Part shown: positions 1 through 64,000 of the stretch, piece after piece
Numbering within the stretch: position 1 is the first letter of the stretch
How the letters are laid out: each line of letters starts with the position of its first letter
Assembly: GCA_030407315.1 (NCBI GenBank)
Contig: JALQPE010002323.1
Location: forward strand, 1 to 64,000
Origin: Asparagopsis taxiformis
Lineage: Eukaryota; Rhodophyta; Florideophyceae; Bonnemaisoniales; Bonnemaisoniaceae
Direction of reading: 5' to 3'
DNA length: 64,000 nt
The notes under the pieces: generated by a model
What the model was told of the DNA's origin: nothing
Databases searched by the model: none
What the model saw: the letters and a program-made list of their open reading frames with translations, nothing else
Translations under genes and position numbers: made by a program

Positions 1-1
1 G

Positions 2-1735
2 GAAAACTTCTGGTCCGTTCAAGCAGAAGAAGGAGTATCTGCCGAAGCCCAAGCAGAGCAGGAAGTTTCTGCTGTTGTGGAGGAAGAACAGGAAATTACT
101 CCAAATGTGGTGGCTGAAGAAGTGATTCCTGCTGTCGCGACGAAAGCAATAGAAGAGGCACCTCTGAGCACCCCGAAAGAAGCAGAAGACCGTCCTGCCG
201 CAGCAAAAGAGGGAGGACAGGAACGTCCTGCCACGCGTCTTGCAGCAGCTGAGAAGAGGGAAGCAGAACGTCTTGCTGTTCTCCAAAAAGAACAGGAACG
301 TCTTTCAGCTTCAAGGGCAGAGCGGGAAAGTCGTGCCAGGGATAATTCGCCGGGAAGGATTGTCAGAGAAGATCTTCCTCAGGGAAGGAAACAAAGCGGC
401 GATACGCAAAGTCTGGATATCAACTTGGACAATAGTGGTCGCATGGACATAGACACGCCTGGACAACAAGCTGGAGATGCGCAGAACCGCTCTGTGATAT
501 TGAAACTTCGAATCAGGACACCAGAAACTTACAGCACTAGCCCGGCCGAAGTGGACAAGGAGAATTCGGGAAGAAGCAGGAGTTCTGGTGGAAGCGGCGA
601 TGAAAACGAGTCCAGGTTGCATAAGAAGCGAAGAAGGGAAGATACTAGCGCGAAGTTTTCTGAGCCCAATACGCCGGATGACAACATTGAGATTGGGCCT
701 CCCCGGGAAAAGAAGAGTAGAGTCAATGCAAGAAAACGAACGACTGGAGAAGAAGCACCACTCTTCACTGACGAGCAAGAAAACTCCCTTCCAGACCGCA
801 CATTCGCAGAGGACATACCTGAGAAGCTGCCTTTATGCGTTCCTTCCAACTCGAGAATGAAGTATTATATCACAGAAGAAGACATTGATACAATCCGGAC
901 GGAGATAATGGAAGCAGCTGCAGGCTACTCTACTTTGGTATGTCCCCTCGGTTCTTGTGAAAGCCAACAATACTTCAGCTACCAGAGAAGAATGATCGAC
1001 GAGCTTGGTTACGTGGTGTTGCAAGACATTTTCTCTTCTACTACAGTGGGAGCAGCTACGCACGAGTTATTCACACAGATGGCCAGCACATTCCAAGGTA
1101 CTACAAGTGGCTCAAGTGCAAGTCAGAAGAACCCGTGGAAACCACTTCGACCGAAAGACAGCACTGGTGTATTCAAGACGGACCGGAAAAGCATCTGCGA
1201 TGACCTTGAGCAAGAAAGCGCGCGGCAGTACAGGAACAAGCTGATTCTGGAGCTAGGTAAGGCGATTTGTGCGGAGAACCTGAAGCTCGGGTTTGGAAGA
1301 GAAGAAGCGGTGGTCTTTCCAGAAACGGGTCTTCGTCTGATTTTGACCGCAGAAGGTAGTCAGGAGCAACTTATGCATACCGATGTTCCCGTCCGTGAGG
1401 GAACTGGAACTGGTCCTCTCAACTCGCCATCATATTTCATGATGGCTGCTGGTGCGGATGGGTTCATCATTCGTATCGCCAAGTTCAGCCATGTGTGCCT
1501 AAGTCATCCAGCGAAAGAAAAGTACCGCGTGCCAGTGACGAACGTGCGCATCCCACCGTATTCCCTGCTTGTATGCCGAACGGACGTGTATCACGGAGGA
1601 ATGGGATTCGCGGAGGGTCGTTCTTCGGTGAGGTACCAGCATCCTATCCGGTCCCATCTATCACTGCGAACTTCCAGGGAGAAGTTGCTACAGCCTCCCT
1701 TCAATGTCAACTACTGGGAGCGTTTAGATATCTGA
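2..1735 (+). CDS. Dioxygenase-like nuclear protein, 5' end outside window
   Basis: The frame is open from base 2 to the TGA at 1733-1735 (577 residues), so this is the 3' part of a gene that begins before the window. Residues about 78-112 form a Glu/Arg/Ala-rich coiled coil; basic clusters (HKKRRRED, REKKSRVNARKR) near 205-245 look like nuclear localisation signals. The C-terminal ~290 residues are a globular domain opening with SRMKYY and containing HTD (H459, D461), VYHGGMGF (H531) and a later RSH (R550), the HxD...H...R order expected of 2-oxoglutarate/Fe(II) dioxygenases. The same domain, including the DxQEN..PD lead-in and SRMKYY, recurs at 5870-6950 in the next gene. Dioxygenase fold and nuclear role are inference. 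If the missing N-terminus matches the neighbour it should carry a ParB-like domain. Confidence 0.8.
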   Translation, partial: ENFWSVQAEEGVSAEAQAEQEVSAVVEEEQEITPNVVAEEVIPAVATKAIEEAPLSTPKEAEDRPAAAKEGGQERPATRLAAAEKREAERLAVLQKEQERLSASRAERESRARDNSPGRIVREDLPQGRKQSGDTQSLDINLDNSGRMDIDTPGQQAGDAQNRSVILKLRIRTPETYSTSPAEVDKENSGRSRSSGGSGDENESRLHKKRRREDTSAKFSEPNTPDDNIEIGPPREKKSRVNARKRTTGEEAPLFTDEQENSLPDRTFAEDIPEKLPLCVPSNSRMKYYITEEDIDTIRTEIMEAAAGYSTLVCPLGSCESQQYFSYQRRMIDELGYVVLQDIFSSTTVGAATHELFTQMASTFQGTTSGSSASQKNPWKPLRPKDSTGVFKTDRKSICDDLEQESARQYRNKLILELGKAICAENLKLGFGREEAVVFPETGLRLILTAEGSQEQLMHTDVPVREGTGTGPLNSPSYFMMAAGADGFIIRIAKFSHVCLSHPAKEKYRVPVTNVRIPPYSLLVCRTDVYHGGMGFAEGRSSVRYQHPIRSHLSLRTSREKLLQPPFNVNYWERLDI

Positions 1736-1955
1736 TGAAATTAGTTCTTAATAGCATTCTATGGCAGGCATCAAGGCCGCCTTCAAGTAAACGATGAAAG
1801 TTAGGCTAGTACATGACGTTTGCGTATGTAGACGGGTCGAGAGATATACAATACTCAATTTAATATGAGAAGGGGAGGAAACTATGGTGGGCACTACTAG
1901 AATAGAACAAGGTAATATCGCAGTCGTCTTTGGTTACAACATTGAGGTGAGGAAG

Positions 1956-2243
1956 GCTTACAGATGATGCAGTTTCGCTGGGGTGCTGACAGCAAAGTCA
2001 TCGTTACGATGACTTTGCTGTAATGATTTGATTTCTTACAGCAAAGTCATCGTAACGATGACTTTGCTGTAAGAAATCAAATCATTACAGCGGCCACAAT
2101 TTTTTACCGGGTAAAAAATTCTTGCTGATTTTTTTACCCGGTAAAATTTTCTCACCACTGTAATCAAACCTTTCCTTACAGCAAAGTCATCGTAACGATG
2201 ACTTTGCTGTAAGCATCCCGGGTAAACGGCTTCGGCTGTAAGC
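1956..2243. repeat. Palindrome array FB1
   Basis: Foldback, MITE-like array. It starts GCTTACAG and ends CTGTAAGC. It holds three copies of a 33-bp palindrome at 1989-2021, 2038-2070 and 2178-2210: arm ACAGCAAAGTCATCGT, one central base (T or A), then the reverse-complement arm. Two copies of a second odd-centred palindrome TTTACC-S-GGTAAA lie near 2098-2120 and 2134-2157. The middle copy extends into a perfect 75-bp palindrome (2017-2091, centre 2054). Confidence 0.95.
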
Positions 2244-2782
2244 GGTTGGGAGTTTCGTCCGTCTCCCACCCTGGGAAGGGTGAGAAGGGAAGTGTGGAGC
2301 CGGGAACATCGTACAACGATGGTTTGGACGACTGTTGACGGCTCTGGGGAGCACTCTGCGTCGTGCAAGCCTGGTTTGCGCTGGCTGCACTACCTGGTAT
2401 TGAACGGTTCTGTGCGCAAAGTTTACTCATGAAGGAGTTAGGGTGTTGTGTACCACACCAACCATAGTTACTAACATTTGCAGTGTACTCTAGTGATGTA
2501 ATTATTATTCTAGTTTCTAGCTATACAATGATATTAAGTAAGTCAGATGTGCACAGAGCATGGTCTAAGCCTAGCACGGTAGAGAAAGATGGAAGAAAGA
2601 TTGAAGGGTAGGCATGCAGAGGTATGAAGGCAGCAGTATGTGTAGACTATGGCAGTGGTAAGAAAATATTTCATGCACCAAAGGGTGGGTAGAGTGACAT
2701 TAGAGAGGTGGTGTGTAGGGGGAAGGTAGGTGGAGATGATGAAGGAGGACAACAGAAACGAGAGCGAGGGTTGAGACCAACG
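2244..2782. other. Spacer between FB1 and FB2
   Basis: No gene seen. Bases about 2281-2340 are a diverged reverse-complement copy of about 8170-8232, so the flank inside FB1 and the flank inside FB4 form an inverted pair around the 3312-6959 gene. The right part (2440-2780) is unremarkable. Confidence 0.7.
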
Positions 2783-3106
2783 GCTTACAGATGGAGCAGT
2801 TTACCAGGGATGCTTACAGCAAAGTCATCGTTACGATGACTTTGCTGTAAGGAAAGGTTTCATTACAGTGGCCATGATTTCTTTACCCGGTAAAAAAATT
2901 CCTGGCCGCTGTAATGAAAACGTTTTCTTACAGCAAAGTCATCGTAACGATGACTTTGCTGTCAGGAAACAAAACATTACAGTGGCCATGATTTCTTTAC
3001 CCGGTAAAAAAATTCCTGGCCTCTGTAATGAAACGTTTCCTTACAGCAAAGTCATCGTAACGATGGCTTTGCTGTAAGGATCCTTGGTAAACTGCCTGAG
3101 CTGTAA
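2783..3106. repeat. Palindrome array FB2
   Basis: Same design as FB1. 33-bp palindromes at 2816-2848, 2930-2962 and 3043-3075 (the last has one substitution in its right arm), alternating with TTTACC-S-GGTAAA hairpins near 2876-2900 and 2990-3012. Those are nested inside longer arms TTACAGTGGCCA.../...TGGCCNCTGTAA. Spacers such as GAAAACGTTTTC are themselves palindromic. The left edge (GGCTTACAGATG...) matches that of FB1 in direct orientation. Confidence 0.95.
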
Positions 3107-3311
3107 TTGTCGTACAACGAAAAGTGATGTGGAAGGTTCGGATTGGTCAACCGCTGAATATCATTACCAGGGTGTATACTAATAGGAATATGTCAGATCT
3201 CTAAGTTTCGCCTATCTTACTCAGCTTACGCAGCAAAACAGCTTGTCGTTCAGATCTTCTTCTCTCTTTCTCAATCTTTCACTCTTCGTTTGTCAATCAC
3301 TCACCAAAGCA

Positions 3312-6300
3312 ATGGCTCAACAATCCCCCAACGCTTTCGACCGCCAGGTGCGCTCTGCCAGCCGCCGTGACAACGATTCTCCCACTCCTTCTCCCTCTCC
3401 TTCTCCCTCTCCTTCTCCTTCTCTGGCCCCCCCTGTCCCCATGGACGTTTGCGAAGCTGCTGCAGCGCTGACCCAGCTCAGCCCAGCACCTAAGCCCGTC
3501 CCCTCCCCCCCTTCCGCTTCCGATCCCGCGGTTGTCCCGACAATCGACGCTGGCGTTCCCGCAACTCCGCTTCCGGCTCAATCTGCCGAAGCGGCGCCAG
3601 CCGTCGAGGGATCTGGTGCTCCTCTGCCCAGCTCGCCTGCTCCGGACATGATCATCGCGTCCGGCAGCGACTTGGCAGAGGATGCGGAGAAGGTCGATGA
3701 TCACAACGCTCGTGACATCGTACCGAACAAGCCTCTCCGCAGCACCAGGCTGGCCTACCCTGGCACAGTGCCCATCCCGGTGGATGTGGACTACGACATA
3801 AGTCCGGAGAGCTGCCGAAACATTCCAGTCTTCATTTCCCCCCTGGATGTTTCTCCTCCGGCAGTCGTGTCCAGGGTGGTCAGGCCGCATCGCGTTGATG
3901 AGTTGAAGAAAACGTTTCTCACTCAGGGATTTTCCGTGATTGCTTCACGCGTGTCCGTCTGCGAGGTGATTGATTCCAATGCAAAAGTACGACTGCAATA
4001 TGTCGATGGATCTCACCGAGTGACCGCGTTGAAGGCCATTCTCGAGTCGGCTGGACCTGCTCCTGCGAAGGACAGTCCAGAGTGGGAGGAGTTTGTCAAG
4101 TCTGACATCTACCGTCGCTTTGGAACTATTCCAGTCGACTTTCTCCTCCCACCGACTCGGCTTGGCCGGGATGTCTTCTGCTCCGAAGAAGTACTCCCGC
4201 TTTCACGGCTGATGAACTTCCACACCCACAATGTCAGCGAGGTAACAGTTGCTGACAATGTGTGCTCTGTGATGGAGTTCATCAATATCCACCGCCTGGG
4301 AAAGAAGAAGATCGAGCCGACCGTTCAATACATAAAAGAACGGAAAGCGCTGAGCTGGATTCGTCCGAGACAGCTCATGCGCTACGTCTCGATCGCGCGA
4401 GGGTTCAAGACCATTGAAAGCCCTGCTTTCAAGTACTGGTCGAGCATCCCGAACAGGCCGGAGTTCGTGCAGTTCTCTTCGACCGAGGATCTGGCTGGTT
4501 GTACGGTGAACTTGTTGTTCAATGGGTCGTTCAGGAGTGCTCCGGATGTGCAGAAGTGTTTCATCCTGGAGATGACGGCGCGCTACACTTGTAGCCGTCG
4601 GTCGGCCGGGCTGAAACCGTACTCGGTTGGTACCATTGGGCAGGAATGGATTGCTGGTTTGTTGGAAATCTTCGGGTACGTGAAGGAGGTGGCCGAGTAC
4701 TGGAACGTGTCGGATGTGTTGAGGATGCTGGATGGGTCAATTCCCAGCGTGGGTGACCCGAGCAAGAGCTTCGACATTCGCTCGCGCGTTGTCGAAGTTC
4801 TTGCTCAGATGGTCCCCAAGAAGGGGTGCTGGGCAGACTTCCGTCCCAAGGAAGGCCCCCCCGATGGTTACAGTTACGAAAATATTTTTCCCCGTAAGAA
4901 GTCTGTCTTCGGGAAGGACGCCAGGAAAATGCTCCTGCGCGTCACTGGGTACCGCGACATGCAAATGCGGAAACGCTTTCACGCGATGTACCCAGACATC
5001 CCACATGCTGCGCTCCCAGCCACATGTGGTGATGATGCCCCCATCCCTTCCTCTTCCAATTCCTTGCCCATCCCTTCATCCTCCATTCCTTTGCCCCCAC
5101 CACCTCAACTGGAATCTTCCAGCAATTCCGAGGTTGCCCCTGTTCCTGTCTCTACCCCTGCCGTGTCTGCATCCTCCCCTGCGGTGACCCCGGTCAAGCC
5201 GACTGCGCGTGGTCCCCAGGATGGCAGCGAACGCTCTGGTCCAGTTTCCCACGCCGGGACTGGTACCCCCAACCGTCCTGTCCAAGCCGCGCAGGAGCAG
5301 GTCTCACCGGCTTCGCAGCCTGAGCCTGCGACTCCGGCTGCCGAGCAGCACCCTGCTGCTCCGGCCCCCGCTGTCGAAGCTTCCCGTTCTGCATCTGCTA
5401 GCAGTTCGGGAAGCTCCAGCGATGACAGCTTCGTCCCTTCACCATCCGGTGGGGTTGGACAGAAGACGGTTGCGAGGATTTCGACGGAGGGCCCTACTCC
5501 CGAGAATGTGGTCGAGGGCAGCAGTGCGAAGGGCGGTGCAGATCCTGACGAAGATGTCATTGAAGTCAGTGATTCTGCACCGCCCGGAGTGGAAACTTCT
5601 GGGAGGAAAGTGATGCCCAGAAGGAGTACCCGCCTGCAAGCGAGTCGTTCCGGTCGTGGTGGAACGGCGGGTGGTGCTGTGGAGGTCGTCGAGCTGGAGA
5701 GCGCCCCCGAGGATGCGGGTGAAAACTCCATCCTCGGGAAGCGTAACTTGGAAGCCGCTTCTGCGACGCCCGAGCCTTCTACCAAAAAGAGAAGGCTCGG
5801 TGAGACTTCATCAAAGTCGTCGTCAAAGAAATCCAAGTCGGCTTCCCGAGGTCGCTCTCGGGAGCCGGTTCTCCAGTTCGACGACGCCCAGGAGAATCCC
5901 ATTCCCGACAGCATCGTCGATGAGAATGTGGCCGCCGTTCTCCCCAGCGCAATTGCGTCTGGCAGCCGGATGAAGTACTATATGGAAAGTACGACGGTGG
6001 AGACGGTTCGGGCGGAAATGAGGGCGGCAGCATTCCAGGCAGCTGCATCGCCGGGTGCTGAGGATACGGTGGTGGACAGGTACTTTGCGGTGAAGAAGGC
6101 ATTGTTGGAAAACTTGGGGGTTATTGTTATGGAAGGCCTGTTGGCATCGTCCACGGCTGGTAATGCGACGCATGAGTTGTTCGGTCACTTCGCTAGGCAG
6201 TTCCCGCTGGTTGAGGAGGTTGAAAAACCCTCCCAGCAGTCTGATTCTAACGATGACGACAGGGAGCCACAGGACGAGCCGCCAGCTTTCGCAAAGCCCG

Positions 6301-6959
6301 GCTTCGATCCTTCGCCGTGGCAGTTCATCCACAACGTGGGTGATGCGAAGGACCGCATCGATGGTGGTCGTGGGCGCCTCTCTCTGCCGCGGCGTGAGTT
6401 GTGCGACAAGTTGGAGGAGGGGAATTTGGAGATGTATAAGAACAAGTTGGTGGCAGAGCTTGCTCTTGGTGTTTGTGCGGAGTTCTTGAAGTTGGGAATG
6501 GAGGGTGAGGATCCTGTCTTCTTCCCGAAGACAGGATTGCGGCTGCTTCTTACAGCAGATGGGGCTGCGGACCAGGATGGGCACACGGACTTCAAGGTAG
6601 CGACGAATAGTGTTGGAAGTCCTACCACGTCTCCATCATATTTCATGATGTCGAGCGGAGCCGATGGGTTCTCTATAGTAGTTGCCCCTTATAGTCATGT
6701 ATGCCTGGCCAGTCCGGGCGCCGATATGTGGAAGGTTCCCCCTCTCATCTTTTGGGTGCCACCCTATTCCGTATTGGTTGGTCGCGGTGACCTTTACCAT
6801 TACGGGGTCGGCTTCAGCCGAGGAGATCTTCCTGCAGGCGAGAAGTTAGTCTATGGCCTGCCCACGCGCGGCCACATCTACTTGAAGACGGAGAAGGACG
6901 TCCTCACGGACCACATCCACACCGTCGAATATTACAAGTACGATAGGAGCAATAGATAG
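3312..6959 (+). CDS. ParB-like domain fused to dioxygenase-like domain
   Basis: 1,215 residues, single exon. The ATG at 3312 is chosen because the frame upstream has no earlier ATG. Order: a Pro/Ser-rich low-complexity N-terminus; a ParB/sulfiredoxin-like module at about residues 180-245 containing YVDGSHRVTALKA (DGSHR at about 232), the counterpart of the ParB/Srx phosphate-binding loop; a helical region to about 570; a long Ser/Pro/Ala linker with an NLS-like TKKRRLG near 824; and a C-terminal 2OG-Fe(II)-like domain with HTD (H1091, D1093), LYHYGVGF (H1163) and R1186. It is a clear paralogue of the 2-1735 gene over its last 330 residues. Palindrome arrays sit on both sides. Inferred role: DNA- or chromatin-directed oxidation; substrate unknown. 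I see no helix-turn-helix of true ParB. The Pro/Ser tracts argue for an expressed eukaryotic protein, not a bacterial import. Confidence 0.85.
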   Translation: MAQQSPNAFDRQVRSASRRDNDSPTPSPSPSPSPSPSLAPPVPMDVCEAAAALTQLSPAPKPVPSPPSASDPAVVPTIDAGVPATPLPAQSAEAAPAVEGSGAPLPSSPAPDMIIASGSDLAEDAEKVDDHNARDIVPNKPLRSTRLAYPGTVPIPVDVDYDISPESCRNIPVFISPLDVSPPAVVSRVVRPHRVDELKKTFLTQGFSVIASRVSVCEVIDSNAKVRLQYVDGSHRVTALKAILESAGPAPAKDSPEWEEFVKSDIYRRFGTIPVDFLLPPTRLGRDVFCSEEVLPLSRLMNFHTHNVSEVTVADNVCSVMEFINIHRLGKKKIEPTVQYIKERKALSWIRPRQLMRYVSIARGFKTIESPAFKYWSSIPNRPEFVQFSSTEDLAGCTVNLLFNGSFRSAPDVQKCFILEMTARYTCSRRSAGLKPYSVGTIGQEWIAGLLEIFGYVKEVAEYWNVSDVLRMLDGSIPSVGDPSKSFDIRSRVVEVLAQMVPKKGCWADFRPKEGPPDGYSYENIFPRKKSVFGKDARKMLLRVTGYRDMQMRKRFHAMYPDIPHAALPATCGDDAPIPSSSNSLPIPSSSIPLPPPPQLESSSNSEVAPVPVSTPAVSASSPAVTPVKPTARGPQDGSERSGPVSHAGTGTPNRPVQAAQEQVSPASQPEPATPAAEQHPAAPAPAVEASRSASASSSGSSSDDSFVPSPSGGVGQKTVARISTEGPTPENVVEGSSAKGGADPDEDVIEVSDSAPPGVETSGRKVMPRRSTRLQASRSGRGGTAGGAVEVVELESAPEDAGENSILGKRNLEAASATPEPSTKKRRLGETSSKSSSKKSKSASRGRSREPVLQFDDAQENPIPDSIVDENVAAVLPSAIASGSRMKYYMESTTVETVRAEMRAAAFQAAASPGAEDTVVDRYFAVKKALLENLGVIVMEGLLASSTAGNATHELFGHFARQFPLVEEVEKPSQQSDSNDDDREPQDEPPAFAKPGFDPSPWQFIHNVGDAKDRIDGGRGRLSLPRRELCDKLEEGNLEMYKNKLVAELALGVCAEFLKLGMEGEDPVFFPKTGLRLLLTADGAADQDGHTDFKVATNSVGSPTTSPSYFMMSSGADGFSIVVAPYSHVCLASPGADMWKVPPLIFWVPPYSVLVGRGDLYHYGVGFSRGDLPAGEKLVYGLPTRGHIYLKTEKDVLTDHIHTVEYYKYDRSNR

Positions 6960-7433
6960 CATATCAGAAGTATTAAAACCTATACTACTGTTCCCTGCTA
7001 TAAAGTTCTGTCTTTCTCATCTCAACATTGTTACCTTAGCCCATTTTTCAGTTCTCATCTATACATCTGTCCTTCATCTCATAGTTTAGTGCTACTCAGC
7101 AGATTGCTTGCTACTTTTTAATATTAGTCTACAACGTTATATGATTTTACTAGCTAGGCCGTAGGGGGAGACTAGTTTCAACCCTTGACAACGCGCAGAT
7201 TTCGACTACGAGAGCCGTCACTGTGATAAATTATTTGTAGAATTTTCGTCTATCTTCCCACCTACACTAGGCTACCTATATATATACAGGGTATAACCTG
7301 AACAGAGACCACGTGAGGTAAAATACTCCTGAGAGCTGCTCACAGCCGTACAGACCTTTGCTGAGCAATTTACCCGACTTCAAACTTCGCTTCTTACCTT
7401 TACCAGGATGAGAGAAGGACGAAACTCCCTGCT
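6960..7433. other. 3' flank of ParB-dioxygenase gene
   Basis: No gene seen. AT-rich just after the stop, with a short TATATATATA run near 7278. Bases 7380-7433 (exact edges uncertain) resemble the sequence left of FB4 (ACTTCG...GAAGGACGAAACTCCC), i.e. a second copy of that flank. Confidence 0.5.
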
Positions 7434-7784
7434 GCTTACAGCCGAAGCCGTTTACCAGGGTTCCTTACAGCAAAGTCATCGTAACGATGACTTTGCTGTA
7501 AGGAACCGTTTCCTTGCAGTGGCCGAAGAATTTTTTACCGGGTAAAAAATCAGCAAGAAATTTTACCGGGTAAAAAATTGTGGCCGCTGTAATGTTTTGC
7601 TTTCTTACAGCAAAGTCATCGTTACGATGACTTTGCTGTAAGAAAACGTTTCATTACAGCGGCCACAATTTTTTTACCCGGTAAAGAAATCATGGCTGCT
7701 GTAATGATTTGTTTTCTTACAGCAAAGTCATCGTAACGATGACTTTGCTGTCAGCACCCCGCCGGAACTGCCAAAGCTGTAAGC
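7434..7784. repeat. Palindrome array FB3
   Basis: 33-bp palindromes at 7467-7499, 7607-7639 and 7719-7751, alternating with TTTACC-S-GGTAAA hairpins near 7531-7550, 7558-7580 and 7667-7690. Left edge GCTTACAGCCGAAGCCG; right edge ...CTGTAAGC. Bases from about 7500 to 7757 are almost identical to 8493-8750 in FB4, so one array was copied recently. Confidence 0.95.
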
Positions 7785-8239
7785 AGTCTGGCTTCACCCT
7801 CTCCCCCATTTCTCTACTCCGCCTTCAGCATCCCAGCCTCTCTGGTGACGACTGACGCCTTTCGTTTCCCCCCTCACGCCCCCTCTCGCAATGAAATACT
7901 CGTCTATTACCACGATAGGCTACTCGTACTGCCGCCTTAATTTTCCTCTACACACACCCTCCCATCCGTCTCTTCCGTACTACGATCTTAGGCTATCCTA
8001 CCTTACGATTATAGTTGTATAGTGAGTAGCTAGAGTCCTACTTATTGACGACTATAGTGCACCGGAACCGGCGCCGGTTCCCGCCCGGGCGGGTTGAATA
8101 TATATTTTATGCCGTGAGGCACAGGTACCATATGGTCGCTGTGGCTCACGGCACAAGGAGTAGATTTTGCGACCAACAGCCGTCCAAACCATCCTCCCGT
8201 GATGTTCCCTACTTCACACTTCGCTTCTCATGTGAGACA
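7785..8239. other. Spacer between FB3 and FB4
   Basis: No gene seen. Bases 8110-8143 contain an imperfect inverted repeat (GCCGTGAGGCACAG.../...GTGGCTCACGGC). Bases about 8170-8232 are the reverse-complement partner of 2281-2340. Confidence 0.6.
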
Positions 8240-8313
8240 GCAGGGAGTTTCGTCCTTCTCCCATCTTGGTAAAGGTACCTTTACCAAGAAGGGAGAAGGA
8301 CGAAACTCCCTGC
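8240..8313. repeat. 74-bp near-perfect palindrome
   Basis: Left arm begins GCAGGGAGTTTCGTCCTTCT and the right arm ends with its complement; the centre is GGTAAAGGTACCTTTACC. It abuts FB4. Its right arm also occurs singly before FB3 (about 7413-7435) and, inverted, after FB1 (about 2249-2270). Confidence 0.9.
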
Positions 8314-8314
8314 T

Positions 8315-8775
8315 GCTTACAGCTGAAGCCGTTTACCAGGGTTCCTTACAGCAAAGTCATCGTTACGATGACTTTGCTGTAAGAAAACAAATCATTACAG
8401 CAGCCACGATTTCTTTACCGGGTAAAAAAATTGTGGCCGCTGTAATGAAACGTTTTCTTACAGCAAAGTCATCGTAACGATGACTTTGCTGTAAGGAACC
8501 GTTTCCTTGCAGTGGCCAAAGAATTTTTTACCGGGTAAAAAATCAGCAAGAAATTTTACCGGGTAAAAAATTGTGGCCGCTGTAATGTTTTGCTTTCTTA
8601 CAGCAAAGTCATCGTTACGATGACTTTGCTGTAAGAAAACGTTTCATTACAGCGGCCACAATTTTTTTACCCGGTAAAGAAATCATGGCTGCTGTAATGA
8701 TTTGTTTTCTTACAGCAAAGTCATCGTAACGATGACTTTGCTGTCAGCATCCCCGGTAAACGGCCCGCACTGTAA
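8315..8775. repeat. Palindrome array FB4
   Basis: Four 33-bp palindromes at 8348-8380, 8460-8492, 8600-8632 and 8712-8744, with TTTACC-S-GGTAAA hairpins near 8409-8432, 8524-8543, 8551-8573 and 8660-8683. The right outer edge reads GCTGTCAGCATCCCC, the complement of the GGGTGCTGACAGC at the left outer edge of FB1. FB1 and FB4 could therefore be the outer ends of one unit. Confidence 0.95.
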
Positions 8776-9051
8776 TGGGGTGACTGCTTCTCCTACATCG
8801 CTCTGTTACTGGTGTTCTACATGCTGCGTTGCTACACAATTTCGCACTCACATCTTTCTAGTTTCTCTCCCTTTCGTATCCATAGGTATAGCAGTTGAAA
8901 AGTGGATAGTTTGCACTCCAGGCCGCAGATGCCTTCCTGCAGTCATGTCACGATTGTTGTAGTGTAGTCTATAATATCTAGCGCTCTTGGAAGATGATGC
9001 ACAGTCTATTGTCTCTGTCAATGCGTGTTTACTCAAATCTATCAAAGTAGC

Positions 9052-12000
9052 TCAGTTAGCTGGCCAATATTTTCTACCATAGTCAGCAAATATCTCCTCA
9101 TCAGCTTCAACGTCTCTGGTCAGAACGACCTTGACAGCATGGGGATTCTTGATATTCGAAGCAAAGTCCGGTTTGTCTATGGCATCGCCTTGTCGAAACT
9201 CGGCTGACTGTGTTCGACTCACCTCGGTCGCTTTCTCCGTTCCGTCAATGACCCGACAATCATTGAGGTAGCTGGTACAATTATAGACCGCTGGAACGAG
9301 CCAGACCTTCCGAACAGGTGCACCCCTCCCTATGTACGTGGTTTCCAATTCCATGTTGTAGTCCTGGAACCTCTGTCCTGTGCACCCAAATCCTTCCGGG
9401 CCGTACATCACTGATCTCTGCGGTTCCGAGTCTCGAATCTTCGCATAGAAAATCGTCCCGTTGTACCAGCCAATGACCGTCCCCTTCTTCAGTTTCTTCG
9501 CCGCGAATACGCCAAACCCACCACCTCTTACCTCCGATTGCGAAACATAGACACCGTAGAATGCGGCATCAGCAGCCAGAATCGCGTCCGGGTCTATGCT
9601 CCAAAACGAGTGCATGTCCTCGGCCGGCCACTGGTCCATAGGCACCCCGCTCAATCTGTGAAGCATAGAACCGTCCTTCTTCATTGACGCAACGAACACA
9701 AGCAGATGGTTCGGCAATGCTGTCACAGCAGGTAAACCTTCTGGTGCATCTGAGATGTGCTTCTGACGAAGCCTTGGAGCTTTTCCTGTGACCGGTACCG
9801 ACTCGTCCCCAAGAATACTCTCCACCTCACGCTGCAAGATCCCCCCATATCGCCCGGCTTTCACCTCACTGACGAAAGCATGCAGTATCCACTCCTGCGA
9901 TGCATCGTGGCACCTTTTTTCCTTCTCACACCCAATGAACCGACGATACGTACCATCCCTCAACGTCATACACGCTATGGCTGTGCTGTATGTTCCCGAG
10001 AAGAAATCCATCACGATATCGTTCTGCTTCGAAAATCGTTCCAGAAGCTCACGAAGAGTGGTCAACGCCTTCTGCTCATGGCGCAGTCGGTTGTTCTGCC
10101 CATCGTATTGAGCTTCACCAGCCGACAACCTCGGAACGTTGTCAATCGCGTTGGTGAACCCAGGGTGCCTCGATATGTCCGGATTGTGCAACCTGTAATC
10201 CACCATATCGTATGCAGCCATACCCTTCCCCCGCTTATACGCATGGATAACGAAATCGTGCATATTATGCAGTGTGCACGTTTTCGTCGATGGATTGGAC
10301 GTAAAGCTGTGTGGTCGGCGAGATAGCACGACTGGAACACTGTCCACAATCATCTTGCCAGGCTCGGCATTTCTGATTGCATCCATCCATGCCACGAGTT
10401 GGCGCACGCTGGAATAGATTAGAGCATGACCGCCAGGCCGAAGAACTCGAACTATTTCACACGCAACACTCGCCAACTCTTCCGGCTCCAGAATATCGTA
10501 CTCCGAGTTTTCTCTGCCGCCTTCCCGCCTCGTGTTGAATGGAGGATCAGTGAGCACAAGCTGAACACTGTCCTCCAACACGCCATCTTCCAGGAAACTA
10601 ATTTTGTCCTCCACCTCTTTGGCTACATCAGTGGCGTCACAATTCACAGTGTGAATGTAACGCCCCATCACAGCTTCCAGCTTGGTGACATATTCCGGCT
10701 TGGATTCCTTTCCGACGTCAACGAGCGGTGCTTCTGTAGGCGATACAGTGTCAACCTCCATAGCGTCATCCTCGGCCGCACCTTCTCTTGTTGCTGTTTC
10801 GCTAGCAACCGCCGCATTATCGTCCTCTCCACCACCGCGCTCCAGCCTAGCCTTCTTCCTCTGTGGCTCCAGACTATCCTCTTCTATATCCTCGCTGCCA
10901 TTGTTTGGCACTGCTGCGGATATTTCCATCTGCGCAGGTGCACCTTCAAGGATGCCAGGCTCGGGCGTATCCTCAAGACTGTGCAACTCATCCATGGTCA
11001 GAGGAAGCTTTCGTTGCTCTCGGGTTCGCAATAACCAAGCCTTCAGCCTCCTCTGACCATCCAGGGCATGAGACGTGTTCAACTTGGCTCGCATGAACGA
11101 GTTCAATCCGAACTTGTCAGGAGTGTCGAAAAGCAAGGCTCGAAGTCTCTGCATCAGCTGACCACGCTCGGCGAACACATTCACCTCAGTGACACATTGG
11201 CGTATCGACAGCAGGAAGGCGCTTGTCAATGATCGCAGCCTTGCATCCACAGCCACTGGAAGGTCGGCACAGAACCCGTTTTCACTGTCTACAGTTTTCG
11301 GGACAATGGTCAGGTTTTTCCGATGCTCCTCGACCGCGCAGCCATCAGACCGATTCGGGAGTGACCTGAAGCAAAGGCTCGCAGGATCGAATACCATGAA
11401 CGGCCAGCACATCGATTCAACATCCTCATACCCCAACACTCTTGCCCCGGTATCCCACGCAGCTAACACACGGTCGACAACAAATCCAAGCTGGTTGGCT
11501 TGCGCACTGGATGTTGCAATTCCAACCATTCCACCACCACCAATGGCCCCGGATGTGGCTCTGGCCCGCCTAGATGGCGCACTGCCCATCTCCTTACTGC
11601 GAATAGCCAAGATACACTGGCACATCATAACCATCAGCCTCCTGAACCGCTTCTGGCTAGCCTGCAAAGAATCTTGCATGTCGGATGTAGCGCCGTCTAG
11701 AAAGTACCTGCTCGAAAGCAGTTCGCGGTTCAGTGGAGAGGACAATTCTCCGCGGGGTGTCTTGCCAAACATTTCGACGGCACGAGAACTAGTCACCCCC
11801 ACCTGTTTCGGAAACTCAACCATCCTCGGAGAATCACCCATCTCTGCATTGAGTCCCCATGCATGACAAAACATTTGCCACAGACGCAAATCAATCGCAC
11901 TCGAATCTTCTGCTCGGTGATACGGCCGAAGCACAGCCAGGATAGACATGCATGAGCTGTACTGCGGTTTACCACTCAGGCTTGAAGCAATTTGGCCGCT

Positions 12001-12519
12001 TGGATCGCAGGACTTGATCCAGCCCAACACATCGGCCATCCTCACAGACGAAATATGAGCGTACTTGTCCTTTCCTTTTTGGACCCAGTACTCGTCTCTG
12101 AGATCAACGGCGATCATCAGATACTCAACAAACATCATGCGCCTTTGCAGGCCTGCAATGTCGTTGGATGTCGTCGCTCTCACACGGTCCAGCACAACAG
12201 CAGTACTGCTGTTGGTGTCCGCCACGATAGACTCTTCTCGCATAGGAATCGTAACGCCAGGAGGAAAGACGCCCTTCTCCATTCCACGTACAATTGCCAT
12301 GCAGCGGTGCGCTCCATCCAATATCTCCAGAACGCCTTCTCGAAACCTGCCAGTCACGGGATGAGCTGTGTCATAACCGCTGTTGCGAATGCTCTCCATG
12401 AGCGCTTCCACATGACTTGCATCAACATCGCGAATCGATACGAATTTGCTGACTTGATTGGGGTCGATGAACACCCATCCGTCGTGCTTTTCACCGTGAT
12501 TGTGGAACGTTCCTTCCAT
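9052..12519 (-). CDS. ParB-like / DNA methyltransferase / SET fusion
   Basis: 1,155 residues; start ATG at 12519 (the frame extends only three codons further, to a TTG). Residues about 15-92 are a ParB/Srx-like module with LEILDGAHRCMAIV (DGAHR at 68-72). Residues 545-600 are an acidic linker with an NLS-like QRKKARLE. Residues about 615-890 are an amino-methyltransferase: TDPPFNTR (657-664), a substrate-specificity region, then RHEQK and DFFSGTYSTA (838-847). The order DPPF before the AdoMet FxG motif is that of beta-class N6-adenine/N4-cytosine enzymes. Residues about 985-1150 are a SET-like domain: RGGGFGVFA (998-1006), SYLND near 1083, NIKNPHAV near 1122 and a terminal ADYGRKYW. A single chain could mark DNA and a protein such as a histone; that is inference. 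Palindrome array FB4 lies just beyond its 3' end; 12520-13032 separates it from a divergent gene. Confidence 0.9.
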   Translation of the reverse strand: MEGTFHNHGEKHDGWVFIDPNQVSKFVSIRDVDASHVEALMESIRNSGYDTAHPVTGRFREGVLEILDGAHRCMAIVRGMEKGVFPPGVTIPMREESIVADTNSSTAVVLDRVRATTSNDIAGLQRRMMFVEYLMIAVDLRDEYWVQKGKDKYAHISSVRMADVLGWIKSCDPSGQIASSLSGKPQYSSCMSILAVLRPYHRAEDSSAIDLRLWQMFCHAWGLNAEMGDSPRMVEFPKQVGVTSSRAVEMFGKTPRGELSSPLNRELLSSRYFLDGATSDMQDSLQASQKRFRRLMVMMCQCILAIRSKEMGSAPSRRARATSGAIGGGGMVGIATSSAQANQLGFVVDRVLAAWDTGARVLGYEDVESMCWPFMVFDPASLCFRSLPNRSDGCAVEEHRKNLTIVPKTVDSENGFCADLPVAVDARLRSLTSAFLLSIRQCVTEVNVFAERGQLMQRLRALLFDTPDKFGLNSFMRAKLNTSHALDGQRRLKAWLLRTREQRKLPLTMDELHSLEDTPEPGILEGAPAQMEISAAVPNNGSEDIEEDSLEPQRKKARLERGGGEDDNAAVASETATREGAAEDDAMEVDTVSPTEAPLVDVGKESKPEYVTKLEAVMGRYIHTVNCDATDVAKEVEDKISFLEDGVLEDSVQLVLTDPPFNTRREGGRENSEYDILEPEELASVACEIVRVLRPGGHALIYSSVRQLVAWMDAIRNAEPGKMIVDSVPVVLSRRPHSFTSNPSTKTCTLHNMHDFVIHAYKRGKGMAAYDMVDYRLHNPDISRHPGFTNAIDNVPRLSAGEAQYDGQNNRLRHEQKALTTLRELLERFSKQNDIVMDFFSGTYSTAIACMTLRDGTYRRFIGCEKEKRCHDASQEWILHAFVSEVKAGRYGGILQREVESILGDESVPVTGKAPRLRQKHISDAPEGLPAVTALPNHLLVFVASMKKDGSMLHRLSGVPMDQWPAEDMHSFWSIDPDAILAADAAFYGVYVSQSEVRGGGFGVFAAKKLKKGTVIGWYNGTIFYAKIRDSEPQRSVMYGPEGFGCTGQRFQDYNMELETTYIGRGAPVRKVWLVPAVYNCTSYLNDCRVIDGTEKATEVSRTQSAEFRQGDAIDKPDFASNIKNPHAVKVVLTRDVEADEEIFADYGRKYWPAN

Positions 12520-13032
12520 GGCGAACAAAGGTAGAGTTTTTAAGAAAGGGATAGTTGGTTGCTGCTTGACCAGGGTGGCGCAAAGCAGAAGTTGGTTGTT
12601 TAAAACAAAGTGTCAGCGAGTGGTAGCACTTCGGTGGCTGTTTCCTTTCCACCCCTGTCCGAACCTTTACAAGATAACTACATCGACTGTTAGCTCAATA
12701 ATCAATGTAATACTAAAGTAATACTCAAAATATTTTTCCATGCAATTTATTGGGCCCCGTAACATCTCTAAGCGTATCTTTGTAGTCCAATCGTATGCAT
12801 CCGACATTCACTTCTAGAACGATTATTCACATCAAATTTTATGCTGCAATCAGTTCATGGCAGACATCATCCACACTGACGTGTCAATTTTGTCAATTGT
12901 CCATTCTATTTCTACACCACCTAAACATCTCTTCTGGACCTTTCCAATCCTCCTAGTATATACTACTCTTTAGCAGAAGGTAACGGTTAGGCTTTCACTA
13001 ATACAACAATTCTATCCCATAGCTATCCCAAC
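12520..13032. promoter_or_regulatory. Shared upstream region of two divergent genes
   Basis: 513 bp between the start of the methyltransferase/SET gene (minus) and the 13033 gene (plus). AT-rich, with no open frame and no repeat. Bases 12955-12969 (TAGTATATACTAC) include a TATATA box-like site 60-70 bp before the plus-strand ATG. A bidirectional promoter is inferred from position only. Confidence 0.4.
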
Positions 13033-14394
13033 ATGCTTCCTCTCGCTCCAAACGACGTTATAGAAGTTCAATGGGAACTTCGGCCGTTTGGGAGGAAACG
13101 AAAAATTGTGTGGTGGTCTGCAATCGTCAAGGAAATTACTCAGGTCAAGACCGAAACAGACCCATTCCTCCATGCATTGCTCGAATACAAAGCTGAATAT
13201 GGTTTCGACTCTACCCTTTCTCAAGTCAAGATTTCAGATCGTAACGAGCTCGTCGACAAGGATTCCGGAAGGGTTCTCCCGTGGCGAAGTGGTGAGCTTC
13301 GCAGTATGGACTCACCTGCATCCCCAGCAGAGAGAGACCCGGACTACGGCATTGACCACACTCGCCACCGCCACCGCGGCATCCTTCAAGATTGCACTGC
13401 GGATCAAATGAAGAAGACCATAGCAGAAATGCTGGCAAGATTGGAAAAGCTGGAGTCAGCTGCCAAACATCCTCTTCCCCCTCCATTCGATTCCAACAGC
13501 TCCATGACCTCCTCTGCTCTGACTGTATGTAGCATTCTGTTTCAGAAGCTTGGTGTGTACACGGACAAGCCCCTCTCCCTCCGGATGACAAAATCCGAGC
13601 ACTCCAGGGGAATGCGACAAACATCGCAAGAAGAAATCAGAGTACAGGCTGACTGCTCCCTTGCTCAATTCCGCACTATTGCCATTCAATGCAAGGCGAA
13701 AGAGAATCGTGATGTTCTCTTCCTGCCGTCCTTTGAGGACATCACCTTTCCCTCTGGAAATGAGTCGGATCTTTCCATCATTTTCCCCACCTTTCAGGCA
13801 CTATGTGACTCCATAGGTACCTCGCAACACGGGTTCCAGAAAATATTGGTGAAGAGCAGGGCGGAACGCGATGGAGGCAGCTCATCGATTGTCCGAATTT
13901 TAGGAAATCTAGTCGACGTTGACTGCTCTCATGATGCTCCTTCTTCCGCATTTCTCGTCGGCTCATCTGCTTACGTCCTGTCCAGCCCAGACCAACGTAT
14001 GACAGTTCTTTGCAGAGACTCCTACGAGTTTGACCATGTCAACAATACATTTTTACATCCCCTATGTCTTAGCCAACTATCACAGTCTAGCATCGTGGAC
14101 TCTTTCCACCTACGTGATAAGGCTACTGTTACTTATGGAGCAACGTTTTCGTTACTGTGGAGACGTATTCAGCGCCGAGCTTGTTACAGCACTTTCCAGC
14201 CTCTATCAACCGCAGAGACGTTTGGTACACTACATCTACGCTTACCTTGCTGTATTTTCAGTGGTACTACTATATGCCAGGAGCTTGAAGACATTGGCTA
14301 TGAGGCTATCTCTCGTCTTGGCTTCAATGCGGATTCAGACACTACCCACCCACCCTCTCCTCCACCTGCCACCTGCAGTCCGGAGCAAAAATGA
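13033..14394 (+). CDS. Tudor/PWWP-like coiled-coil protein, function unknown
   Basis: 453 residues from the ATG at 13033. Residues about 5-75 (DVIEVQWEL, KIVWWSAIVKEI, LLEYKAEYGFD, KVKISDRNELVD-like stretch) have the strand-rich, aromatic pattern of a Tudor/PWWP/agenet-type barrel; this is a fold guess. Residues 122-145 (KKTIAEMLARLEKLESAAK) form a coiled coil. The remainder is a globular region I do not recognise, ending in a Pro-rich tail. It sits between the methyltransferase/SET gene (divergent) and a second coiled-coil gene (convergent). If the barrel is real it would suit a chromatin reader working with its neighbours. Gene status rests on the length of the frame and coherent composition. 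Confidence 0.7.
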   Translation: MLPLAPNDVIEVQWELRPFGRKRKIVWWSAIVKEITQVKTETDPFLHALLEYKAEYGFDSTLSQVKISDRNELVDKDSGRVLPWRSGELRSMDSPASPAERDPDYGIDHTRHRHRGILQDCTADQMKKTIAEMLARLEKLESAAKHPLPPPFDSNSSMTSSALTVCSILFQKLGVYTDKPLSLRMTKSEHSRGMRQTSQEEIRVQADCSLAQFRTIAIQCKAKENRDVLFLPSFEDITFPSGNESDLSIIFPTFQALCDSIGTSQHGFQKILVKSRAERDGGSSSIVRILGNLVDVDCSHDAPSSAFLVGSSAYVLSSPDQRMTVLCRDSYEFDHVNNTFLHPLCLSQLSQSSIVDSFHLRDKATVTYGATFSLLWRRIQRRACYSTFQPLSTAETFGTLHLRLPCCIFSGTTICQELEDIGYEAISRLGFNADSDTTHPPSPPPATCSPEQK

Positions 14395-14669
14395 TAAAGC
14401 ACACCTATCCGTAGTTATCCTGTTCCTGGGTATTCCATTCTAGAGCTCCTGTGGCCATCAATTTCTAGTAAAGACGGATACCCTCGCCCCTTCCTACTTC
14501 GACTATTCCACTACCTGTCTCTGCGCTGTTCCTTCGACTTGACACTATCGTCTGACTGGTTTCCTGATGTCTCGCACCTATCTACTTCCATCTATTACAA
14601 AATTCACCTCAACAGAAATTTTATTTCTTCATTCTTCGTCTACTACACCGAAACTGGTTTCATCCGATA

Positions 14670-16196
14670 CTACTCCCCTTCATTCTCGATTTCATCATCG
14701 ACGAATACCTTCACATATTCTGCATCTCCTCCGTCCTCTTCCATAGACCTGAAGCTCTCCTCCAGCACTGATTCCCCCCCATCGTCTACGTTCAGTTCTT
14801 CATATCTATCACGCGATATAGTCAAAACCTCCTCATTCATGAACCGACTACTCACCCGCTCCCCGGGAAGAAGCAGTTTCACTGCTTCATTGATTTCCCG
14901 GATTTGCGCTCCTTCCACCTCTGTTCCACTTTGAAATTTCAAAATCGTTCGGAACCCGTATGCAAGTATGTAGATGAATTGCAAGGAGTATTCTGAACGT
15001 CGCAGGAACATGTTCTTATCAGAACATTGCGTGTAGGCGACTGCAAAGTTCAGTGCAACCTCTACTAAATTGATCCTCCTAGTCAAAAACCTCTTGTCCG
15101 GTTCTCCAATTATTTGAACTTCGTACTCGACTTTGAATAGCATTTCTTTTCGCACTGCAATGAAGTCGCGAAGAATCTTCATATTCTTGTCATCCATTGC
15201 TGCACGCTCCGCTGCATTCATTTTCCTCTGCGCCGAGTACAGACTTGGAACTGACTCAATGTCCAGCCCACCGTCGTGCAAATGATGCTCCATTCGGACT
15301 GAACCTTGAAACCCACTGTATAGAACGAATCCAAGATCTCGGATGAACCGGTTTCGCACATGATCTCTGGACTTGTTCATAAACCCGGTCACTGCTGTGA
15401 GTGCCGATTTCGTCACAGTGATGCCTACCTCCTTTCTGTGCAACGGCCCATTGTCTCCAACCTTTCTTCGCTTCTGCTTTCGAGCGGCCCCATCACTTCC
15501 CTCGGACGTCCCATGCATTCCATCCATGCGAGCAGAGTCCGTTCCGCGAATTGTCTCCTCAATGGTCCCGGTAGTCACATACCCCCGCGCCCTCCACCGT
15601 TCGATACCTTCCGACGTTCCATTGGAGCTGGAACGGTCTCCTCCCTCTCTGAAAGAATTGTTTTGACACGTATTCTTGATTAAAGAGGTCACAACTTGGC
15701 AGCGCAATTCAATGTGGTTCCGGCCGGCAAGCGTCCTATTGAACACATCCTTTCGCTCATTGCTCTGCCTGGCGAACATCAGCGTATTGATTAGCTGGCA
15801 TCCGTTGAAATGCCTATCCCTCTTATCCACCATTGCCTTCGTGTACGTTGGAACAACAGCACACAGCACAGCACACACCATTTCGAACGTGAACGATTTC
15901 TCCGCATCCTGCGCAATGCGGAGACGTTCCCTGTCCTTCTCGGAGGCGATCTTCTTCGGATGTCCTTGTCCCTGGCTCAGAAGCCCATCGACGATGCTCT
16001 TGACCTCCTGCATATCGGTGTTTAGCATGGAGACAGTCTTGGCGACATTTCCGAGAGTCTCGCGTAATTGAATGGTGCTCTTCTCGACGGCATCCATTTT
16101 ATCACTCAGGGCTTTCAACTCTGCAGTGATGTTCGAAAAGCCCTCACGCGTTATTTCGGAAAATGCGGCGATGCTTACGGAGGTTTCGGGATTCAT
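14670..16196 (-). CDS. Coiled-coil nuclear protein, function unknown
   Basis: 508 residues from the ATG at 16196 (an 18-codon upstream extension begins only at a GTG). Residues about 15-75 are a heptad-rich coiled coil (ITAELKALSDKMDAVEK, LRETLGNVAKTVSML). Residues about 95-185 form a helical region with several Cys. KQKRRKVG at 240-247 looks like an NLS. Residues 265-460 are a further helical domain (FIRDLGFVLYSGFQG, RRINLVEVALNFAVAY), and the last 40 residues are acidic. No known family recognised. It converges with the 13033 gene across a 275-bp gap, and the ACAGTAAA palindrome array lies about 500 bp upstream of its start. Its neighbours suggest, but do not show, a role in the same system. 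Confidence 0.75.
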   Translation of the reverse strand: MNPETSVSIAAFSEITREGFSNITAELKALSDKMDAVEKSTIQLRETLGNVAKTVSMLNTDMQEVKSIVDGLLSQGQGHPKKIASEKDRERLRIAQDAEKSFTFEMVCAVLCAVVPTYTKAMVDKRDRHFNGCQLINTLMFARQSNERKDVFNRTLAGRNHIELRCQVVTSLIKNTCQNNSFREGGDRSSSNGTSEGIERWRARGYVTTGTIEETIRGTDSARMDGMHGTSEGSDGAARKQKRRKVGDNGPLHRKEVGITVTKSALTAVTGFMNKSRDHVRNRFIRDLGFVLYSGFQGSVRMEHHLHDGGLDIESVPSLYSAQRKMNAAERAAMDDKNMKILRDFIAVRKEMLFKVEYEVQIIGEPDKRFLTRRINLVEVALNFAVAYTQCSDKNMFLRRSEYSLQFIYILAYGFRTILKFQSGTEVEGAQIREINEAVKLLLPGERVSSRFMNEEVLTISRDRYEELNVDDGGESVLEESFRSMEEDGGDAEYVKVFVDDEIENEGE

Positions 16197-16717
16197 CTTG
16201 ACCTTGCAATTGGAGTTTGCTAAAAGGAGAATTGCTTTGAAGGATGTCACGCTTAGTACAGCAGTGTTGTAGCAAATATCATTTCAGTGGATGCATCCAT
16301 CCTGGTCTACTCTACATAATAATAATGCTTCCCAGTGCTCCGTAACGGTTATTTTTCATAATTTAGTGGTGGATGGTGCGTATTCTTTCCTTTGCCACCA
16401 CCCACGTCCTGTGCATACCACACCTCGCTACCAGACTGACGTCTCCTACTAGACACTTTCAATGCAAAGATAGATAGGTATAATTTGAAATGCTAAACTC
16501 AACATATTATAGCTACTATGTACATTCTCTCCTTACGGTGAGACAAACCAGATATGTTCTGTTCTCCCAATCTTCCTTTCTCCAACGTCCTATTCAGCAT
16601 CTAGCTTCCCCGCACCCAACTATCTGTAAAGCACCATCACAATTAATATAGTCGTATACCACACACCATTCCAATATTTACCTTCACACCAACACTATGC
16701 TCCATATTTCCTCTAAG
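16197..16717. other. Upstream flank of coiled-coil gene
   Basis: No gene or clear repeat seen; AT-rich sequence leading into the palindrome array. Confidence 0.4.
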
Positions 16718-17090
16718 TCCACTCCACCAGACAGTGTTGTCAAACAATGCACGGTACTACCCGCAGACAATACAATTTGCTATCTACACTACTGTCTACA
16801 GATTTCCCCAGACAGTGCAGTAATACAGTACAATGTATTGTCTCAGACAGTAAAATGTACTGTCTGCACATACTGTCTGGCGGCAACACTTCCGGACAGT
16901 AAAATTTACTGTTCTGGACAGTAAATTTTACTGTTTTTGGTACTGTCCAGATTTCGTGCCAGTTTACTGCTGCAGCAGTATTCTGAAATTTCCAGACAGT
17001 AAATTTTACTGTCTCCGCGCACTGTCTTGGCCAGACAGTAATTTTTACTGTCTCAGACAGTAAATTTACTGTCTGTTTTCATTCTCAACA
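16718..17090. repeat. Array of ACAGTAAA/TTTACTGT palindromes
   Basis: About fifteen copies of (G)ACAGT or ACTGT(C) arranged as short palindromes, best formed at 16895-17075, e.g. GACAGTAAATTTTACTGTC, with variant centres (AATT, TTTT, TG). The array is unlike FB1-FB4 in sequence but alike in design. It ends exactly where the decayed protease of gypsy element A breaks off. Confidence 0.85.
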
Positions 17091-17097
17091 CCGTAGT

Positions 17098-18309
17098 GTT
17101 ATTTTTAGTGCGCGTAGCAATCGTCGCGCCTTTCGGCAGCTCGCGGTCCTTCTTCGTGAAGTTAGATACGATAATAAGAGAAACGTCTCTTGGTCCTACG
17201 TCGACCACTCCGTTGGCTATACGAAGCCCATGCCGGAATTGCACCGACGCTTTCGGTTCGAGGAACACGAGTCAGGTCGCATCCGTCGTCACGTTGACGG
17301 TCCGTGCGACATCGCCGGTACACGCGTGTACTTCGTCAGGCGAACGAAAACGTTCGGCTTGGCCGATTCGAGGCCGCGTTACGCTCGCGGCGTTTTTCGG
17401 GTGTTCCACGTTTGGATTCGTCTCTTCCCCCTCCTCGTATGGAGTCGTCGTATCACCCTCCGCGATAATGGGTATCGTATCTCCTCGGTGGAGCTCGATC
17501 GTTTGCGCTCGACAGCGTATAGCATCGACATGCTTCGACATGAACGACGTGCCCATTATGACGGGGACAGCCAGCGTGTTGGCTACGAAGAATTTTACGC
17601 GGAACAGCGAGTTCCCCAGCCTGACACGAAGCAGGATGGCGCCTTCGATAGGCAAACGTCGCCCGTTGGCGTCTCCGAGCTTCGGTAGCTCTTCGTCACG
17701 TAGACAGCGGTCGACCCAGTCGTAGGGTAGTAAACTTGTTCGTATCAAGTTGTAGCCGCTGCACGTATCCATCGCGATGGTAATCGCCCTCATCACGTTG
17801 AGGTCTAGTCCGATCGTTCCGGATACGATATAATGCTTCGACGCAAGTAGGCACGTATGCCCGTCGAGGACCAACGGTTCGGTCCTGACCGGCGCGCGGT
17901 CTACGTCTTCGCTAGCGATTCGTCGCTTCACCGTATGGGCCCGTATGGCTTCTTTTGCGTCGACACGCTTCGTATAAGCCGCGTGCTTGGCTTTCTCGCG
18001 CTCGGAAGCGTCATGCTTCCGGGTAGCGCGTCTCGCTCGTCTGCGAGGCTTCCTCTTCGTGTGAGGTTCGTTTGTCCCGTCGGACTTCGTTTCTTCCCCC
18101 ACGTCGGGTGTCATGTGACTCGAGTTGGCCTTCGCGGCCGTGAGCTTTACGTAACTCTCGTTCATCGGTGAGCCTGCGGAGGACCAATCATCGACGTCGG
18201 TCGTCCCCCTTTCACGTAAGGGTTCAGGCGATGTGGGTGGCTCGTGACCTACATCGCCTGGTCGTTTTCCGGCGCGAGGCCGTTCGACACGTCGTCGTCG
18301 TGAGCCCAC
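17098..18309 (-). pseudogene. Element A retroviral-type aspartic protease, decayed
   Basis: The frame starts at 18309, overlapping the gag end by 61 bp in a different frame, as gag-pro pairs using frameshifting often do. A basic N-terminal half is followed by a retropepsin-like domain with AMDTCSGYN at residues 180-187. The catalytic DTG has become DTC, so activity is doubtful. A TGA at 17272-17274 stops the frame, yet matching sequence continues in the same frame to about 17098 (FLEPKASVQFRHGLRIANGV), corresponding to element B residues just before RT. Everything after is gone. Confidence 0.8.
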
Positions 18310-20651
18310 GAAGCTCGTTCGTCATCGTGACTCGTTTCCACCTCGAGTGGTGTTTCGTCAGCGGAGGTCGTCACGTAGACTCCGCTGCGGCCATTACGCC
18401 GGCCATTTCGTTCGTTCGCCCACGGGCGGGGGTCACGTCGGTCATTACGAAAGTCGCCGCGGCGCCTGTCGAAGGGCCTTCCCCCGTCACGATTGGGGTT
18501 TCGGAGTATCGTAGGCGGCGTGCCGTACCTCCGCGGGGTCACGTTCCCTCGCTCACCAGGTCGTTCCTGGTTACGTTTGGCCATTCGTTGGCGGAAGTAC
18601 TCAGCCTGACGTGGGTTGCTCTTCACGTGGAAGAGGTAGTACTTGTACGCAAAAAAGATCCGTTGATCTGGCGTCAGACGCGGACACGTGAACGTCGAGT
18701 GGCCATCTTCGCGGCATGACCAACACGACAGCGTCCAGTAATCATTCGGGATTACGGAGTGCGCCAATTGCGTCTGCTCGCTCGTGAGCTTCGGCACGTC
18801 CTCGCATGGACGGTTCAATCGAGCTTCGAGCTCGTCCGGCTTTTCGTTTGCCGTTTTCGTATCGTTGGGCGGCGGCCCGTTCGTAAAGAGTATCGCCTCT
18901 AGATTCTCGGCAACGTGAGCCGCAGCGAGCGATACGTCGTCATCGTCCCTCGCGGGGATGTTCGGGTTACCATCGTGGTAACTGGGCTCGCTAGCCCGTT
19001 CATTACGTAAGTACGCGGACTCATCGTAGTCCGCGAACTTCCTCGACTCGTGGCCGGAAATAGCCAACGTAGGCTTCACCGGAAACCGCACTTTCGGTTT
19101 CGCGGCTGACGCGACAGCTGCCGTACGTGCACGGAAGGTCGTTCCTTCGGCCGTCGCCAATCGTCTCACAACGGTGAGGTCGTTCCTCTCTCGTTCGGGG
19201 AGTGACCGGAGTCGTTCCGTCACGGCTGCCCGCGTCGAGGGCAGCAAACCACGCACGTAGTGGTGAACGAGGAGTCGGTCCGTAAACACGTAGTTGCACG
19301 CCCGCGTGGCGGTGTCGAGTCTATCAGCGTACTGATTCTCGTCCTCGTTAGGACTCTGCGTGATCATCGTGACCTTTTCGTAGGCCTCCTGCAGCACGTC
19401 GTCTTGCAGGTATCGTTTAATCAACGCGTTGATTACGTGAGGCCACGAGAACCTCTTCGTCGGATCAGTCGTGATCACGCCAGTCGTACACTGGGAATCG
19501 TAGAACCGTCGGGCGTCCCCTTCGAGGAAGAAGTGCAGCGCACGTACTGCCACTCCCTCGCACACTCCGAGTGTGCTGAACCCATCACGTATTTGGGCGA
19601 GGAATCCGAGCAACGTAATCGGATTCCGGCCGGAGAACGGCTTTAACGTAGGGAAAAGTCCCTCCAGCTCACGTTTGAGCTTATGTACGCTTTGACTCTC
19701 GTTCACGTAGAGATGTTCACGTACATCGTTAAGTCGGTACATGCGGTACGACACCACGTTCGCAAATGCGTCGAGCATTGTCGTGTGCTCTGCCAACGCG
19801 TGGCAAACGGGTCCGAGGGCGTTCCTTGGTAAGCGTACCGCGTCGGCACGTTCGTTTTCGTGGACTCGCGTGTCCGTCGTGCCGAACGTTCCCAGCCACG
19901 GAATGTACGTCTCACGTGGCGGGGGAGCTCTCGTATCGAATTGCGCAGCTCGTGCTGCGTCCGGCGACCGCGCGTGGTCTGGCGTATCGTTAAAACGCAA
20001 TTGCCTTCGTGGCGTCTCGTTGGGGCTGGCGATGGCTCGTTGCACTGTCGCCCCCCTTCCGTACGTGGTCGGGGTCGTCGGACCGGGTGTTGGTGGGTAT
20101 CCTCCCGGAACGGCCGGGGAGGATTGCGAGTTATAGGCGCGCGAGCCTTCGTAATTCGGATCGCTTCCGCTCGGCGGAGCGGAACGTCCGGCGACGATTT
20201 CGTTGAATACTACGACAAACGAGTCGAGTCTTCCCTCCACGGCGGAGAGGCGGTTTCGTAAATCTTCGTTTTCCCGTTCGAGGGTCGCTGAGCGTTCACG
20301 TAACGCACGAGCTTCGCACTCCGAGACTCCGAGTCTCTGCCTTACGGCTTCGTCGACGGCCGCGTCGCTCGCCCTTTCGATGTGACCTCGAAGGTCTTCG
20401 TACACTACGCGTAGTGCCGTGGGAGTCACGTTCCCTTCGTTGAGCTGACCGCGCGTTGCGGGGTCCATGCTCACGGACTCAAACGGGCTTACCGTACGTG
20501 GTAGCTGGCCGATCGCCTCGATATCCGGCGGGATAGATCGATCAGTCGCGAAGATCGCTTCTGCTGACAAGGCCACGTCGGCTTCGGCGTCCGCTGACGT
20601 TGGCAACGGTTGCCTGGGCGACGCGCTGGAATTCGACACAGCGTAATTCAT
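18249..20651 (-). CDS. gag: Element A Gag polyprotein
   Basis: 800 residues from the ATG at 20651. Residues 105-145 form a coiled coil; about 315-490 is a Ty3/gypsy capsid-like domain (LKPFSGRNPITLLGFLAQIRD, FLEGDARRFY, ENQYADRLD, VRGLLP). Residues 643-656 are a CCHC zinc knuckle (CWSCREDGHSTFTC), and an Arg/Asn-rich tail follows. It packages element RNA in the cytoplasmic particle. The frame is intact, unlike protease. It is homologous to the element B Gag over capsid and knuckle. Confidence 0.9.
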   Translation of the reverse strand: MNYAVSNSSASPRQPLPTSADAEADVALSAEAIFATDRSIPPDIEAIGQLPRTVSPFESVSMDPATRGQLNEGNVTPTALRVVYEDLRGHIERASDAAVDEAVRQRLGVSECEARALRERSATLERENEDLRNRLSAVEGRLDSFVVVFNEIVAGRSAPPSGSDPNYEGSRAYNSQSSPAVPGGYPPTPGPTTPTTYGRGATVQRAIASPNETPRRQLRFNDTPDHARSPDAARAAQFDTRAPPPRETYIPWLGTFGTTDTRVHENERADAVRLPRNALGPVCHALAEHTTMLDAFANVVSYRMYRLNDVREHLYVNESQSVHKLKRELEGLFPTLKPFSGRNPITLLGFLAQIRDGFSTLGVCEGVAVRALHFFLEGDARRFYDSQCTTGVITTDPTKRFSWPHVINALIKRYLQDDVLQEAYEKVTMITQSPNEDENQYADRLDTATRACNYVFTDRLLVHHYVRGLLPSTRAAVTERLRSLPERERNDLTVVRRLATAEGTTFRARTAAVASAAKPKVRFPVKPTLAISGHESRKFADYDESAYLRNERASEPSYHDGNPNIPARDDDDVSLAAAHVAENLEAILFTNGPPPNDTKTANEKPDELEARLNRPCEDVPKLTSEQTQLAHSVIPNDYWTLSCWSCREDGHSTFTCPRLTPDQRIFFAYKYYLFHVKSNPRQAEYFRQRMAKRNQERPGERGNVTPRRYGTPPTILRNPNRDGGRPFDRRRGDFRNDRRDPRPWANERNGRRNGRSGVYVTTSADETPLEVETSHDDERASWAHDDDVSNGLAPENDQAM

Positions 20652-20735
20652 AGACCGTCGTCTGTAGCACGTAGCTTTTCGTTAACGTAAAAGAGCTCAA
20701 CCTCGTTGGTTGTCGTTATGCTCGTAGCAACTTCT

Positions 20736-20750
20736 AGGTCGAGAGACCAG
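20736..20750 (-). promoter_or_regulatory. Primer-binding site of element A
   Basis: On the minus strand the internal region begins one base after the LTR with TGGTCTCTCGACC. A TGG start at this position is typical of a tRNA primer site (complement of the CCA end). The tRNA was not identified. Confidence 0.65.
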
Positions 20751-21410
20751 TGTGGAACAACGTTAGTTCTAGATAGCTGGTACGAGCTACGGACACGCTG
20801 TCCTTACGAAACGAAACGAGCAGTCCACCCGCTGGTGTTTGACTGTATTGTTAGAACGGTAGAAGGTAGAGTGGTTAGCGAGTAGACACGAGCGTCACGA
20901 CGCAACAATCCACGCGAGGATTACGTTAGCAAACGAGGTGGTACGTCACCGGAGGCGCTCTCAACCAAGCCCGGAGGCACTACACGCAATCAGCCTTACG
21001 TGCGGCGATGGGTAGGGAGTACGCAGCTCGACGGAGACGAAGCCTCGTTAGGCAGAACGTAAACGTAAAACGTAGAAGTCAGTCGTAGACTAGAGCCGTT
21101 GCTCGATCGTTGTCTTGTCCCCTTTCCCTCCCGGCACGATGCCAATACCTATATGGCCACGATGGCATCGCTTTACAGTGTAAACACTGTTCGTAACGTC
21201 CCCGAATGGGAGAGGACCTTGTGGGTCACACGTAGGGACCCGTTGGTCCGTTGGCCGTTGCCAGTACGTTCGTTGCACACGTGTGCCGGTTGCGCGCGCG
21301 CATGCGCCAGCAATGTTCGTGCATTGCTGTCGCCGGTCGTGTCCGCCGAGATTCGAATTCCGCGGAAAAACGTAAATATTTGCAATTTCGGAATTGCCAC
21401 GTATACTACA
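20751..21410 (-). repeat. LTR of element A (660 bp)
   Basis: Starts TGTGGAAC and ends TATACTACA on the plus strand (TG...CA). It is collinear with the 660-bp copy at 56406-57065, with only scattered differences. Its right edge directly joins the 5'-truncated element B. Confidence 0.95.
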
Positions 21411-22957
21411 ACGGCTTTAGTGCCAGTCCATTAGGACAACAGGAGTTTCCTGCTCGCCGCAGCCGATCGGCTGACTTCCCTGACCCTACATCCGGTAGGG
21501 AGGAAGAAGAAGATCCCCAATTGGATCAAGTCGCAGAAGCAACCCGACACCTGTCGGACCGTGTCGACGCCCTCGCCGAATCACTATCCCAAACAGGGAA
21601 TATCTCTCGCACGAGACAGCACACTCGTGCCACCGGATCTGCACCGGAAAATCCCTCGTGGAACGATGAAGAAGGACCTCTTGAGGAAGGCTTAGTGCCT
21701 TTGAAGGCCCGCGAACCCGCGTTCGACCTAGTGGTCTCCTATCGGTACTACCGACCCAAGAACAAGTCCCTAACGACTGATACCCCAATGGGTAAATCAA
21801 GAAGCTTGTATAAGCTAACGGAGAAGATCCGTAATTTCAACGCGTCATTCACGCCGTTCGATGGTACGAAACCCATCGATATCCTCCGGTTCCTCGCGGA
21901 ATTTCAAGATGAATGTGATTCATGCGGAGTCTCGGAGGGAGAAGCTACCAAGTTACTCAAGTATTTCCTGGAAGGAGAACCTCAACGGTTTATCGCCGCT
22001 GAGGCGCGAAAGCGCAAGCTTCTCAACCACCTGCATCAGCAGATCACTTGGCCTCAAGCCGTTAACGCCCTTCTGGCTCGCTACGCGACGGACAATGTCC
22101 TAGCGGACGCATATGACGCAGTAACGCGTATACGGCAAGGGCCGGATGAAGACGAAGCTGCATACGCAGACAGACTGCAGGACGCTGCACTCCTGTGTGC
22201 GAACGTCTTCTCGGAAAGAGACTTGGTCAACTACTACCTCAAGGGCCTACGCCCAGAGGTTAAACACACCGTCAAGGTGACTATAGGCCGCAGTGGCGGA
22301 GAAGATTTTCTTGCTGTCCGTAACCTTGCTAAAGGACTCAGGGACTCTCTACGAGCTTCGCTACCCGCAAAGCCGAAGGCCTACCCTACTCGGGAAATCG
22401 CGGATCGTAAACGCAAAGCGTTGCTCGCTACCGTACCCGGAGAACCGGCTGTGATACCGCGGACCCCGCCGCCGACCTTACCTTCCCCTACCGGGAACCC
22501 AATGGGCGCGCCAATGCAGGCCCCTACCCTAACGGGAGAACATCTTAAACTCGCTGAGAGTATGATCCCCGAAGGGGCTGTTACTTGGAGATGCTCTGGC
22601 TGTCGCCAACCAGGGCACGTGTTATAACATGTATATATACACTTGTCCTTATTTACCGCCCTCTGTGGGAACTTCGCCTTTGCGAACTACGCTTACCAGC
22701 AAGAACCGGAACAGGTTATGCGCCGCCAACAGCGCCAGTCCAATCGGTTCAACCGAAAAAGGGATTACCCTAAAGCCGTGCTCCAACGGTCAAACCCTCC
22801 AACACGCATGGTTGCGATCGCCGATGACGAAACTCATCCCAAATCGGGCCCTCTGAGGCGAGACGTTTTAGAACGTAACGGATCTTCCGTAATGGCTCAA
22901 AACGTTGCCGACGCCTTGGAAACCTCCGACGACTCCGACACGTCGTCGGAAAACTAA
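21411..22957 (+). pseudogene. gag: Element B Gag, truncated and frameshifted
   Basis: The first frame runs to 22627 and covers an acidic coiled-coil segment (about 21490-21600), then capsid (FTPFDGTKPIDILRFLAEFQD, LKYFLEGEPQRF, EAAYADRLQ, YYLKGLRPE), and enters the zinc knuckle at CSGCRQPGH. Knuckle continuation (TCPYLPP) is in another frame at about 22640, and the basic tail in a third (22643-22957), so there are at least two small indels near 22620-22665. The tail's TAA overlaps the next ATG (TAATG at 22955-22959). The N-terminus is lost at the junction with the element A LTR. Confidence 0.85.
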
Positions 22958-25900
22958 TGACGGGGAGTGAGGTGTCGCACTCCCGTCAGGAGGTGGAGCG
23001 ATTACGCTACTCGGTGGACATCTCACCACACTGTGGTTGGCAACCACCTCCGCAGGGAAAGGCTGCAACTCCCTCTAGGGACCAAAGTCTTTCCCAGACA
23101 CCAACCCCTTCGGGTTCCCCCACAGGGACTCGAACCTCAAGGCCGAAAGCCTCATGCCTTCTTAAGGCCGCCCATTACGTAGTAATGGGTTCCATCGGAC
23201 TCGATCCGTCAATTCTCATGCCTATGCGTATGGTGATGGACACCGGGTCCGGACCATCGGTCATCCAGGAAAGGAGCTTACCCAGCAACTGGGAACAATT
23301 TCAAGTCCCTACGGGGAAAGTTCCGCAACTGGCCGATGCTAACGGAAATCCTCTTCGGATAAAAGGCAAGATAATACTGTCATTACAGTTAGGCCACAAG
23401 TCCTTTGAGGAAGAATTCTTCGTCGCGCCTGCGTTGGCCGTACCCCTCATCTTGGGAACTGGGGCAATGAATACCCACGTAGATGCAATTAGGTGCCGGG
23501 CCCAACGAATATATATTCACGACGGCGGGTCGATAGCTATCCTAGTGATGTCGCCTACGCGTAAAACATCCCCCACCCTTTCGTGCTACGTGGATGCCTC
23601 GCGACCCTCTAATGGGATTAACTTAGACCGCCAGCCTCATGGCATTCGATTGTCACAAAGTGTGAATGTTCCTCCGCGGAGTCAAGTAACAACTACTGTT
23701 GTATGCGCCGGTGGCGGCTTGAGTATACTCTCACCGAGAGATCGGATCCTTCACCGACATCGTGTCTCTATCCCGAATGGGGTTGCGGAAGTCATCCCGC
23801 GACAGGAATTCCTGACTATATTAACTAACTTCGGTACATCCGACAAGTACCTCCCTAAAGGGACAATTATAGGCTATGCCCTTCGGGCACCCGAACGGCC
23901 AATGCGCCCCATGGCTCTCAGCCGTTCTACCCCTTCCTCCCAAGAGGCCTCCACTATGGTGACTACTCTCCATCAGGAGCAAGAGGCCGAGGCCACACAA
24001 CCATCAAGTTGGAAGCAAGAAGTCTCTCTAGACCACCTTGGTCAAATCCCGTTGAGGGAACGCATCCTTAGCATGCTATCTCGACACGAGTCTATGTGGG
24101 ATGGATCCCTAGGGGACATCCGCGCTACGGAACACCGAATCGACATCGTCGAAGGGAGCAAGCCTCGACGGCAACAACCCTACCGGATGGGACCCGCTCG
24201 TCGAGAGATTGCCCGTAAGGAAATAACCAGCATGCTGGAAAAAGGAGTGATCGAACCGTCGACCTCCGAATGGGCTAGCCCAGTGGTTCTTGTCCCGAAG
24301 AAGGATGGTAAATTACGCTTTTGCGTCGACTATAGGGGTCTTAACGACATCACTGTCAATGATGTGTACCCCCTTCCACGAATGGATGATTGTATTGACT
24401 CCCTCGGAGATGCTCAAGTATTCACCACATTGGATTGTAATTCTGGCTATTGGCAGATTCCTGTTGCACAGGACGACCGTGACAAAACGGCATTCACCTC
24501 CCATTTGGGGACATATCGTTTCAAACGATTGCCTTTTGGCTTGAAGAATGCACCGGCAACGTTTCAGCGTGCCATCGACATTATTCTTAGCAGCGTTCGC
24601 TGGCAGACCTGTCTGATTTACTTAGACGATGTGATCGTATTCTCTCGGGACGAAGCCGAACATCTCCACCATGTGGACTAAGTACTCTCCCTCCTACGGG
24701 AAGCAGGCGTCACCCTGAAGTTGACAAAGTGTCATTTCTTCGAAAAGAAGGTCGACTACCTGGGACATGTCGTGATGCCAGGAAAGCTAGCTGTTGCACA
24801 GAACGCCACTTCGGCTATCGCTGACGCGATCTTTCCGCAAACGCCTACGCAAATGCGATCCTTCCTCGGAAGATGTGGCGTCTTTCGACGATTCATCAAA
24901 GGGTATGCCGCAATTGCGCACCCCTTGAACGAAATGCTAACCAAAGACAGCCTCCCTAAATTCGGGAAAGAACCTCCTACCGAGGACCAACGATGCGCGT
25001 TCAACGCTCTCAAGGAGGTCATGACCCAGCCGCCGATACTGGCTCTACCCAAGTTGGGTCAACCCTACACCGTAGACACGGACGCTTCCGCATACCAAAT
25101 AGGATGCGCTCTGCTTCAGCAGCAAGGGGAAGAGAACGACCTCAAGCCAATTGGCTATTGGTCGCGGACCTTGACTAAACCTGAAAGAGGTTACTCCCCT
25201 ACGGAGCGCGAGTGCTTAGCCGTCGTATCGTCGTATGGGCCGTCACTATCCTACGTCCATACTTGGAGCAAACAAAGTTTGTAGTCCGGACGGACCATAA
25301 CGCGCTGCGTTGGCTTATGAATATCAACGACCCTTCAGGGAGACTATGCCGCTGGCGCCTCCGACTTGCGGGATTTGACTATCAAATAGTCTACCGACCC
25401 GGTCGGGTTCACCAACTACCAGACGCCTTATCGCGTGTAGAGACTACCGGCGAGACGCCCGTCACTATTGAAGATGAAATACCAACTCTGTTGGCCACGC
25501 ACACACCGCAAGGTGAAACATCCCTGGATGATGACACTGATGTTTGGTTCTACGACCTTTCTCTAGCAAGAGACCACGCCGAGGAGACGCCTAATCGCAA
25601 CGGTACACCCGTCTTAACAACTCATCCGCAAACGGAAAACTACTGCCCGATAACTCTCCAAGAGTGGCTCGAAGAGCAACGAACAGACGACTTCTGTCAA
25701 CAGGCCCTGGCCTCGCAGAAGTCTGACTCTCTCTTCTTCGAAGATGAAGACGGTGTCCTTTGTAGGAAGTCCAAATTGGACGGGTCATCCCAGATTGTGG
25801 TACCCAAAGCCTTGCGGCTACGTCTATTGACGATGTGCCACCACGGCATATTGGCAGGACATCCTGGTCAGAACCGCATGTACGACACGATGCGCCTATC

Positions 25901-27056
25901 TTACTACTGGCCTGCAATGGCTGCGGACATAACCGGAACGGTTGAACGCTGTTCAGCGTGTGCGAGAAACCGATTACGGTTGCGCAAACATGCGAGTACC
26001 CTCCAGCTGTTCCCAGCTACCACACCATTGGATGACGTTGCAATTGACCTCCTCAGTCCTCTACCTCGTACCAAGAAAGGTAACGTGCACCTACTGGTGA
26101 TTTCATGTCGCTTCTCCAAGCTCACCCAAGTGGTGCCCCTGCGAAGCATTACGGCTTACCATGTGGCAGTAGCCTTTTGTACACATTGGGTGTTTAAGTA
26201 TGGTCCTCCACGGACATTACTATCCGATAACGGTCCGCAATTTGCGTCGAAGTTCTTCCAGGCTGTCTGCCTCCAGTTAGGAACGAATAACGTCTTCACG
26301 ACGGCTTACCATCCCCAGACAAATGGGCAAGTCGAACGGTATAACCGTACTCTATTGAGCATGCTACGTAATTACGTTAAAGATAACCAGGACGACTGGG
26401 ATGTCTACGCATCAGCGTTAACCTATGCGTACAATACGCACGTGCATCGCACAACGGGTACCACACCCTTCGACCTAATCCTAAGCCGACCTCCACCGCC
26501 ATATGCGACACACCATTCGGTGAAAAGGAGGGCAACGCCAGACGCGTTCACGAAGCAAGACTTCTTACGCCGTATTACGGATACCATTGATATGGCAGGT
26601 AAACGCCTTCACAGCGCGCAAGCACGTTACAAGCGTAACTTCGACCGGCCAATCCGGAAGTCTAAACGACTCATCACTACCGATGATTACGTTTATCTGG
26701 ATAACCCAGAAGTCCGTGAACGGAACAAGCTAACTCCAATAGCTCAAGGTCCCTATAGGGTTATTCGTGCCGGACGGCGAACGGTTTACATCGACCGCGA
26801 TGGTATCACCGAAAAGGTTAGTCTCGATAGAGTTGCACTCGCTCCGCGACCAACCGAGGAACCAACCTTGCCACCTCCGCTAACGCACAAGCGTCACCAT
26901 AAGGTGCAGACTCCCTCGCGCCGAATACACAACGACGTCAGCCGCCGGGCGACGGCCAACAATACGCGCCAAACAAATCACCTTCACCAACTCCTAATCA
27001 GGAATACCCCTTCAGGGATCAACCATCGTCTCCACGACAACCTACAATTAGGATAA
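22957..27056 (+). pseudogene. pol: Element B Pol: protease, RT, RNase H, integrase
   Basis: Starts at the ATG 22957 overlapping the Gag stop. Retropepsin DTGSG is at about 23239. RT covers about 24180-24900 with VPKKDGKLRFCVDYRGLN, LPFGLKNAPATFQR and the catalytic YLDD at 24619-24630. RNase H has DTDASAYQIG and TERECLAV. Integrase has an HHCC zinc site (25843-25965), then D (IDLLSPLP), D (LSDNGPQF) and E (GQVERYNR). Two lesions: a TAA at 24679-24681 inside RT, and an 8-bp tandem duplication (CGTCGTAT at 25221-25228 and 25229-25236) that shifts the frame inside RNase H. Removing both leaves one coherent frame, so decay is recent. The last integrase segment runs to 27056. Confidence 0.95.
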
Positions 27057-27073
27057 CACCTGAAGGTAGTGGT

Positions 27074-28003
27074 TTGGGACAAACCACCCTTCAGGAGGGG
27101 GCCCCCGACGCTGTGCGCGTAAGCAAAAATTTCGCAACACCCTCTCGGGATGAACCTTGTAGTCTTTCACCCTTCGGTAACTTACCCACAATTGGGAATG
27201 AAGCACACGACCCAAGTCGTTCCCCCACCCAGCCGGTAACTACCAACCGCAATCGCACACAATTGCGAAGAAGTCAACAAAGACGCCATGACAACTCTGC
27301 CAATGCAGACCAAGACGTCAACCCAGACCGGGCTCTTACATCGCACAAGCGAACGTTGCGACAAGACACGACAAATGTCGACGCTGCTGAAGCCGCCCGA
27401 AGACGTTCGAACCGCACAATTGCGACGAGAGGACAACCATCCAGGTCACGCGTACAGACGCCGATTTCTCCACAATGAGATGTGAACCCTCCATCGGGAG
27501 CCGAACTTCGCATAGCGAACCAAGCAAGTCAAGTACCCGCCCATTTGGCAAAACCCAAACCGGGTCGACACGCTCGCTCAAGCGCGAAGAAGATAGCCAC
27601 GGCAAACCCCGTAAGGTCTTTGGCAGACACCCCCAATGGGAAACAAGAGAAAGCGCCACAGGGCACGCAGCCGAACTCGGAACGAGTAGCTCTCCCTGAA
27701 GGGACGAAGGAAACCCCAGAGGGAAGTAGCGACGCCGAACGCGCAACCTCAGAGGAGGAATATCCCATCGATGATCTCATCGATTACGTCACTGACGACG
27801 ATGGGGAACAATGGTTCCTTGTGAAATGGTATGGCTACCGAAAGCCGACATGGACGCAACGCGCGAACGTCCCCCCTGAATGGGCATCAAGGTACTTCCG
27901 TCGAAGACAACACCGCGAAGGTGACCGGCAACCACGCCGAGCGCGCACGCGCAAACCCAAGAGAGGGAAGAAGATGCGTAACCCCACAGGGACAAGAACC
28001 TAA
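27074..28003 (+). pseudogene. Element B chromodomain tail
   Basis: Same polyprotein after a frame change near 27050-27070. A TGA at 27476-27478 interrupts it; the same frame continues from 27479. A disordered Asn/Arg/Thr-rich linker leads to a chromodomain at about 27754-27890 (YPIDDLIDYV, WFLVKWYGYRKPTWTQRANVPPEW), whose aromatic cage residues suit binding of methylated histone tails. In chromoviruses this domain steers integration into heterochromatin. Confidence 0.9.
27090..27104 (+). promoter_or_regulatory. Possible internal polypurine tract
   Basis: TTCAGGAGGGGGCC here repeats the core of the 3' PPT (CTCAGGAGGGGGCC at 32035-32048). It may act as a second plus-strand primer, or be coincidence. 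Confidence 0.35.
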
Positions 28004-28283
28004 CAAGGAACCCACTGGGTGGAGCTACCAAACCTCGGAGGGTCAAGCCAAAAAGGGCGCACTTTATCACCGCCAACTGGAGCCATTGTGGAAATTAAGA
28101 TTTTCAGGAAATGAAAAAATTGGCCAAAAAGGGTTTCAACAAACAAATACGCACGTCAGCGTGATGATGCATCTTTAATGTACCTCAGAGGTGCCTCAGG
28201 ACTACCTGATGAACAATGGCGCAACGCAAAAGCGTGTTCAAACTACCGTTAGAGGTTATTCTCCCAAAGGCAATTGCCAGTCC

Positions 28284-31200
28284 TTAGCGACGATAATGGC
28301 TAGAAGGCCGAGGCCGATGAGAGGCAGACGGTGCCGTAGGGGCAGGAGCGCGTACATTCGTCGAAGGACGAGGATGGCGGGGTGCAACCCTTGCGAAGGT
28401 AGGATTACGGCGTAAACCGCGTTGCGGAACTGCACTAGAACCCCGACGACGGGCAGGCACAGGGCCATGCGAAGACGCAACCGCAGAGGCGGATAACCCA
28501 ACTGCTGGGATGGACGCGGGAGGCGGAGAAACATCTGGCGACTCAGGCGACCCTAACCGGGCATCAAGACGCGCAAGTAAAGGATTACTAGCATCCGCAG
28601 CACCCACGGGGGAATGAAGACGAGTACGCACGTTGCGTTCGGGAAGACCCTCATCGGGAGACCTAGCGCGACGACGCGAGTAACCAGGCTGAACTGCCTC
28701 CTCGCCACCCTCTTCGGGAATAACTGCTTGCTGCAGTAGACGCCTGGCGTCCTCCAACTCACCTTCTAATTCCCCAATCCGGGTTCGCAATTCTGCTGCC
28801 TCCAGGCGTGCGGCCTCAACCTCCCTATCCGCTGTGCGGCGACGCTCTCGGGCGATGTTACGCTGTTCGCGTCCTTGCTTATAGCGAGCAGCTAACGTGA
28901 TGCACGACAATGCAAGTCCATCCAACGCGGATCTTACGATGTAACGCCCATTGGCAGAGGCAAAAATGGAAGCCACCGTACCATCCCCGAGATCATCGGC
29001 CAACCGCCGCACATGCGGAATCGATAGCAACTCGCGACTCGACAATTCCCCACGTAGGATATCCACAGCTGGAGGCTGACGCGTGACTACATCATCACCG
29101 GTCACGGATGGCTCAGAGCCTTGGTCGGATGTCAGAAGCGCCTCCATGGCGGGACCCACTTGGGATGAAGGGGCAGCTGTAGGCTGAGGGGTTGGCGCGG
29201 TAGGCGCGACGGTCATCGGGACCTGACTTTCGTACAAGTCATCAGCACCACTGGGTGGTAAGGAAGCAACAGGAGCGAAGCTCCGTCCTGCGTAAGGCGA
29301 ACGCCCAGCTGGGCCTCCCGCCTCGGCGGCCGTCCACCACGGACGCGGCACAAATGCCTCGCCAACAGGCTGATATTTGTAAGAGTCGGGGTGACCGTCG
29401 GAATACCTGTCAGGCTCCACGCCGTAATACCCATCTTCGGTGAACTCACCATCTCTGCGATAAGGCGGCAGCTCTGCGACTGTACCATCCCGATGGTTTA
29501 ACACGTTAATACGTAACGCCCTCACCGGCAAGTCAACAGTCCTGTAGATAACCACCTTCTCCGGTGCCACTCCTGTGATGTTGGTACTGACCAATTCCTG
29601 CGGATAATCATCACCCCCAAGGGCCACCTTCAGCAACCGACGCACTACCGAACCAGGTAACTCCCGACTATAGGGGACCACGTCCGACACCGGAATCTTC
29701 GGGATATCGTACCAAGTACTGCTCACCCTATTGAGGAGTTCCTCCGCCATCACCGGCACAAAGCCCCGCGTCTCGGCGGTACGAGCCAACTCGATCCCTA
29801 TAAGGATATCCCTCTCCAGCTCGAGGTACGATCGGAACCTGTCCATCCGCCATTCGGGCGCGTCGCGAAGAGCGGAATTGTGGAAGTACACCAGCGACGG
29901 AGGGTCGGCAACGGGCAAACACATCAGTGGAGATGACTGGCCTTCCCAAGTGGGATCATCCCATAGCGGGTCCAAAGCTTCCCTGGCTACCTTCATGGGT
30001 CTAGTGGCCGGCTCAGCAGAGCTACCATGACGGTGCGCGAACACGCGATAATCATTCGCCGTCACCTGACGCCCCATCCTTCGGGAAGTAACCCTAGCGT
30101 GCAAACGCATATGATGCTCATAGCTACCCGTATCGGGACGTGGAGGGTACGCAAACCAGCGTGACCGAACCATCGGTAGATCCGCTACGGAGCCTTGGTA
30201 CGATCCCTCTTGGAACAAGCGACGATTCATACGTTAGACGTAAAGCGCATCTCCGGGATGGAGCAGGAAAGTCCTGTCGCTGCATAGCGTATGGGGGACA
30301 CGGAAGTGACGCATAGGGCGACTCGAAGGGAGACGGGCGTAAGCCGACCAACATTCGTTTTGAACCTGATGGTTTTGACCCCGGAGGGAGCTCATGAGAA
30401 GCATATCGCGACGTAACTCGCTTCTCGGGCGATCCGTAAAGTCCCTACGAGGGAGCCGCGCAAACGGGTAGTGTTCCCAAGGAGCGGCGAGCTCACGCCT
30501 GAAAGGCAAGGCTTGCGAGTCGAATACCACGAGTTCATCAGCATTGGCTGGGTAGAATTCTCCCATGGAGCGCCAATTGGCAGTCGGCTTAGGTGCCCGA
30601 GGGGGAGTGTCGTGTGACGTAACAGCTGGTGCTGGGGCAGACGCAACCGCGTAAGGATCAACTAGGGCGGTGCCCGACGGTCTTATGCCTACAGAAGCAT
30701 CGGCGGCAGCCGCACCAGACCCACTTCGGGTAACTCTGCCAGTAGAGGCATATGGGTCTATGACCTTCTCGACAGCTTGAGCATTAGCCTTTTCGGCTGC
30801 TGCCTTCTCGGCTTCTGCTCGAGCTGCCTCGCGGCGCAATTCTTCTTCTCTACGCTTTCGAGCGTCCGCCAGTATCTGCTGGTTGCGGCGACCATATTCC
30901 TCATAGGGATTCGCTGAAGCGTCACGACCAGAAGAGGTACGAGCCGCAGGGGCGGAAGGACGAGAAGTAATCGGACGCGAACTTGGCGAAGGCCTGACGT
31001 TCGGCTGCCTTGTTGGCCTGGGCGTAGCGCCTCCCTCGGCGACGACTTTTATCACCTCCTCGGTGTCGGCCGGCATGGCTCCCTTTGGGGACGGGCCGGC
31101 GGCCTTCGATGACTCACCTTCGCGTGACGGCGGATTAACCGATGACGGTTTTACACTAGCCACTGGGGTGGAAGGCTTCGGGGAAGCAGGCGATTCAGCC

Positions 31201-31367
31201 GGAACAGAGTCGCGCTCTTGTGCGCTTGCCCTGGTAGGGGGGACCGTCTCTTCGGAACGTGCTTGCGCACTCACAACCTTGCCAGCAGGCGACGCTGGAT
31301 CAGCGGTGCCTTTGGCGGCAGTCGAACGCGTTCGCGTTTGCGATTGAGCCGCGGTGGCTGACGGCAC
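28284..31367 (-). pseudogene. Antisense accessory protein of element B
   Basis: Two minus-strand frames, 31367-30234 and 30230-28284, are in the same phase and separated only by a TAA at 30234-30236, so they were probably one ~1,027-codon gene. The N-terminal part is Ala/Pro/Ser-rich with a Glu/Ala/Arg coiled coil (EEELRREAARAEAEKAAAEK) and repeated (I/V)DPYA motifs. The centre is a globular region with no recognised family; a coiled coil (EAAELRTRIGELEGELEDARRLLQQ) lies near the end, then a Pro/Arg/Ser-rich tail. It lies between pol and the 3' LTR, opposite to gag-pol; extra antisense frames are known at this place in some gypsy elements. Function unknown. The 61479 frame has a similar layout. 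Confidence 0.7.
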
Positions 31368-32034
31368 GCGTGGCGCGGAAGTCGACGAAGACTAGCCGGT
31401 GTAGGCGGAACCCCGGTGCGGGAGGAGGAAGCTTGGTGGCGAGTCGTGGGACGGCGAACGCTGGAGCGTGTGGTAGGGCGGTTGGGCGAACCCATATTGT
31501 CTCCTTCCTCTTCAGAGGATTCGAATTGAATCGGAGCACGAGGGGTCATCCTAAAAGCCAGTAGAGGCGATGACGGACGTTGATAAAAACCCTGAAGCGG
31601 GACGAATAAGTGGCCTATTGGCTTAAGTCTCCGGGAGGGAGCTGCGCTATTCAACCCAGGAAGGGGATCGCGAGGCAATGGGCCGAAACGGCAAATGCAA
31701 GCCTCGAATTGGCACCGCTCGTGCGATCACGCGGCTAATTATTTCGCAGATGGACGCAAAAACCCTTTGAGGGATAATGGAAAGGACGCGAATGCGTGGA
31801 CGCAGTTGGACACCGAAGGGGTGAATGCGCTGTTTTGCGTTAGGACGATGATGAACCTGTAACAGGTATTGATTCCAATAGGAAACGGTCGGGCGGAACT
31901 CGGGAAGAGTCGGATGGACAACACATTTAGTGTGCACGCGCCGCGCGCGGGAAAATTTTGAATTGCACAATGCAACGGCCACAGCCAAAAATTGTAATTT
32001 TTATTTGATCAAATTTTGTCGGGACGACAAATCT
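31368..32034. other. Non-coding leader of the antisense gene
   Basis: No gene seen. Probably the promoter side of the antisense frame and the untranslated region before the PPT. Confidence 0.4.
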
Positions 32035-32049
32035 CTCAGGAGGGGGCCG
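32035..32049 (+). promoter_or_regulatory. 3' polypurine tract of element B
   Basis: CTCAGGAGGGGGCCG immediately precedes TGTCG, the start of the LTR. Confidence 0.75.
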
Positions 32050-32738
32050 TGTCGTACCGCCTGGCGGTCCTCGCTGATCGAGCCGTGTCGCTTCCCTATT
32101 GGGTACCCACTTACGGGATGTGCCAATCAGAACGCACCAGCCAACTGGCGTGTTTCCTATACTTAGGACCAGCTAAGGCTGACAAATAACCCCACCCGGG
32201 CCTATCGGCCCCGGCCAAGACCCCACAAGGGGCAAATTTTAACTTAGGCTGATCAGCCATACATTACAATGTAAGCCTATTGGCAATGACCTCGCGGGTA
32301 GGCGAGCGCCAGTAATTGGGTCCTGATTGGTCACTAACTGGATATTTATTCCTAACTACTAACCCTAGCTTACAGTAGATTTAGTATAAAACCGCCACTG
32401 GAATAGCCAGTAGGCACGGTTTCTAGAGTAACGTAAACTCAAGTGGAATTACGACCCACAGGAACAGTGTTCACATACCTATTGTTCAACCCCTCTCCGG
32501 GAAAACCTTAGGGTTATCCAACAGCTCGACGGATTACGTCATCTTGCTCCATTAATACGCACCTCGCGTGAGCGCTATAATCGCACAACCCCCGCCGGGT
32601 AGCGATACCTTCTCTCTTACGAGACTACCCGCCGGGTACCTATAAGGTTCATCTGCTCTACCACTTCCTCTACCGAGGCTCGGGACACCTGTCGGGTGGT
32701 TTGCCGCACTAGCGGATTTTCTACCTGCTACAGTTACA
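32050..32738 (+). repeat. 3' LTR of element B (~689 bp)
   Basis: Begins TGTCGTACC after the PPT and ends GTTACA. A TATAAAA box lies at 32385-32391. The right edge is fixed by the interrupted reading frame at 32742. No second copy is in the window, so the edges are inferred. Confidence 0.75.
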
Positions 32739-32741
32739 TCC

Positions 32742-33251
32742 AATAAGGAAGGTCTGCGGCACGATCCCAGAAAGGATGCAGTGCTCAACCCATTGCCCGA
32801 TACGCTCATCCTGTCTTGAAAACTCGGCAATGGGTAATGCCAGACGAACAATCTGCTTGGTTCGCTCAACGTTCATCTCTGCCATGACGATTTCGGCAAC
32901 ATCCGCCTCGACTCCATCATTCTTCGAACGACCGCTGAAGGCCATGCTGAGTCGACCTTGCAGCGCCGCAAATTGTTCTTCCGTGCCCTGCGCAACCCAA
33001 GCGCCAAGGCCCGCGTATGTGAAACCTCCCGGCTTGTCCGTCAAGTCTGCGAAACTTGAGTGGGCGAATAAATCCAGCAAGAGGCGGAGGAAGTCTTTGC
33101 CAGCGAGAGTAGTTTCGCGGGCGGCGCGACCTACGTTTCGACGTGTACTCATGTCACTAGAATCCTCCCAAGGGCTAGCGGGTTCGCGCAGAATTGGCAC
33201 GGTTGCGTCGTCAACGATCGGATTGCTGTTGCGCCTGCGCTTATTCGTCAT
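32742..33251 (-). pseudogene. Unknown gene, 3' end cut off by element B LTR
   Basis: ATG at 33251 (MTNKRRRNSN); about 170 host codons, then six LTR-derived codons to a stop at 32721. The N-terminus is basic and disordered; from residue 45 on it is helical (TLAGKDFLRLLLDLFAHSSF, LTDKPGGFTYAGLGAWVAQG, IGQWVEHCILSGIVPQTFLI). No family recognised. The rest of the gene should have lain left of element B's lost 5' LTR and is not in the window. Confidence 0.6.
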
Positions 33252-33584
33252 AATGGAATGAGTGGAAATTCGGTACAGGATGGCGACCGCTCGGCGAGAC
33301 AGTCAAATTTGACGACGTATCTCGTGACGTTTGCACTCTTTCGTGAGGAACACTGGTTGATATCGAACGGAACAGAGTATACGGGTACACAGCACTGGAA
33401 ACGTCTTGAAACCCGTAACCGGTGTAGGTAATAAGTTGTGACGGATACGTGGTAGAGAAAAATGTTAAAAAGATTGTGATTCCCTGTCTTTGAGTGTTGT
33501 ACTGCACGGCCGCCATGGCGGCTGTGACTGCAGTCACATAGGTTGTCACAGGTGCATCACGCTTACCAGGTGAGCGACATCCGG

Positions 33585-33785
33585 ACGGCCACTGGACATG
33601 GGGATGTCCAGCTCAGATGCATTGCTGGCCAGACCAGAAATTCTACAATTTCGGGCAGAAAAAATATTGCAAAAAACATCGATTTCGGTGGTCGATTGTG
33701 CCGTACGGCACATCCCCATCTCAAAAACATGTTCACATGTGCATGTTTTTGAGAATAGCCCAAATTTTAATTCAAATCAGGATGC
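33585..33785. repeat. Palindromic repeat unit R1, copy a
   Basis: About 200 bp: a GGACATCC-like lead, CCAGAAATTCTACAATTTCGGG, the perfect palindrome TGTGCCGTACGGCACA (33697-33712), then a hairpin with arms TCTCAAAAACATG and CATGTTTTTGAGA around a 10-base loop. Other copies: 34888-35060, 35240-35452, 40070-40282; a partial one at 40460-40540. Confidence 0.9.
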
Positions 33786-34035
33786 AGATATTCGTCTTCT
33801 AGCATTGTCAGAACACATTCGTATAACCACATTTGGAGAACCTGAGCCCAGAGCTATCGGTTTTGGCGGGAGCTAAGCCATATCTCATATAATCAGTAAC
33901 TGCTTCCCGCCAGCTGAGTGGTGGAACCCCTGCTATTTCTACCAACGAGACTTACGGGGTGTCAACTCGGCAATCGTATATGATTCGGGTGCTAAATTTA
34001 TTCAAGAGACGAATGGGCTTCGAAAAGGAGCCCAA

Positions 34036-34370
34036 CAACGTTTTCTTGTGATCCATGGGTATAGGACTATTCTATTCTTCCCCAGGCTTCCACCATAGCC
34101 TCGTCCACCTCCGTTAATGGAAAGAATATCCGAACCGCACCTCAACATGTTCTTCTTGTGATCCATGGGTACTGACATCTCACATGCTCTCCAGGCTTCC
34201 ACCATAGCCGCCTCCGGAGACTTAACGGCCGTTAATGGCAACAATATGCAAACCGGACCTGAACATGTTTCTCTTCTCATCCATGGGTACTGACATCTCA
34301 CATGTTGAACATGTGAGATGTCAGTACCAGAGAAGTTCTCCAGGCTTCCTCCGTAGCCACCTCCTCCACC
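34036..34370. repeat. Three tandem ~115-bp units with a 43-bp palindrome
   Basis: Units share CATCCATGGGTA, TGACATCTCACATG, CCAGGCTTCC(A/T)CC(A/G)TAGCC and CCGTTAATGG, anchored at about 34049, 34159 and 34279. The third unit contains a perfect palindrome at 34286-34328 (arm GGTACTGACATCTCACATGT plus one base, single central G at 34307). A minus-strand frame (34538-34002, 178 codons) spans this region and encodes Gly-rich repeats (GGGxGYGGSL); there is no good reason to call it a gene. Confidence 0.85.
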
Positions 34371-34887
34371 TCCGTCTGTGGGAATCAACACAACATCACC
34401 ACTGCGTCTTACTTCACATCCACATCTCTCCGGGATGAAAACGGACGGACGACATAGGGTTTGTTCCGCTCCGTAGACGTTTAGAATCTTGTTAGAAAAA
34501 AGTAAACGAAAGAGAATGACATCTCGTCCCTGTCGCAATATGGTCCATTTTCAATTTCTCGGGTTGCACACCCATCAAGGCCTGGATCGAACCCTCTTCG
34601 ATGGATAGGACAGATAGTGGAAGGCTTTTAGGCCTGTGACCAAGCGGCTATTGATTGGTTGGAGGAAGGAAATTACAGAGGAAATATAGCTGAGTACGGT
34701 GTTCGCGATAGCTGTTAGGTTAAAGTCAAATATGTTTTTCGATTATTTTTCGTACGGAAATGCCTTGGAAAAGACGATGCTTTGTCGTTCTCTTGGAGGG
34801 AGTCCGTTGCATTGCACTCAATTCGAGAGCATCGTCATGAAGGAGAGGATTCTTTCTGCTTGTTAGAATCGGTTTAGAGCAGATAGC

Positions 34888-35452
34888 TATTGCATTGCTG
34901 GCCAGCCCAGAAATTGTAGAATTTCGGGCACAAAAAAAGTGTAAAAAATCATCGATTTCGGTGGGTCGATTGTGCCGTACGGCACACCCCCATCTCAAAA
35001 ACATGTTCACATGTGCATGTTTTTGAGAATAGCCCAAATTTTAATTCAAATCAGGGTGTCTAATTTGGCCACAACGGCCCCAGGAACCGGAGCCGCCGCC
35101 CCGAGCGGGGTTGTCACTGGCTTCTGTAAGCACTACCTGTAAGGCTAAATGGCGCCTAACGATGGGTCGATTTCAGGCTCAACACGTCAGGGACAGGTCT
35201 TGGTCCTTGTTTCATCATGGTCCCGCCTCACTCTCTCACGATCAACCTGAAATGGACGTCCGGTGGATGTCCAGCTCGATTGCACTGCTGTCCAGCCCAG
35301 AAATTCTAAAATTTCGGGCACAAAAAAATTGTAAAAAATCAACGATTTGGGCGGGTCGATTGTGCCGTACGGCACACCCCCATCTCAAAAACATGTTCAC
35401 ATGTGCATGTTTTTGAGAATAGCCCAAATTTTAACTCAAATCAGGGTGTCCC
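34888..35452. repeat. Composite repeat R1b-R2-R1c
   Basis: Two R1 units flank R2 (about 35056-35245; starts GGGTGTCTAATTTGGCC and contains GCCGCCGCCCCGAGCGGGG). The same R1-R2-R1 order recurs at 40070-40540, on the other side of the 35791-39799 gene and in the same orientation, with near identity across R2. Confidence 0.9.
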
Positions 35453-35790
35453 CCGGATAAAGGGGTGCTCGCAGCCGCCCCAAAATCCGCCTAGCTTGAC
35501 AGCTGTAATTTTAACACATTACACATCAAGGACACTGCCTGCTTCACGCCACCTCGTCAGGTTTCGAGAGCCCGACTCGGGCCCGTTCCGAACGGACACT
35601 CACATCTCGATTGCCTCTCTTGCATTCCAGCGGTCACGATAGGTCTGTACCTAACAAAATTTCGGTTGTATTGTGTTATTATTTCCAGCGATTGGCGTTC
35701 ACGACCATTCAACTTAACGTGAAACATACCATCCACATCACTCCAATACGTCAACGTCAACCATCTCTTTTCCTTTCCAACTCAACAACC

Positions 35791-38700
35791 ATGGCGGATA
35801 CGTATTTCAGCAGTTTGTTTTCAACGGTTTGCGGCGATCAAGTGAGCGCGTCAGCGGAGTCGCGCGGACTCAAGCGCGGCGTCGATGTCGACTTGTCTGC
35901 GGACGTGGACGGTGCGGCTGTGCATATTGGGACGGCTTCGGTGAGCACTGCTGGTGGCGATGTTGGCCTTCCGCGCACGCTGCACAACCACAAGCTGCCG
36001 GAAACCGACGAGGCGGACTATATCGTCGTGCGCAACATTGCGACTAAGGACAACTTCAAGGACCTCCCGTTCCGTACATGTTTGATGGCGCCGAGGGACC
36101 GCCGGAGACGATGGGTGGAGCATACGCTGCGGCGTTTTACCCTTGGGATACTCGGATGATGCGCCCCGCTGCGGAGGATGGCCCTAGCGACATTCGTACC
36201 CCTGCTGCAGCGTCAAACTTCAACGCAACGACGAACCAGGCCAGCTCGGGACGGATGCCCAGTACCGGTCCAGCAGGCAAAATCACTGGTTCGGGGGGTA
36301 CGAAGCATCCAGCACGCTCCGTCCCGGTTTCGGGAGGCACGAAGCGCCCTGCTCGCTCTGCTAGAGCCTCCAGTGGAGGCACGAAGCACCCTGCTCGCTC
36401 TGCCAGAGCCTTCAGTGGAGGCGCGAAGCACCCTGCTCGCTCCAACATCACCGAAGCTATAGCGTAGTATACTACGCAGGACGTAACCGAGGTGGACGAC
36501 GAACAGGAGGTGGCGGAAAGCATTCATGAGCAGCAGGGGACGCAAATTACGGTGCCTAAGTTTGTGACGTCGGATTACGTCGGACAAGGAGCGACTGTGT
36601 TGGTGAGGCAGCTAGTGGAACCGGCCGTGACCCTTCGTGATGTGAAAGAAGACCACGTGGAGGACCTGCGCAACAATATGTTGGCTGTGGGTATGTGAGC
36701 TCTTCGCGTATCACTGTGACGGTGCTGAGGTCGCAGAACACGCATCTGTCCGCCGCCACGCGTCTGTTCCAGAATGGCAAATTCCATGCCAATGCGAACG
36801 TGACCGTGATCGACGGACTACATCGTCTCAATGCTATGCATAGCATTGCGGATGACTTCACGCGCCTCACCCGTATGCACAGAACCAAGCTGCCACAGGA
36901 CGCAAACCGCTTGCGCTGGGTTACTCAGCCTTTGGATGTGTACTACCTTCGCCGCAAGGACGACAGTGATCTTCAGCCTCATGAGATCATCCACAAGAGT
37001 GCAGAGTCGAACCATACGACTGGGACGCAACTGACGGAGCGCTCCCTGGCTCGAATCTTGTCGTCCATCCAGCAGTTCATCTGTACGATTGCTGTTGCAA
37101 ATAACGTGGAAAACGCTGGCGACTTGCGTGAGTCTGATGTCATCCGAACATTGTTCGAGGCGCAGTTCATGGGGATGATGAATTCAACGAACACGGCCCG
37201 GCGGTGGACGCGTTTGGCTATAACAACGCTGAAGCATCCTGTTCTCGACGAAGTGTTGCGTGAGCTGAACAATTCCGAGCGCCGCAACGAGATTGGGATA
37301 ACGCACCTGGACCACAAGACAGTGCGCGAGTTGCTGGAAGAAAACTTTGTCTTCGTCTTGCGTGGTCTTTCGGAGTACTTGAACCCTGCTCATGGTGGAC
37401 GTCCGGATGGACGCTTTGACGTGAACGACTTCTATACATACGTCCGTCGCGTGACTGCAATAGCAAATTCTCTGTACGCTGCATATGGGCGCCCAAAGAG
37501 TATTATGCGCAAGTCATTTCTGAGCACAGAGATGGCAATTGGGTCGGTTAAGCAGCCGAAGGAGTTGCAATGGCATCTCACCAATGCCATTGCAATGTAT
37601 AGAGGGGACGACCGGAGCAGTGAGGTTCGAATGCGACGGAGAACCACGCGTTTACAGGATTTGGAAACGAACTTGAAAGAGTTTTTCAATCCGACATTGA
37701 AGAAGAAGACTAAGGCTCGACGCAAACGCCGCCCTTCTGCTGCCAATGTGAGACTCACTCACAAGAAGCAGCGGAATGTCGAACATGAGCCTGCTTCGCA
37801 TGGCATCCGCCGCCGTTCACAGCGACTTCGCTTGACGGGGAGCACACGCCTCGAGGAAGAAGAGCCGGTTGCGGTACAACAATCCGCCGGGGAAGAAGAA
37901 CAGGCCGTTGTTGATAAACCCACCGATCAACAACAAGCCACTGCTTCCGGTGATGAGGGTGACGAAGACTCCGCCCGCTCCCCCGATTCTGCCCTTCAGA
38001 TTGTCCCCCAACATAAGCAAGGTGCTGGTGCGACTCCCTCCAACCAAGAATCTGTCCATACCGCTTCGGACGAGGAAGACAAACAGGGTGCAGACGAGGG
38101 CCAAGTCGAAAGCAAGGGGGTCCGCGAAGTGACAATTACATTCACTGTTCCGGAAGGAGTGGAAGTCGATGAAGACTGTTACATCGTTCGTGACTCTCCA
38201 TCTGAACACGACCTCCTGTTCGACGACCGTATGCCATCTCTTCCTGACGATTTCGAAGTCAAAGACCGAGCCGAAGGGCATCATCTGGCGCAGCGTCCCG
38301 CGGACGTCATCGCATCGGTGAGGGTTGGCTGTCTGCCCCCGATTGAGCTCAGGTTGTTATTGGAGAGTGTGGAAATCGATGAGGAGGGCAGAGAGGTGAG
38401 GTATTTGAAGCAAGTGGCGATGGACCCTGTGTTTGAGGGGCTGCATATTCCGGAACAACATCGGGCTCGTCATCTTGTTTTGCAGATCGACACCATCTAT
38501 CCGATGTTTTTCGCAGCGTGGAAGATGGCTGCCAAGGCGATGTGTGAGCCTACATCGACGTTTCTACCCTCGAGGCTGGACTTCGCCCAGGTTGCGCGAA
38601 TGTCTACAACCTGGAAGGATTCGTATGAGGCCGGCACTGGTATGGCGTACTTCCACAATTGCCGAACGGAAATCAACGAGCGAGGGTATACGGTGATGCA

Positions 38701-39799
38701 CAATTTCGCGGATGTAAGCTACCTCGATGCGTCGGACAAGTTCCCATTTGACTTGGGTCTCATGGAAGAAATTCCTAACCAGGAATTGTTTCGGTACTTT
38801 TTGGGAACGTGGGAGGGGGAGGAGGTGCACAAGGACCCTGGGAACCGGCAGCTGTGGAGTCCCATTGTCAATACAGGGGACGATGAAACAGATGAGAAGA
38901 ACCGGAATGAGGGGAGGGCTCGCTTCACGTCTACGCGCCACTGCCTGGTTGACTATGCCGAGAACGATGAGACGCATATCGACCGGTTCAAGTTTGTGAC
39001 GCGGCGAGCCCTGCTGGATGTGTGGTTGGGAATCCTTGTCCGGCTGATAGGGCTGGAGGAGTGCGGTTTACCGGGAGAAAAACTTGTCATGCCGGCATCT
39101 GGGGGACGGTTTTTGATAACGGGAAAGGGGTGTCCTCGGCAGGTCCCACACAATGATTTCCCTGTTCCTCCTCGCGACCGCAAAGATCAACTTCCGGGTT
39201 ACTTTGTTATTGCCAACGGAGATGACCCATTCCCTATCTGGGTGTGTCCAGGGTCCCACAAGTACGTCTTTTCCAAAGCGCTGGAATTAGATATGTACGC
39301 CAAGACGATGAAGCTGAAGAAGGTAATCGTTCCGCCACGTTCAGTCTTCATCAGTCACGGCCATGTACAACATGCCGGGGCAGGGCATGTCGACAGAGTT
39401 GTGTCACACACGACAACGAGGTATCACACGTATTTCAGGAATACGTCGTATCCGATTCCCGACAATGTTTCGTTTGGTTTCATCAGGCGGTTGGGATTCG
39501 AAGAAGAAGTAATCCCCAATGCTATGCGCCGGTCTGCCATGCAAAGTCAACCGGCACCTGTCAATGTTCGCCACAAGACAGTTGTTCCCATCCCGGTCAA
39601 GAAAGATCGTAGGCCGAAGACAGGGCAGCTCGGAATGATGCGGATGAACACGACAGCACCTCGCAAGAGGAGAGCCCTCACACACGATGAACTAGTAGTC
39701 TTGAGCTATTCAACTCCACAGTTGCCGGTAACGCCTATTCTGCCGGGAGATCCTGAATATAGTGGGGACGAAGAGGAAGAACAATTTTCCGACGGCTAG
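35791..39799 (+). pseudogene. Third ParB-like/dioxygenase-like gene, broken
   Basis: ATG at 35791 (MADTYFSSLF). The first frame drifts out near 36075; the next (about 36078-36467) ends at a TAG (36465-36467) but continues in the same phase to 36695; a final one-base shift near 36692 leads into the long frame to 39799. Domains: five repeats of (S)GG(T/A)K(H/R)PARS (36294-36442); a ParB-like module split by the last shift (VTLRDVKEDHVEDLRNNMLAVG, then SRITVTVL, then VTVIDGLHRLNAM at about 36809); a helical middle; a Lys/Arg-rich and an acidic linker; and a C-terminal 2OG-Fe(II)-like domain with PHNDFP (H and D near 39151), CPGSHKY, VQHAGAGH (H near 39373) and a downstream Arg. Same architecture as the 3312-6959 gene but divergent. 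About 1,330 codons if joined. The lesions could be real decay, unrecognised introns or assembly errors. Confidence 0.8.
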
Positions 39800-40069
39800 A
39801 TAGCTTAACAACTACTACTTTGGTAAACAATTATCGAGAATATAATCATCTCCTTTATCACTTTCAATCTATGAACCTACTATAATGTACTTCCGTTCCA
39901 TGCTTTCAAACTAGATTGTCCATTCCCTCGTGGGTTGGAGCATGACTTCCAGGACGATTCCCTCACATCTCTAGACTCGATGGTCTATGGTAGAAATAGC
40001 AGAACAATTGGGTTTGTACGTGCTTCATCGCCTACTTGCTTCCGGTAATGTGTGGACGTGCACGATACA
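39800..40069. other. 3' flank of broken ParB-dioxygenase gene
   Basis: AT-rich; no gene seen before the R1 copy. Confidence 0.4.
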
Positions 40070-40540
40070 CGATCAACCTGAAATGGACGTCCGGTGGATG
40101 TCCAGCTCACATGCATTGCTGGCCAGCCCAGAAATTCTACAATTTCGGGCACAAAAAAACATTGCAAAAAACATCGATTTCGGCGGTCGATTGTGCCGTA
40201 CGGCACACCCCCATCTCAAAAACATGTTCACATGTGCATGTTTTTGAGAATAGCCCAAATTTTAATTCAAATCAGGGTGTCTAATTTGGCCACAACGGCC
40301 CCAGGAACCGGAGCCGCCGCCCCGAGCGGGGTTGTCACTGGCTTCTGTAAGCACTACCTGTAAGGCTAAATGGCGCCTAACGATGGGTCGATTTCAGGCT
40401 CAACACGTCAGGGACAGGTCTTGGTCCTTGTTTCATCATGGTCCCGCCCCACTCTCTCACGACCAACCTGAACTGGACGTCCGGTGGATGTCCAGCTCGG
40501 TTGCATTGCTAGCCAGCCCAGAAATTCTAAAAGTTCCGAA
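40070..40540. repeat. Composite repeat R1d-R2-R1e
   Basis: R1d 40070-40282 with its TGTGCCGTACGGCACA palindrome and ATG-loop hairpin; R2 about 40278-40465; then a partial R1 (40460-40540) that stops after CCCAGAAATTCTAAAA. Direct repeat of 34888-35452. Confidence 0.9.
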
Positions 40541-40938
40541 AAATCAATTTGGTGGCCCAGCATCTCCTGTGCCGAAAATTCCCGCAGTCACTTCTGATAT
40601 ACTATATCGTAGTAGTAGTAGCAGTCTAGACGTGTTTCGCACTTGTACGCATCAGGGAAGGCGTCACGGAAGGTTGAGACTACGCTACTTGTGTACCGCG
40701 TCGTCCGAAATAGCGAGTAGTGTTTGTTGTATAGTTGTGGAGTATGCGCCTAGTGGTTTGTAAAGCTTGCAGAACGGGATAGGGATGTGGGTGGCCCTAT
40801 TTTATGAATACATGAGTACCAATATTCAGGGTTGACAAAGCGGAAAGGCATACGCTCATACATGTTTGAGATTGCATAGTGGAGAAAATATTTACATCGA
40901 AATTTACATGGACCTGATGGAGGTTTTAAGGATGAGGT

Positions 40939-41490
40939 ATGAGAGGAAGAAAATTCTTCTGTGGTATGAGGATGTGTTCTGTGGGGGATGCAATCTTGGG
41001 ATGGTACAGGGGGAGGTGGAAATGTATGGAGTGCGGGTTTAGATTGGAGTGTGATTCGGAGAGGAGTGCCGACAAGCATATTATGGGGATTGGGGAGACG
41101 CTGCGGGGTGTTGGGGTAGTGAGGGCGGAGGAGGTGTTTAGGTGGGACCGTAGGAGGGTGCGGTTGAAGGCGCCGAGAGGAGGGGGTTTAAGGAAAGTGA
41201 GTAGAAAGAGGGGGGAGGGGGTGGCGTCTGTTCTGGCTGTGGTGAGTGGGGATGTGATGGAGAAGAAGGGGGTTATTGTATTTGGGGAGGGAGGGGAGTG
41301 GGAGGATGGGTGCGAAGTGGGGGTTGATATGTGGTTCAGAGCGGGGAGGTTTCTGGGGAGACGGCGGGGGAGCGGGAGCGTGGGCCAGTGGTGGTGGTGT
41401 ATACGGTATCGAAGATGCGGATGGCGTGGGGGCATGGAGCAGCTGAGGGGAGGGAGGGGTGGAGCAGGTCGGGTACGGGATGGGGAGTGA
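40939..41490 (+). CDS. Doubtful hypothetical gene in purine-rich strand
   Basis: 183 codons from an ATG at 40939 in a strongly G-rich stretch. Residues 28-50 contain CMECGFRLECDSERSADKH, which resembles a Cys/His zinc-binding segment. The rest is Gly/Arg/Val-rich with many G-ending codons. After about 41370 the coherent-looking text (GPVVVVYTVSKMRMAWGHGA) moves to another frame, so the gene, if real, is frameshifted. Skewed composition opens long frames on both strands here, so low-complexity artefact is a serious alternative. Confidence 0.25.
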   Translation: MRGRKFFCGMRMCSVGDAILGWYRGRWKCMECGFRLECDSERSADKHIMGIGETLRGVGVVRAEEVFRWDRRRVRLKAPRGGGLRKVSRKRGEGVASVLAVVSGDVMEKKGVIVFGEGGEWEDGCEVGVDMWFRAGRFLGRRRGSGSVGQWWWCIRYRRCGWRGGMEQLRGGRGGAGRVRDGE

Positions 41491-41491
41491 G

Positions 41492-41984
41492 AGGTTTTCG
41501 AAGAGTAAGCTGCAGGGGAAGTTTGTGGAGAGGGCGAAGGAGAGGGGTTGAAGGTAGAGGAGAGAGGGCATTGAAGAAAAATACGTTGCAAAGGTGTTGG
41601 GGGAGACCATGGTCGTGGAGATAGGGGGTTTTTCTCCCTATTCTGAGGTAGTATGAGGACTGGTAATACGAAATCTGTACGGTAGAGCAGAAAAGTAGGT
41701 ATGGAATGGAGGTGTACACCGTGGAAGCGGGGATATGTAGCTGAAAATGCGTGCTAGAGTGGTAATGGGGGTATTTGAGGTACAGTACGGGGGAGGTGAG
41801 CACCAACAGGAAGGGGGTGTGAGCGAGAGGATGAAAAAATTAAAGACAAAATTGGAGTCGACCGACAAGGAAAAATAGAGTGGTCGCCGTGATGGATGCG
41901 GACATCCATGTCGAGCACGGCGGCAGAAATTTCTGGGGTCGAAATTTTTGAATTTCTGAACCGGCGCCCGTCCTAGGTGGACAT
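41492..41984. other. Gene-free G/A-skewed stretch
   Basis: No gene supported; long frames on the opposite strand are Pro/Ser/Thr/Leu low complexity and mirror the base skew. Confidence 0.4.
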
Positions 41985-42190
41985 AGACATGGCGGAAGTC
42001 CATCCCGAGGGGGACATCCGTGGTACTAGAAACAATGAATGTCGCCCTAGTAATACTAGACGTACTAGACCGCATGGACGTCCGGTTCTAGGCGGACATC
42101 CAAAAATACTGGAGAACATGGACGTCCGCCTAGTAATACTAGGTGTACTAGAGGTTGTGGACGTCCGCGTCCATTTCCGAGAACACAGAC
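41985..42190. repeat. GGACGTCC / CTAGTA-A-TACTAG short palindromes
   Basis: Diverged direct repeats built on GGACGTCCG and on the 13-bp odd-centred palindrome CTAGTAATACTAG (two copies, near 42048 and 42133), each followed by GTACTAGA. The lead GGACGTCCG(G/C) also occurs at the start of the R1 units (e.g. 35257, 40087). Confidence 0.7.
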
Positions 42191-43322
42191 GGTAGCGTCC
42201 ACGGTCGCGACGACGTCGGATAGCGTAGCGCCGTCACCCCCGCGTCCGCTCGACGATGCCGGCGCACCCGCGTTTGAGGAGGAGGCCTGCGTCATGGACA
42301 TGTAATAAGCCGGGAAGCGAATCGTTGTCTTGCGCCATCGGTAAACGAGCACGCGCACGACGGAGACGAGGAAGCGAGCGCGAATGGCACAATGGAACAG
42401 AGAGAAGGAAGGATGGAACAGAGAGAAGACGGAGGAAAAGAGCAGAGGAAGGACAGGATGATGATGCGTACGAGAGATGAAGCGCGAGGATGCGCTTCGA
42501 AGTTAGTCGGGGGGAGTGTGACGCAATTTATTTCGTCGACGCGCGCGCGTTCGCTGCGATTGCGTCGGGATGAATTCGCGTGCATCTATCTTAGTAAGCG
42601 AGCGTACGCGTGGCGTTGTGATTACGTGTCACGGAGCGTGGATGCGAGCGCGTGCGCGCGTACGTTGCCACGAAACCGCGAGCCCGGCGCCACGTGTAGC
42701 GCTTTTTACGAATTTCCCTTTTATTTCCCTTTTTGGGTTTTCTATGACGAAAGTCTTTTTCCCAAATATTTCCCTTTTTGCGTGCGAGCGAGCCGCCGCC
42801 GGCCGGCCACGGTAGGACAGTCTGTCCTGTGTAGTTAGCTACTAATGGTCGTTCTGCTTCGCACCTTACCAATAAACAGCCAGCATCTTCGCAGCTACGA
42901 GTTAAGCGTTTAGCGAATCGCGAGGACCGATTGCGTTACAACGTTGCGTGCGGGTTGCTCACGATCGCCGACGTTCGCGTGCGCGCTGCGCATAAACCGT
43001 TCGTCGAACCTCGTCGCACCGCGATAGCGCGCGTTGCGTCGCACGCCACTAGGCCAGGGATTTACGACCCCTGTGTGGATCGCGTTGTGCTCGAGTTTAC
43101 TCGGTGATCTCACCCTGAGATCACGGCTTGCGCCGGCCCGCGAATCCCGTGTTGCGATCGTTCCCTACGCGTTCTGCCGTTGTACCACCCGTTCGCCAGC
43201 GCGACCGAGCGACGCGCGAACGCAAGTTCAACCAGCGCGTTACGGTTCACCTCGCCCTGACACGGCTGCAATTCTAGAACTCCCTTAGCGATCGCCACCC
43301 CGGCTGGTCCTACAGAAACGAA
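42191..43322. other. GC/CpG-rich region, possible unresolved LTR
   Basis: A PPT-like CGGGGGGAG precedes TGTGACGC at 42517, and AATAAACAGCC sits near 42870, as in an LTR; no right edge, duplicate or target-site duplication could be fixed. On the minus strand a short frame from about 42300 starts MSMTQASSSNAGAPASSS and resembles the start of a retroelement polyprotein, but it ends at 42065. CpG density is far above that of the AT-rich DNA to the right. Confidence 0.35.
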
Positions 43323-44195
43323 GAATTCTCTTCTACTGCCAAAGCGACCGAAGAGCGTTTCCAATGTTGGAAACGCGAATGGGAAAACACCCCATTCGCC
43401 GGCGTTGAGATTGAGTCAGGGAACGCCGAGAAACTGATCCATCAAAGGAAGTATATCAACAAGCTTAAAATGCTTGAAAAGACTTCTTCTTTTAGTGAAT
43501 ACCGCTCCCTGCGAGCAAAACTCTCGTGGTTATGTCAAACTCTACCGGACACAGCCTGCTCAGTCGCTCAATCTACCCAGGTGACCAATGAAAGATTTGA
43601 GAACAGTTCGCTAGAACACATCAAATCTCTCAACTCCGTTATCACTCATTTGTCCAAAATGGAATATCTCCCGTTGCGATATCCAAAACTGGAAATTAAA
43701 TCCCTTAGACTTCAGGTTTACTCCGACGCATCCTATGGAAAAAACTATGATGGATCTTCTCGGATCGGATACATCATCCTTTCAGCTGATGGCGTAAACC
43801 GTTTTCAACCACTTTATTGGTCTTCTCGGAAGTCCAAGCGATTATGCAGATCTGTGCTCGGAAGCGAAGCTATGGCTTTTGCTGATGGCTTTTATATGGC
43901 ATATATACTCCAAGCTGACTTACAATCAATTCTCTAAATTGGTATTCCAATTGTCATGCTTGTAGATAGCCTTTATCTTTTCGATGTTTTATCGAAGACA
44001 ACTAATACTGCTGAGAAACAGCTCATGATTGACCTACAGGTCGTCAGAAGTGCCTATTCATCTCGAGAGATGGAGAAAATTTTCTTCATACGAAGTGAAC
44101 ATAATCCCGCCGACACGCTCACTAAAGTTTCTAGGAAAGCTATCCTGGAATCTATTCTGACCAGGGCGAAACTTGACCATCCAATCGAGCAATAG
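43323..44195 (+). pseudogene. Copia-type RT C-terminus and RNase H
   Basis: Frame enters near 43323: TPFAGVEIESG, HQRKYINKLKML and EYRSLRAKLSWLCQTLPD are the C-terminal part of a Ty1/copia RT. RNase H follows, with QVYSDASYGKNYDGSSRIGYIIL, YWSSRKSKRLCRSVLGSEAMAFADGF and, after an in-frame TAA at 43935-43937, VMLVDSLYLFDVL...EKQLMIDLQVVRSAY...SEHNPADTLTK. RT catalytic core, integrase and gag are absent. A PPT and LTR follow immediately. One nonsense codon in otherwise well-preserved sequence. Confidence 0.92.
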
Positions 44196-44237
44196 GTTGA
44201 TACAAAGTAAAAATGCGAATCAAAATTCTTTGTCGAG

Positions 44238-44255
44238 CGAAAGAAAAGTAGGGGG
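44238..44255 (+). promoter_or_regulatory. Polypurine tract of copia element
   Basis: CGAAAGAAAAGTAGGGGG lies directly before the TGTCA start of the LTR. Confidence 0.8.
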
Positions 44256-44655
44256 TGTCATTCTTTACAGACTTTCTACTGTAAGTATTCGCTACGAAAA
44301 ATATTCTGATCAAATAATTAGCTAGAAATTAAATTTGGTTTATTAGATCTACCACCACCACCGCCGCCCAAAATTAGCTTTACCCCTGGCGAAGGAAAAT
44401 TCCTCGCCAGTTGGTGGGTATATAAACAGCGATACCAAACCGGTTCCTGGAAATTCCATCCCATCACCGAACAATCACCCCACCCCTTAAGCGTCAATAA
44501 AGCACTTCCCTTGGCAATCCTCCGTCCTGCTCGTGCCCCGGTCGCGTTTCACAGCCACACCCCTCGAGCCCCGCGATCGGTAATTAATCCCCGCTCCCTT
44601 CGGGCAACCGCATCCGCCTCTTGAGAAGGCAACCCTATCCTTACACGTGTCAACA
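44256..44655 (+). repeat. 3' LTR of copia element (~400 bp)
   Basis: TGTCATTC...TGTCAACA. A TATATAAA box at 44419-44426 and AATAAA at 44497-44502 define U3, R and U5 in the expected order. The right edge is uncertain by a few bases because there is no second copy. Confidence 0.8.
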
Positions 44656-47123
44656 TTTTCTGGAAATCAAAAAATTCTGGAGATTTTACTGGAAACTATT
44701 ATTTCAGACTGAGTTTCTCTGACAGATGGTGGATCCAAGCATATCAAAAATATTGAAAAATACTAGAAATGCTTCCGTAAAACGTATGGTCTACTTTTCA
44801 AGAGGCATGTCGCAGGACAAAGTTGTGAATGATTGCGTGATATGTTGATTTATGTTATCTCATTATACGTTGAACATTGTGAAAGATACGCATCTGAGCA
44901 GGGAATTTGGCAATAACGTTGCTTGATTAGAAAGCAAGTCACGCAATCGTTGGACAGAGATAGCGCTCGAATGTCCACATATGCAGTTTTTGGGATTGCT
45001 CATTTGCGCAATACTAAGTCTATACATATTGCTTTTGTCTCGTGCGTATACCACTGTATGTTACTGTGCCTCACTAAACCGAATTACGTATCGCACTGTA
45101 CTTCGCAGGTATCAAACAACAAGTTTCTTGTGCCCATTTCTACCTCCTTAATCCATGTTAAAAAGCCTCATATGACGCTGCATCTTACTGCTTTATGGTG
45201 GGTTCAGCCGCTATATGGAAAGCTGGTGGCAGCAGAACATAGTAGAATGGTTTAAGGAACATGTTGGTCAGACATCTTTCGCCAGATTTATGGGGTTTGG
45301 TATGAAGCTAGCCTGCACACTTTTGCCTCTCCGAATGATAGAAATATAGCAATGGAATCTGATGTGTAAATGAGTACTATACCGAGTCGGCCTGTTTCAA
45401 ATATGCATTTGTCCCAGCGGGAAACAACTGTTCGAAAAAGGCGCTTCAGCGAGAAGCAGATTGTTCGAAAAAAATGCTGTAAACAAGGAAACCCACGAGT
45501 TGTGATGGTTCTTGTTCCCAAGAACGAGTAATAGAGAGATGGTATGGTTGAAACCATCATCAGGCATACACCTTTATGCTGCCTGGAATCGAGCCGTGTA
45601 TTGAAACTTGCCAAAGTTGCTTCAAATTTTATTACTCTTTGGCAAGTTTCACAGCGGGTATCAAAGGTTTTTCAACTTCAATTACCCGACCGATATCAAA
45701 CCTCTCACTATGCAAGATATTTTCTTTTAGGTCTGTTTGTAGCTGTATGAGTGTACGCGTGAGAAACATGCAAGCATCCGTCTTCCAGCATGCATCTACC
45801 TGTTGCAATTCCCGGGCGTTTGTGTTATCCATATAGAGCTTAATTGTTGCAATTTATGTAGTGGAATTCCTGGAAGCAAATTCACACCATGGTTACCGCA
45901 ACACTAATGGCCATAATATTCCGCTTCAAGTGGTAAAATTACAGCCTTCCAATTTCTTCATTACGCCCACCGTCTTTGAATATATGGCAACAGTTTACTA
46001 CTTTCAAAGACATGCCGGTCAGCACGCCCTTCCAGCTCATCCACTTTCTCTCTGATATACGATGTCTGGAAGCAAGTGACAGAAGCCAACAACGTTAGGC
46101 AGTACTGAAAAATTGAGAAATAATATCCGTCAACTTGACAATTCAGAAAAGCCTGTTGCACAACTCAACTGAAGGGATAAGTTACAGTACGGAGGGGTGA
46201 CTTGAATACTTCAACCTGCATGCGGTGAAATAGCTACATCAGCCCTGCACTGCGCGTCGAATGCATCAATAATGTTATTGGATGGGTATAAATAGAGTTT
46301 TGGGAATTACTCCGTTCCTTACACTTCAAAGCTCCCTTCTATGAGCGAACACCGAGCAAAAGTGTCATCATTATTCACAAACAACAAACATTAGATAGTT
46401 TTATCCGCTCTGAAATATTCCTCTACCAATCTTTGAAGACTGATATTTTTCACCCACTGCTAATCTCATCCTACTCAGTTTCTGCTATCTGACGCAGTCG
46501 CGCGAATCGATGTATTCGCTGTCTGAGCAGCCTTACATATCAGATGCAACGGCACTACAGTACTGCTCAGTCCGGTCGGGCCGTTCTCTGTCGTACTTGC
46601 GTATATCCAATATAAGAAAGCATCACGCAGCGCTCACATAGACCACGTGTTTGTGTCCATGTAATATGCACTATCCATCATACCTTCATCCAACAACGTT
46701 ACATTGATGATCCAACGAATGCGAAGAATCAATACAGACCCTGCGGTGTGAGCATGTGGTGCCTGGTCACATATCACTGTAAACTGTATCCCTTCATCAG
46801 CAACATCTGTTTCATAAACAATGCACAAGAATCACATTGCTGTGTGTTCTCAACAACACAAAAACACCATTACAACGTATGCCTTTCTCACTAGCCGCAG
46901 AATAGCCAGACAATGGGAAGATAGCAACCATCTCACCGGACCACACCAAACTCAACCATATCACCCTGTCAAGGCACTTATGACACGAACACTCTGTATC
47001 CGTCTACAGCTACGTCTCGCGATATCATCATCTGTAACACAAGTCCACAAAGCCAATTTGTATCACGTAAACAGCAATTCCAATCCTTCCGTAAATTATC
47101 TGTTTTCGTACTCAGATCATCGG
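44656..47123. other. Gene-poor AT-rich DNA
   Basis: No gene or mobile element supported in 2.5 kb; open frames are short and of random composition. A hairpin (45603-45650) is listed separately. Confidence 0.5.
45603..45650. repeat. 14-bp perfect inverted repeat
   Basis: GAAACTTGCCAAAG and its complement CTTTGGCAAGTTTC are separated by 20 bp. Confidence 0.85.
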
Positions 47124-47130
47124 TATAAAA
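47124..47130 (+). promoter_or_regulatory. TATA box of secreted-protein gene 1
   Basis: TATAAAA 74-80 bp before the ATG at 47204. About 30 bp downstream lies GAGACTACTTTCGTG, which has a counterpart (CAGACTTCTCTCCAC) at a similar place before the paralogue at 53332. Confidence 0.7.
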
Positions 47131-47203
47131 GCGGTCACTTCATTCTCAGTGATCATCGAGACTACTTTCGTGTTTCACCCATCCCAACAATAACGCGAAC
47201 ATC

Positions 47204-47863
47204 ATGTCTCGGATCACCCCTCTGATTTTCCTCGTTCTCCTCGCTCTTCCAGCGCTTGCGCTAGCAACCTCATCCGAAGAGGCGGACTCTCTGGATACGT
47301 TTATGCGAAGTTTGACACCAAAAATGATGAAGCAGCTGAAAAAGCTCCGCGCACATGAGCATCGTTTGTTGAAGCGACTCCGCTGTTCTCTCCGACGTCG
47401 ACGCACGATCGTAATGTACACTCGTCTTCGACGTCAAATCCGCAAATGTCTTCGACAGAATCAGGACAAGAAGAAGCGATCAGAGCTGAAGGCGCTTTGT
47501 AAGAGCAAAACTGAAAACGACGCTCTAATATTGAAAATGAAGGCGAAATGCCGTGTGTCAGATGAGCCGTACTGGTGCAGAAAGAAGAGTGTGATGCCAC
47601 TGCTGGCCAAAAAGCAAGAAATTCTGGACGCATGCGTTAAGCTTGGGTTCACAAAAGGCATTGAGGAGCTTGTGCGTGGCCGCGAGATGGTAGGCAAGTG
47701 CAACAGTTTAGATGAAGTGACGAAGAAACTAAGGAATGCGAAGAAATTGAAGTGTGCAACCGAAAGAAAGAACCGCATGAAATTGAAGGAGGTTCGTAAG
47801 AAGATTGATATGATCCTTAAAATGAATGGGCCTCGACCGTCTGCTCATCCAAGGAAAGTGTAG
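47204..47863 (+). CDS. Secreted 8-cysteine basic protein, copy 1
   Basis: 219 residues. Residues 1-21 are a classic signal peptide (SRITPLIFLVLLALPALALA). The mature part is strongly basic and helical, with eight Cys at 61, 82, 99, 116, 125, 144, 166 and 184. Spacing (21, 17, 17, 9, 19, 22, 18) nearly matches the paralogue at 52700-53332 (21, 17, 17, 11, 19, 11, 18). Shared local patterns include RC...RRRR at C61, ALC(K/R)xK at C99 and the (K/R)SL/KKL...CA(T) segment at C184. Four disulfides in a helical bundle are plausible. Single exon with a TATA box 80 bp upstream. Family not recognised; a secreted defence, wall or interaction protein are all possible. Confidence 0.85.
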   Translation: MSRITPLIFLVLLALPALALATSSEEADSLDTFMRSLTPKMMKQLKKLRAHEHRLLKRLRCSLRRRRTIVMYTRLRRQIRKCLRQNQDKKKRSELKALCKSKTENDALILKMKAKCRVSDEPYWCRKKSVMPLLAKKQEILDACVKLGFTKGIEELVRGREMVGKCNSLDEVTKKLRNAKKLKCATERKNRMKLKEVRKKIDMILKMNGPRPSAHPRKV

Positions 47864-50800
47864 AACGCTCAGAGATGATTTTCATGAGCTCTAGTTTCTA
47901 GTGTGGTGCGATGTGATATTTTGATGTTGTAGTTTTCGTTGGTGTAACTGTTTGCCCAGAGGTGTGTCTCCAAAACTCCGTACTTGATGGCTGGGCTGTT
48001 TCGTGGATCGATTATGGAGCCATTAAAGTCGGTGTGACGGCAGTATACTCTCGTTGCAACTATTCGGTGAGATTAATAATAATCGGCTTTGTTCATTCAT
48101 TTTTGTGTAGAAGTGTTGGAATCTCGTTACAAAGTGACACAAAAGCATAGCAGATTGGCAGATCTAGGCTCGACTTTGCAATTGTGCATGAACGCACTGA
48201 GCAGGTATCTGTTCAGGGAAGCTTTCTGCACATGGTAAGCATCAAAGCTATATCCTGATGGGCTGACAGTGATAGTCAGGGATGAGAACAGCGTCGGATT
48301 AGCCGAATACAGCACAGCGTCTTTTAGAAAACTGTAAACAACTTGCACGGCGCATCGTCCCTGCTCATCCGTTACCTTTCTAAAATTCTCGATTTCGAGT
48401 TCCCGCAACGACAACTCAAGCCGTACAACTCGTCTAGCGTGGCGATATTTCGTCGCATTACAGTTGCTCAAATTCCAAAGTGTAAGCATTGTGTAAGTAA
48501 TATCCTGGAGGTTCATTCACTCGCTATTCTACCGTCCATTCCTTTCGACGAGCATCTACTACCAACAATCTCTGCGCCAGTGGCTTGACGATGCTCCCAC
48601 AGTCGTTGCAAGCCCCCCGCCATTCTTGCAGTCTTGAGACAGACCTGCAGTGTACGATTTATGCTGTAAATTCCCAGTCTCTCATCGCTCTGCTTTCCCA
48701 CGAACTCCAGGTGCGGCTTTTGCACCCATTATTCAATTTCCCCCCAAGCACATTTCTAACAACCAAGCAGATCCCGTCAGCATATACCACATATTGATCG
48801 TTGCATTTGATATTTGTGTTCACGGCTGACCGGCCGCCGTGTCCCGTTTACGACGTTACCACATTTTTCACATTCGAGACTAATGCCACGCCAACAGTTC
48901 AAATTTCTGAAGTGGTCTCTTATTGCAACTTTATGTTCTCCTATTCAGCTTTTGCGAAGTGTAGCGGTGGGGGTACCATGTCGCAGTTCCATTTGGTTTG
49001 AAATGGCTAGATATATTTTGTACATGCTTCGATTCACCCAGAGTCCAATCGATGGCATCAAGATTCTTGAAAGATTCAACATTGTACCATGTAGTGCAAT
49101 CGGACAGAGAAAATGTATGACATGCTACAACCACAACTGCTCTAAGCGTTGAGCCAGCGGTACAACAATTTATGCTATTTGCGAATCCAAAGGTAATTTG
49201 TCTGACTTTTGTTCTATCCGAACCATGTCGGCCGAATTAGCCTTATTTCTACTTGCTCAGTCGTGTCCCTCGTCTCTGCCAAATTTCGGTGCATGCATTA
49301 CTGCAGTGAGCTGGAAAACTCGCACAGTATAGTCCAGCAGTTGATATTGACTTCGAAGTTTATACCCGTCTTCTAGATTCTGAAATTCTTGCCTCATTCA
49401 CATAATATTCATAATATTATTACGCGCTGGTGCTGCCATTACAGGGCACAACATAGATGCTCACATCTGCTTGACTTGCAACAAGACTGCTGGCGCAAAT
49501 ACAAAATCGACTCCAGGGCCCTAGTTTGATGCAACCCTGGGAAAATTAGACTACACTTTTTCCTGTATTCAAGTTGGCTGTGTCTGCACCAGTTATTTTG
49601 AAATACGTCACATAGCTCTGACTATAGTACAGGTAAAGCCGATGTGTCATTGCACCATTCAGCAGTTCGACCACTTGATAGCTCAGAGTGCAAGCTCATG
49701 TCAATGTTCCCGTCGGAAGAGTAATTAACTAGAGGATGTTGGAACTTACTCCACGTCTCTAATGTCGGTAGTCATGCAATAACTCTGATCTAAGGTTGTT
49801 GTGCAGCTCCTCTAGTTCTCTCATCGAATTATTGAATCCTTACGTACAACACATTGCAATCCCCTTGAGAACATTGGGCGTCATAAATCTGCTGAAAGAA
49901 TTCAACTCCGTTTGCTTGAGTTCCTTGTGGTATATTTTCAGTGACCACGACTGCCCAGCGAACTCCATGATGGAAGTGACAGAAAGGGTTGAGGAAGAAA
50001 CGGTCCCCAGAGTGAAAGATGATCAGCGTCCTTCAACTTGATATCTCAGAGCCTTTAATTATGCTATACTCATGGTATGCCGCAAGTCTATGATCAGCTG
50101 TTTATGTGTTTTGGACTTGTTTGGATGCAGTAGAAGAGGTCTGAAAACAGACAAGCGATTTGGTCTAATCCTGCTAATTGAGTTTCATTTTGTCTGCTCA
50201 CATAATGACATGCGCTTGGGTTCGGTGATCATAAAGTCATATGAACTGTATATTGCTGTTCCGAATTGAGTGTCCACAGCAGCGACGCAGCAATCACTTT
50301 GGCACCGCCATTGGAACATATTTAATTTATCGTTCGAGATCGGACGGCAAAAGCCGTTTCCAACCTGGGTTCCCATCAGCGTGCTGGAGCTGTGCTGCAC
50401 AACCATCAAAATTGCATACACCTCGATTCCAGTACTTAATTTTCGTCGAAAATTCACATGGTGCTGCCAGTTCCGATTTTTTTGAGATTCCTCGGCGTGC
50501 AACTTGGATTTGGCCAACTCGGTTTCATCTTGACGTAGCTTATACCACATGACGACCAGTTGAACCTACCCTTTCATGTCATTCCATTCGCTTCTCACCG
50601 AAGCCATACGCTGTGAAGAGGTCTTCCAGCGGGATACTGCGGAAGAATTGCATGTTCCCAGTCCTAATGACCCTCAAGCTTTCCAAATGTTACTGGGCTC
50701 ATGGTAAACCGACCCCTACCCCCGAGCATATTGGGAACAGAATTTCAGCATACTGATTGGAAGCAACTAAAAAAACCTCGTAGCAAAATAATGGTATTGC

Positions 50801-52699
50801 GACATCGATGACCTTCTGGTTTGGAAGCCTACGTTGCGATTCGACGTTGGGGGACCAACAATTTTGCGCGATGAAATCCGGGAATACGATCAGTTTTCTC
50901 GGCAAAGAAACACTCTGCAACTGTGGAACGCACTCTAGGATTACGGTTCTCTGCTGTTTGCTTGTGATTGCAGCTAATGCGCCATTTTCGACACCTAAGA
51001 GTAATGCCGTGCATACAGCATGTTATTCCGATTCGGCGAGGGAGTTGTGCGTGGAAGTCCAGCATACAATTTTCATGTTTTTCGCCAATGCTCAACAGGG
51101 CCGTAGAATTCCACAACGTGCAGGCAATCTACCTCTTGTCCCAGAAGCACGTCAAGTCCTGAAATGATCGATCTACCGCAAATATGAACATGTTATCTCT
51201 ATCAAGATAGGCCTACAAAGGCATTGCACTGCCAGTGAGATGTTTCTCGATACTTGAACTCGAGTTCTGCAGCCAATGCACTCATCCAACCAATTTATTT
51301 CATGTGGAGTCGAGAGAGATTAGAGCGAGAGCTACCCAAGTGTTATGTCCTGAGACTGATTAACCTCGCTGCAAATCGCCACTATGCAAACGGGCGAACA
51401 GGAGTGCCGACAAAATTGATGGCCACACCTGTTTCAGAGCTATGACGAGGGCTGTGTCCATTAGAAATACTCGTTCATTCACACGATTGAGCTGTCAACG
51501 GAGCGGCATTCAATATTTTGCATATTATCTGTTTCTTTCCCATTCTATTGGATCATGGAACCAATGTCAAGTTCTTCCAGGCGGATTAACATTTGAGCAC
51601 GCTCACTGCAGACCTGTTGGAAGATCCTGATAGCCGTCCTCGCGAGAATCATCATACAAGGGCTTGTGATTTATGCTATGATGTGGTGGCTATGAGAGTA
51701 AATATAGAGTCGATGAGCTGGAAATGGCATCCTTTCTGTACAGTGGCGATTTCGGCAATATCGTCAATACTGCCAGAGCTGCAAATTTACTCGATGCAGT
51801 GACGCGAGAATAAGGCACACAAAGAGACTGGAATAGCGCGGAAATACCAAAAGATAGTCGCCAGCATTGGTTCACATTGTCGACGTGAATTTGAGGATTG
51901 ACTGTCAACGGACGACCTAACGTTGTTATCCAATCATGTCGAGTTTGAAATGAAGACTTTGGTTGAAGATTATGTCATATATGTTTTAGAGGCACACCAT
52001 TTGAGGTTATGGCTGCGGATGATTGGAGGCTTTGTGCTGCGTGTGGTGAAATCAGAAGGAGAACATACTGTGTGTTCCTGTCAGGTAGCCGGAGTTACAA
52101 CTGCCTTTACATTTGTGCACGGCGCTGGCCGGCAACATATCTTTTTATTACGATTCCGTTTTGGCTGAAGTGTATCTATGAGTACAGCCGTTAGGAAGCA
52201 GTTCAGTTTCTCCAAATAGTATTGCTGACAGTTTGTGGGTAACATAAGTTTATCACTGACGAGCATCTTCCCGAACCTCTTCCATCCAGCGATGGCAGCT
52301 CTACGGTGAGATGTTGAGATTTGCATTTTTTTATTGGCCATTGACTTACAATACAGTACCGTTCCAGTTGTACCACGCCTCAATAACAGGCACAGTACTG
52401 CAAAAAGCGGGCCTGTCCGGTTGGCAAGAGGGCTGATTTGTAGAACTGCAGCGTACTGGAACGTGTTCAACTTCTAGATCTACGCAAAGAGCACTCATCT
52501 CTGCAAAAAAAGTTGAATCATTTATGTCTTCCAAGTACGATTGCTCATTCATAAGTCAATTAAGTCTAAGCACAAACCATTCACAAGCGCATAGTGCACG
52601 AGCTACAAGTGCAGGATGGCATACGATCATCCGCAAAGATTAAAACCGTTATGACGTTTTGTCGTTCAGCACTAATGTCGAATTCAGAGTTCTACTCAA
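47864..52699. other. 4.8 kb gene-poor DNA between the two secreted-protein genes
   Basis: No gene supported. The longest frames (48516-48127 minus, 129 codons; 50550-50185 minus, 121 codons) start with no recognisable domain and their composition does not stand out. No retroelement domain seen. Confidence 0.5.
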
Positions 52700-53332
52700 C
52701 TAATATACCATATGCGTCGGCGCGTTGGAAGGATTGACTCCAAGAAGTTGTTGAATCCTCCTAATCCTCATAATAATGAGATCAAGCCTTGCTTGAGTCT
52801 TTGTCATGTCACGAACGGGAGGACATTGAATTGCGTTTGCGGCCGCTAGGGAGCGTTTCAGTTCGAAAATACTTCTGCAACGAGAAGGTCTTTTCTCATT
52901 AACCATCCTGCAAGCACGTCCAATGACAACAATTTTCTTTTTGAGTGGAAGAACAAACTCAGTAAAGCAGGCATCTTTCTGGTGATGAGGAAGCGCATTA
53001 CATTTCTTGGTAGCAGCAGCACCAGCTTTAAACACTGAACCCTTGGTTCTACAAAGCGCAACCAACTTGTTGAACTCAACGCGATCTCCAGCCCTTGATC
53101 TGCAGCGGGAGGCCTGCTTGAGGGCACCAGATGCAAGATTGATTGCTCTGCGTCTGTCACGACGACATTTCCTAGCTGCGTCATTTCCTTCCAGTGCTTT
53201 CTCCAGTTGCATTTTCTTCGCCTCGAGACGCTGCAGTGCCTGCATCTGTCGCGGTCTAGACGCTCGGCTTGCCGAAGAGAGGGTGAGCACCATAGTGATG
53301 AGGAGTACGGCGGAAAACGATCGCGGAACCAT
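52700..53332 (-). CDS. Secreted 8-cysteine basic protein, copy 2
   Basis: 210 residues from the ATG at 53332. Residues 1-24 are a signal peptide (AVLLITMVLTLSSASRAS). The mature part is basic and helical, with eight Cys at 56, 77, 94, 111, 122, 141, 152 and 170 in the spacing shared with the 47204 gene. Conserved pieces: KCRRDRRRA around C56, VALCRTK around C94, FELKRSLAAANAIQC before C170, and a final amphipathic helix. Sequence identity outside Cys is low, so the duplication is old or the family evolves fast. The genes are transcribed towards each other with 4.8 kb between them. Function unknown. Confidence 0.85.
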   Translation of the reverse strand: MVPRSFSAVLLITMVLTLSSASRASRPRQMQALQRLEAKKMQLEKALEGNDAARKCRRDRRRAINLASGALKQASRCRSRAGDRVEFNKLVALCRTKGSVFKAGAAATKKCNALPHHQKDACFTEFVLPLKKKIVVIGRACRMVNEKRPSRCRSIFELKRSLAAANAIQCPPVRDMTKTQARLDLIIMRIRRIQQLLGVNPSNAPTHMVY

Positions 53333-53420
53333 TGCTAACGATATGATTATGAATGAGGGTGAGATGAGTGATGATGAGGTTGTGGAGAGAAGTCTGGACG
53401 ACGTACGGGTTTAAACATGC

Positions 53421-53427
53421 TTATATA
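53421..53427 (-). promoter_or_regulatory. TATA box of secreted-protein gene 2
   Basis: TATATAA on the minus strand about 90 bp before the ATG, similar spacing to copy 1. Confidence 0.65.
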
Positions 53428-55494
53428 GGTGAGTTTAGGAGGAAAAAGGGTGGGATGGAGGAGTGGGGTGCGTTGGATGGTAGCCGTCAGGAGAGGATGC
53501 AGTAGTACAGTGTTGTTTGAGAACACGATGCAGAAATGGAAGGAATAATATGATTACATTGCAGTCGTGGGATGCAGAGATTTGTATGAATTATATGGTC
53601 GAGAGGAATGGGAATGGTGGAGATGCGACGCGGCGAACATTGATAGCTCTACGGAAGCAAAGACTGTAAGGTATCTGTGGCCTAATTTACTTTGCTCGCC
53701 TCTCATCAGCAATTTAACTTGTTGGACCTGAGAGCAGTTGCTGTGCTGTGATGTTGGAGGCACATCAACTTTGAATTTTTGCTCCTTCGCTAATTATATA
53801 TGTCATTAAGTCCTTATTACTCTGTATGTGCGGTTTAAATTCTCGTTGATGTCCTCTATTTACTTGATTTTAAGCTGTACGGTGGCGTAATGGAAACGGT
53901 TGTAACTTCATACGTATCAACTCGATTCATTCAACACCACACCTCTTCTAGCTCAGCTACCGAGGCAAGCCCAACCAGTTATTTGTTTTCCTGTCACCGG
54001 AAAACAGTCCCTGCCATACTTCTTGTCTTGCTTCAATGATTACAGCTCTCACAGTAAACAACAGCTCATTTCTACATTACAGATGATGATTTTTTGTCTT
54101 CACGCTGGTCCAATGACTTGTATTTGGGCAATTCTGACGTTTTTTACCAGGGTATTCCATGCCAAACCTACTGTTGGCATCGCCTCTAGTATCAAGTGGA
54201 AAGCTGGTTTTCGACGCTTTTCCTTATACTCTGCTTACTAGAATCAATCATCGATTGAATTCCTGTGCTTCTCGCTTGGCTCGATGTGCCCATACTAGAG
54301 AGCTCACTATGTCTCGATATCCTTGTTGATGTATGGATGCGTTTCGTTTCGTGTGTAGTACTGGGTACAGAAGCTCTCGACGTGAAAGAAATCTTCCACG
54401 AGGGATCCAATGGCAATGCCGAGGTTCCGCAGAACTAAGGACGCTCAAAAAAATATCTGGATCATCAAATTTCCGTCGTGGCCGTTGTATTGCCTGACTT
54501 GAGCTACTCATATTTTTGATACCTGTGCCTAATGCCTGGTATGGCAGGCGTCATCCCCAAAATTGAAATATTCTGCGGTGAAGTCATATCTACTGAATTG
54601 CTGATATAAGACAAATATGTGTGTGTATTCGTAAGCCGAAGAGTCAGGCGTACAAGTCGTTCCGAAGATACTCGTCAATGTTCCTTTTCTCCTTAAATTG
54701 ATGAATTCGGTGATTCCCACGTATACTGAGAAAGCTAATATCTATTATTTCAGTCGACAACTGTTATCAGATAAGGGCTCAGTGTGATAGATTCCATGAA
54801 CGTCCACAAATTCCTGTAGAACACATACACAGTTTACCGACACCTCGGCAGTAGAAGGGTTTTCTCGACGAGTGTTGGATACCTGGGTGTGTATGTGGGG
54901 GGGGGGCGGGTGGTTGGATAAATTTACCCCTTGTAGAACGGCTAATCATAGAGCGGACTTTATACAGTACGTTCGGCCCTCCAACCATATTGGCTTGCAC
55001 CGGACTTCTTTTTCAACCAACAGAATTGCTTCAAACATTATTTTGTCGAATATTATTGGCTCTTCTTCTTCCCGGGAAATGATGAAAAAACATCGTTGGT
55101 GACGTAGGGGTAAACGAATGTATTGGTTCGTCCAGACAGAATTGGAGAAGCCCAGTCTCCAGCCGAAGCAATTAATGGTCCACCAGTGGGTGCAACCGGA
55201 AATCGCCACTCCACTACTTCGCCAGTCTTTGGACCAATCACAACCGCTGAAATTTGGCGAGTTTCTGCCAAATCTGGTGATATGGGTGGGAGTCTGAAAG
55301 GGCGATCCACTTCGCCAGATTTGGTTTCGTACCGTAAACTGTCCCTATACCGTAAGTTGATAGTACGCCTTGGATGAAATAGGCAACGAGATACCCACCA
55401 GTGATTATGTCTCCAAATCCCTTTTGGCAAAAAACGTCTTGCAGAGGTAGTTGCTGCATGCTCAGCAGCTTTAGCCATAGCCACAGTATCTGGA
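53428..55494. other. Gene-poor DNA
   Basis: No gene supported. A G-run (GGGGGGGGGCGGG near 54899) is present. The last few hundred bases may be decayed transposase sequence upstream of 55495, with no coherent frame. Confidence 0.4.
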
Positions 55495-55881
55495 TTGCAC
55501 TACCCCAAACTCTCTGATGAGTCCAAACCAACTGGAATGGCAATACTAGACGACTCCGCTTTGGTGACAAATACAAAATCGACTAACGGAAAGATTGTCC
55601 GGAGTCGCAAAACGAATGAGGTATCTAACATACCTGAAAGTGCGCCACTTGAGGCTGTGGATCTCCTACTACAGCGTATTATGCCAAGCGAACGTCAAAG
55701 CGCTGAATGGGGCATACGTGACATTAAAGAGTCATTAGCTAGAATAAAAGTTCCACTACCTGCGGATTGCACGAAAAGGCTTAGATTATTGACACTATGC
55801 TGTCACCTGTTCAACTTCAGAACCAGATATTTCGGTCCTAAACAGATGCGCTCTACCTATTCTAATCCACAAAAAGATTAG
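55495..55881 (+). pseudogene. DDE transposase C-terminal remnant
   Basis: About 128 codons without a proper start. The text AILDDSALVTNTKSTNGKIVRSRK, then PSERQSAEWGIRDIKESLARIKVPLP, then RLRLLTLCCHLFNFRTRYFGPKQMRSTY follows the end of PIF/Harbinger-like (DDE superfamily endonuclease) transposases, where the Asp in DDSA and the Glu in AEWG are candidate catalytic residues. The N-terminal half and first Asp are missing. The SANT/Myb-like gene 180 bp away on the opposite strand fits the two-gene layout of Harbinger elements. Confidence 0.65.
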
Positions 55882-56061
55882 TCCATACAGTTGCAATTAA
55901 TTTTACCGTTCACGTTAGATAGAATCATCCCGGTTTATTCGCGACATTACTCTGACAACCCGATTTAGTAAAAAACGAAGCATCGCAGCCATATTCTCCA
56001 ACATCTGGTTAGTAGGTTGTAGGATTTTTGATATTTACGCTTGTGAAACTACCTTATCGTA

Positions 56062-57431
56062 TTATTTGGTCATTGAGGATGATTTTTCGAGTGCACTGCG
56101 TGACATGAACTCTGATATCTTTCCAATACGTCCTGAAATTTTCCCCACATGTTCCACTACGTTGCTATCAATCTTTGAAATTTTTGACGGTGTTGACAGA
56201 CCCGTGGTACCCATTCGACGCTTCCCGACATATTTACCTACAGTTTCGATCTCCTTTGTCACACAGGTTCCACCTCTCTCGAAAATGTCAGCATTATTTT
56301 TATCCTCTTTTCTGACGTCGCTTACTAGCACTAGAGCTGTGAATTTTTTTGTATGTCCCGTGCTATCTGCTTCGCTTTGCGAACGGGATAGGGGCAAGAA
56401 GGGTCTGTGGAACAACGTTAGTTCTAGATAGCTGGTACGAGCTACGGACACGCTGTCCTTACGAAAACGAAACGAGCAGTCCACCCGCTGGTGTTTGACT
56501 GTATTGTTAGAACGGTAGAAGGTAGAGTGGTTAGCGAGTAGACACGAGCGTCACGACGCAACAATCCACGCGAGGATTACGTTAGCAAACGAGGTGGTAC
56601 GTCACCGGAGGCGCTCTCAACCAAGCCCGGAGGCACTACACGCAATCAGCCTTACGTGCGGCGATGGGTAGGGAGTACGCAGCTCGACGGAGACGAAGCC
56701 TCGTTAGGCAGAACGTAAACGTAAAACGTAGAAGTCAGTCGTAGACTAGAGCCGTTGCCCGTTCGATGTCTTGTCCCCTTTCCCTCCCGGCACGATGCCA
56801 ATACCTATATGGCCACGATGGCATCGCTTTACAGTGTAAACACTGTTCGTAACGTCCCCGAATGGGAAAGGACCTTGTGGGTCACACGTAGGGACCCGTT
56901 GGTCCGTTGGCCGTTGCCAGTACGTTCGTTGCACACGTGTGCCGGTTGCGCGCGCGCATGCGCCAGCAATGTTCGTGCATTGCTGTCGCCGGTCGTGTCC
57001 GCCGAAATTCGAATTCCGCGGAAAACGTAAATATTTGCAATTTCGGAATTGCCACGTATACTACAGGGTCTCCAGTTCGTTTCTATGGCATTGGCCAATT
57101 TGTCAAACTTGTTGCGGGTACTTTCTTGGTCCCTGAACGGTCTCATGTTCTCCTTTGCACACAGCGAAAAATTGTTCGCTACTGTAGTCCAATGGTTAGA
57201 GCCGAGAGGTTGCACCGCAGATACGCATTCGAGAAGGACATCTATGTCTTCTGTGGTGTAGTTTGGTGCCCCAGCTCGAGTTTGTATTTTCACTATTCGC
57301 AACGGTTCTACGGTCAGATGTACCCGTTCAGACGTGTTGATACCTTCCTCTGCTGGTAAGGCGACGAGACGTGAGGAAGATGGGGGTTCGTCGTCATTAT
57401 TTCTTTGCGTGTTCTGCGGAATACCAGACAT
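56062..57431 (-). pseudogene. SANT/Myb-like gene split by solo LTR
   Basis: ATG at 57431 (MSGIPQNTQ). The first exon-like part (57431-57066, 122 codons) holds a SANT/Myb-like trihelix: YTTEDIDVLLECVSAVQPLG, HWTTVANNF and RNKFDKLANAIETNWRP. A solo LTR with a 5-bp target duplication interrupts it. The second part (56400-56062, 112 codons plus stop) continues with RSQSEADSTGHTKKF and a basic/helical tail. Without the LTR and one target copy the two parts are in phase (about 234 residues). Probably the DNA-binding partner of a Harbinger-like transposon, or a domesticated one. Confidence 0.75.
56406..57065. repeat. Solo LTR of the element A family
   Basis: 660 bp, TGTGGAAC...TATACTACA, collinear with 20751-21410. 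Flanked by a perfect target duplication GGGTC (56401-56405 and 57066-57070). No internal sequence, so it arose by LTR-LTR recombination after insertion. Confidence 0.97.
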
Positions 57432-58079
57432 ATGTATTCTGTTTTTGGAAACCTTTCGATGGATACAAAAAGAAGATGGGTAGTAGTACCAGCCATAACG
57501 TAATTGTAGTGGCAAATTGATGCGCAAAACGGAAATTACAGTTGTAAACTGCACCCTACTTATGGCAAAAGTGGACTAGTGAGCTGGCGGAGGGCCAGGT
57601 CATTGTATTTTCATATATATAATAATTGCTATTATAAAGTGTCGGAATGGCGGACTGGCCATTTCCGGCTGCAACCACTACCGGGATTTGTCGGAAGGTC
57701 ATACCAATACAATAATGCATTACAGTAGAGTAGGTATTTAAGGCAGCAGCAACTGATCTCGCCGCCGATCTTGTAAATGGTATCGAATTACGAGACGACC
57801 TCAAGATCGTCAGGTTATGGAACCAGACCTCCTTGCGCCATCATTCGCAACCTGCCCACCTCCCTTTAACCATTGATCGCGGCGACGCTCGCCGGGCTCA
57901 AGATATGAGCCTCAGCTATCACAATATGTTCGCCACCAACTGACCAACGCGCCAACCGACGCGCCGAATACACCCTGACCAGAGGAAGATTCCTCCGAGC
58001 AGAAGAATAGCCACGAAATCTCCCCAGCGAGCTCTACCGACAAGCTCAATTAGACGCCCAAGACGATCACGTCGAAAAC
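57432..58079. other. Unannotated flank, possibly retroelement leader
   Basis: No gene supported; bases 57790-58079 could be the leader of the copia-like remnant that follows. Confidence 0.35.
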
Positions 58080-58634
58080 ATGACTGATCCAAACCTCACA
58101 ACTCCCTCTACCATCCCATCCTCCATTCACCTTCCTCCTTCCCTATCCCCTCGATTTGATATCCCACCCCATACTTCTGAGAGCATCACCCAATGGTGCA
58201 ATACAATCGACTGCCATACTACCCTCTATTATCTCACATATTTTCTCAAGGATCCACCACCTACTACCCCTGCCGACCCTGCCGCGTGCAGGATCTACCA
58301 ACAGAAAACGGCTCTTGCACGCCTCCTCATTATCAATAATATATCACCGGAAATAATGCCTGGAGTCAGCCTATCCATCATTAAAAGTCCAAAACCGGTA
58401 ATATATCAGCACCTGAAGAAAAAGATATCCGCAATACACCCCAAAAACTGAAGCTCCAACCTCCGGATACGTGCAAATCAAACAACATACGTTTCCGGCA
58501 CCCCCATCGAAACATATATACAGCAAAATATAGAGCTCATGCTACAATCGGAGGTCCCCCATATTGAGGATGAACACATCACAGTGGAATTCATACTGAA
58601 CGGGCTTTATGACGCCCCGGAATACACAGGATAA
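58080..58634 (+). pseudogene. Copia-like Gag remnant
   Basis: ATG at 58080; 123 codons (MTDPNLTTPSTIPSS, ITQWCNTIDCHTTLYYL, TALARLLIINNISPEIM) to a TGA at 58449-58451. A different frame then continues to 58634 with TTYVSGTPIETYIQQ, EHITVEFILNGLYDAPEYTG, a typical copia Gag pattern (FILNGL...PEY). A frameshift lies near 58445. No zinc knuckle or pol follows. Confidence 0.6.
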
Positions 58635-59370
58635 GCAAAAATAGAGAATATTCCATGGAAAATGCCGTATCGTACAGTAGAACTAGTCACCATATTTTAG
58701 CGGAACGCCCATCCCCAACGTTTGGATAAGGCCCATCGAAAAAAATGTAAAAAATCATCGGCTGAGACCAGCACGGCGATTTTGTTTTACAGTAGGCAGG
58801 AACCAAGCAGAACTATGGTGTGGCCGTGAGGTGATGGCTGAACCATGTACGGAAGGACACGTAGGGATGGAAATGAACCACGTCCATATATGAGCAGGAC
58901 GGCGGGTTGACTAGAACGGGCCAAGTCACGCAGGCACGGACTGTTGGAATGGAACCAGTACTGTATATGGGTATAGTTAGATATGGGGTGCACCGTGACT
59001 GCGATATGTGGTGGAAGGTGCAGAGCGATTCGTAGAAATAAACTATAAAATATAATGGGCACACCGTGACGGTCCGGTGTCTGAAACCAGGCGTAAGCAG
59101 CACTCGCTGAATGGACGGTGACCAAAGTATGATTATTGTATTCATTGGAATAATTCCAGAGTAGGTGACTTTTTGCTCATGGGACGTGACCAAGCTGACT
59201 TGTGGAACTGGCGAAACGATAATCTGGAAAGGGACCATTGACTGGGCATGTACGACCCAAGGCAAAGCGCGGTTAGTTTCCAAACTACAGTACTGTGTAA
59301 AGCCCGGATATATTCTATTATCACACCTGCTCGTGACACTGGAATTATTCCACCGTGGAGCACTGTAATG

Positions 59371-59506
59371 GGTACGGTTCACTTCCACTGGATGTAGTGG
59401 TTGTACCGTCGGGTTGGCGTGGACCATGTTCACTGGGTAGAGTGGTTGTACCGTCGGGTGGGCGTGGTCTATGTCCACTGGGTAGAGTGGTTGTACCGGT
59501 GGGCGC
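59371..59506. repeat. 45-bp tandem repeat
   Basis: Units at 59397-59441 and 59442-59486, a partial one at 59487-59506 and a diverged half unit before. On the minus strand it encodes a 15-residue repeat (PTVQPLYPVDIDHAH) in a 242-codon frame (59541-58813) lacking an ATG near its start; no domain recognised. Confidence 0.85.
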
Positions 59507-59865
59507 TCTGGGTAGAAACTGAAAGGTAGAATGGGCGGCACATCGCACTTTTGCGGAGAAACTGCAGGACGGATAGGTCTGACTGAAACGATATCTAGGA
59601 AGAATGGAAATCTGGATAGGGATAAAGAATTAGACTAGGGTGCAGCCAGTAGCGGGCACGCAAGATTTACGATATGGTGTAGTGGATATGGAATAGGTAA
59701 ATGGGCAGCTAACGCCAAAAGTTTAACGACATGAAGATCATCTGTACACTGCACTACGGAACTATGAACTATGCTACCATGGTAGATACTAAACGGCAAA
59801 ACGCTAGCTCTACATAAAGTAACTACAAATACATATAGGCATGAAAAGAGAGATGAGGGGAAGTC

Positions 59866-60132
59866 AGAAATTTCTGTTGGCACTTGGAAGGAAAAGAATA
59901 GATGAATCAATGGTTAGTGTTAGGAATGTAATTTCATTAACGCTTGAAGCATGATTAGAAGCCAGAGAACATACCGTTGATAGTGGAGCCAGAGCTTGAG
60001 TAAGCGGATTGCAGAGAACCCAGAAACTTCTGTGTGCACATAGATGGAAAGAAGTGGATGACACAGTGGTTAGTGCTAGAAACGGTGTGCCAAAAGCTCG
60101 ATTAGAAGTGAGAAAACGTAGTTGTAGGACCT
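59866..60132. repeat. Diverged direct repeat (~150-bp period)
   Basis: About 59866-59970 and 60024-60125 share CAGAAA(T/C)TTCTGT, GGAAAGAA, GTGGTTAGTG-like, GATTAGAAG and AGAGAAC/GAGAAAAC blocks in the same order. No coding sense seen. Confidence 0.6.
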
Positions 60133-61478
60133 TAGCCCTTGTAGATAGATTGTACCTCCGAGGAGGATTAGAGGATAGGGATAAGGCTTCGAACTCACGA
60201 GTGAGAGCGCCGATTCCACGAGGCTGGCGCCTCGTGCGATCATAGTAGCCCGAGGGCGGTTTCGGGTGGATCGATCCCTCGGAGCCCGGACACCTGTCTC
60301 CCAACCCGGTAGCGGGTGGTAGAGCGGGGTCCGGGGCGGCTGGATCTAACCTGCCGGAGGGATCTATCGGCCGTGGCCGTCCTCAACCCACTTAAAGGTT
60401 AACTAGGCACTTAGCGCGATGGATCCCCGCGGGGAATTATGGTCGCCTCCACGCGTGGCTGCCCACACGACGGATTCCGCAACTGTGATACCGCCGGCGG
60501 CTGCGGTCGAGACCGATTGAGAGGCCCACGGGCGTTAGCTCGGTTGACCGGCTGGGAGTGCCGAACCGACAGCGCTCCCAGTCGGTAGCCTTGTCCCGGT
60601 GGGAGGAAGGCCACTCCCGGTCGCCTGACGACGTTAAAAGAAGCGGGAAGGTAGTCCACTACCGCGGAGACGAAATGCCCTAGGGCAATCCACGTGCACT
60701 CCCGCCGGAGGAGGCTCGCGGCGGGCAATTGGGGAAATGTGCGAGCGATCCCCAATTGGAGATCGAAACGGAGCAGCGGGTACTACACTAACGGCGGCGG
60801 CAGTTCCCTTACCGGATAGTATCCGGTAAGGGAACTGCCGCCGCCGTTTAGTTGTAAGTTAAACGACCACGGTCGAAAAATTTGGAACCGAGACGATCTG
60901 CCTTTATTGTAGCTTAGTGGTCAGTCCGTTGACCTTAAATGGTCAACGAGACTGCCGGGACCGGACCAGGACCAATGGTCCCGGTCCGGCGTCCAATGGA
61001 CCTTGTGGGGTGTTTATGCGGCCCAGGGGCCTTACAGAGTAAGCTGCTACGTTGCTACGTGTAAACTAATAGAAACGGCCAGCCGTAACGTACACGTGCA
61101 CAACCGTAACGGGAGAATCCTCCCGCTCGCACACGTGTGTGACTAATCGCGCCTATATCGCTACACGTTGCACGCTCGCCGAAGGGTCCCGCGCGAGCAA
61201 TGTGGCCCGGTGCCAATGCAAGGCGGCACGCGCCCATTCGCCCTTGGGCGACAATTGCCTTGCCACGTCACCGCGGCTAGTGATCCCCAACGCGGCTCTT
61301 CGCGGCTGATTCCCTATCGAGCACCCACTCACGCTTTCGAGCGTACCGCTTAAGCGACCCCTCCTGGCGCCCATTCCAGACGCCTGGAATTATCCCTCCC
61401 GCGACCGCTCGCAGCGCAATACGGGACGAGTCCCACACTCTCCCCTCTTAAACTGGCGCGCTCCTGCGCGCAGGTATC
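60133..61478. other. GC-rich leader of the 61479 frame with hairpins
   Basis: No gene seen. Contains a perfect palindrome (60791-60847), a CAATTGGGG hairpin (60726-60734 with 60750-60758) and an imperfect CCGGGACC/GGTCCCGG stem (about 60954-60990). Composition changes sharply near 60230, suggesting the left part of a further retroelement. Confidence 0.45.
60791..60847. repeat. 57-bp perfect palindrome, single-base centre
   Basis: 28-bp arms (left arm starts ACGGCGGCGGCAGTTCCC) around one G at 60819. A fourth sequence-unrelated odd-centred palindrome in this window. Confidence 0.95.
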
Positions 61479-64000
61479 ATGTATCCATCAACTCCCCCAC
61501 CTTCTTTCTCTTCCTCCTCACAGCGACTCGTCACTTCCGTTTCCCTTATCCCGATCCAAATCAGCGAGTGGGGAATTTTGACGCCTCCGCATCCCGACGC
61601 GAAAGGCGACGTTAACAACAACCCTCGGGAGTCTACTCGCTCGTTGCCTGCAACGAGTACTCCGACCAATACTGCCTCGGCGGTGACAGCACGAGCGGCA
61701 GCCCATCAACCGTTGCCGGGCTCTTATCTTGACCTCTATGCTCCTGCCGCAGCAGCCACGCAAGGCCTTTCTGACCCCTATGCGGGGACTGAAGTGATGC
61801 CAAGTTATTACTATAACCACCCACGGCCGCGGCCTGCGCGCGATTCTGTCATCCCCTCGGGAGTTTCGTATTTCACCCCCACAGGTGGTGGCAACCGCCC
61901 TCCGCGTTTTGGCTCCACAGCAGCCAGGAGGGATAAAACCCAAGGTCGTCAGGGACGGGGCGTCTCCCCTTCGGTACCGACTCCGGCAAGGGTGCCGAGT
62001 GACGGTGGCCACGGTCGTCTCCCTGGGGAGTCATCTGCGGGAACCGTCGCGGCTCCAGCCGGGGGACAAGTATACTCCGCGTTGGCTCGCCTCGTTGGTG
62101 AAACAGAGTCTCCGGCCATGGCCGCCAAGTTGGGCGAAGTGTTAAGCATGGTCAACGCTTTGCCCTCGGGCAAGACGGCGGACATCCCCGAGCATTCGCA
62201 GCTTACCGGAGGAACTCCTGAATCCCAAGCGGCGCGCCAGGATATTTTTTTTGGGTCTCCGTCTCCTCGGGCGCCACGGCCTTTGTGGTTGACGAAACCC
62301 CCGGTCGCCCCTTCAGCTGGAGTTGCCCCTGGGCATGAGACACGAGTGGTGGAGTGGATGCGAACGCTTCACACGCAACCCTTCATTTATCATCAAGATG
62401 CTTTTGGGCACGAACTCTCGCGCGCACCCGGGTATCGCAGTTACGAATCGTACGGCCGCCTGCCGTTGCGACGTCCCGTCCTGGAACGGTTCGAGTGTAT
62501 CAAAGGGACTCACGGAGCCGCCGTGGCGGATCAGGTAATGCGCAAGCGCATGGAACATGGCCGATGCCGTATCACCATCCCGGCCAACTTCCCGAGCGAC
62601 GTGTATCACCTCAGTGAACCAGAAGACGAACCAATGGTTCGAATGATCGCCCGTTGGATCAAATTAGACCAACTTGGGGTGTTGGTTGACGACTTCTCTG
62701 AGGTGGACATTTGTCTACTGGCGGACCAGGCTACGATGTTCCTAGTGCGCTGGATTCGCCAGCGGTGGGGTGGGGAGTATCGCGACGAGCGTCGGCACAC
62801 GTTTCCTCAAACAAGTAACCAACCACTGCATCTCCGGCCGGGTCCGCGGGGTTACGTCATCACGTTCAAGGACGTAGAATACGTGCGCATTCCGACCAGG
62901 TTGCGTCGACGTTACTATGCTCGCATACCCCGTTGGATGGAAGTCCCCGAATGGGAGGTCTTGTTCCCGATGCCGCTCGTGTACCGCTACGCAGCGTCAC
63001 ACCTGGTGAGCTCGGAAGGGGGTACCCTCGCGAGGGTTTTAGACAAGATGGCCCATACGGAATGGGTGTGCTACTACGCCGCGACGTGGTTGGAGAACAT
63101 CGTGGCGCAAAATCGTATGCACCAGGTCCCTGAGGAGATGTTCAAGAAGATACGCTCTTTGGGCGTCGAGGCACCCATCTGGCCTAGCGGACTCATCCGC
63201 AATTTCGAGTGCTTCGATGTCACGCCCGAGTTTCTCGAGCATTTCTATCGCTTGCACGAAACATTCCCGTGGGAGACGGTTGACATCGTGCCGATACTCA
63301 ATTCTCCTTACGAACCGACGCATCGGCTGAGCAAGTGGGTGCCAATGGACCCGGTCTCGCATTCGATCGACTTATCGTCGTACCTGTTCATAGTACGCCT
63401 CGAGTTGGGCATCCCCCTTAGGGTCCTCGAATACACTGCTGCGCAACCCCTTATGGGAGGCTGGATGGCCAGGGTGTGGGATTACGTTACCCTAGGGCAA
63501 CTCGTGGAGGACTGCATATCGTATCAGACCCATGGCGGCCGTCCTCTCCTTCCGCGGGAAGAAACAGGCTTGCCCGTAGCGGTTCCCAGGTCAGCGCGTC
63601 CTCCGGCGACCACAGACGCGTCGGCAGAAATAGCCACCGTTGAGCCCGTCCCGGCTGATTCAGCCGGTCCGTCTTCGGTTACTCGGCCGCGGCCGTCCGA
63701 CCGTTCCCTCCCATCAGACATGACCGCGCATGCTTCGGCCTTGGAAAAGCGCGTGGAAGAGCTCCAGCGCGCGGTGTCTGCGAGTCGAGAGCGATTGGCG
63801 CAAAGCGAAGCGGCGCGGGTATCAGCCGAAGCTGCCTTGGCGACGGTTAAGGGCGAGAAGGAAACTCTGCGAGCAGAATTGATGGCTGAGAACACGCTGC
63901 TGAAGCGAAAGCACGATGACTTGTTCAAGAGCCGGCTGGGGTACGCGCGTGATTTAGCGGAACAGGAGTTAGCCCTGCAGAGCGCGCTCTGTCAGGTCTG
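61479..64000 (+). CDS. Large retroelement-type protein, 3' end outside window
   Basis: ATG at 61479 opens a frame of 840 codons with no stop before the window ends. Residues 1-280 are Pro/Ser/Thr/Arg-rich and disordered (with SDPYAG and TPTGGGNRPPRF). Residues about 290-690 are globular (VVEWMRTLHTQPFIYHQDAF, EDEPMVRMIARWIKLDQLG, VPEWEVLFPMPLVYRYAASHL, SLGVEAPIWPSGLIRNFE). From about 750 a heptad coiled coil runs on (ALEKRVEELQRAVSASRERL, KGEKETLRAELMAEN). The layout (disordered start, DPYA motif, central domain with PEW, late coiled coil) parallels the antisense gene of element B, though alignment is weak. Gag, an accessory retroelement protein or an unrelated host gene are all possible. Confidence 0.7.
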   Translation, partial: MYPSTPPPSFSSSSQRLVTSVSLIPIQISEWGILTPPHPDAKGDVNNNPRESTRSLPATSTPTNTASAVTARAAAHQPLPGSYLDLYAPAAAATQGLSDPYAGTEVMPSYYYNHPRPRPARDSVIPSGVSYFTPTGGGNRPPRFGSTAARRDKTQGRQGRGVSPSVPTPARVPSDGGHGRLPGESSAGTVAAPAGGQVYSALARLVGETESPAMAAKLGEVLSMVNALPSGKTADIPEHSQLTGGTPESQAARQDIFFGSPSPRAPRPLWLTKPPVAPSAGVAPGHETRVVEWMRTLHTQPFIYHQDAFGHELSRAPGYRSYESYGRLPLRRPVLERFECIKGTHGAAVADQVMRKRMEHGRCRITIPANFPSDVYHLSEPEDEPMVRMIARWIKLDQLGVLVDDFSEVDICLLADQATMFLVRWIRQRWGGEYRDERRHTFPQTSNQPLHLRPGPRGYVITFKDVEYVRIPTRLRRRYYARIPRWMEVPEWEVLFPMPLVYRYAASHLVSSEGGTLARVLDKMAHTEWVCYYAATWLENIVAQNRMHQVPEEMFKKIRSLGVEAPIWPSGLIRNFECFDVTPEFLEHFYRLHETFPWETVDIVPILNSPYEPTHRLSKWVPMDPVSHSIDLSSYLFIVRLELGIPLRVLEYTAAQPLMGGWMARVWDYVTLGQLVEDCISYQTHGGRPLLPREETGLPVAVPRSARPPATTDASAEIATVEPVPADSAGPSSVTRPRPSDRSLPSDMTAHASALEKRVEELQRAVSASRERLAQSEAARVSAEAALATVKGEKETLRAELMAENTLLKRKHDDLFKSRLGYARDLAEQELALQSALCQV

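Follow-up and report, generated by a model that had tools for sequence, protein, structure and literature searches.

Long proteins that join a ParB-like domain to a DNA methyltransferase have been described on algal transposons: the giant Ectocarpus DNA transposon Sola1-1_Ec32 encodes one of about 1.1 kaa (1,104 aa) with a ParB-like domain and an N4C/N6A methyltransferase, and ParB-methyltransferase proteins are reported for transposons of green and red algae as well (PMC12477816). Giant EnSpm/CACTA elements of 16-20 kb with 4-5 ORFs have been found in the red alga Chondrus crispus (PMC6431247; giant red-algal EnSpm elements also appear in PMC12477816). Fungal EnSpm, Plavaka and KDZ transposons carry TET/JBP, with EnSpm families having CAC..GTG termini, and SET genes have been captured by SET-bearing transposons, namely HarbingerS and MuDR of Phytophthora (PMC12730594). 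The ParB-methylase of Bacillus cereus unites a ParB-like domain and an adenine methylase in one protein, and nicking activity of the ParB domain has been reported (PMC5512222).

Here we analyse a 64,000-nucleotide stretch of an Asparagopsis taxiformis contig (JALQPE010002323.1; hereafter the window), in which a gene on the minus strand (9052..12519; coding from 12519 to 9055, stop codon at 9052-9054) encodes a protein of 1,155 aa. A preliminary description made from the letters had placed a ParB-like module, a methyltransferase and a SET domain in one uninterrupted frame, and this is confirmed: the frame is intact, the order from N to C terminus is ParB/Srx-like domain, beta-class amino-methyltransferase and SET domain, and the same order is kept in two distant relatives. 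We consider it probable that the gene product is a three-module transposon accessory protein, carried as cargo by a CACTA/EnSpm-like element.

Domains of the 1,155-residue protein

The consensus of methyltransferase motif IV is [DNS]PP[YFW], and in the beta class motif IV comes before motif I. The methyltransferase domain of the window protein (P0001) spans aa 641-885 (9865..10599, minus strand) and matches PF01555 with 60.9 bits against a curated cut-off of 26.7, covering 220 of the 221 profile positions; P0003, P0004 and P0005 also pass the cut-off. TDPPF at residues 657-661 precedes DFFSG at 838-842, TDPP and G842 are invariant across four aligned sequences, and the structure model has the fold of a beta-class amino-methyltransferase. 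The class first suggested by these two motifs stands. The DPPF motif would favour N6-adenine over N4-cytosine as the predicted target base. A phage search returned 39 records, none of which reaches 80% query coverage at a single location, and the best 15 of the 39 all match within the methyltransferase part.

The ParB/Srx-like domain (aa 10-105; 12205..12492, minus strand) contains DGAHR at aa 68-72, and its structure model has the ParB/sulfiredoxin superfamily fold. The phrog_1033 profile gave values of 0.003, 6.2e-5 and 0.093 against three relatives. When the 1,155-aa protein was searched against Pfam at E<=1, only PF01555 and PF00856 were returned, with no chromodomain; of the three domains named beforehand, the methyltransferase and SET domains exceed their profile cut-offs, but no Pfam ParB family matches the protein or its relatives. 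Searching the PDB by sequence with the ParB-like profile gave nothing credible, and widening the family with the protein alignment returned the query's own entry as its sole result.

SET domains are characterised by GxG, YxG and catalytic-tyrosine (DYG) motifs, and their canonical middle motif is NHS. The SET domain of the window protein (aa 1001-1148; 9076..9519, minus strand) scores 27.6 bits with PF00856, above the cut-off of 22.4, as do P0003 (25.3) and P0004 (23.6). GxG, YxG (as GWYNG) and DYG are kept in all three aligned sequences; the middle motif is [LI]ND rather than NHS, the asparagine being retained and the histidine replaced by aspartate. While structure prediction yielded the expected folds for the other two modules, the SET part has pLDDT below 50 throughout. 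The SET assignment is made from the profile cut-off; given the atypical middle motif, histone writing by this module is at most a putative activity, which we call SET-like.

The surrounding CACTA/EnSpm-like element

The gene lies in the right-hand 17,098 bp of a CACTA/EnSpm-like transposon (1..17098). The contig starts inside the element, and the left part of the element is absent from the window; the full length is about 26.5 kb, as seen in a two-ended copy from the same genome (C632:34561-61071, 26,511 bp). Ten other copies share long stretches with the window element at about 99.3-100% identity, and in them the match mostly ends at 17098 or a few bases away. The right terminal inverted repeat, CACTACGGTGTTGA, occupies 17085..17098 on the minus strand and is an exact 14-bp match to the left end. 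Searched for as a 13-mer with up to two mismatches, the repeat has a single site in the window, at that position and with 0 mismatches, against 1.16 expected by chance. AGACAGT/ACTGTCT repeats mark the right end region (16001..17098), with 14 of the 18 occurrences in the window falling in the 16-18 kb bins, and the left end of the element has 29 of them within about 950 bp. Across the genome, the left-end 24-mer occurs 887 times and the right-end 19-mer 762 times, the reversed-pattern controls giving 0. The inverted termini, with CACTACGGTGTTGA at both ends, and the subterminal repeats mark the element as CACTA/EnSpm-like.

A core 33-mer has 415 exact matches in the host genome; all 40 protein copies scored are identical, and the copies sit on many contigs with flanks that differ from copy to copy. 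The coding DNA is identical in eight of the eight copies compared, so that the copies look recent. Our best reading of the element is a CACTA/EnSpm-like giant DNA transposon, recently amplified and in high copy in a host that bears phycobilisomes. Target-site duplications of CACTA/EnSpm transposons measure 2-3 bp. A 3-bp target-site duplication was found at 0 of 13 pairs of ends and a 2-bp flank match at three of the 13, against about 0.8 expected by chance, in a sample in which ten of the pairs were picked by proximity alone and identical 26-kb repeats may have been cross-joined in assembly. The right flank of the element in the window abuts a gypsy element, and an empty-site comparison of this flank with one other copy left the 12 flank bases next to the end unaligned. 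Gypsy retrotransposons are present on the same contig as the gene.

Two other genes of the element encode putative dioxygenase-like proteins, a label given by residue pattern alone. Of accessory protein 1, the window holds the C-terminal part (77..1735, plus strand), with a dioxygenase-like HxD..H..R end; in copy C632 the protein is entire, with 1,086 aa, a ParB-like start and the same kind of end. Accessory protein 2 (3243..6959, plus strand; 1,238 aa) has a ParB-like N-terminus with DGSHR and a C-terminal HxD..H..R pattern. An hhalign comparison of two profiles of three sequences each relates the ParB-like N-termini of both proteins to the ParB-like module of the methyltransferase-SET protein. 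None of three dioxygenase-like ends matches any Pfam family at E<=5, TET/JBP included, a PDB search returned nothing, and the structure model of the domain (pLDDT 33) has no usable fold.

Two intergenic arrays of a 31-bp palindrome lie at 1990..3058, with CAGCAAAGTCATCGTWACGATGACTTTGCTG units, and at 7468..8743, the latter between two convergent genes. Palindrome sites number 8,354 genome-wide, whole sites number 17 in the window and L037 combined, and the half-sites in the window are confined to the element, which is dense in palindrome arrays and subterminal repeats. Two further ORFs encode 453 aa (13033..14394, plus strand), for which a family search found none, and 526 aa (14670..16250, minus strand), with an N-terminus that appears coiled-coil-like by eye and with no family above cut-off.

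The element also encodes a putative CMC-type transposase, found together with the ParB-methyltransferase-SET gene as in copy C632. CMC transposases have an acidic triad in which C(2)C and H(3-4)H motifs precede the last E. Across 23 aligned sequences of this transposase-like protein, D629, C648-x2-C651 and E940 are invariant and H915 and H943 nearly so, which makes them candidates for these catalytic and motif positions. There was no Pfam match for the 711-aa C-terminal part at E<=1, nor for the whole length of the near-identical P0006 at E<=0.5; weak matches to Transposase_21 (best 1.9e-4) and to Plavaka (best 0.0073) were each seen in 3 of the 23 sequences. KDZ, our first guess at the identity of the transposase, was dropped, as the termini and the weak family matches favour CACTA/EnSpm.

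Possible roles of the fusion protein

In the mechanism that we propose, the ParB-like module would bring the enzyme to element DNA, possibly to the palindrome arrays; the methyltransferase module would then mark the targeted DNA, the SET module would mark the bound chromatin, and these marks would counter host silencing or regulate transposition. That the element might mark itself through both DNA and SET activities is a tentative proposal, to which we give somewhat less than even credence. If active, the protein would couple, within one transposon-encoded chain in a eukaryote, a bacterial-type DNA mark with a histone-type mark. With near-identical copies numbering in the hundreds, long reads should readily reveal such marks, so that the idea of a transposon setting the DNA and chromatin state of its own copies is open to direct test.

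It is also possible, if rather doubtful, that only DNA is marked, by active ParB-like and methyltransferase modules, the SET domain being a captured, decaying or structural passenger. The replacement of NHS by [LI]ND would fit this, as would the Ectocarpus relative, described as ParB plus methyltransferase in a main text where 'SET domain' has 0 occurrences (PMC12477816). So would P0005, in which the methyltransferase is kept, the N-terminus is absent and PF00856 scores 17.1 bits, below the cut-off of 22.4; from this, the SET domain could be non-essential, or else P0005 could be a fragment. However, P0001 and P0003 are 55% identical in the SET part, close to the 57% of the methyltransferase and above the linkers, which suggests that both parts matter, and the retention of GxG, YxG and DYG in all compared sequences likewise argues against a mere passenger.

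Host Dam methylation regulates some bacterial transposons. By analogy, the enzyme might serve transposition, methylating the termini or the palindrome arrays of the element that encodes it to tune transposase binding or self-inhibition rather than to oppose silencing. The density of arrays and subterminal repeats, the confinement of half-sites to the element and the presence of a transposase-like gene in the same element as the methyltransferase gene are consistent with this; but the SET module and the dioxygenase-like proteins would be left unexplained, and we regard it as unlikely. We also think it improbable that the element carries a write-and-erase kit, in which the ParB-like modules of the DNA-plus-histone writer and of the two dioxygenase-like proteins would address the palindrome arrays in the manner of partition sites, and the hundreds of copies would write and erase a DNA and chromatin mark of their own.

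Readings as a host gene, a contaminant or a chance ORF were all set aside. The intact, conserved, multi-domain frame could suit a domesticated host epigenetic regulator lying inside repeats, but the hundreds of exact core matches, the differing flanks and the fixed place in an element with matching ends make this very hard to credit. Bacteria and phages are the typical sources of ParB domains and of methyltransferases of the beta class, yet bacterial contamination or an assembly artefact is the least credible reading of all, given the gypsy retrotransposons on the contig, the many contigs with varied flanks, the SET domain and the 0 of 102 pattern matches confirmed as relatives in prokaryote genome contigs.

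Comparison with known systems

The bdelloid rotifer methyltransferase N4CMT combines an SPPY motif with a chromodomain reader. It had been named as the nearest precedent, but the transposon-borne accessory protein described here carries a DPPF motif together with SET and ParB-like modules and has no chromodomain match, and the ParB-methyltransferases of algal transposons and the B. cereus ParB-methylase are closer. The latter shares the fusion of a ParB-like domain to a methylase but is bacterial, with 0 uses of the term 'SET domain' in PMC5512222. HarbingerS and Phytophthora MuDR are likewise transposons with a captured SET gene; they belong to other superfamilies, with no DNA methyltransferase fusion mentioned in the passages on them in PMC12730594. 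The fungal TET/JBP transposons resemble our element in their CAC..GTG termini (EnSpm), CMC-group transposase and DNA-modifying accessory enzymes (PMC12730594), whereas here the dioxygenase-like ends lack a Pfam match and are joined to ParB-like N-termini, and a DNA methyltransferase is present in addition.

Earlier work has already described giant multi-gene EnSpm elements in red algae, as well as algal transposons that encode ParB-methyltransferases. For the ParB-methyltransferase-SET fusion, we found no published report in a search that did not include Petroll et al. 2025 (Bostrychia giant EnSpm, ParB-methyltransferases). The Chondrus crispus elements are also enlarged CACTA transposons of a red alga with several accessory ORFs (PMC6431247); ours is larger, at about 26.5 kb, and may be a relative of those families. 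With Sola1-1_Ec32 our element shares a long ParB-like plus amino-methyltransferase protein encoded on the strand opposite the transposase of a giant DNA transposon, that element being a Sola-1 transposon and ours CACTA/EnSpm-like (PMC12477816).

The ParB-methyltransferase-SET gene and its copies

Searching 5.8 billion proteins for relatives of the 1,155-residue ParB-methyltransferase-SET protein (9052..12519, minus strand), with 7,991 candidates scored, we recovered four entries. P0002 is 100% identical to the window protein; P0003 shares 43% identity across 99% of the query; P0004 shares 38% across 46% in the best local alignment, falling to 31% when the whole alignment is counted; and P0005, a 742-residue entry whose N-terminus is absent, shares 31% across 45%. 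All three modules are present, in the same order, in P0003 and P0004; the SET match of P0005 is below the cut-off. Identity to P0003 is 40% in the ParB segment, 39% in the linker, 25% in the low-complexity region, 57% in the methyltransferase, 39% in the middle segment and 55% in SET; the corresponding values for P0004 are 37%, 23%, 19%, 47%, 23% and 35%. The methyltransferase and SET are thus the better-conserved modules in both comparisons, the ParB segment standing above the rest only in that with P0004. None of 102 pattern matches in prokaryote genomes was confirmed, and none of 39 phage records spans 80% of the query.

The alga's own assembly (141.5 Mb) yielded 3,826 candidate copies, and all 40 that were scored encode an identical, stop-free protein. 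The claim of the preliminary description that the three modules lie in one uninterrupted frame is borne out, and the gene is real, intact and recently mobile. The coding DNA is the same as the window's in all eight copies fetched, and an exact 33-mer of the DPPF region occurs 415 times (reversed control, 0). Were every one of the 415 gene copies to lie within a full element, these would total 11.0 Mb, or 7.8% of the assembly, which is an estimate at the upper end. The genome has 13 phycobilisome-linker matches above the cut-off, a family that among 14 control genomes arose in Synechococcus alone; this marks the host as a eukaryote with phycobilisomes, most probably a red alga. When ten copies were compared with the window, the match on the right mostly ended at 17098 or a few bases off, one ending at a contig end; with the window counted and one right end at a contig end excluded, 14 right ends of the element type have 13 distinct flanks. 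The left limits differ, in part because fetched stretches end and, at C1577, because another element ends there.

Ends and gene order of the element

The copy with both ends (C632:34561-61071; 26,511 bp) carries CACTACGGTGTTGA at both termini, followed by AGACAGT/ACTGTCT subterminal repeats. A left-end 24-mer has 887 exact matches in the genome and a right-end 19-mer, two end variants included, 762. Since both counts are higher than that of the gene (415), it is likely that shortened or sister elements exist beside the full one. Among 13 pairs of ends, the flanks matched over 3 bp in none and over 2 bp in three (about 0.8 expected by chance), which does not establish a target-site duplication; hence our label "CACTA/EnSpm-like". 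We also saw a right-end variant, CATTCCC in place of CATTCTC; together with several pairs of ends spaced about 14-15 kb (C21, C117, C19, C101, C10), it suggests a second, shorter element family. Left-end length differs among copies, perhaps owing to a tandem array with 35-bp spacing within the left end (about 966-1530 of L038).

The leftmost gene, running from L038 into L037, encodes a transposase-like protein of 1,267 residues. It is followed by a gene for a 1,086-residue protein with a ParB-like start and a dioxygenase-like end (L037 into the window start, read in the C632 copy), another of the kind (3243-6959), then, encoded on the other strand, the ParB-methyltransferase-SET gene, and reading frames at 13033-14394 (plus) and 14670-16250 (minus). 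A search with the transposase-like protein gave 29 entries, its own included; D629, C648-x2-C651, D752-H753 and E940 are invariant in the 23 of these that were aligned. Weak matches to Transposase_21 (best 1.9e-4) and to Plavaka (best 0.0073) occur in three of the 23 each, and neither family is matched by the protein of the element itself. EnSpm and Plavaka are both placed in the CMC group in a passage of PMC12730594, and the residues and weak matches agree with a putative assignment to that group.

Two gypsy-type retrotransposons lie nearby, one (17272-20651, minus) abutting the element's right end and the other at 21251-27056 (plus); between them they hold gag, protease, reverse transcriptase, RNase H and integrase pieces. 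A stretch at 42473-43314 matches, at about 89.6%, a repeat adjoining the element copy C1813. GC skew is strong and local at 40001-42000 (+0.37; neighbouring bins 0.07 and 0.00). Two small proteins, alike by eye (47204-47863, plus; 52700-53332, minus), have signal-peptide-like starts, Cys/basic-rich bodies and no Pfam match.

Shared ParB-like starts, palindromes and a proposed function

Comparison of two three-sequence profiles, one including a separate reading frame at 36695-39799, related the N-termini of the methyltransferase family and the dioxygenase-like proteins (E 2e-6, probability 89%, 69 columns). In the three dioxygenase-like ends the positions of HxD, H and R are conserved, with no credible match in Pfam or the PDB; "dioxygenase-like" thus denotes a residue pattern. 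The separate frame (plus strand, outside the element; 1,034 residues, DGLHR start, HxD..H..R end) is flanked by direct repeats (34964-35263 and 40185-40484, 99% identical), possibly making a second, different element.

A 31-bp palindrome recurs in the spacers between the transposase-like, both accessory and methyltransferase genes. The window holds 25 exact half-sites, all within 1990-8743 and making up 12 whole sites plus a single half; L037 has ten more (five whole sites) and the genome 8,354 whole sites. The arrays may just as well act as terminators or be structural repeats.

By inference, the element probably uses the ParB-methyltransferase-SET protein for marking itself: the ParB-like module would target the element, the methyltransferase is predicted to place an amino-methyl mark on its DNA, for which the DPPF motif suggests 6mA, and the SET module a lysine mark. 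We give most weight, though less than even odds, to a role in anti-silencing or in chromatin self-marking that draws on both activities; DNA marking alone seems somewhat less likely, and control of transposition less likely again.

Comparison with known elements

Passages of the earlier literature anticipate several of these features. PMC12477816 describes a protein with ParB-like and amino-methyltransferase domains on the giant Ectocarpus transposon Sola1-1, notes the like for transposons of red and green algae, and cites giant red-algal EnSpm elements with accessory genes; Chondrus EnSpm elements of 16-20 kb carry 4-5 ORFs (PMC6431247). PMC12730594 reports that fungal EnSpm and Plavaka elements carry TET/JBP genes and also mentions oomycete transposons with SET genes; a B. 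cereus ParB-methylase is mentioned in PMC5512222. A ParB-methyltransferase on an algal transposon was thus already on record. To this we add the SET fusion, the ParB-like starts that relate the writer to the dioxygenase-like proteins, and the arrays of palindromes, none of which had a precedent in the literature searched, a key red-algal study lying outside it.
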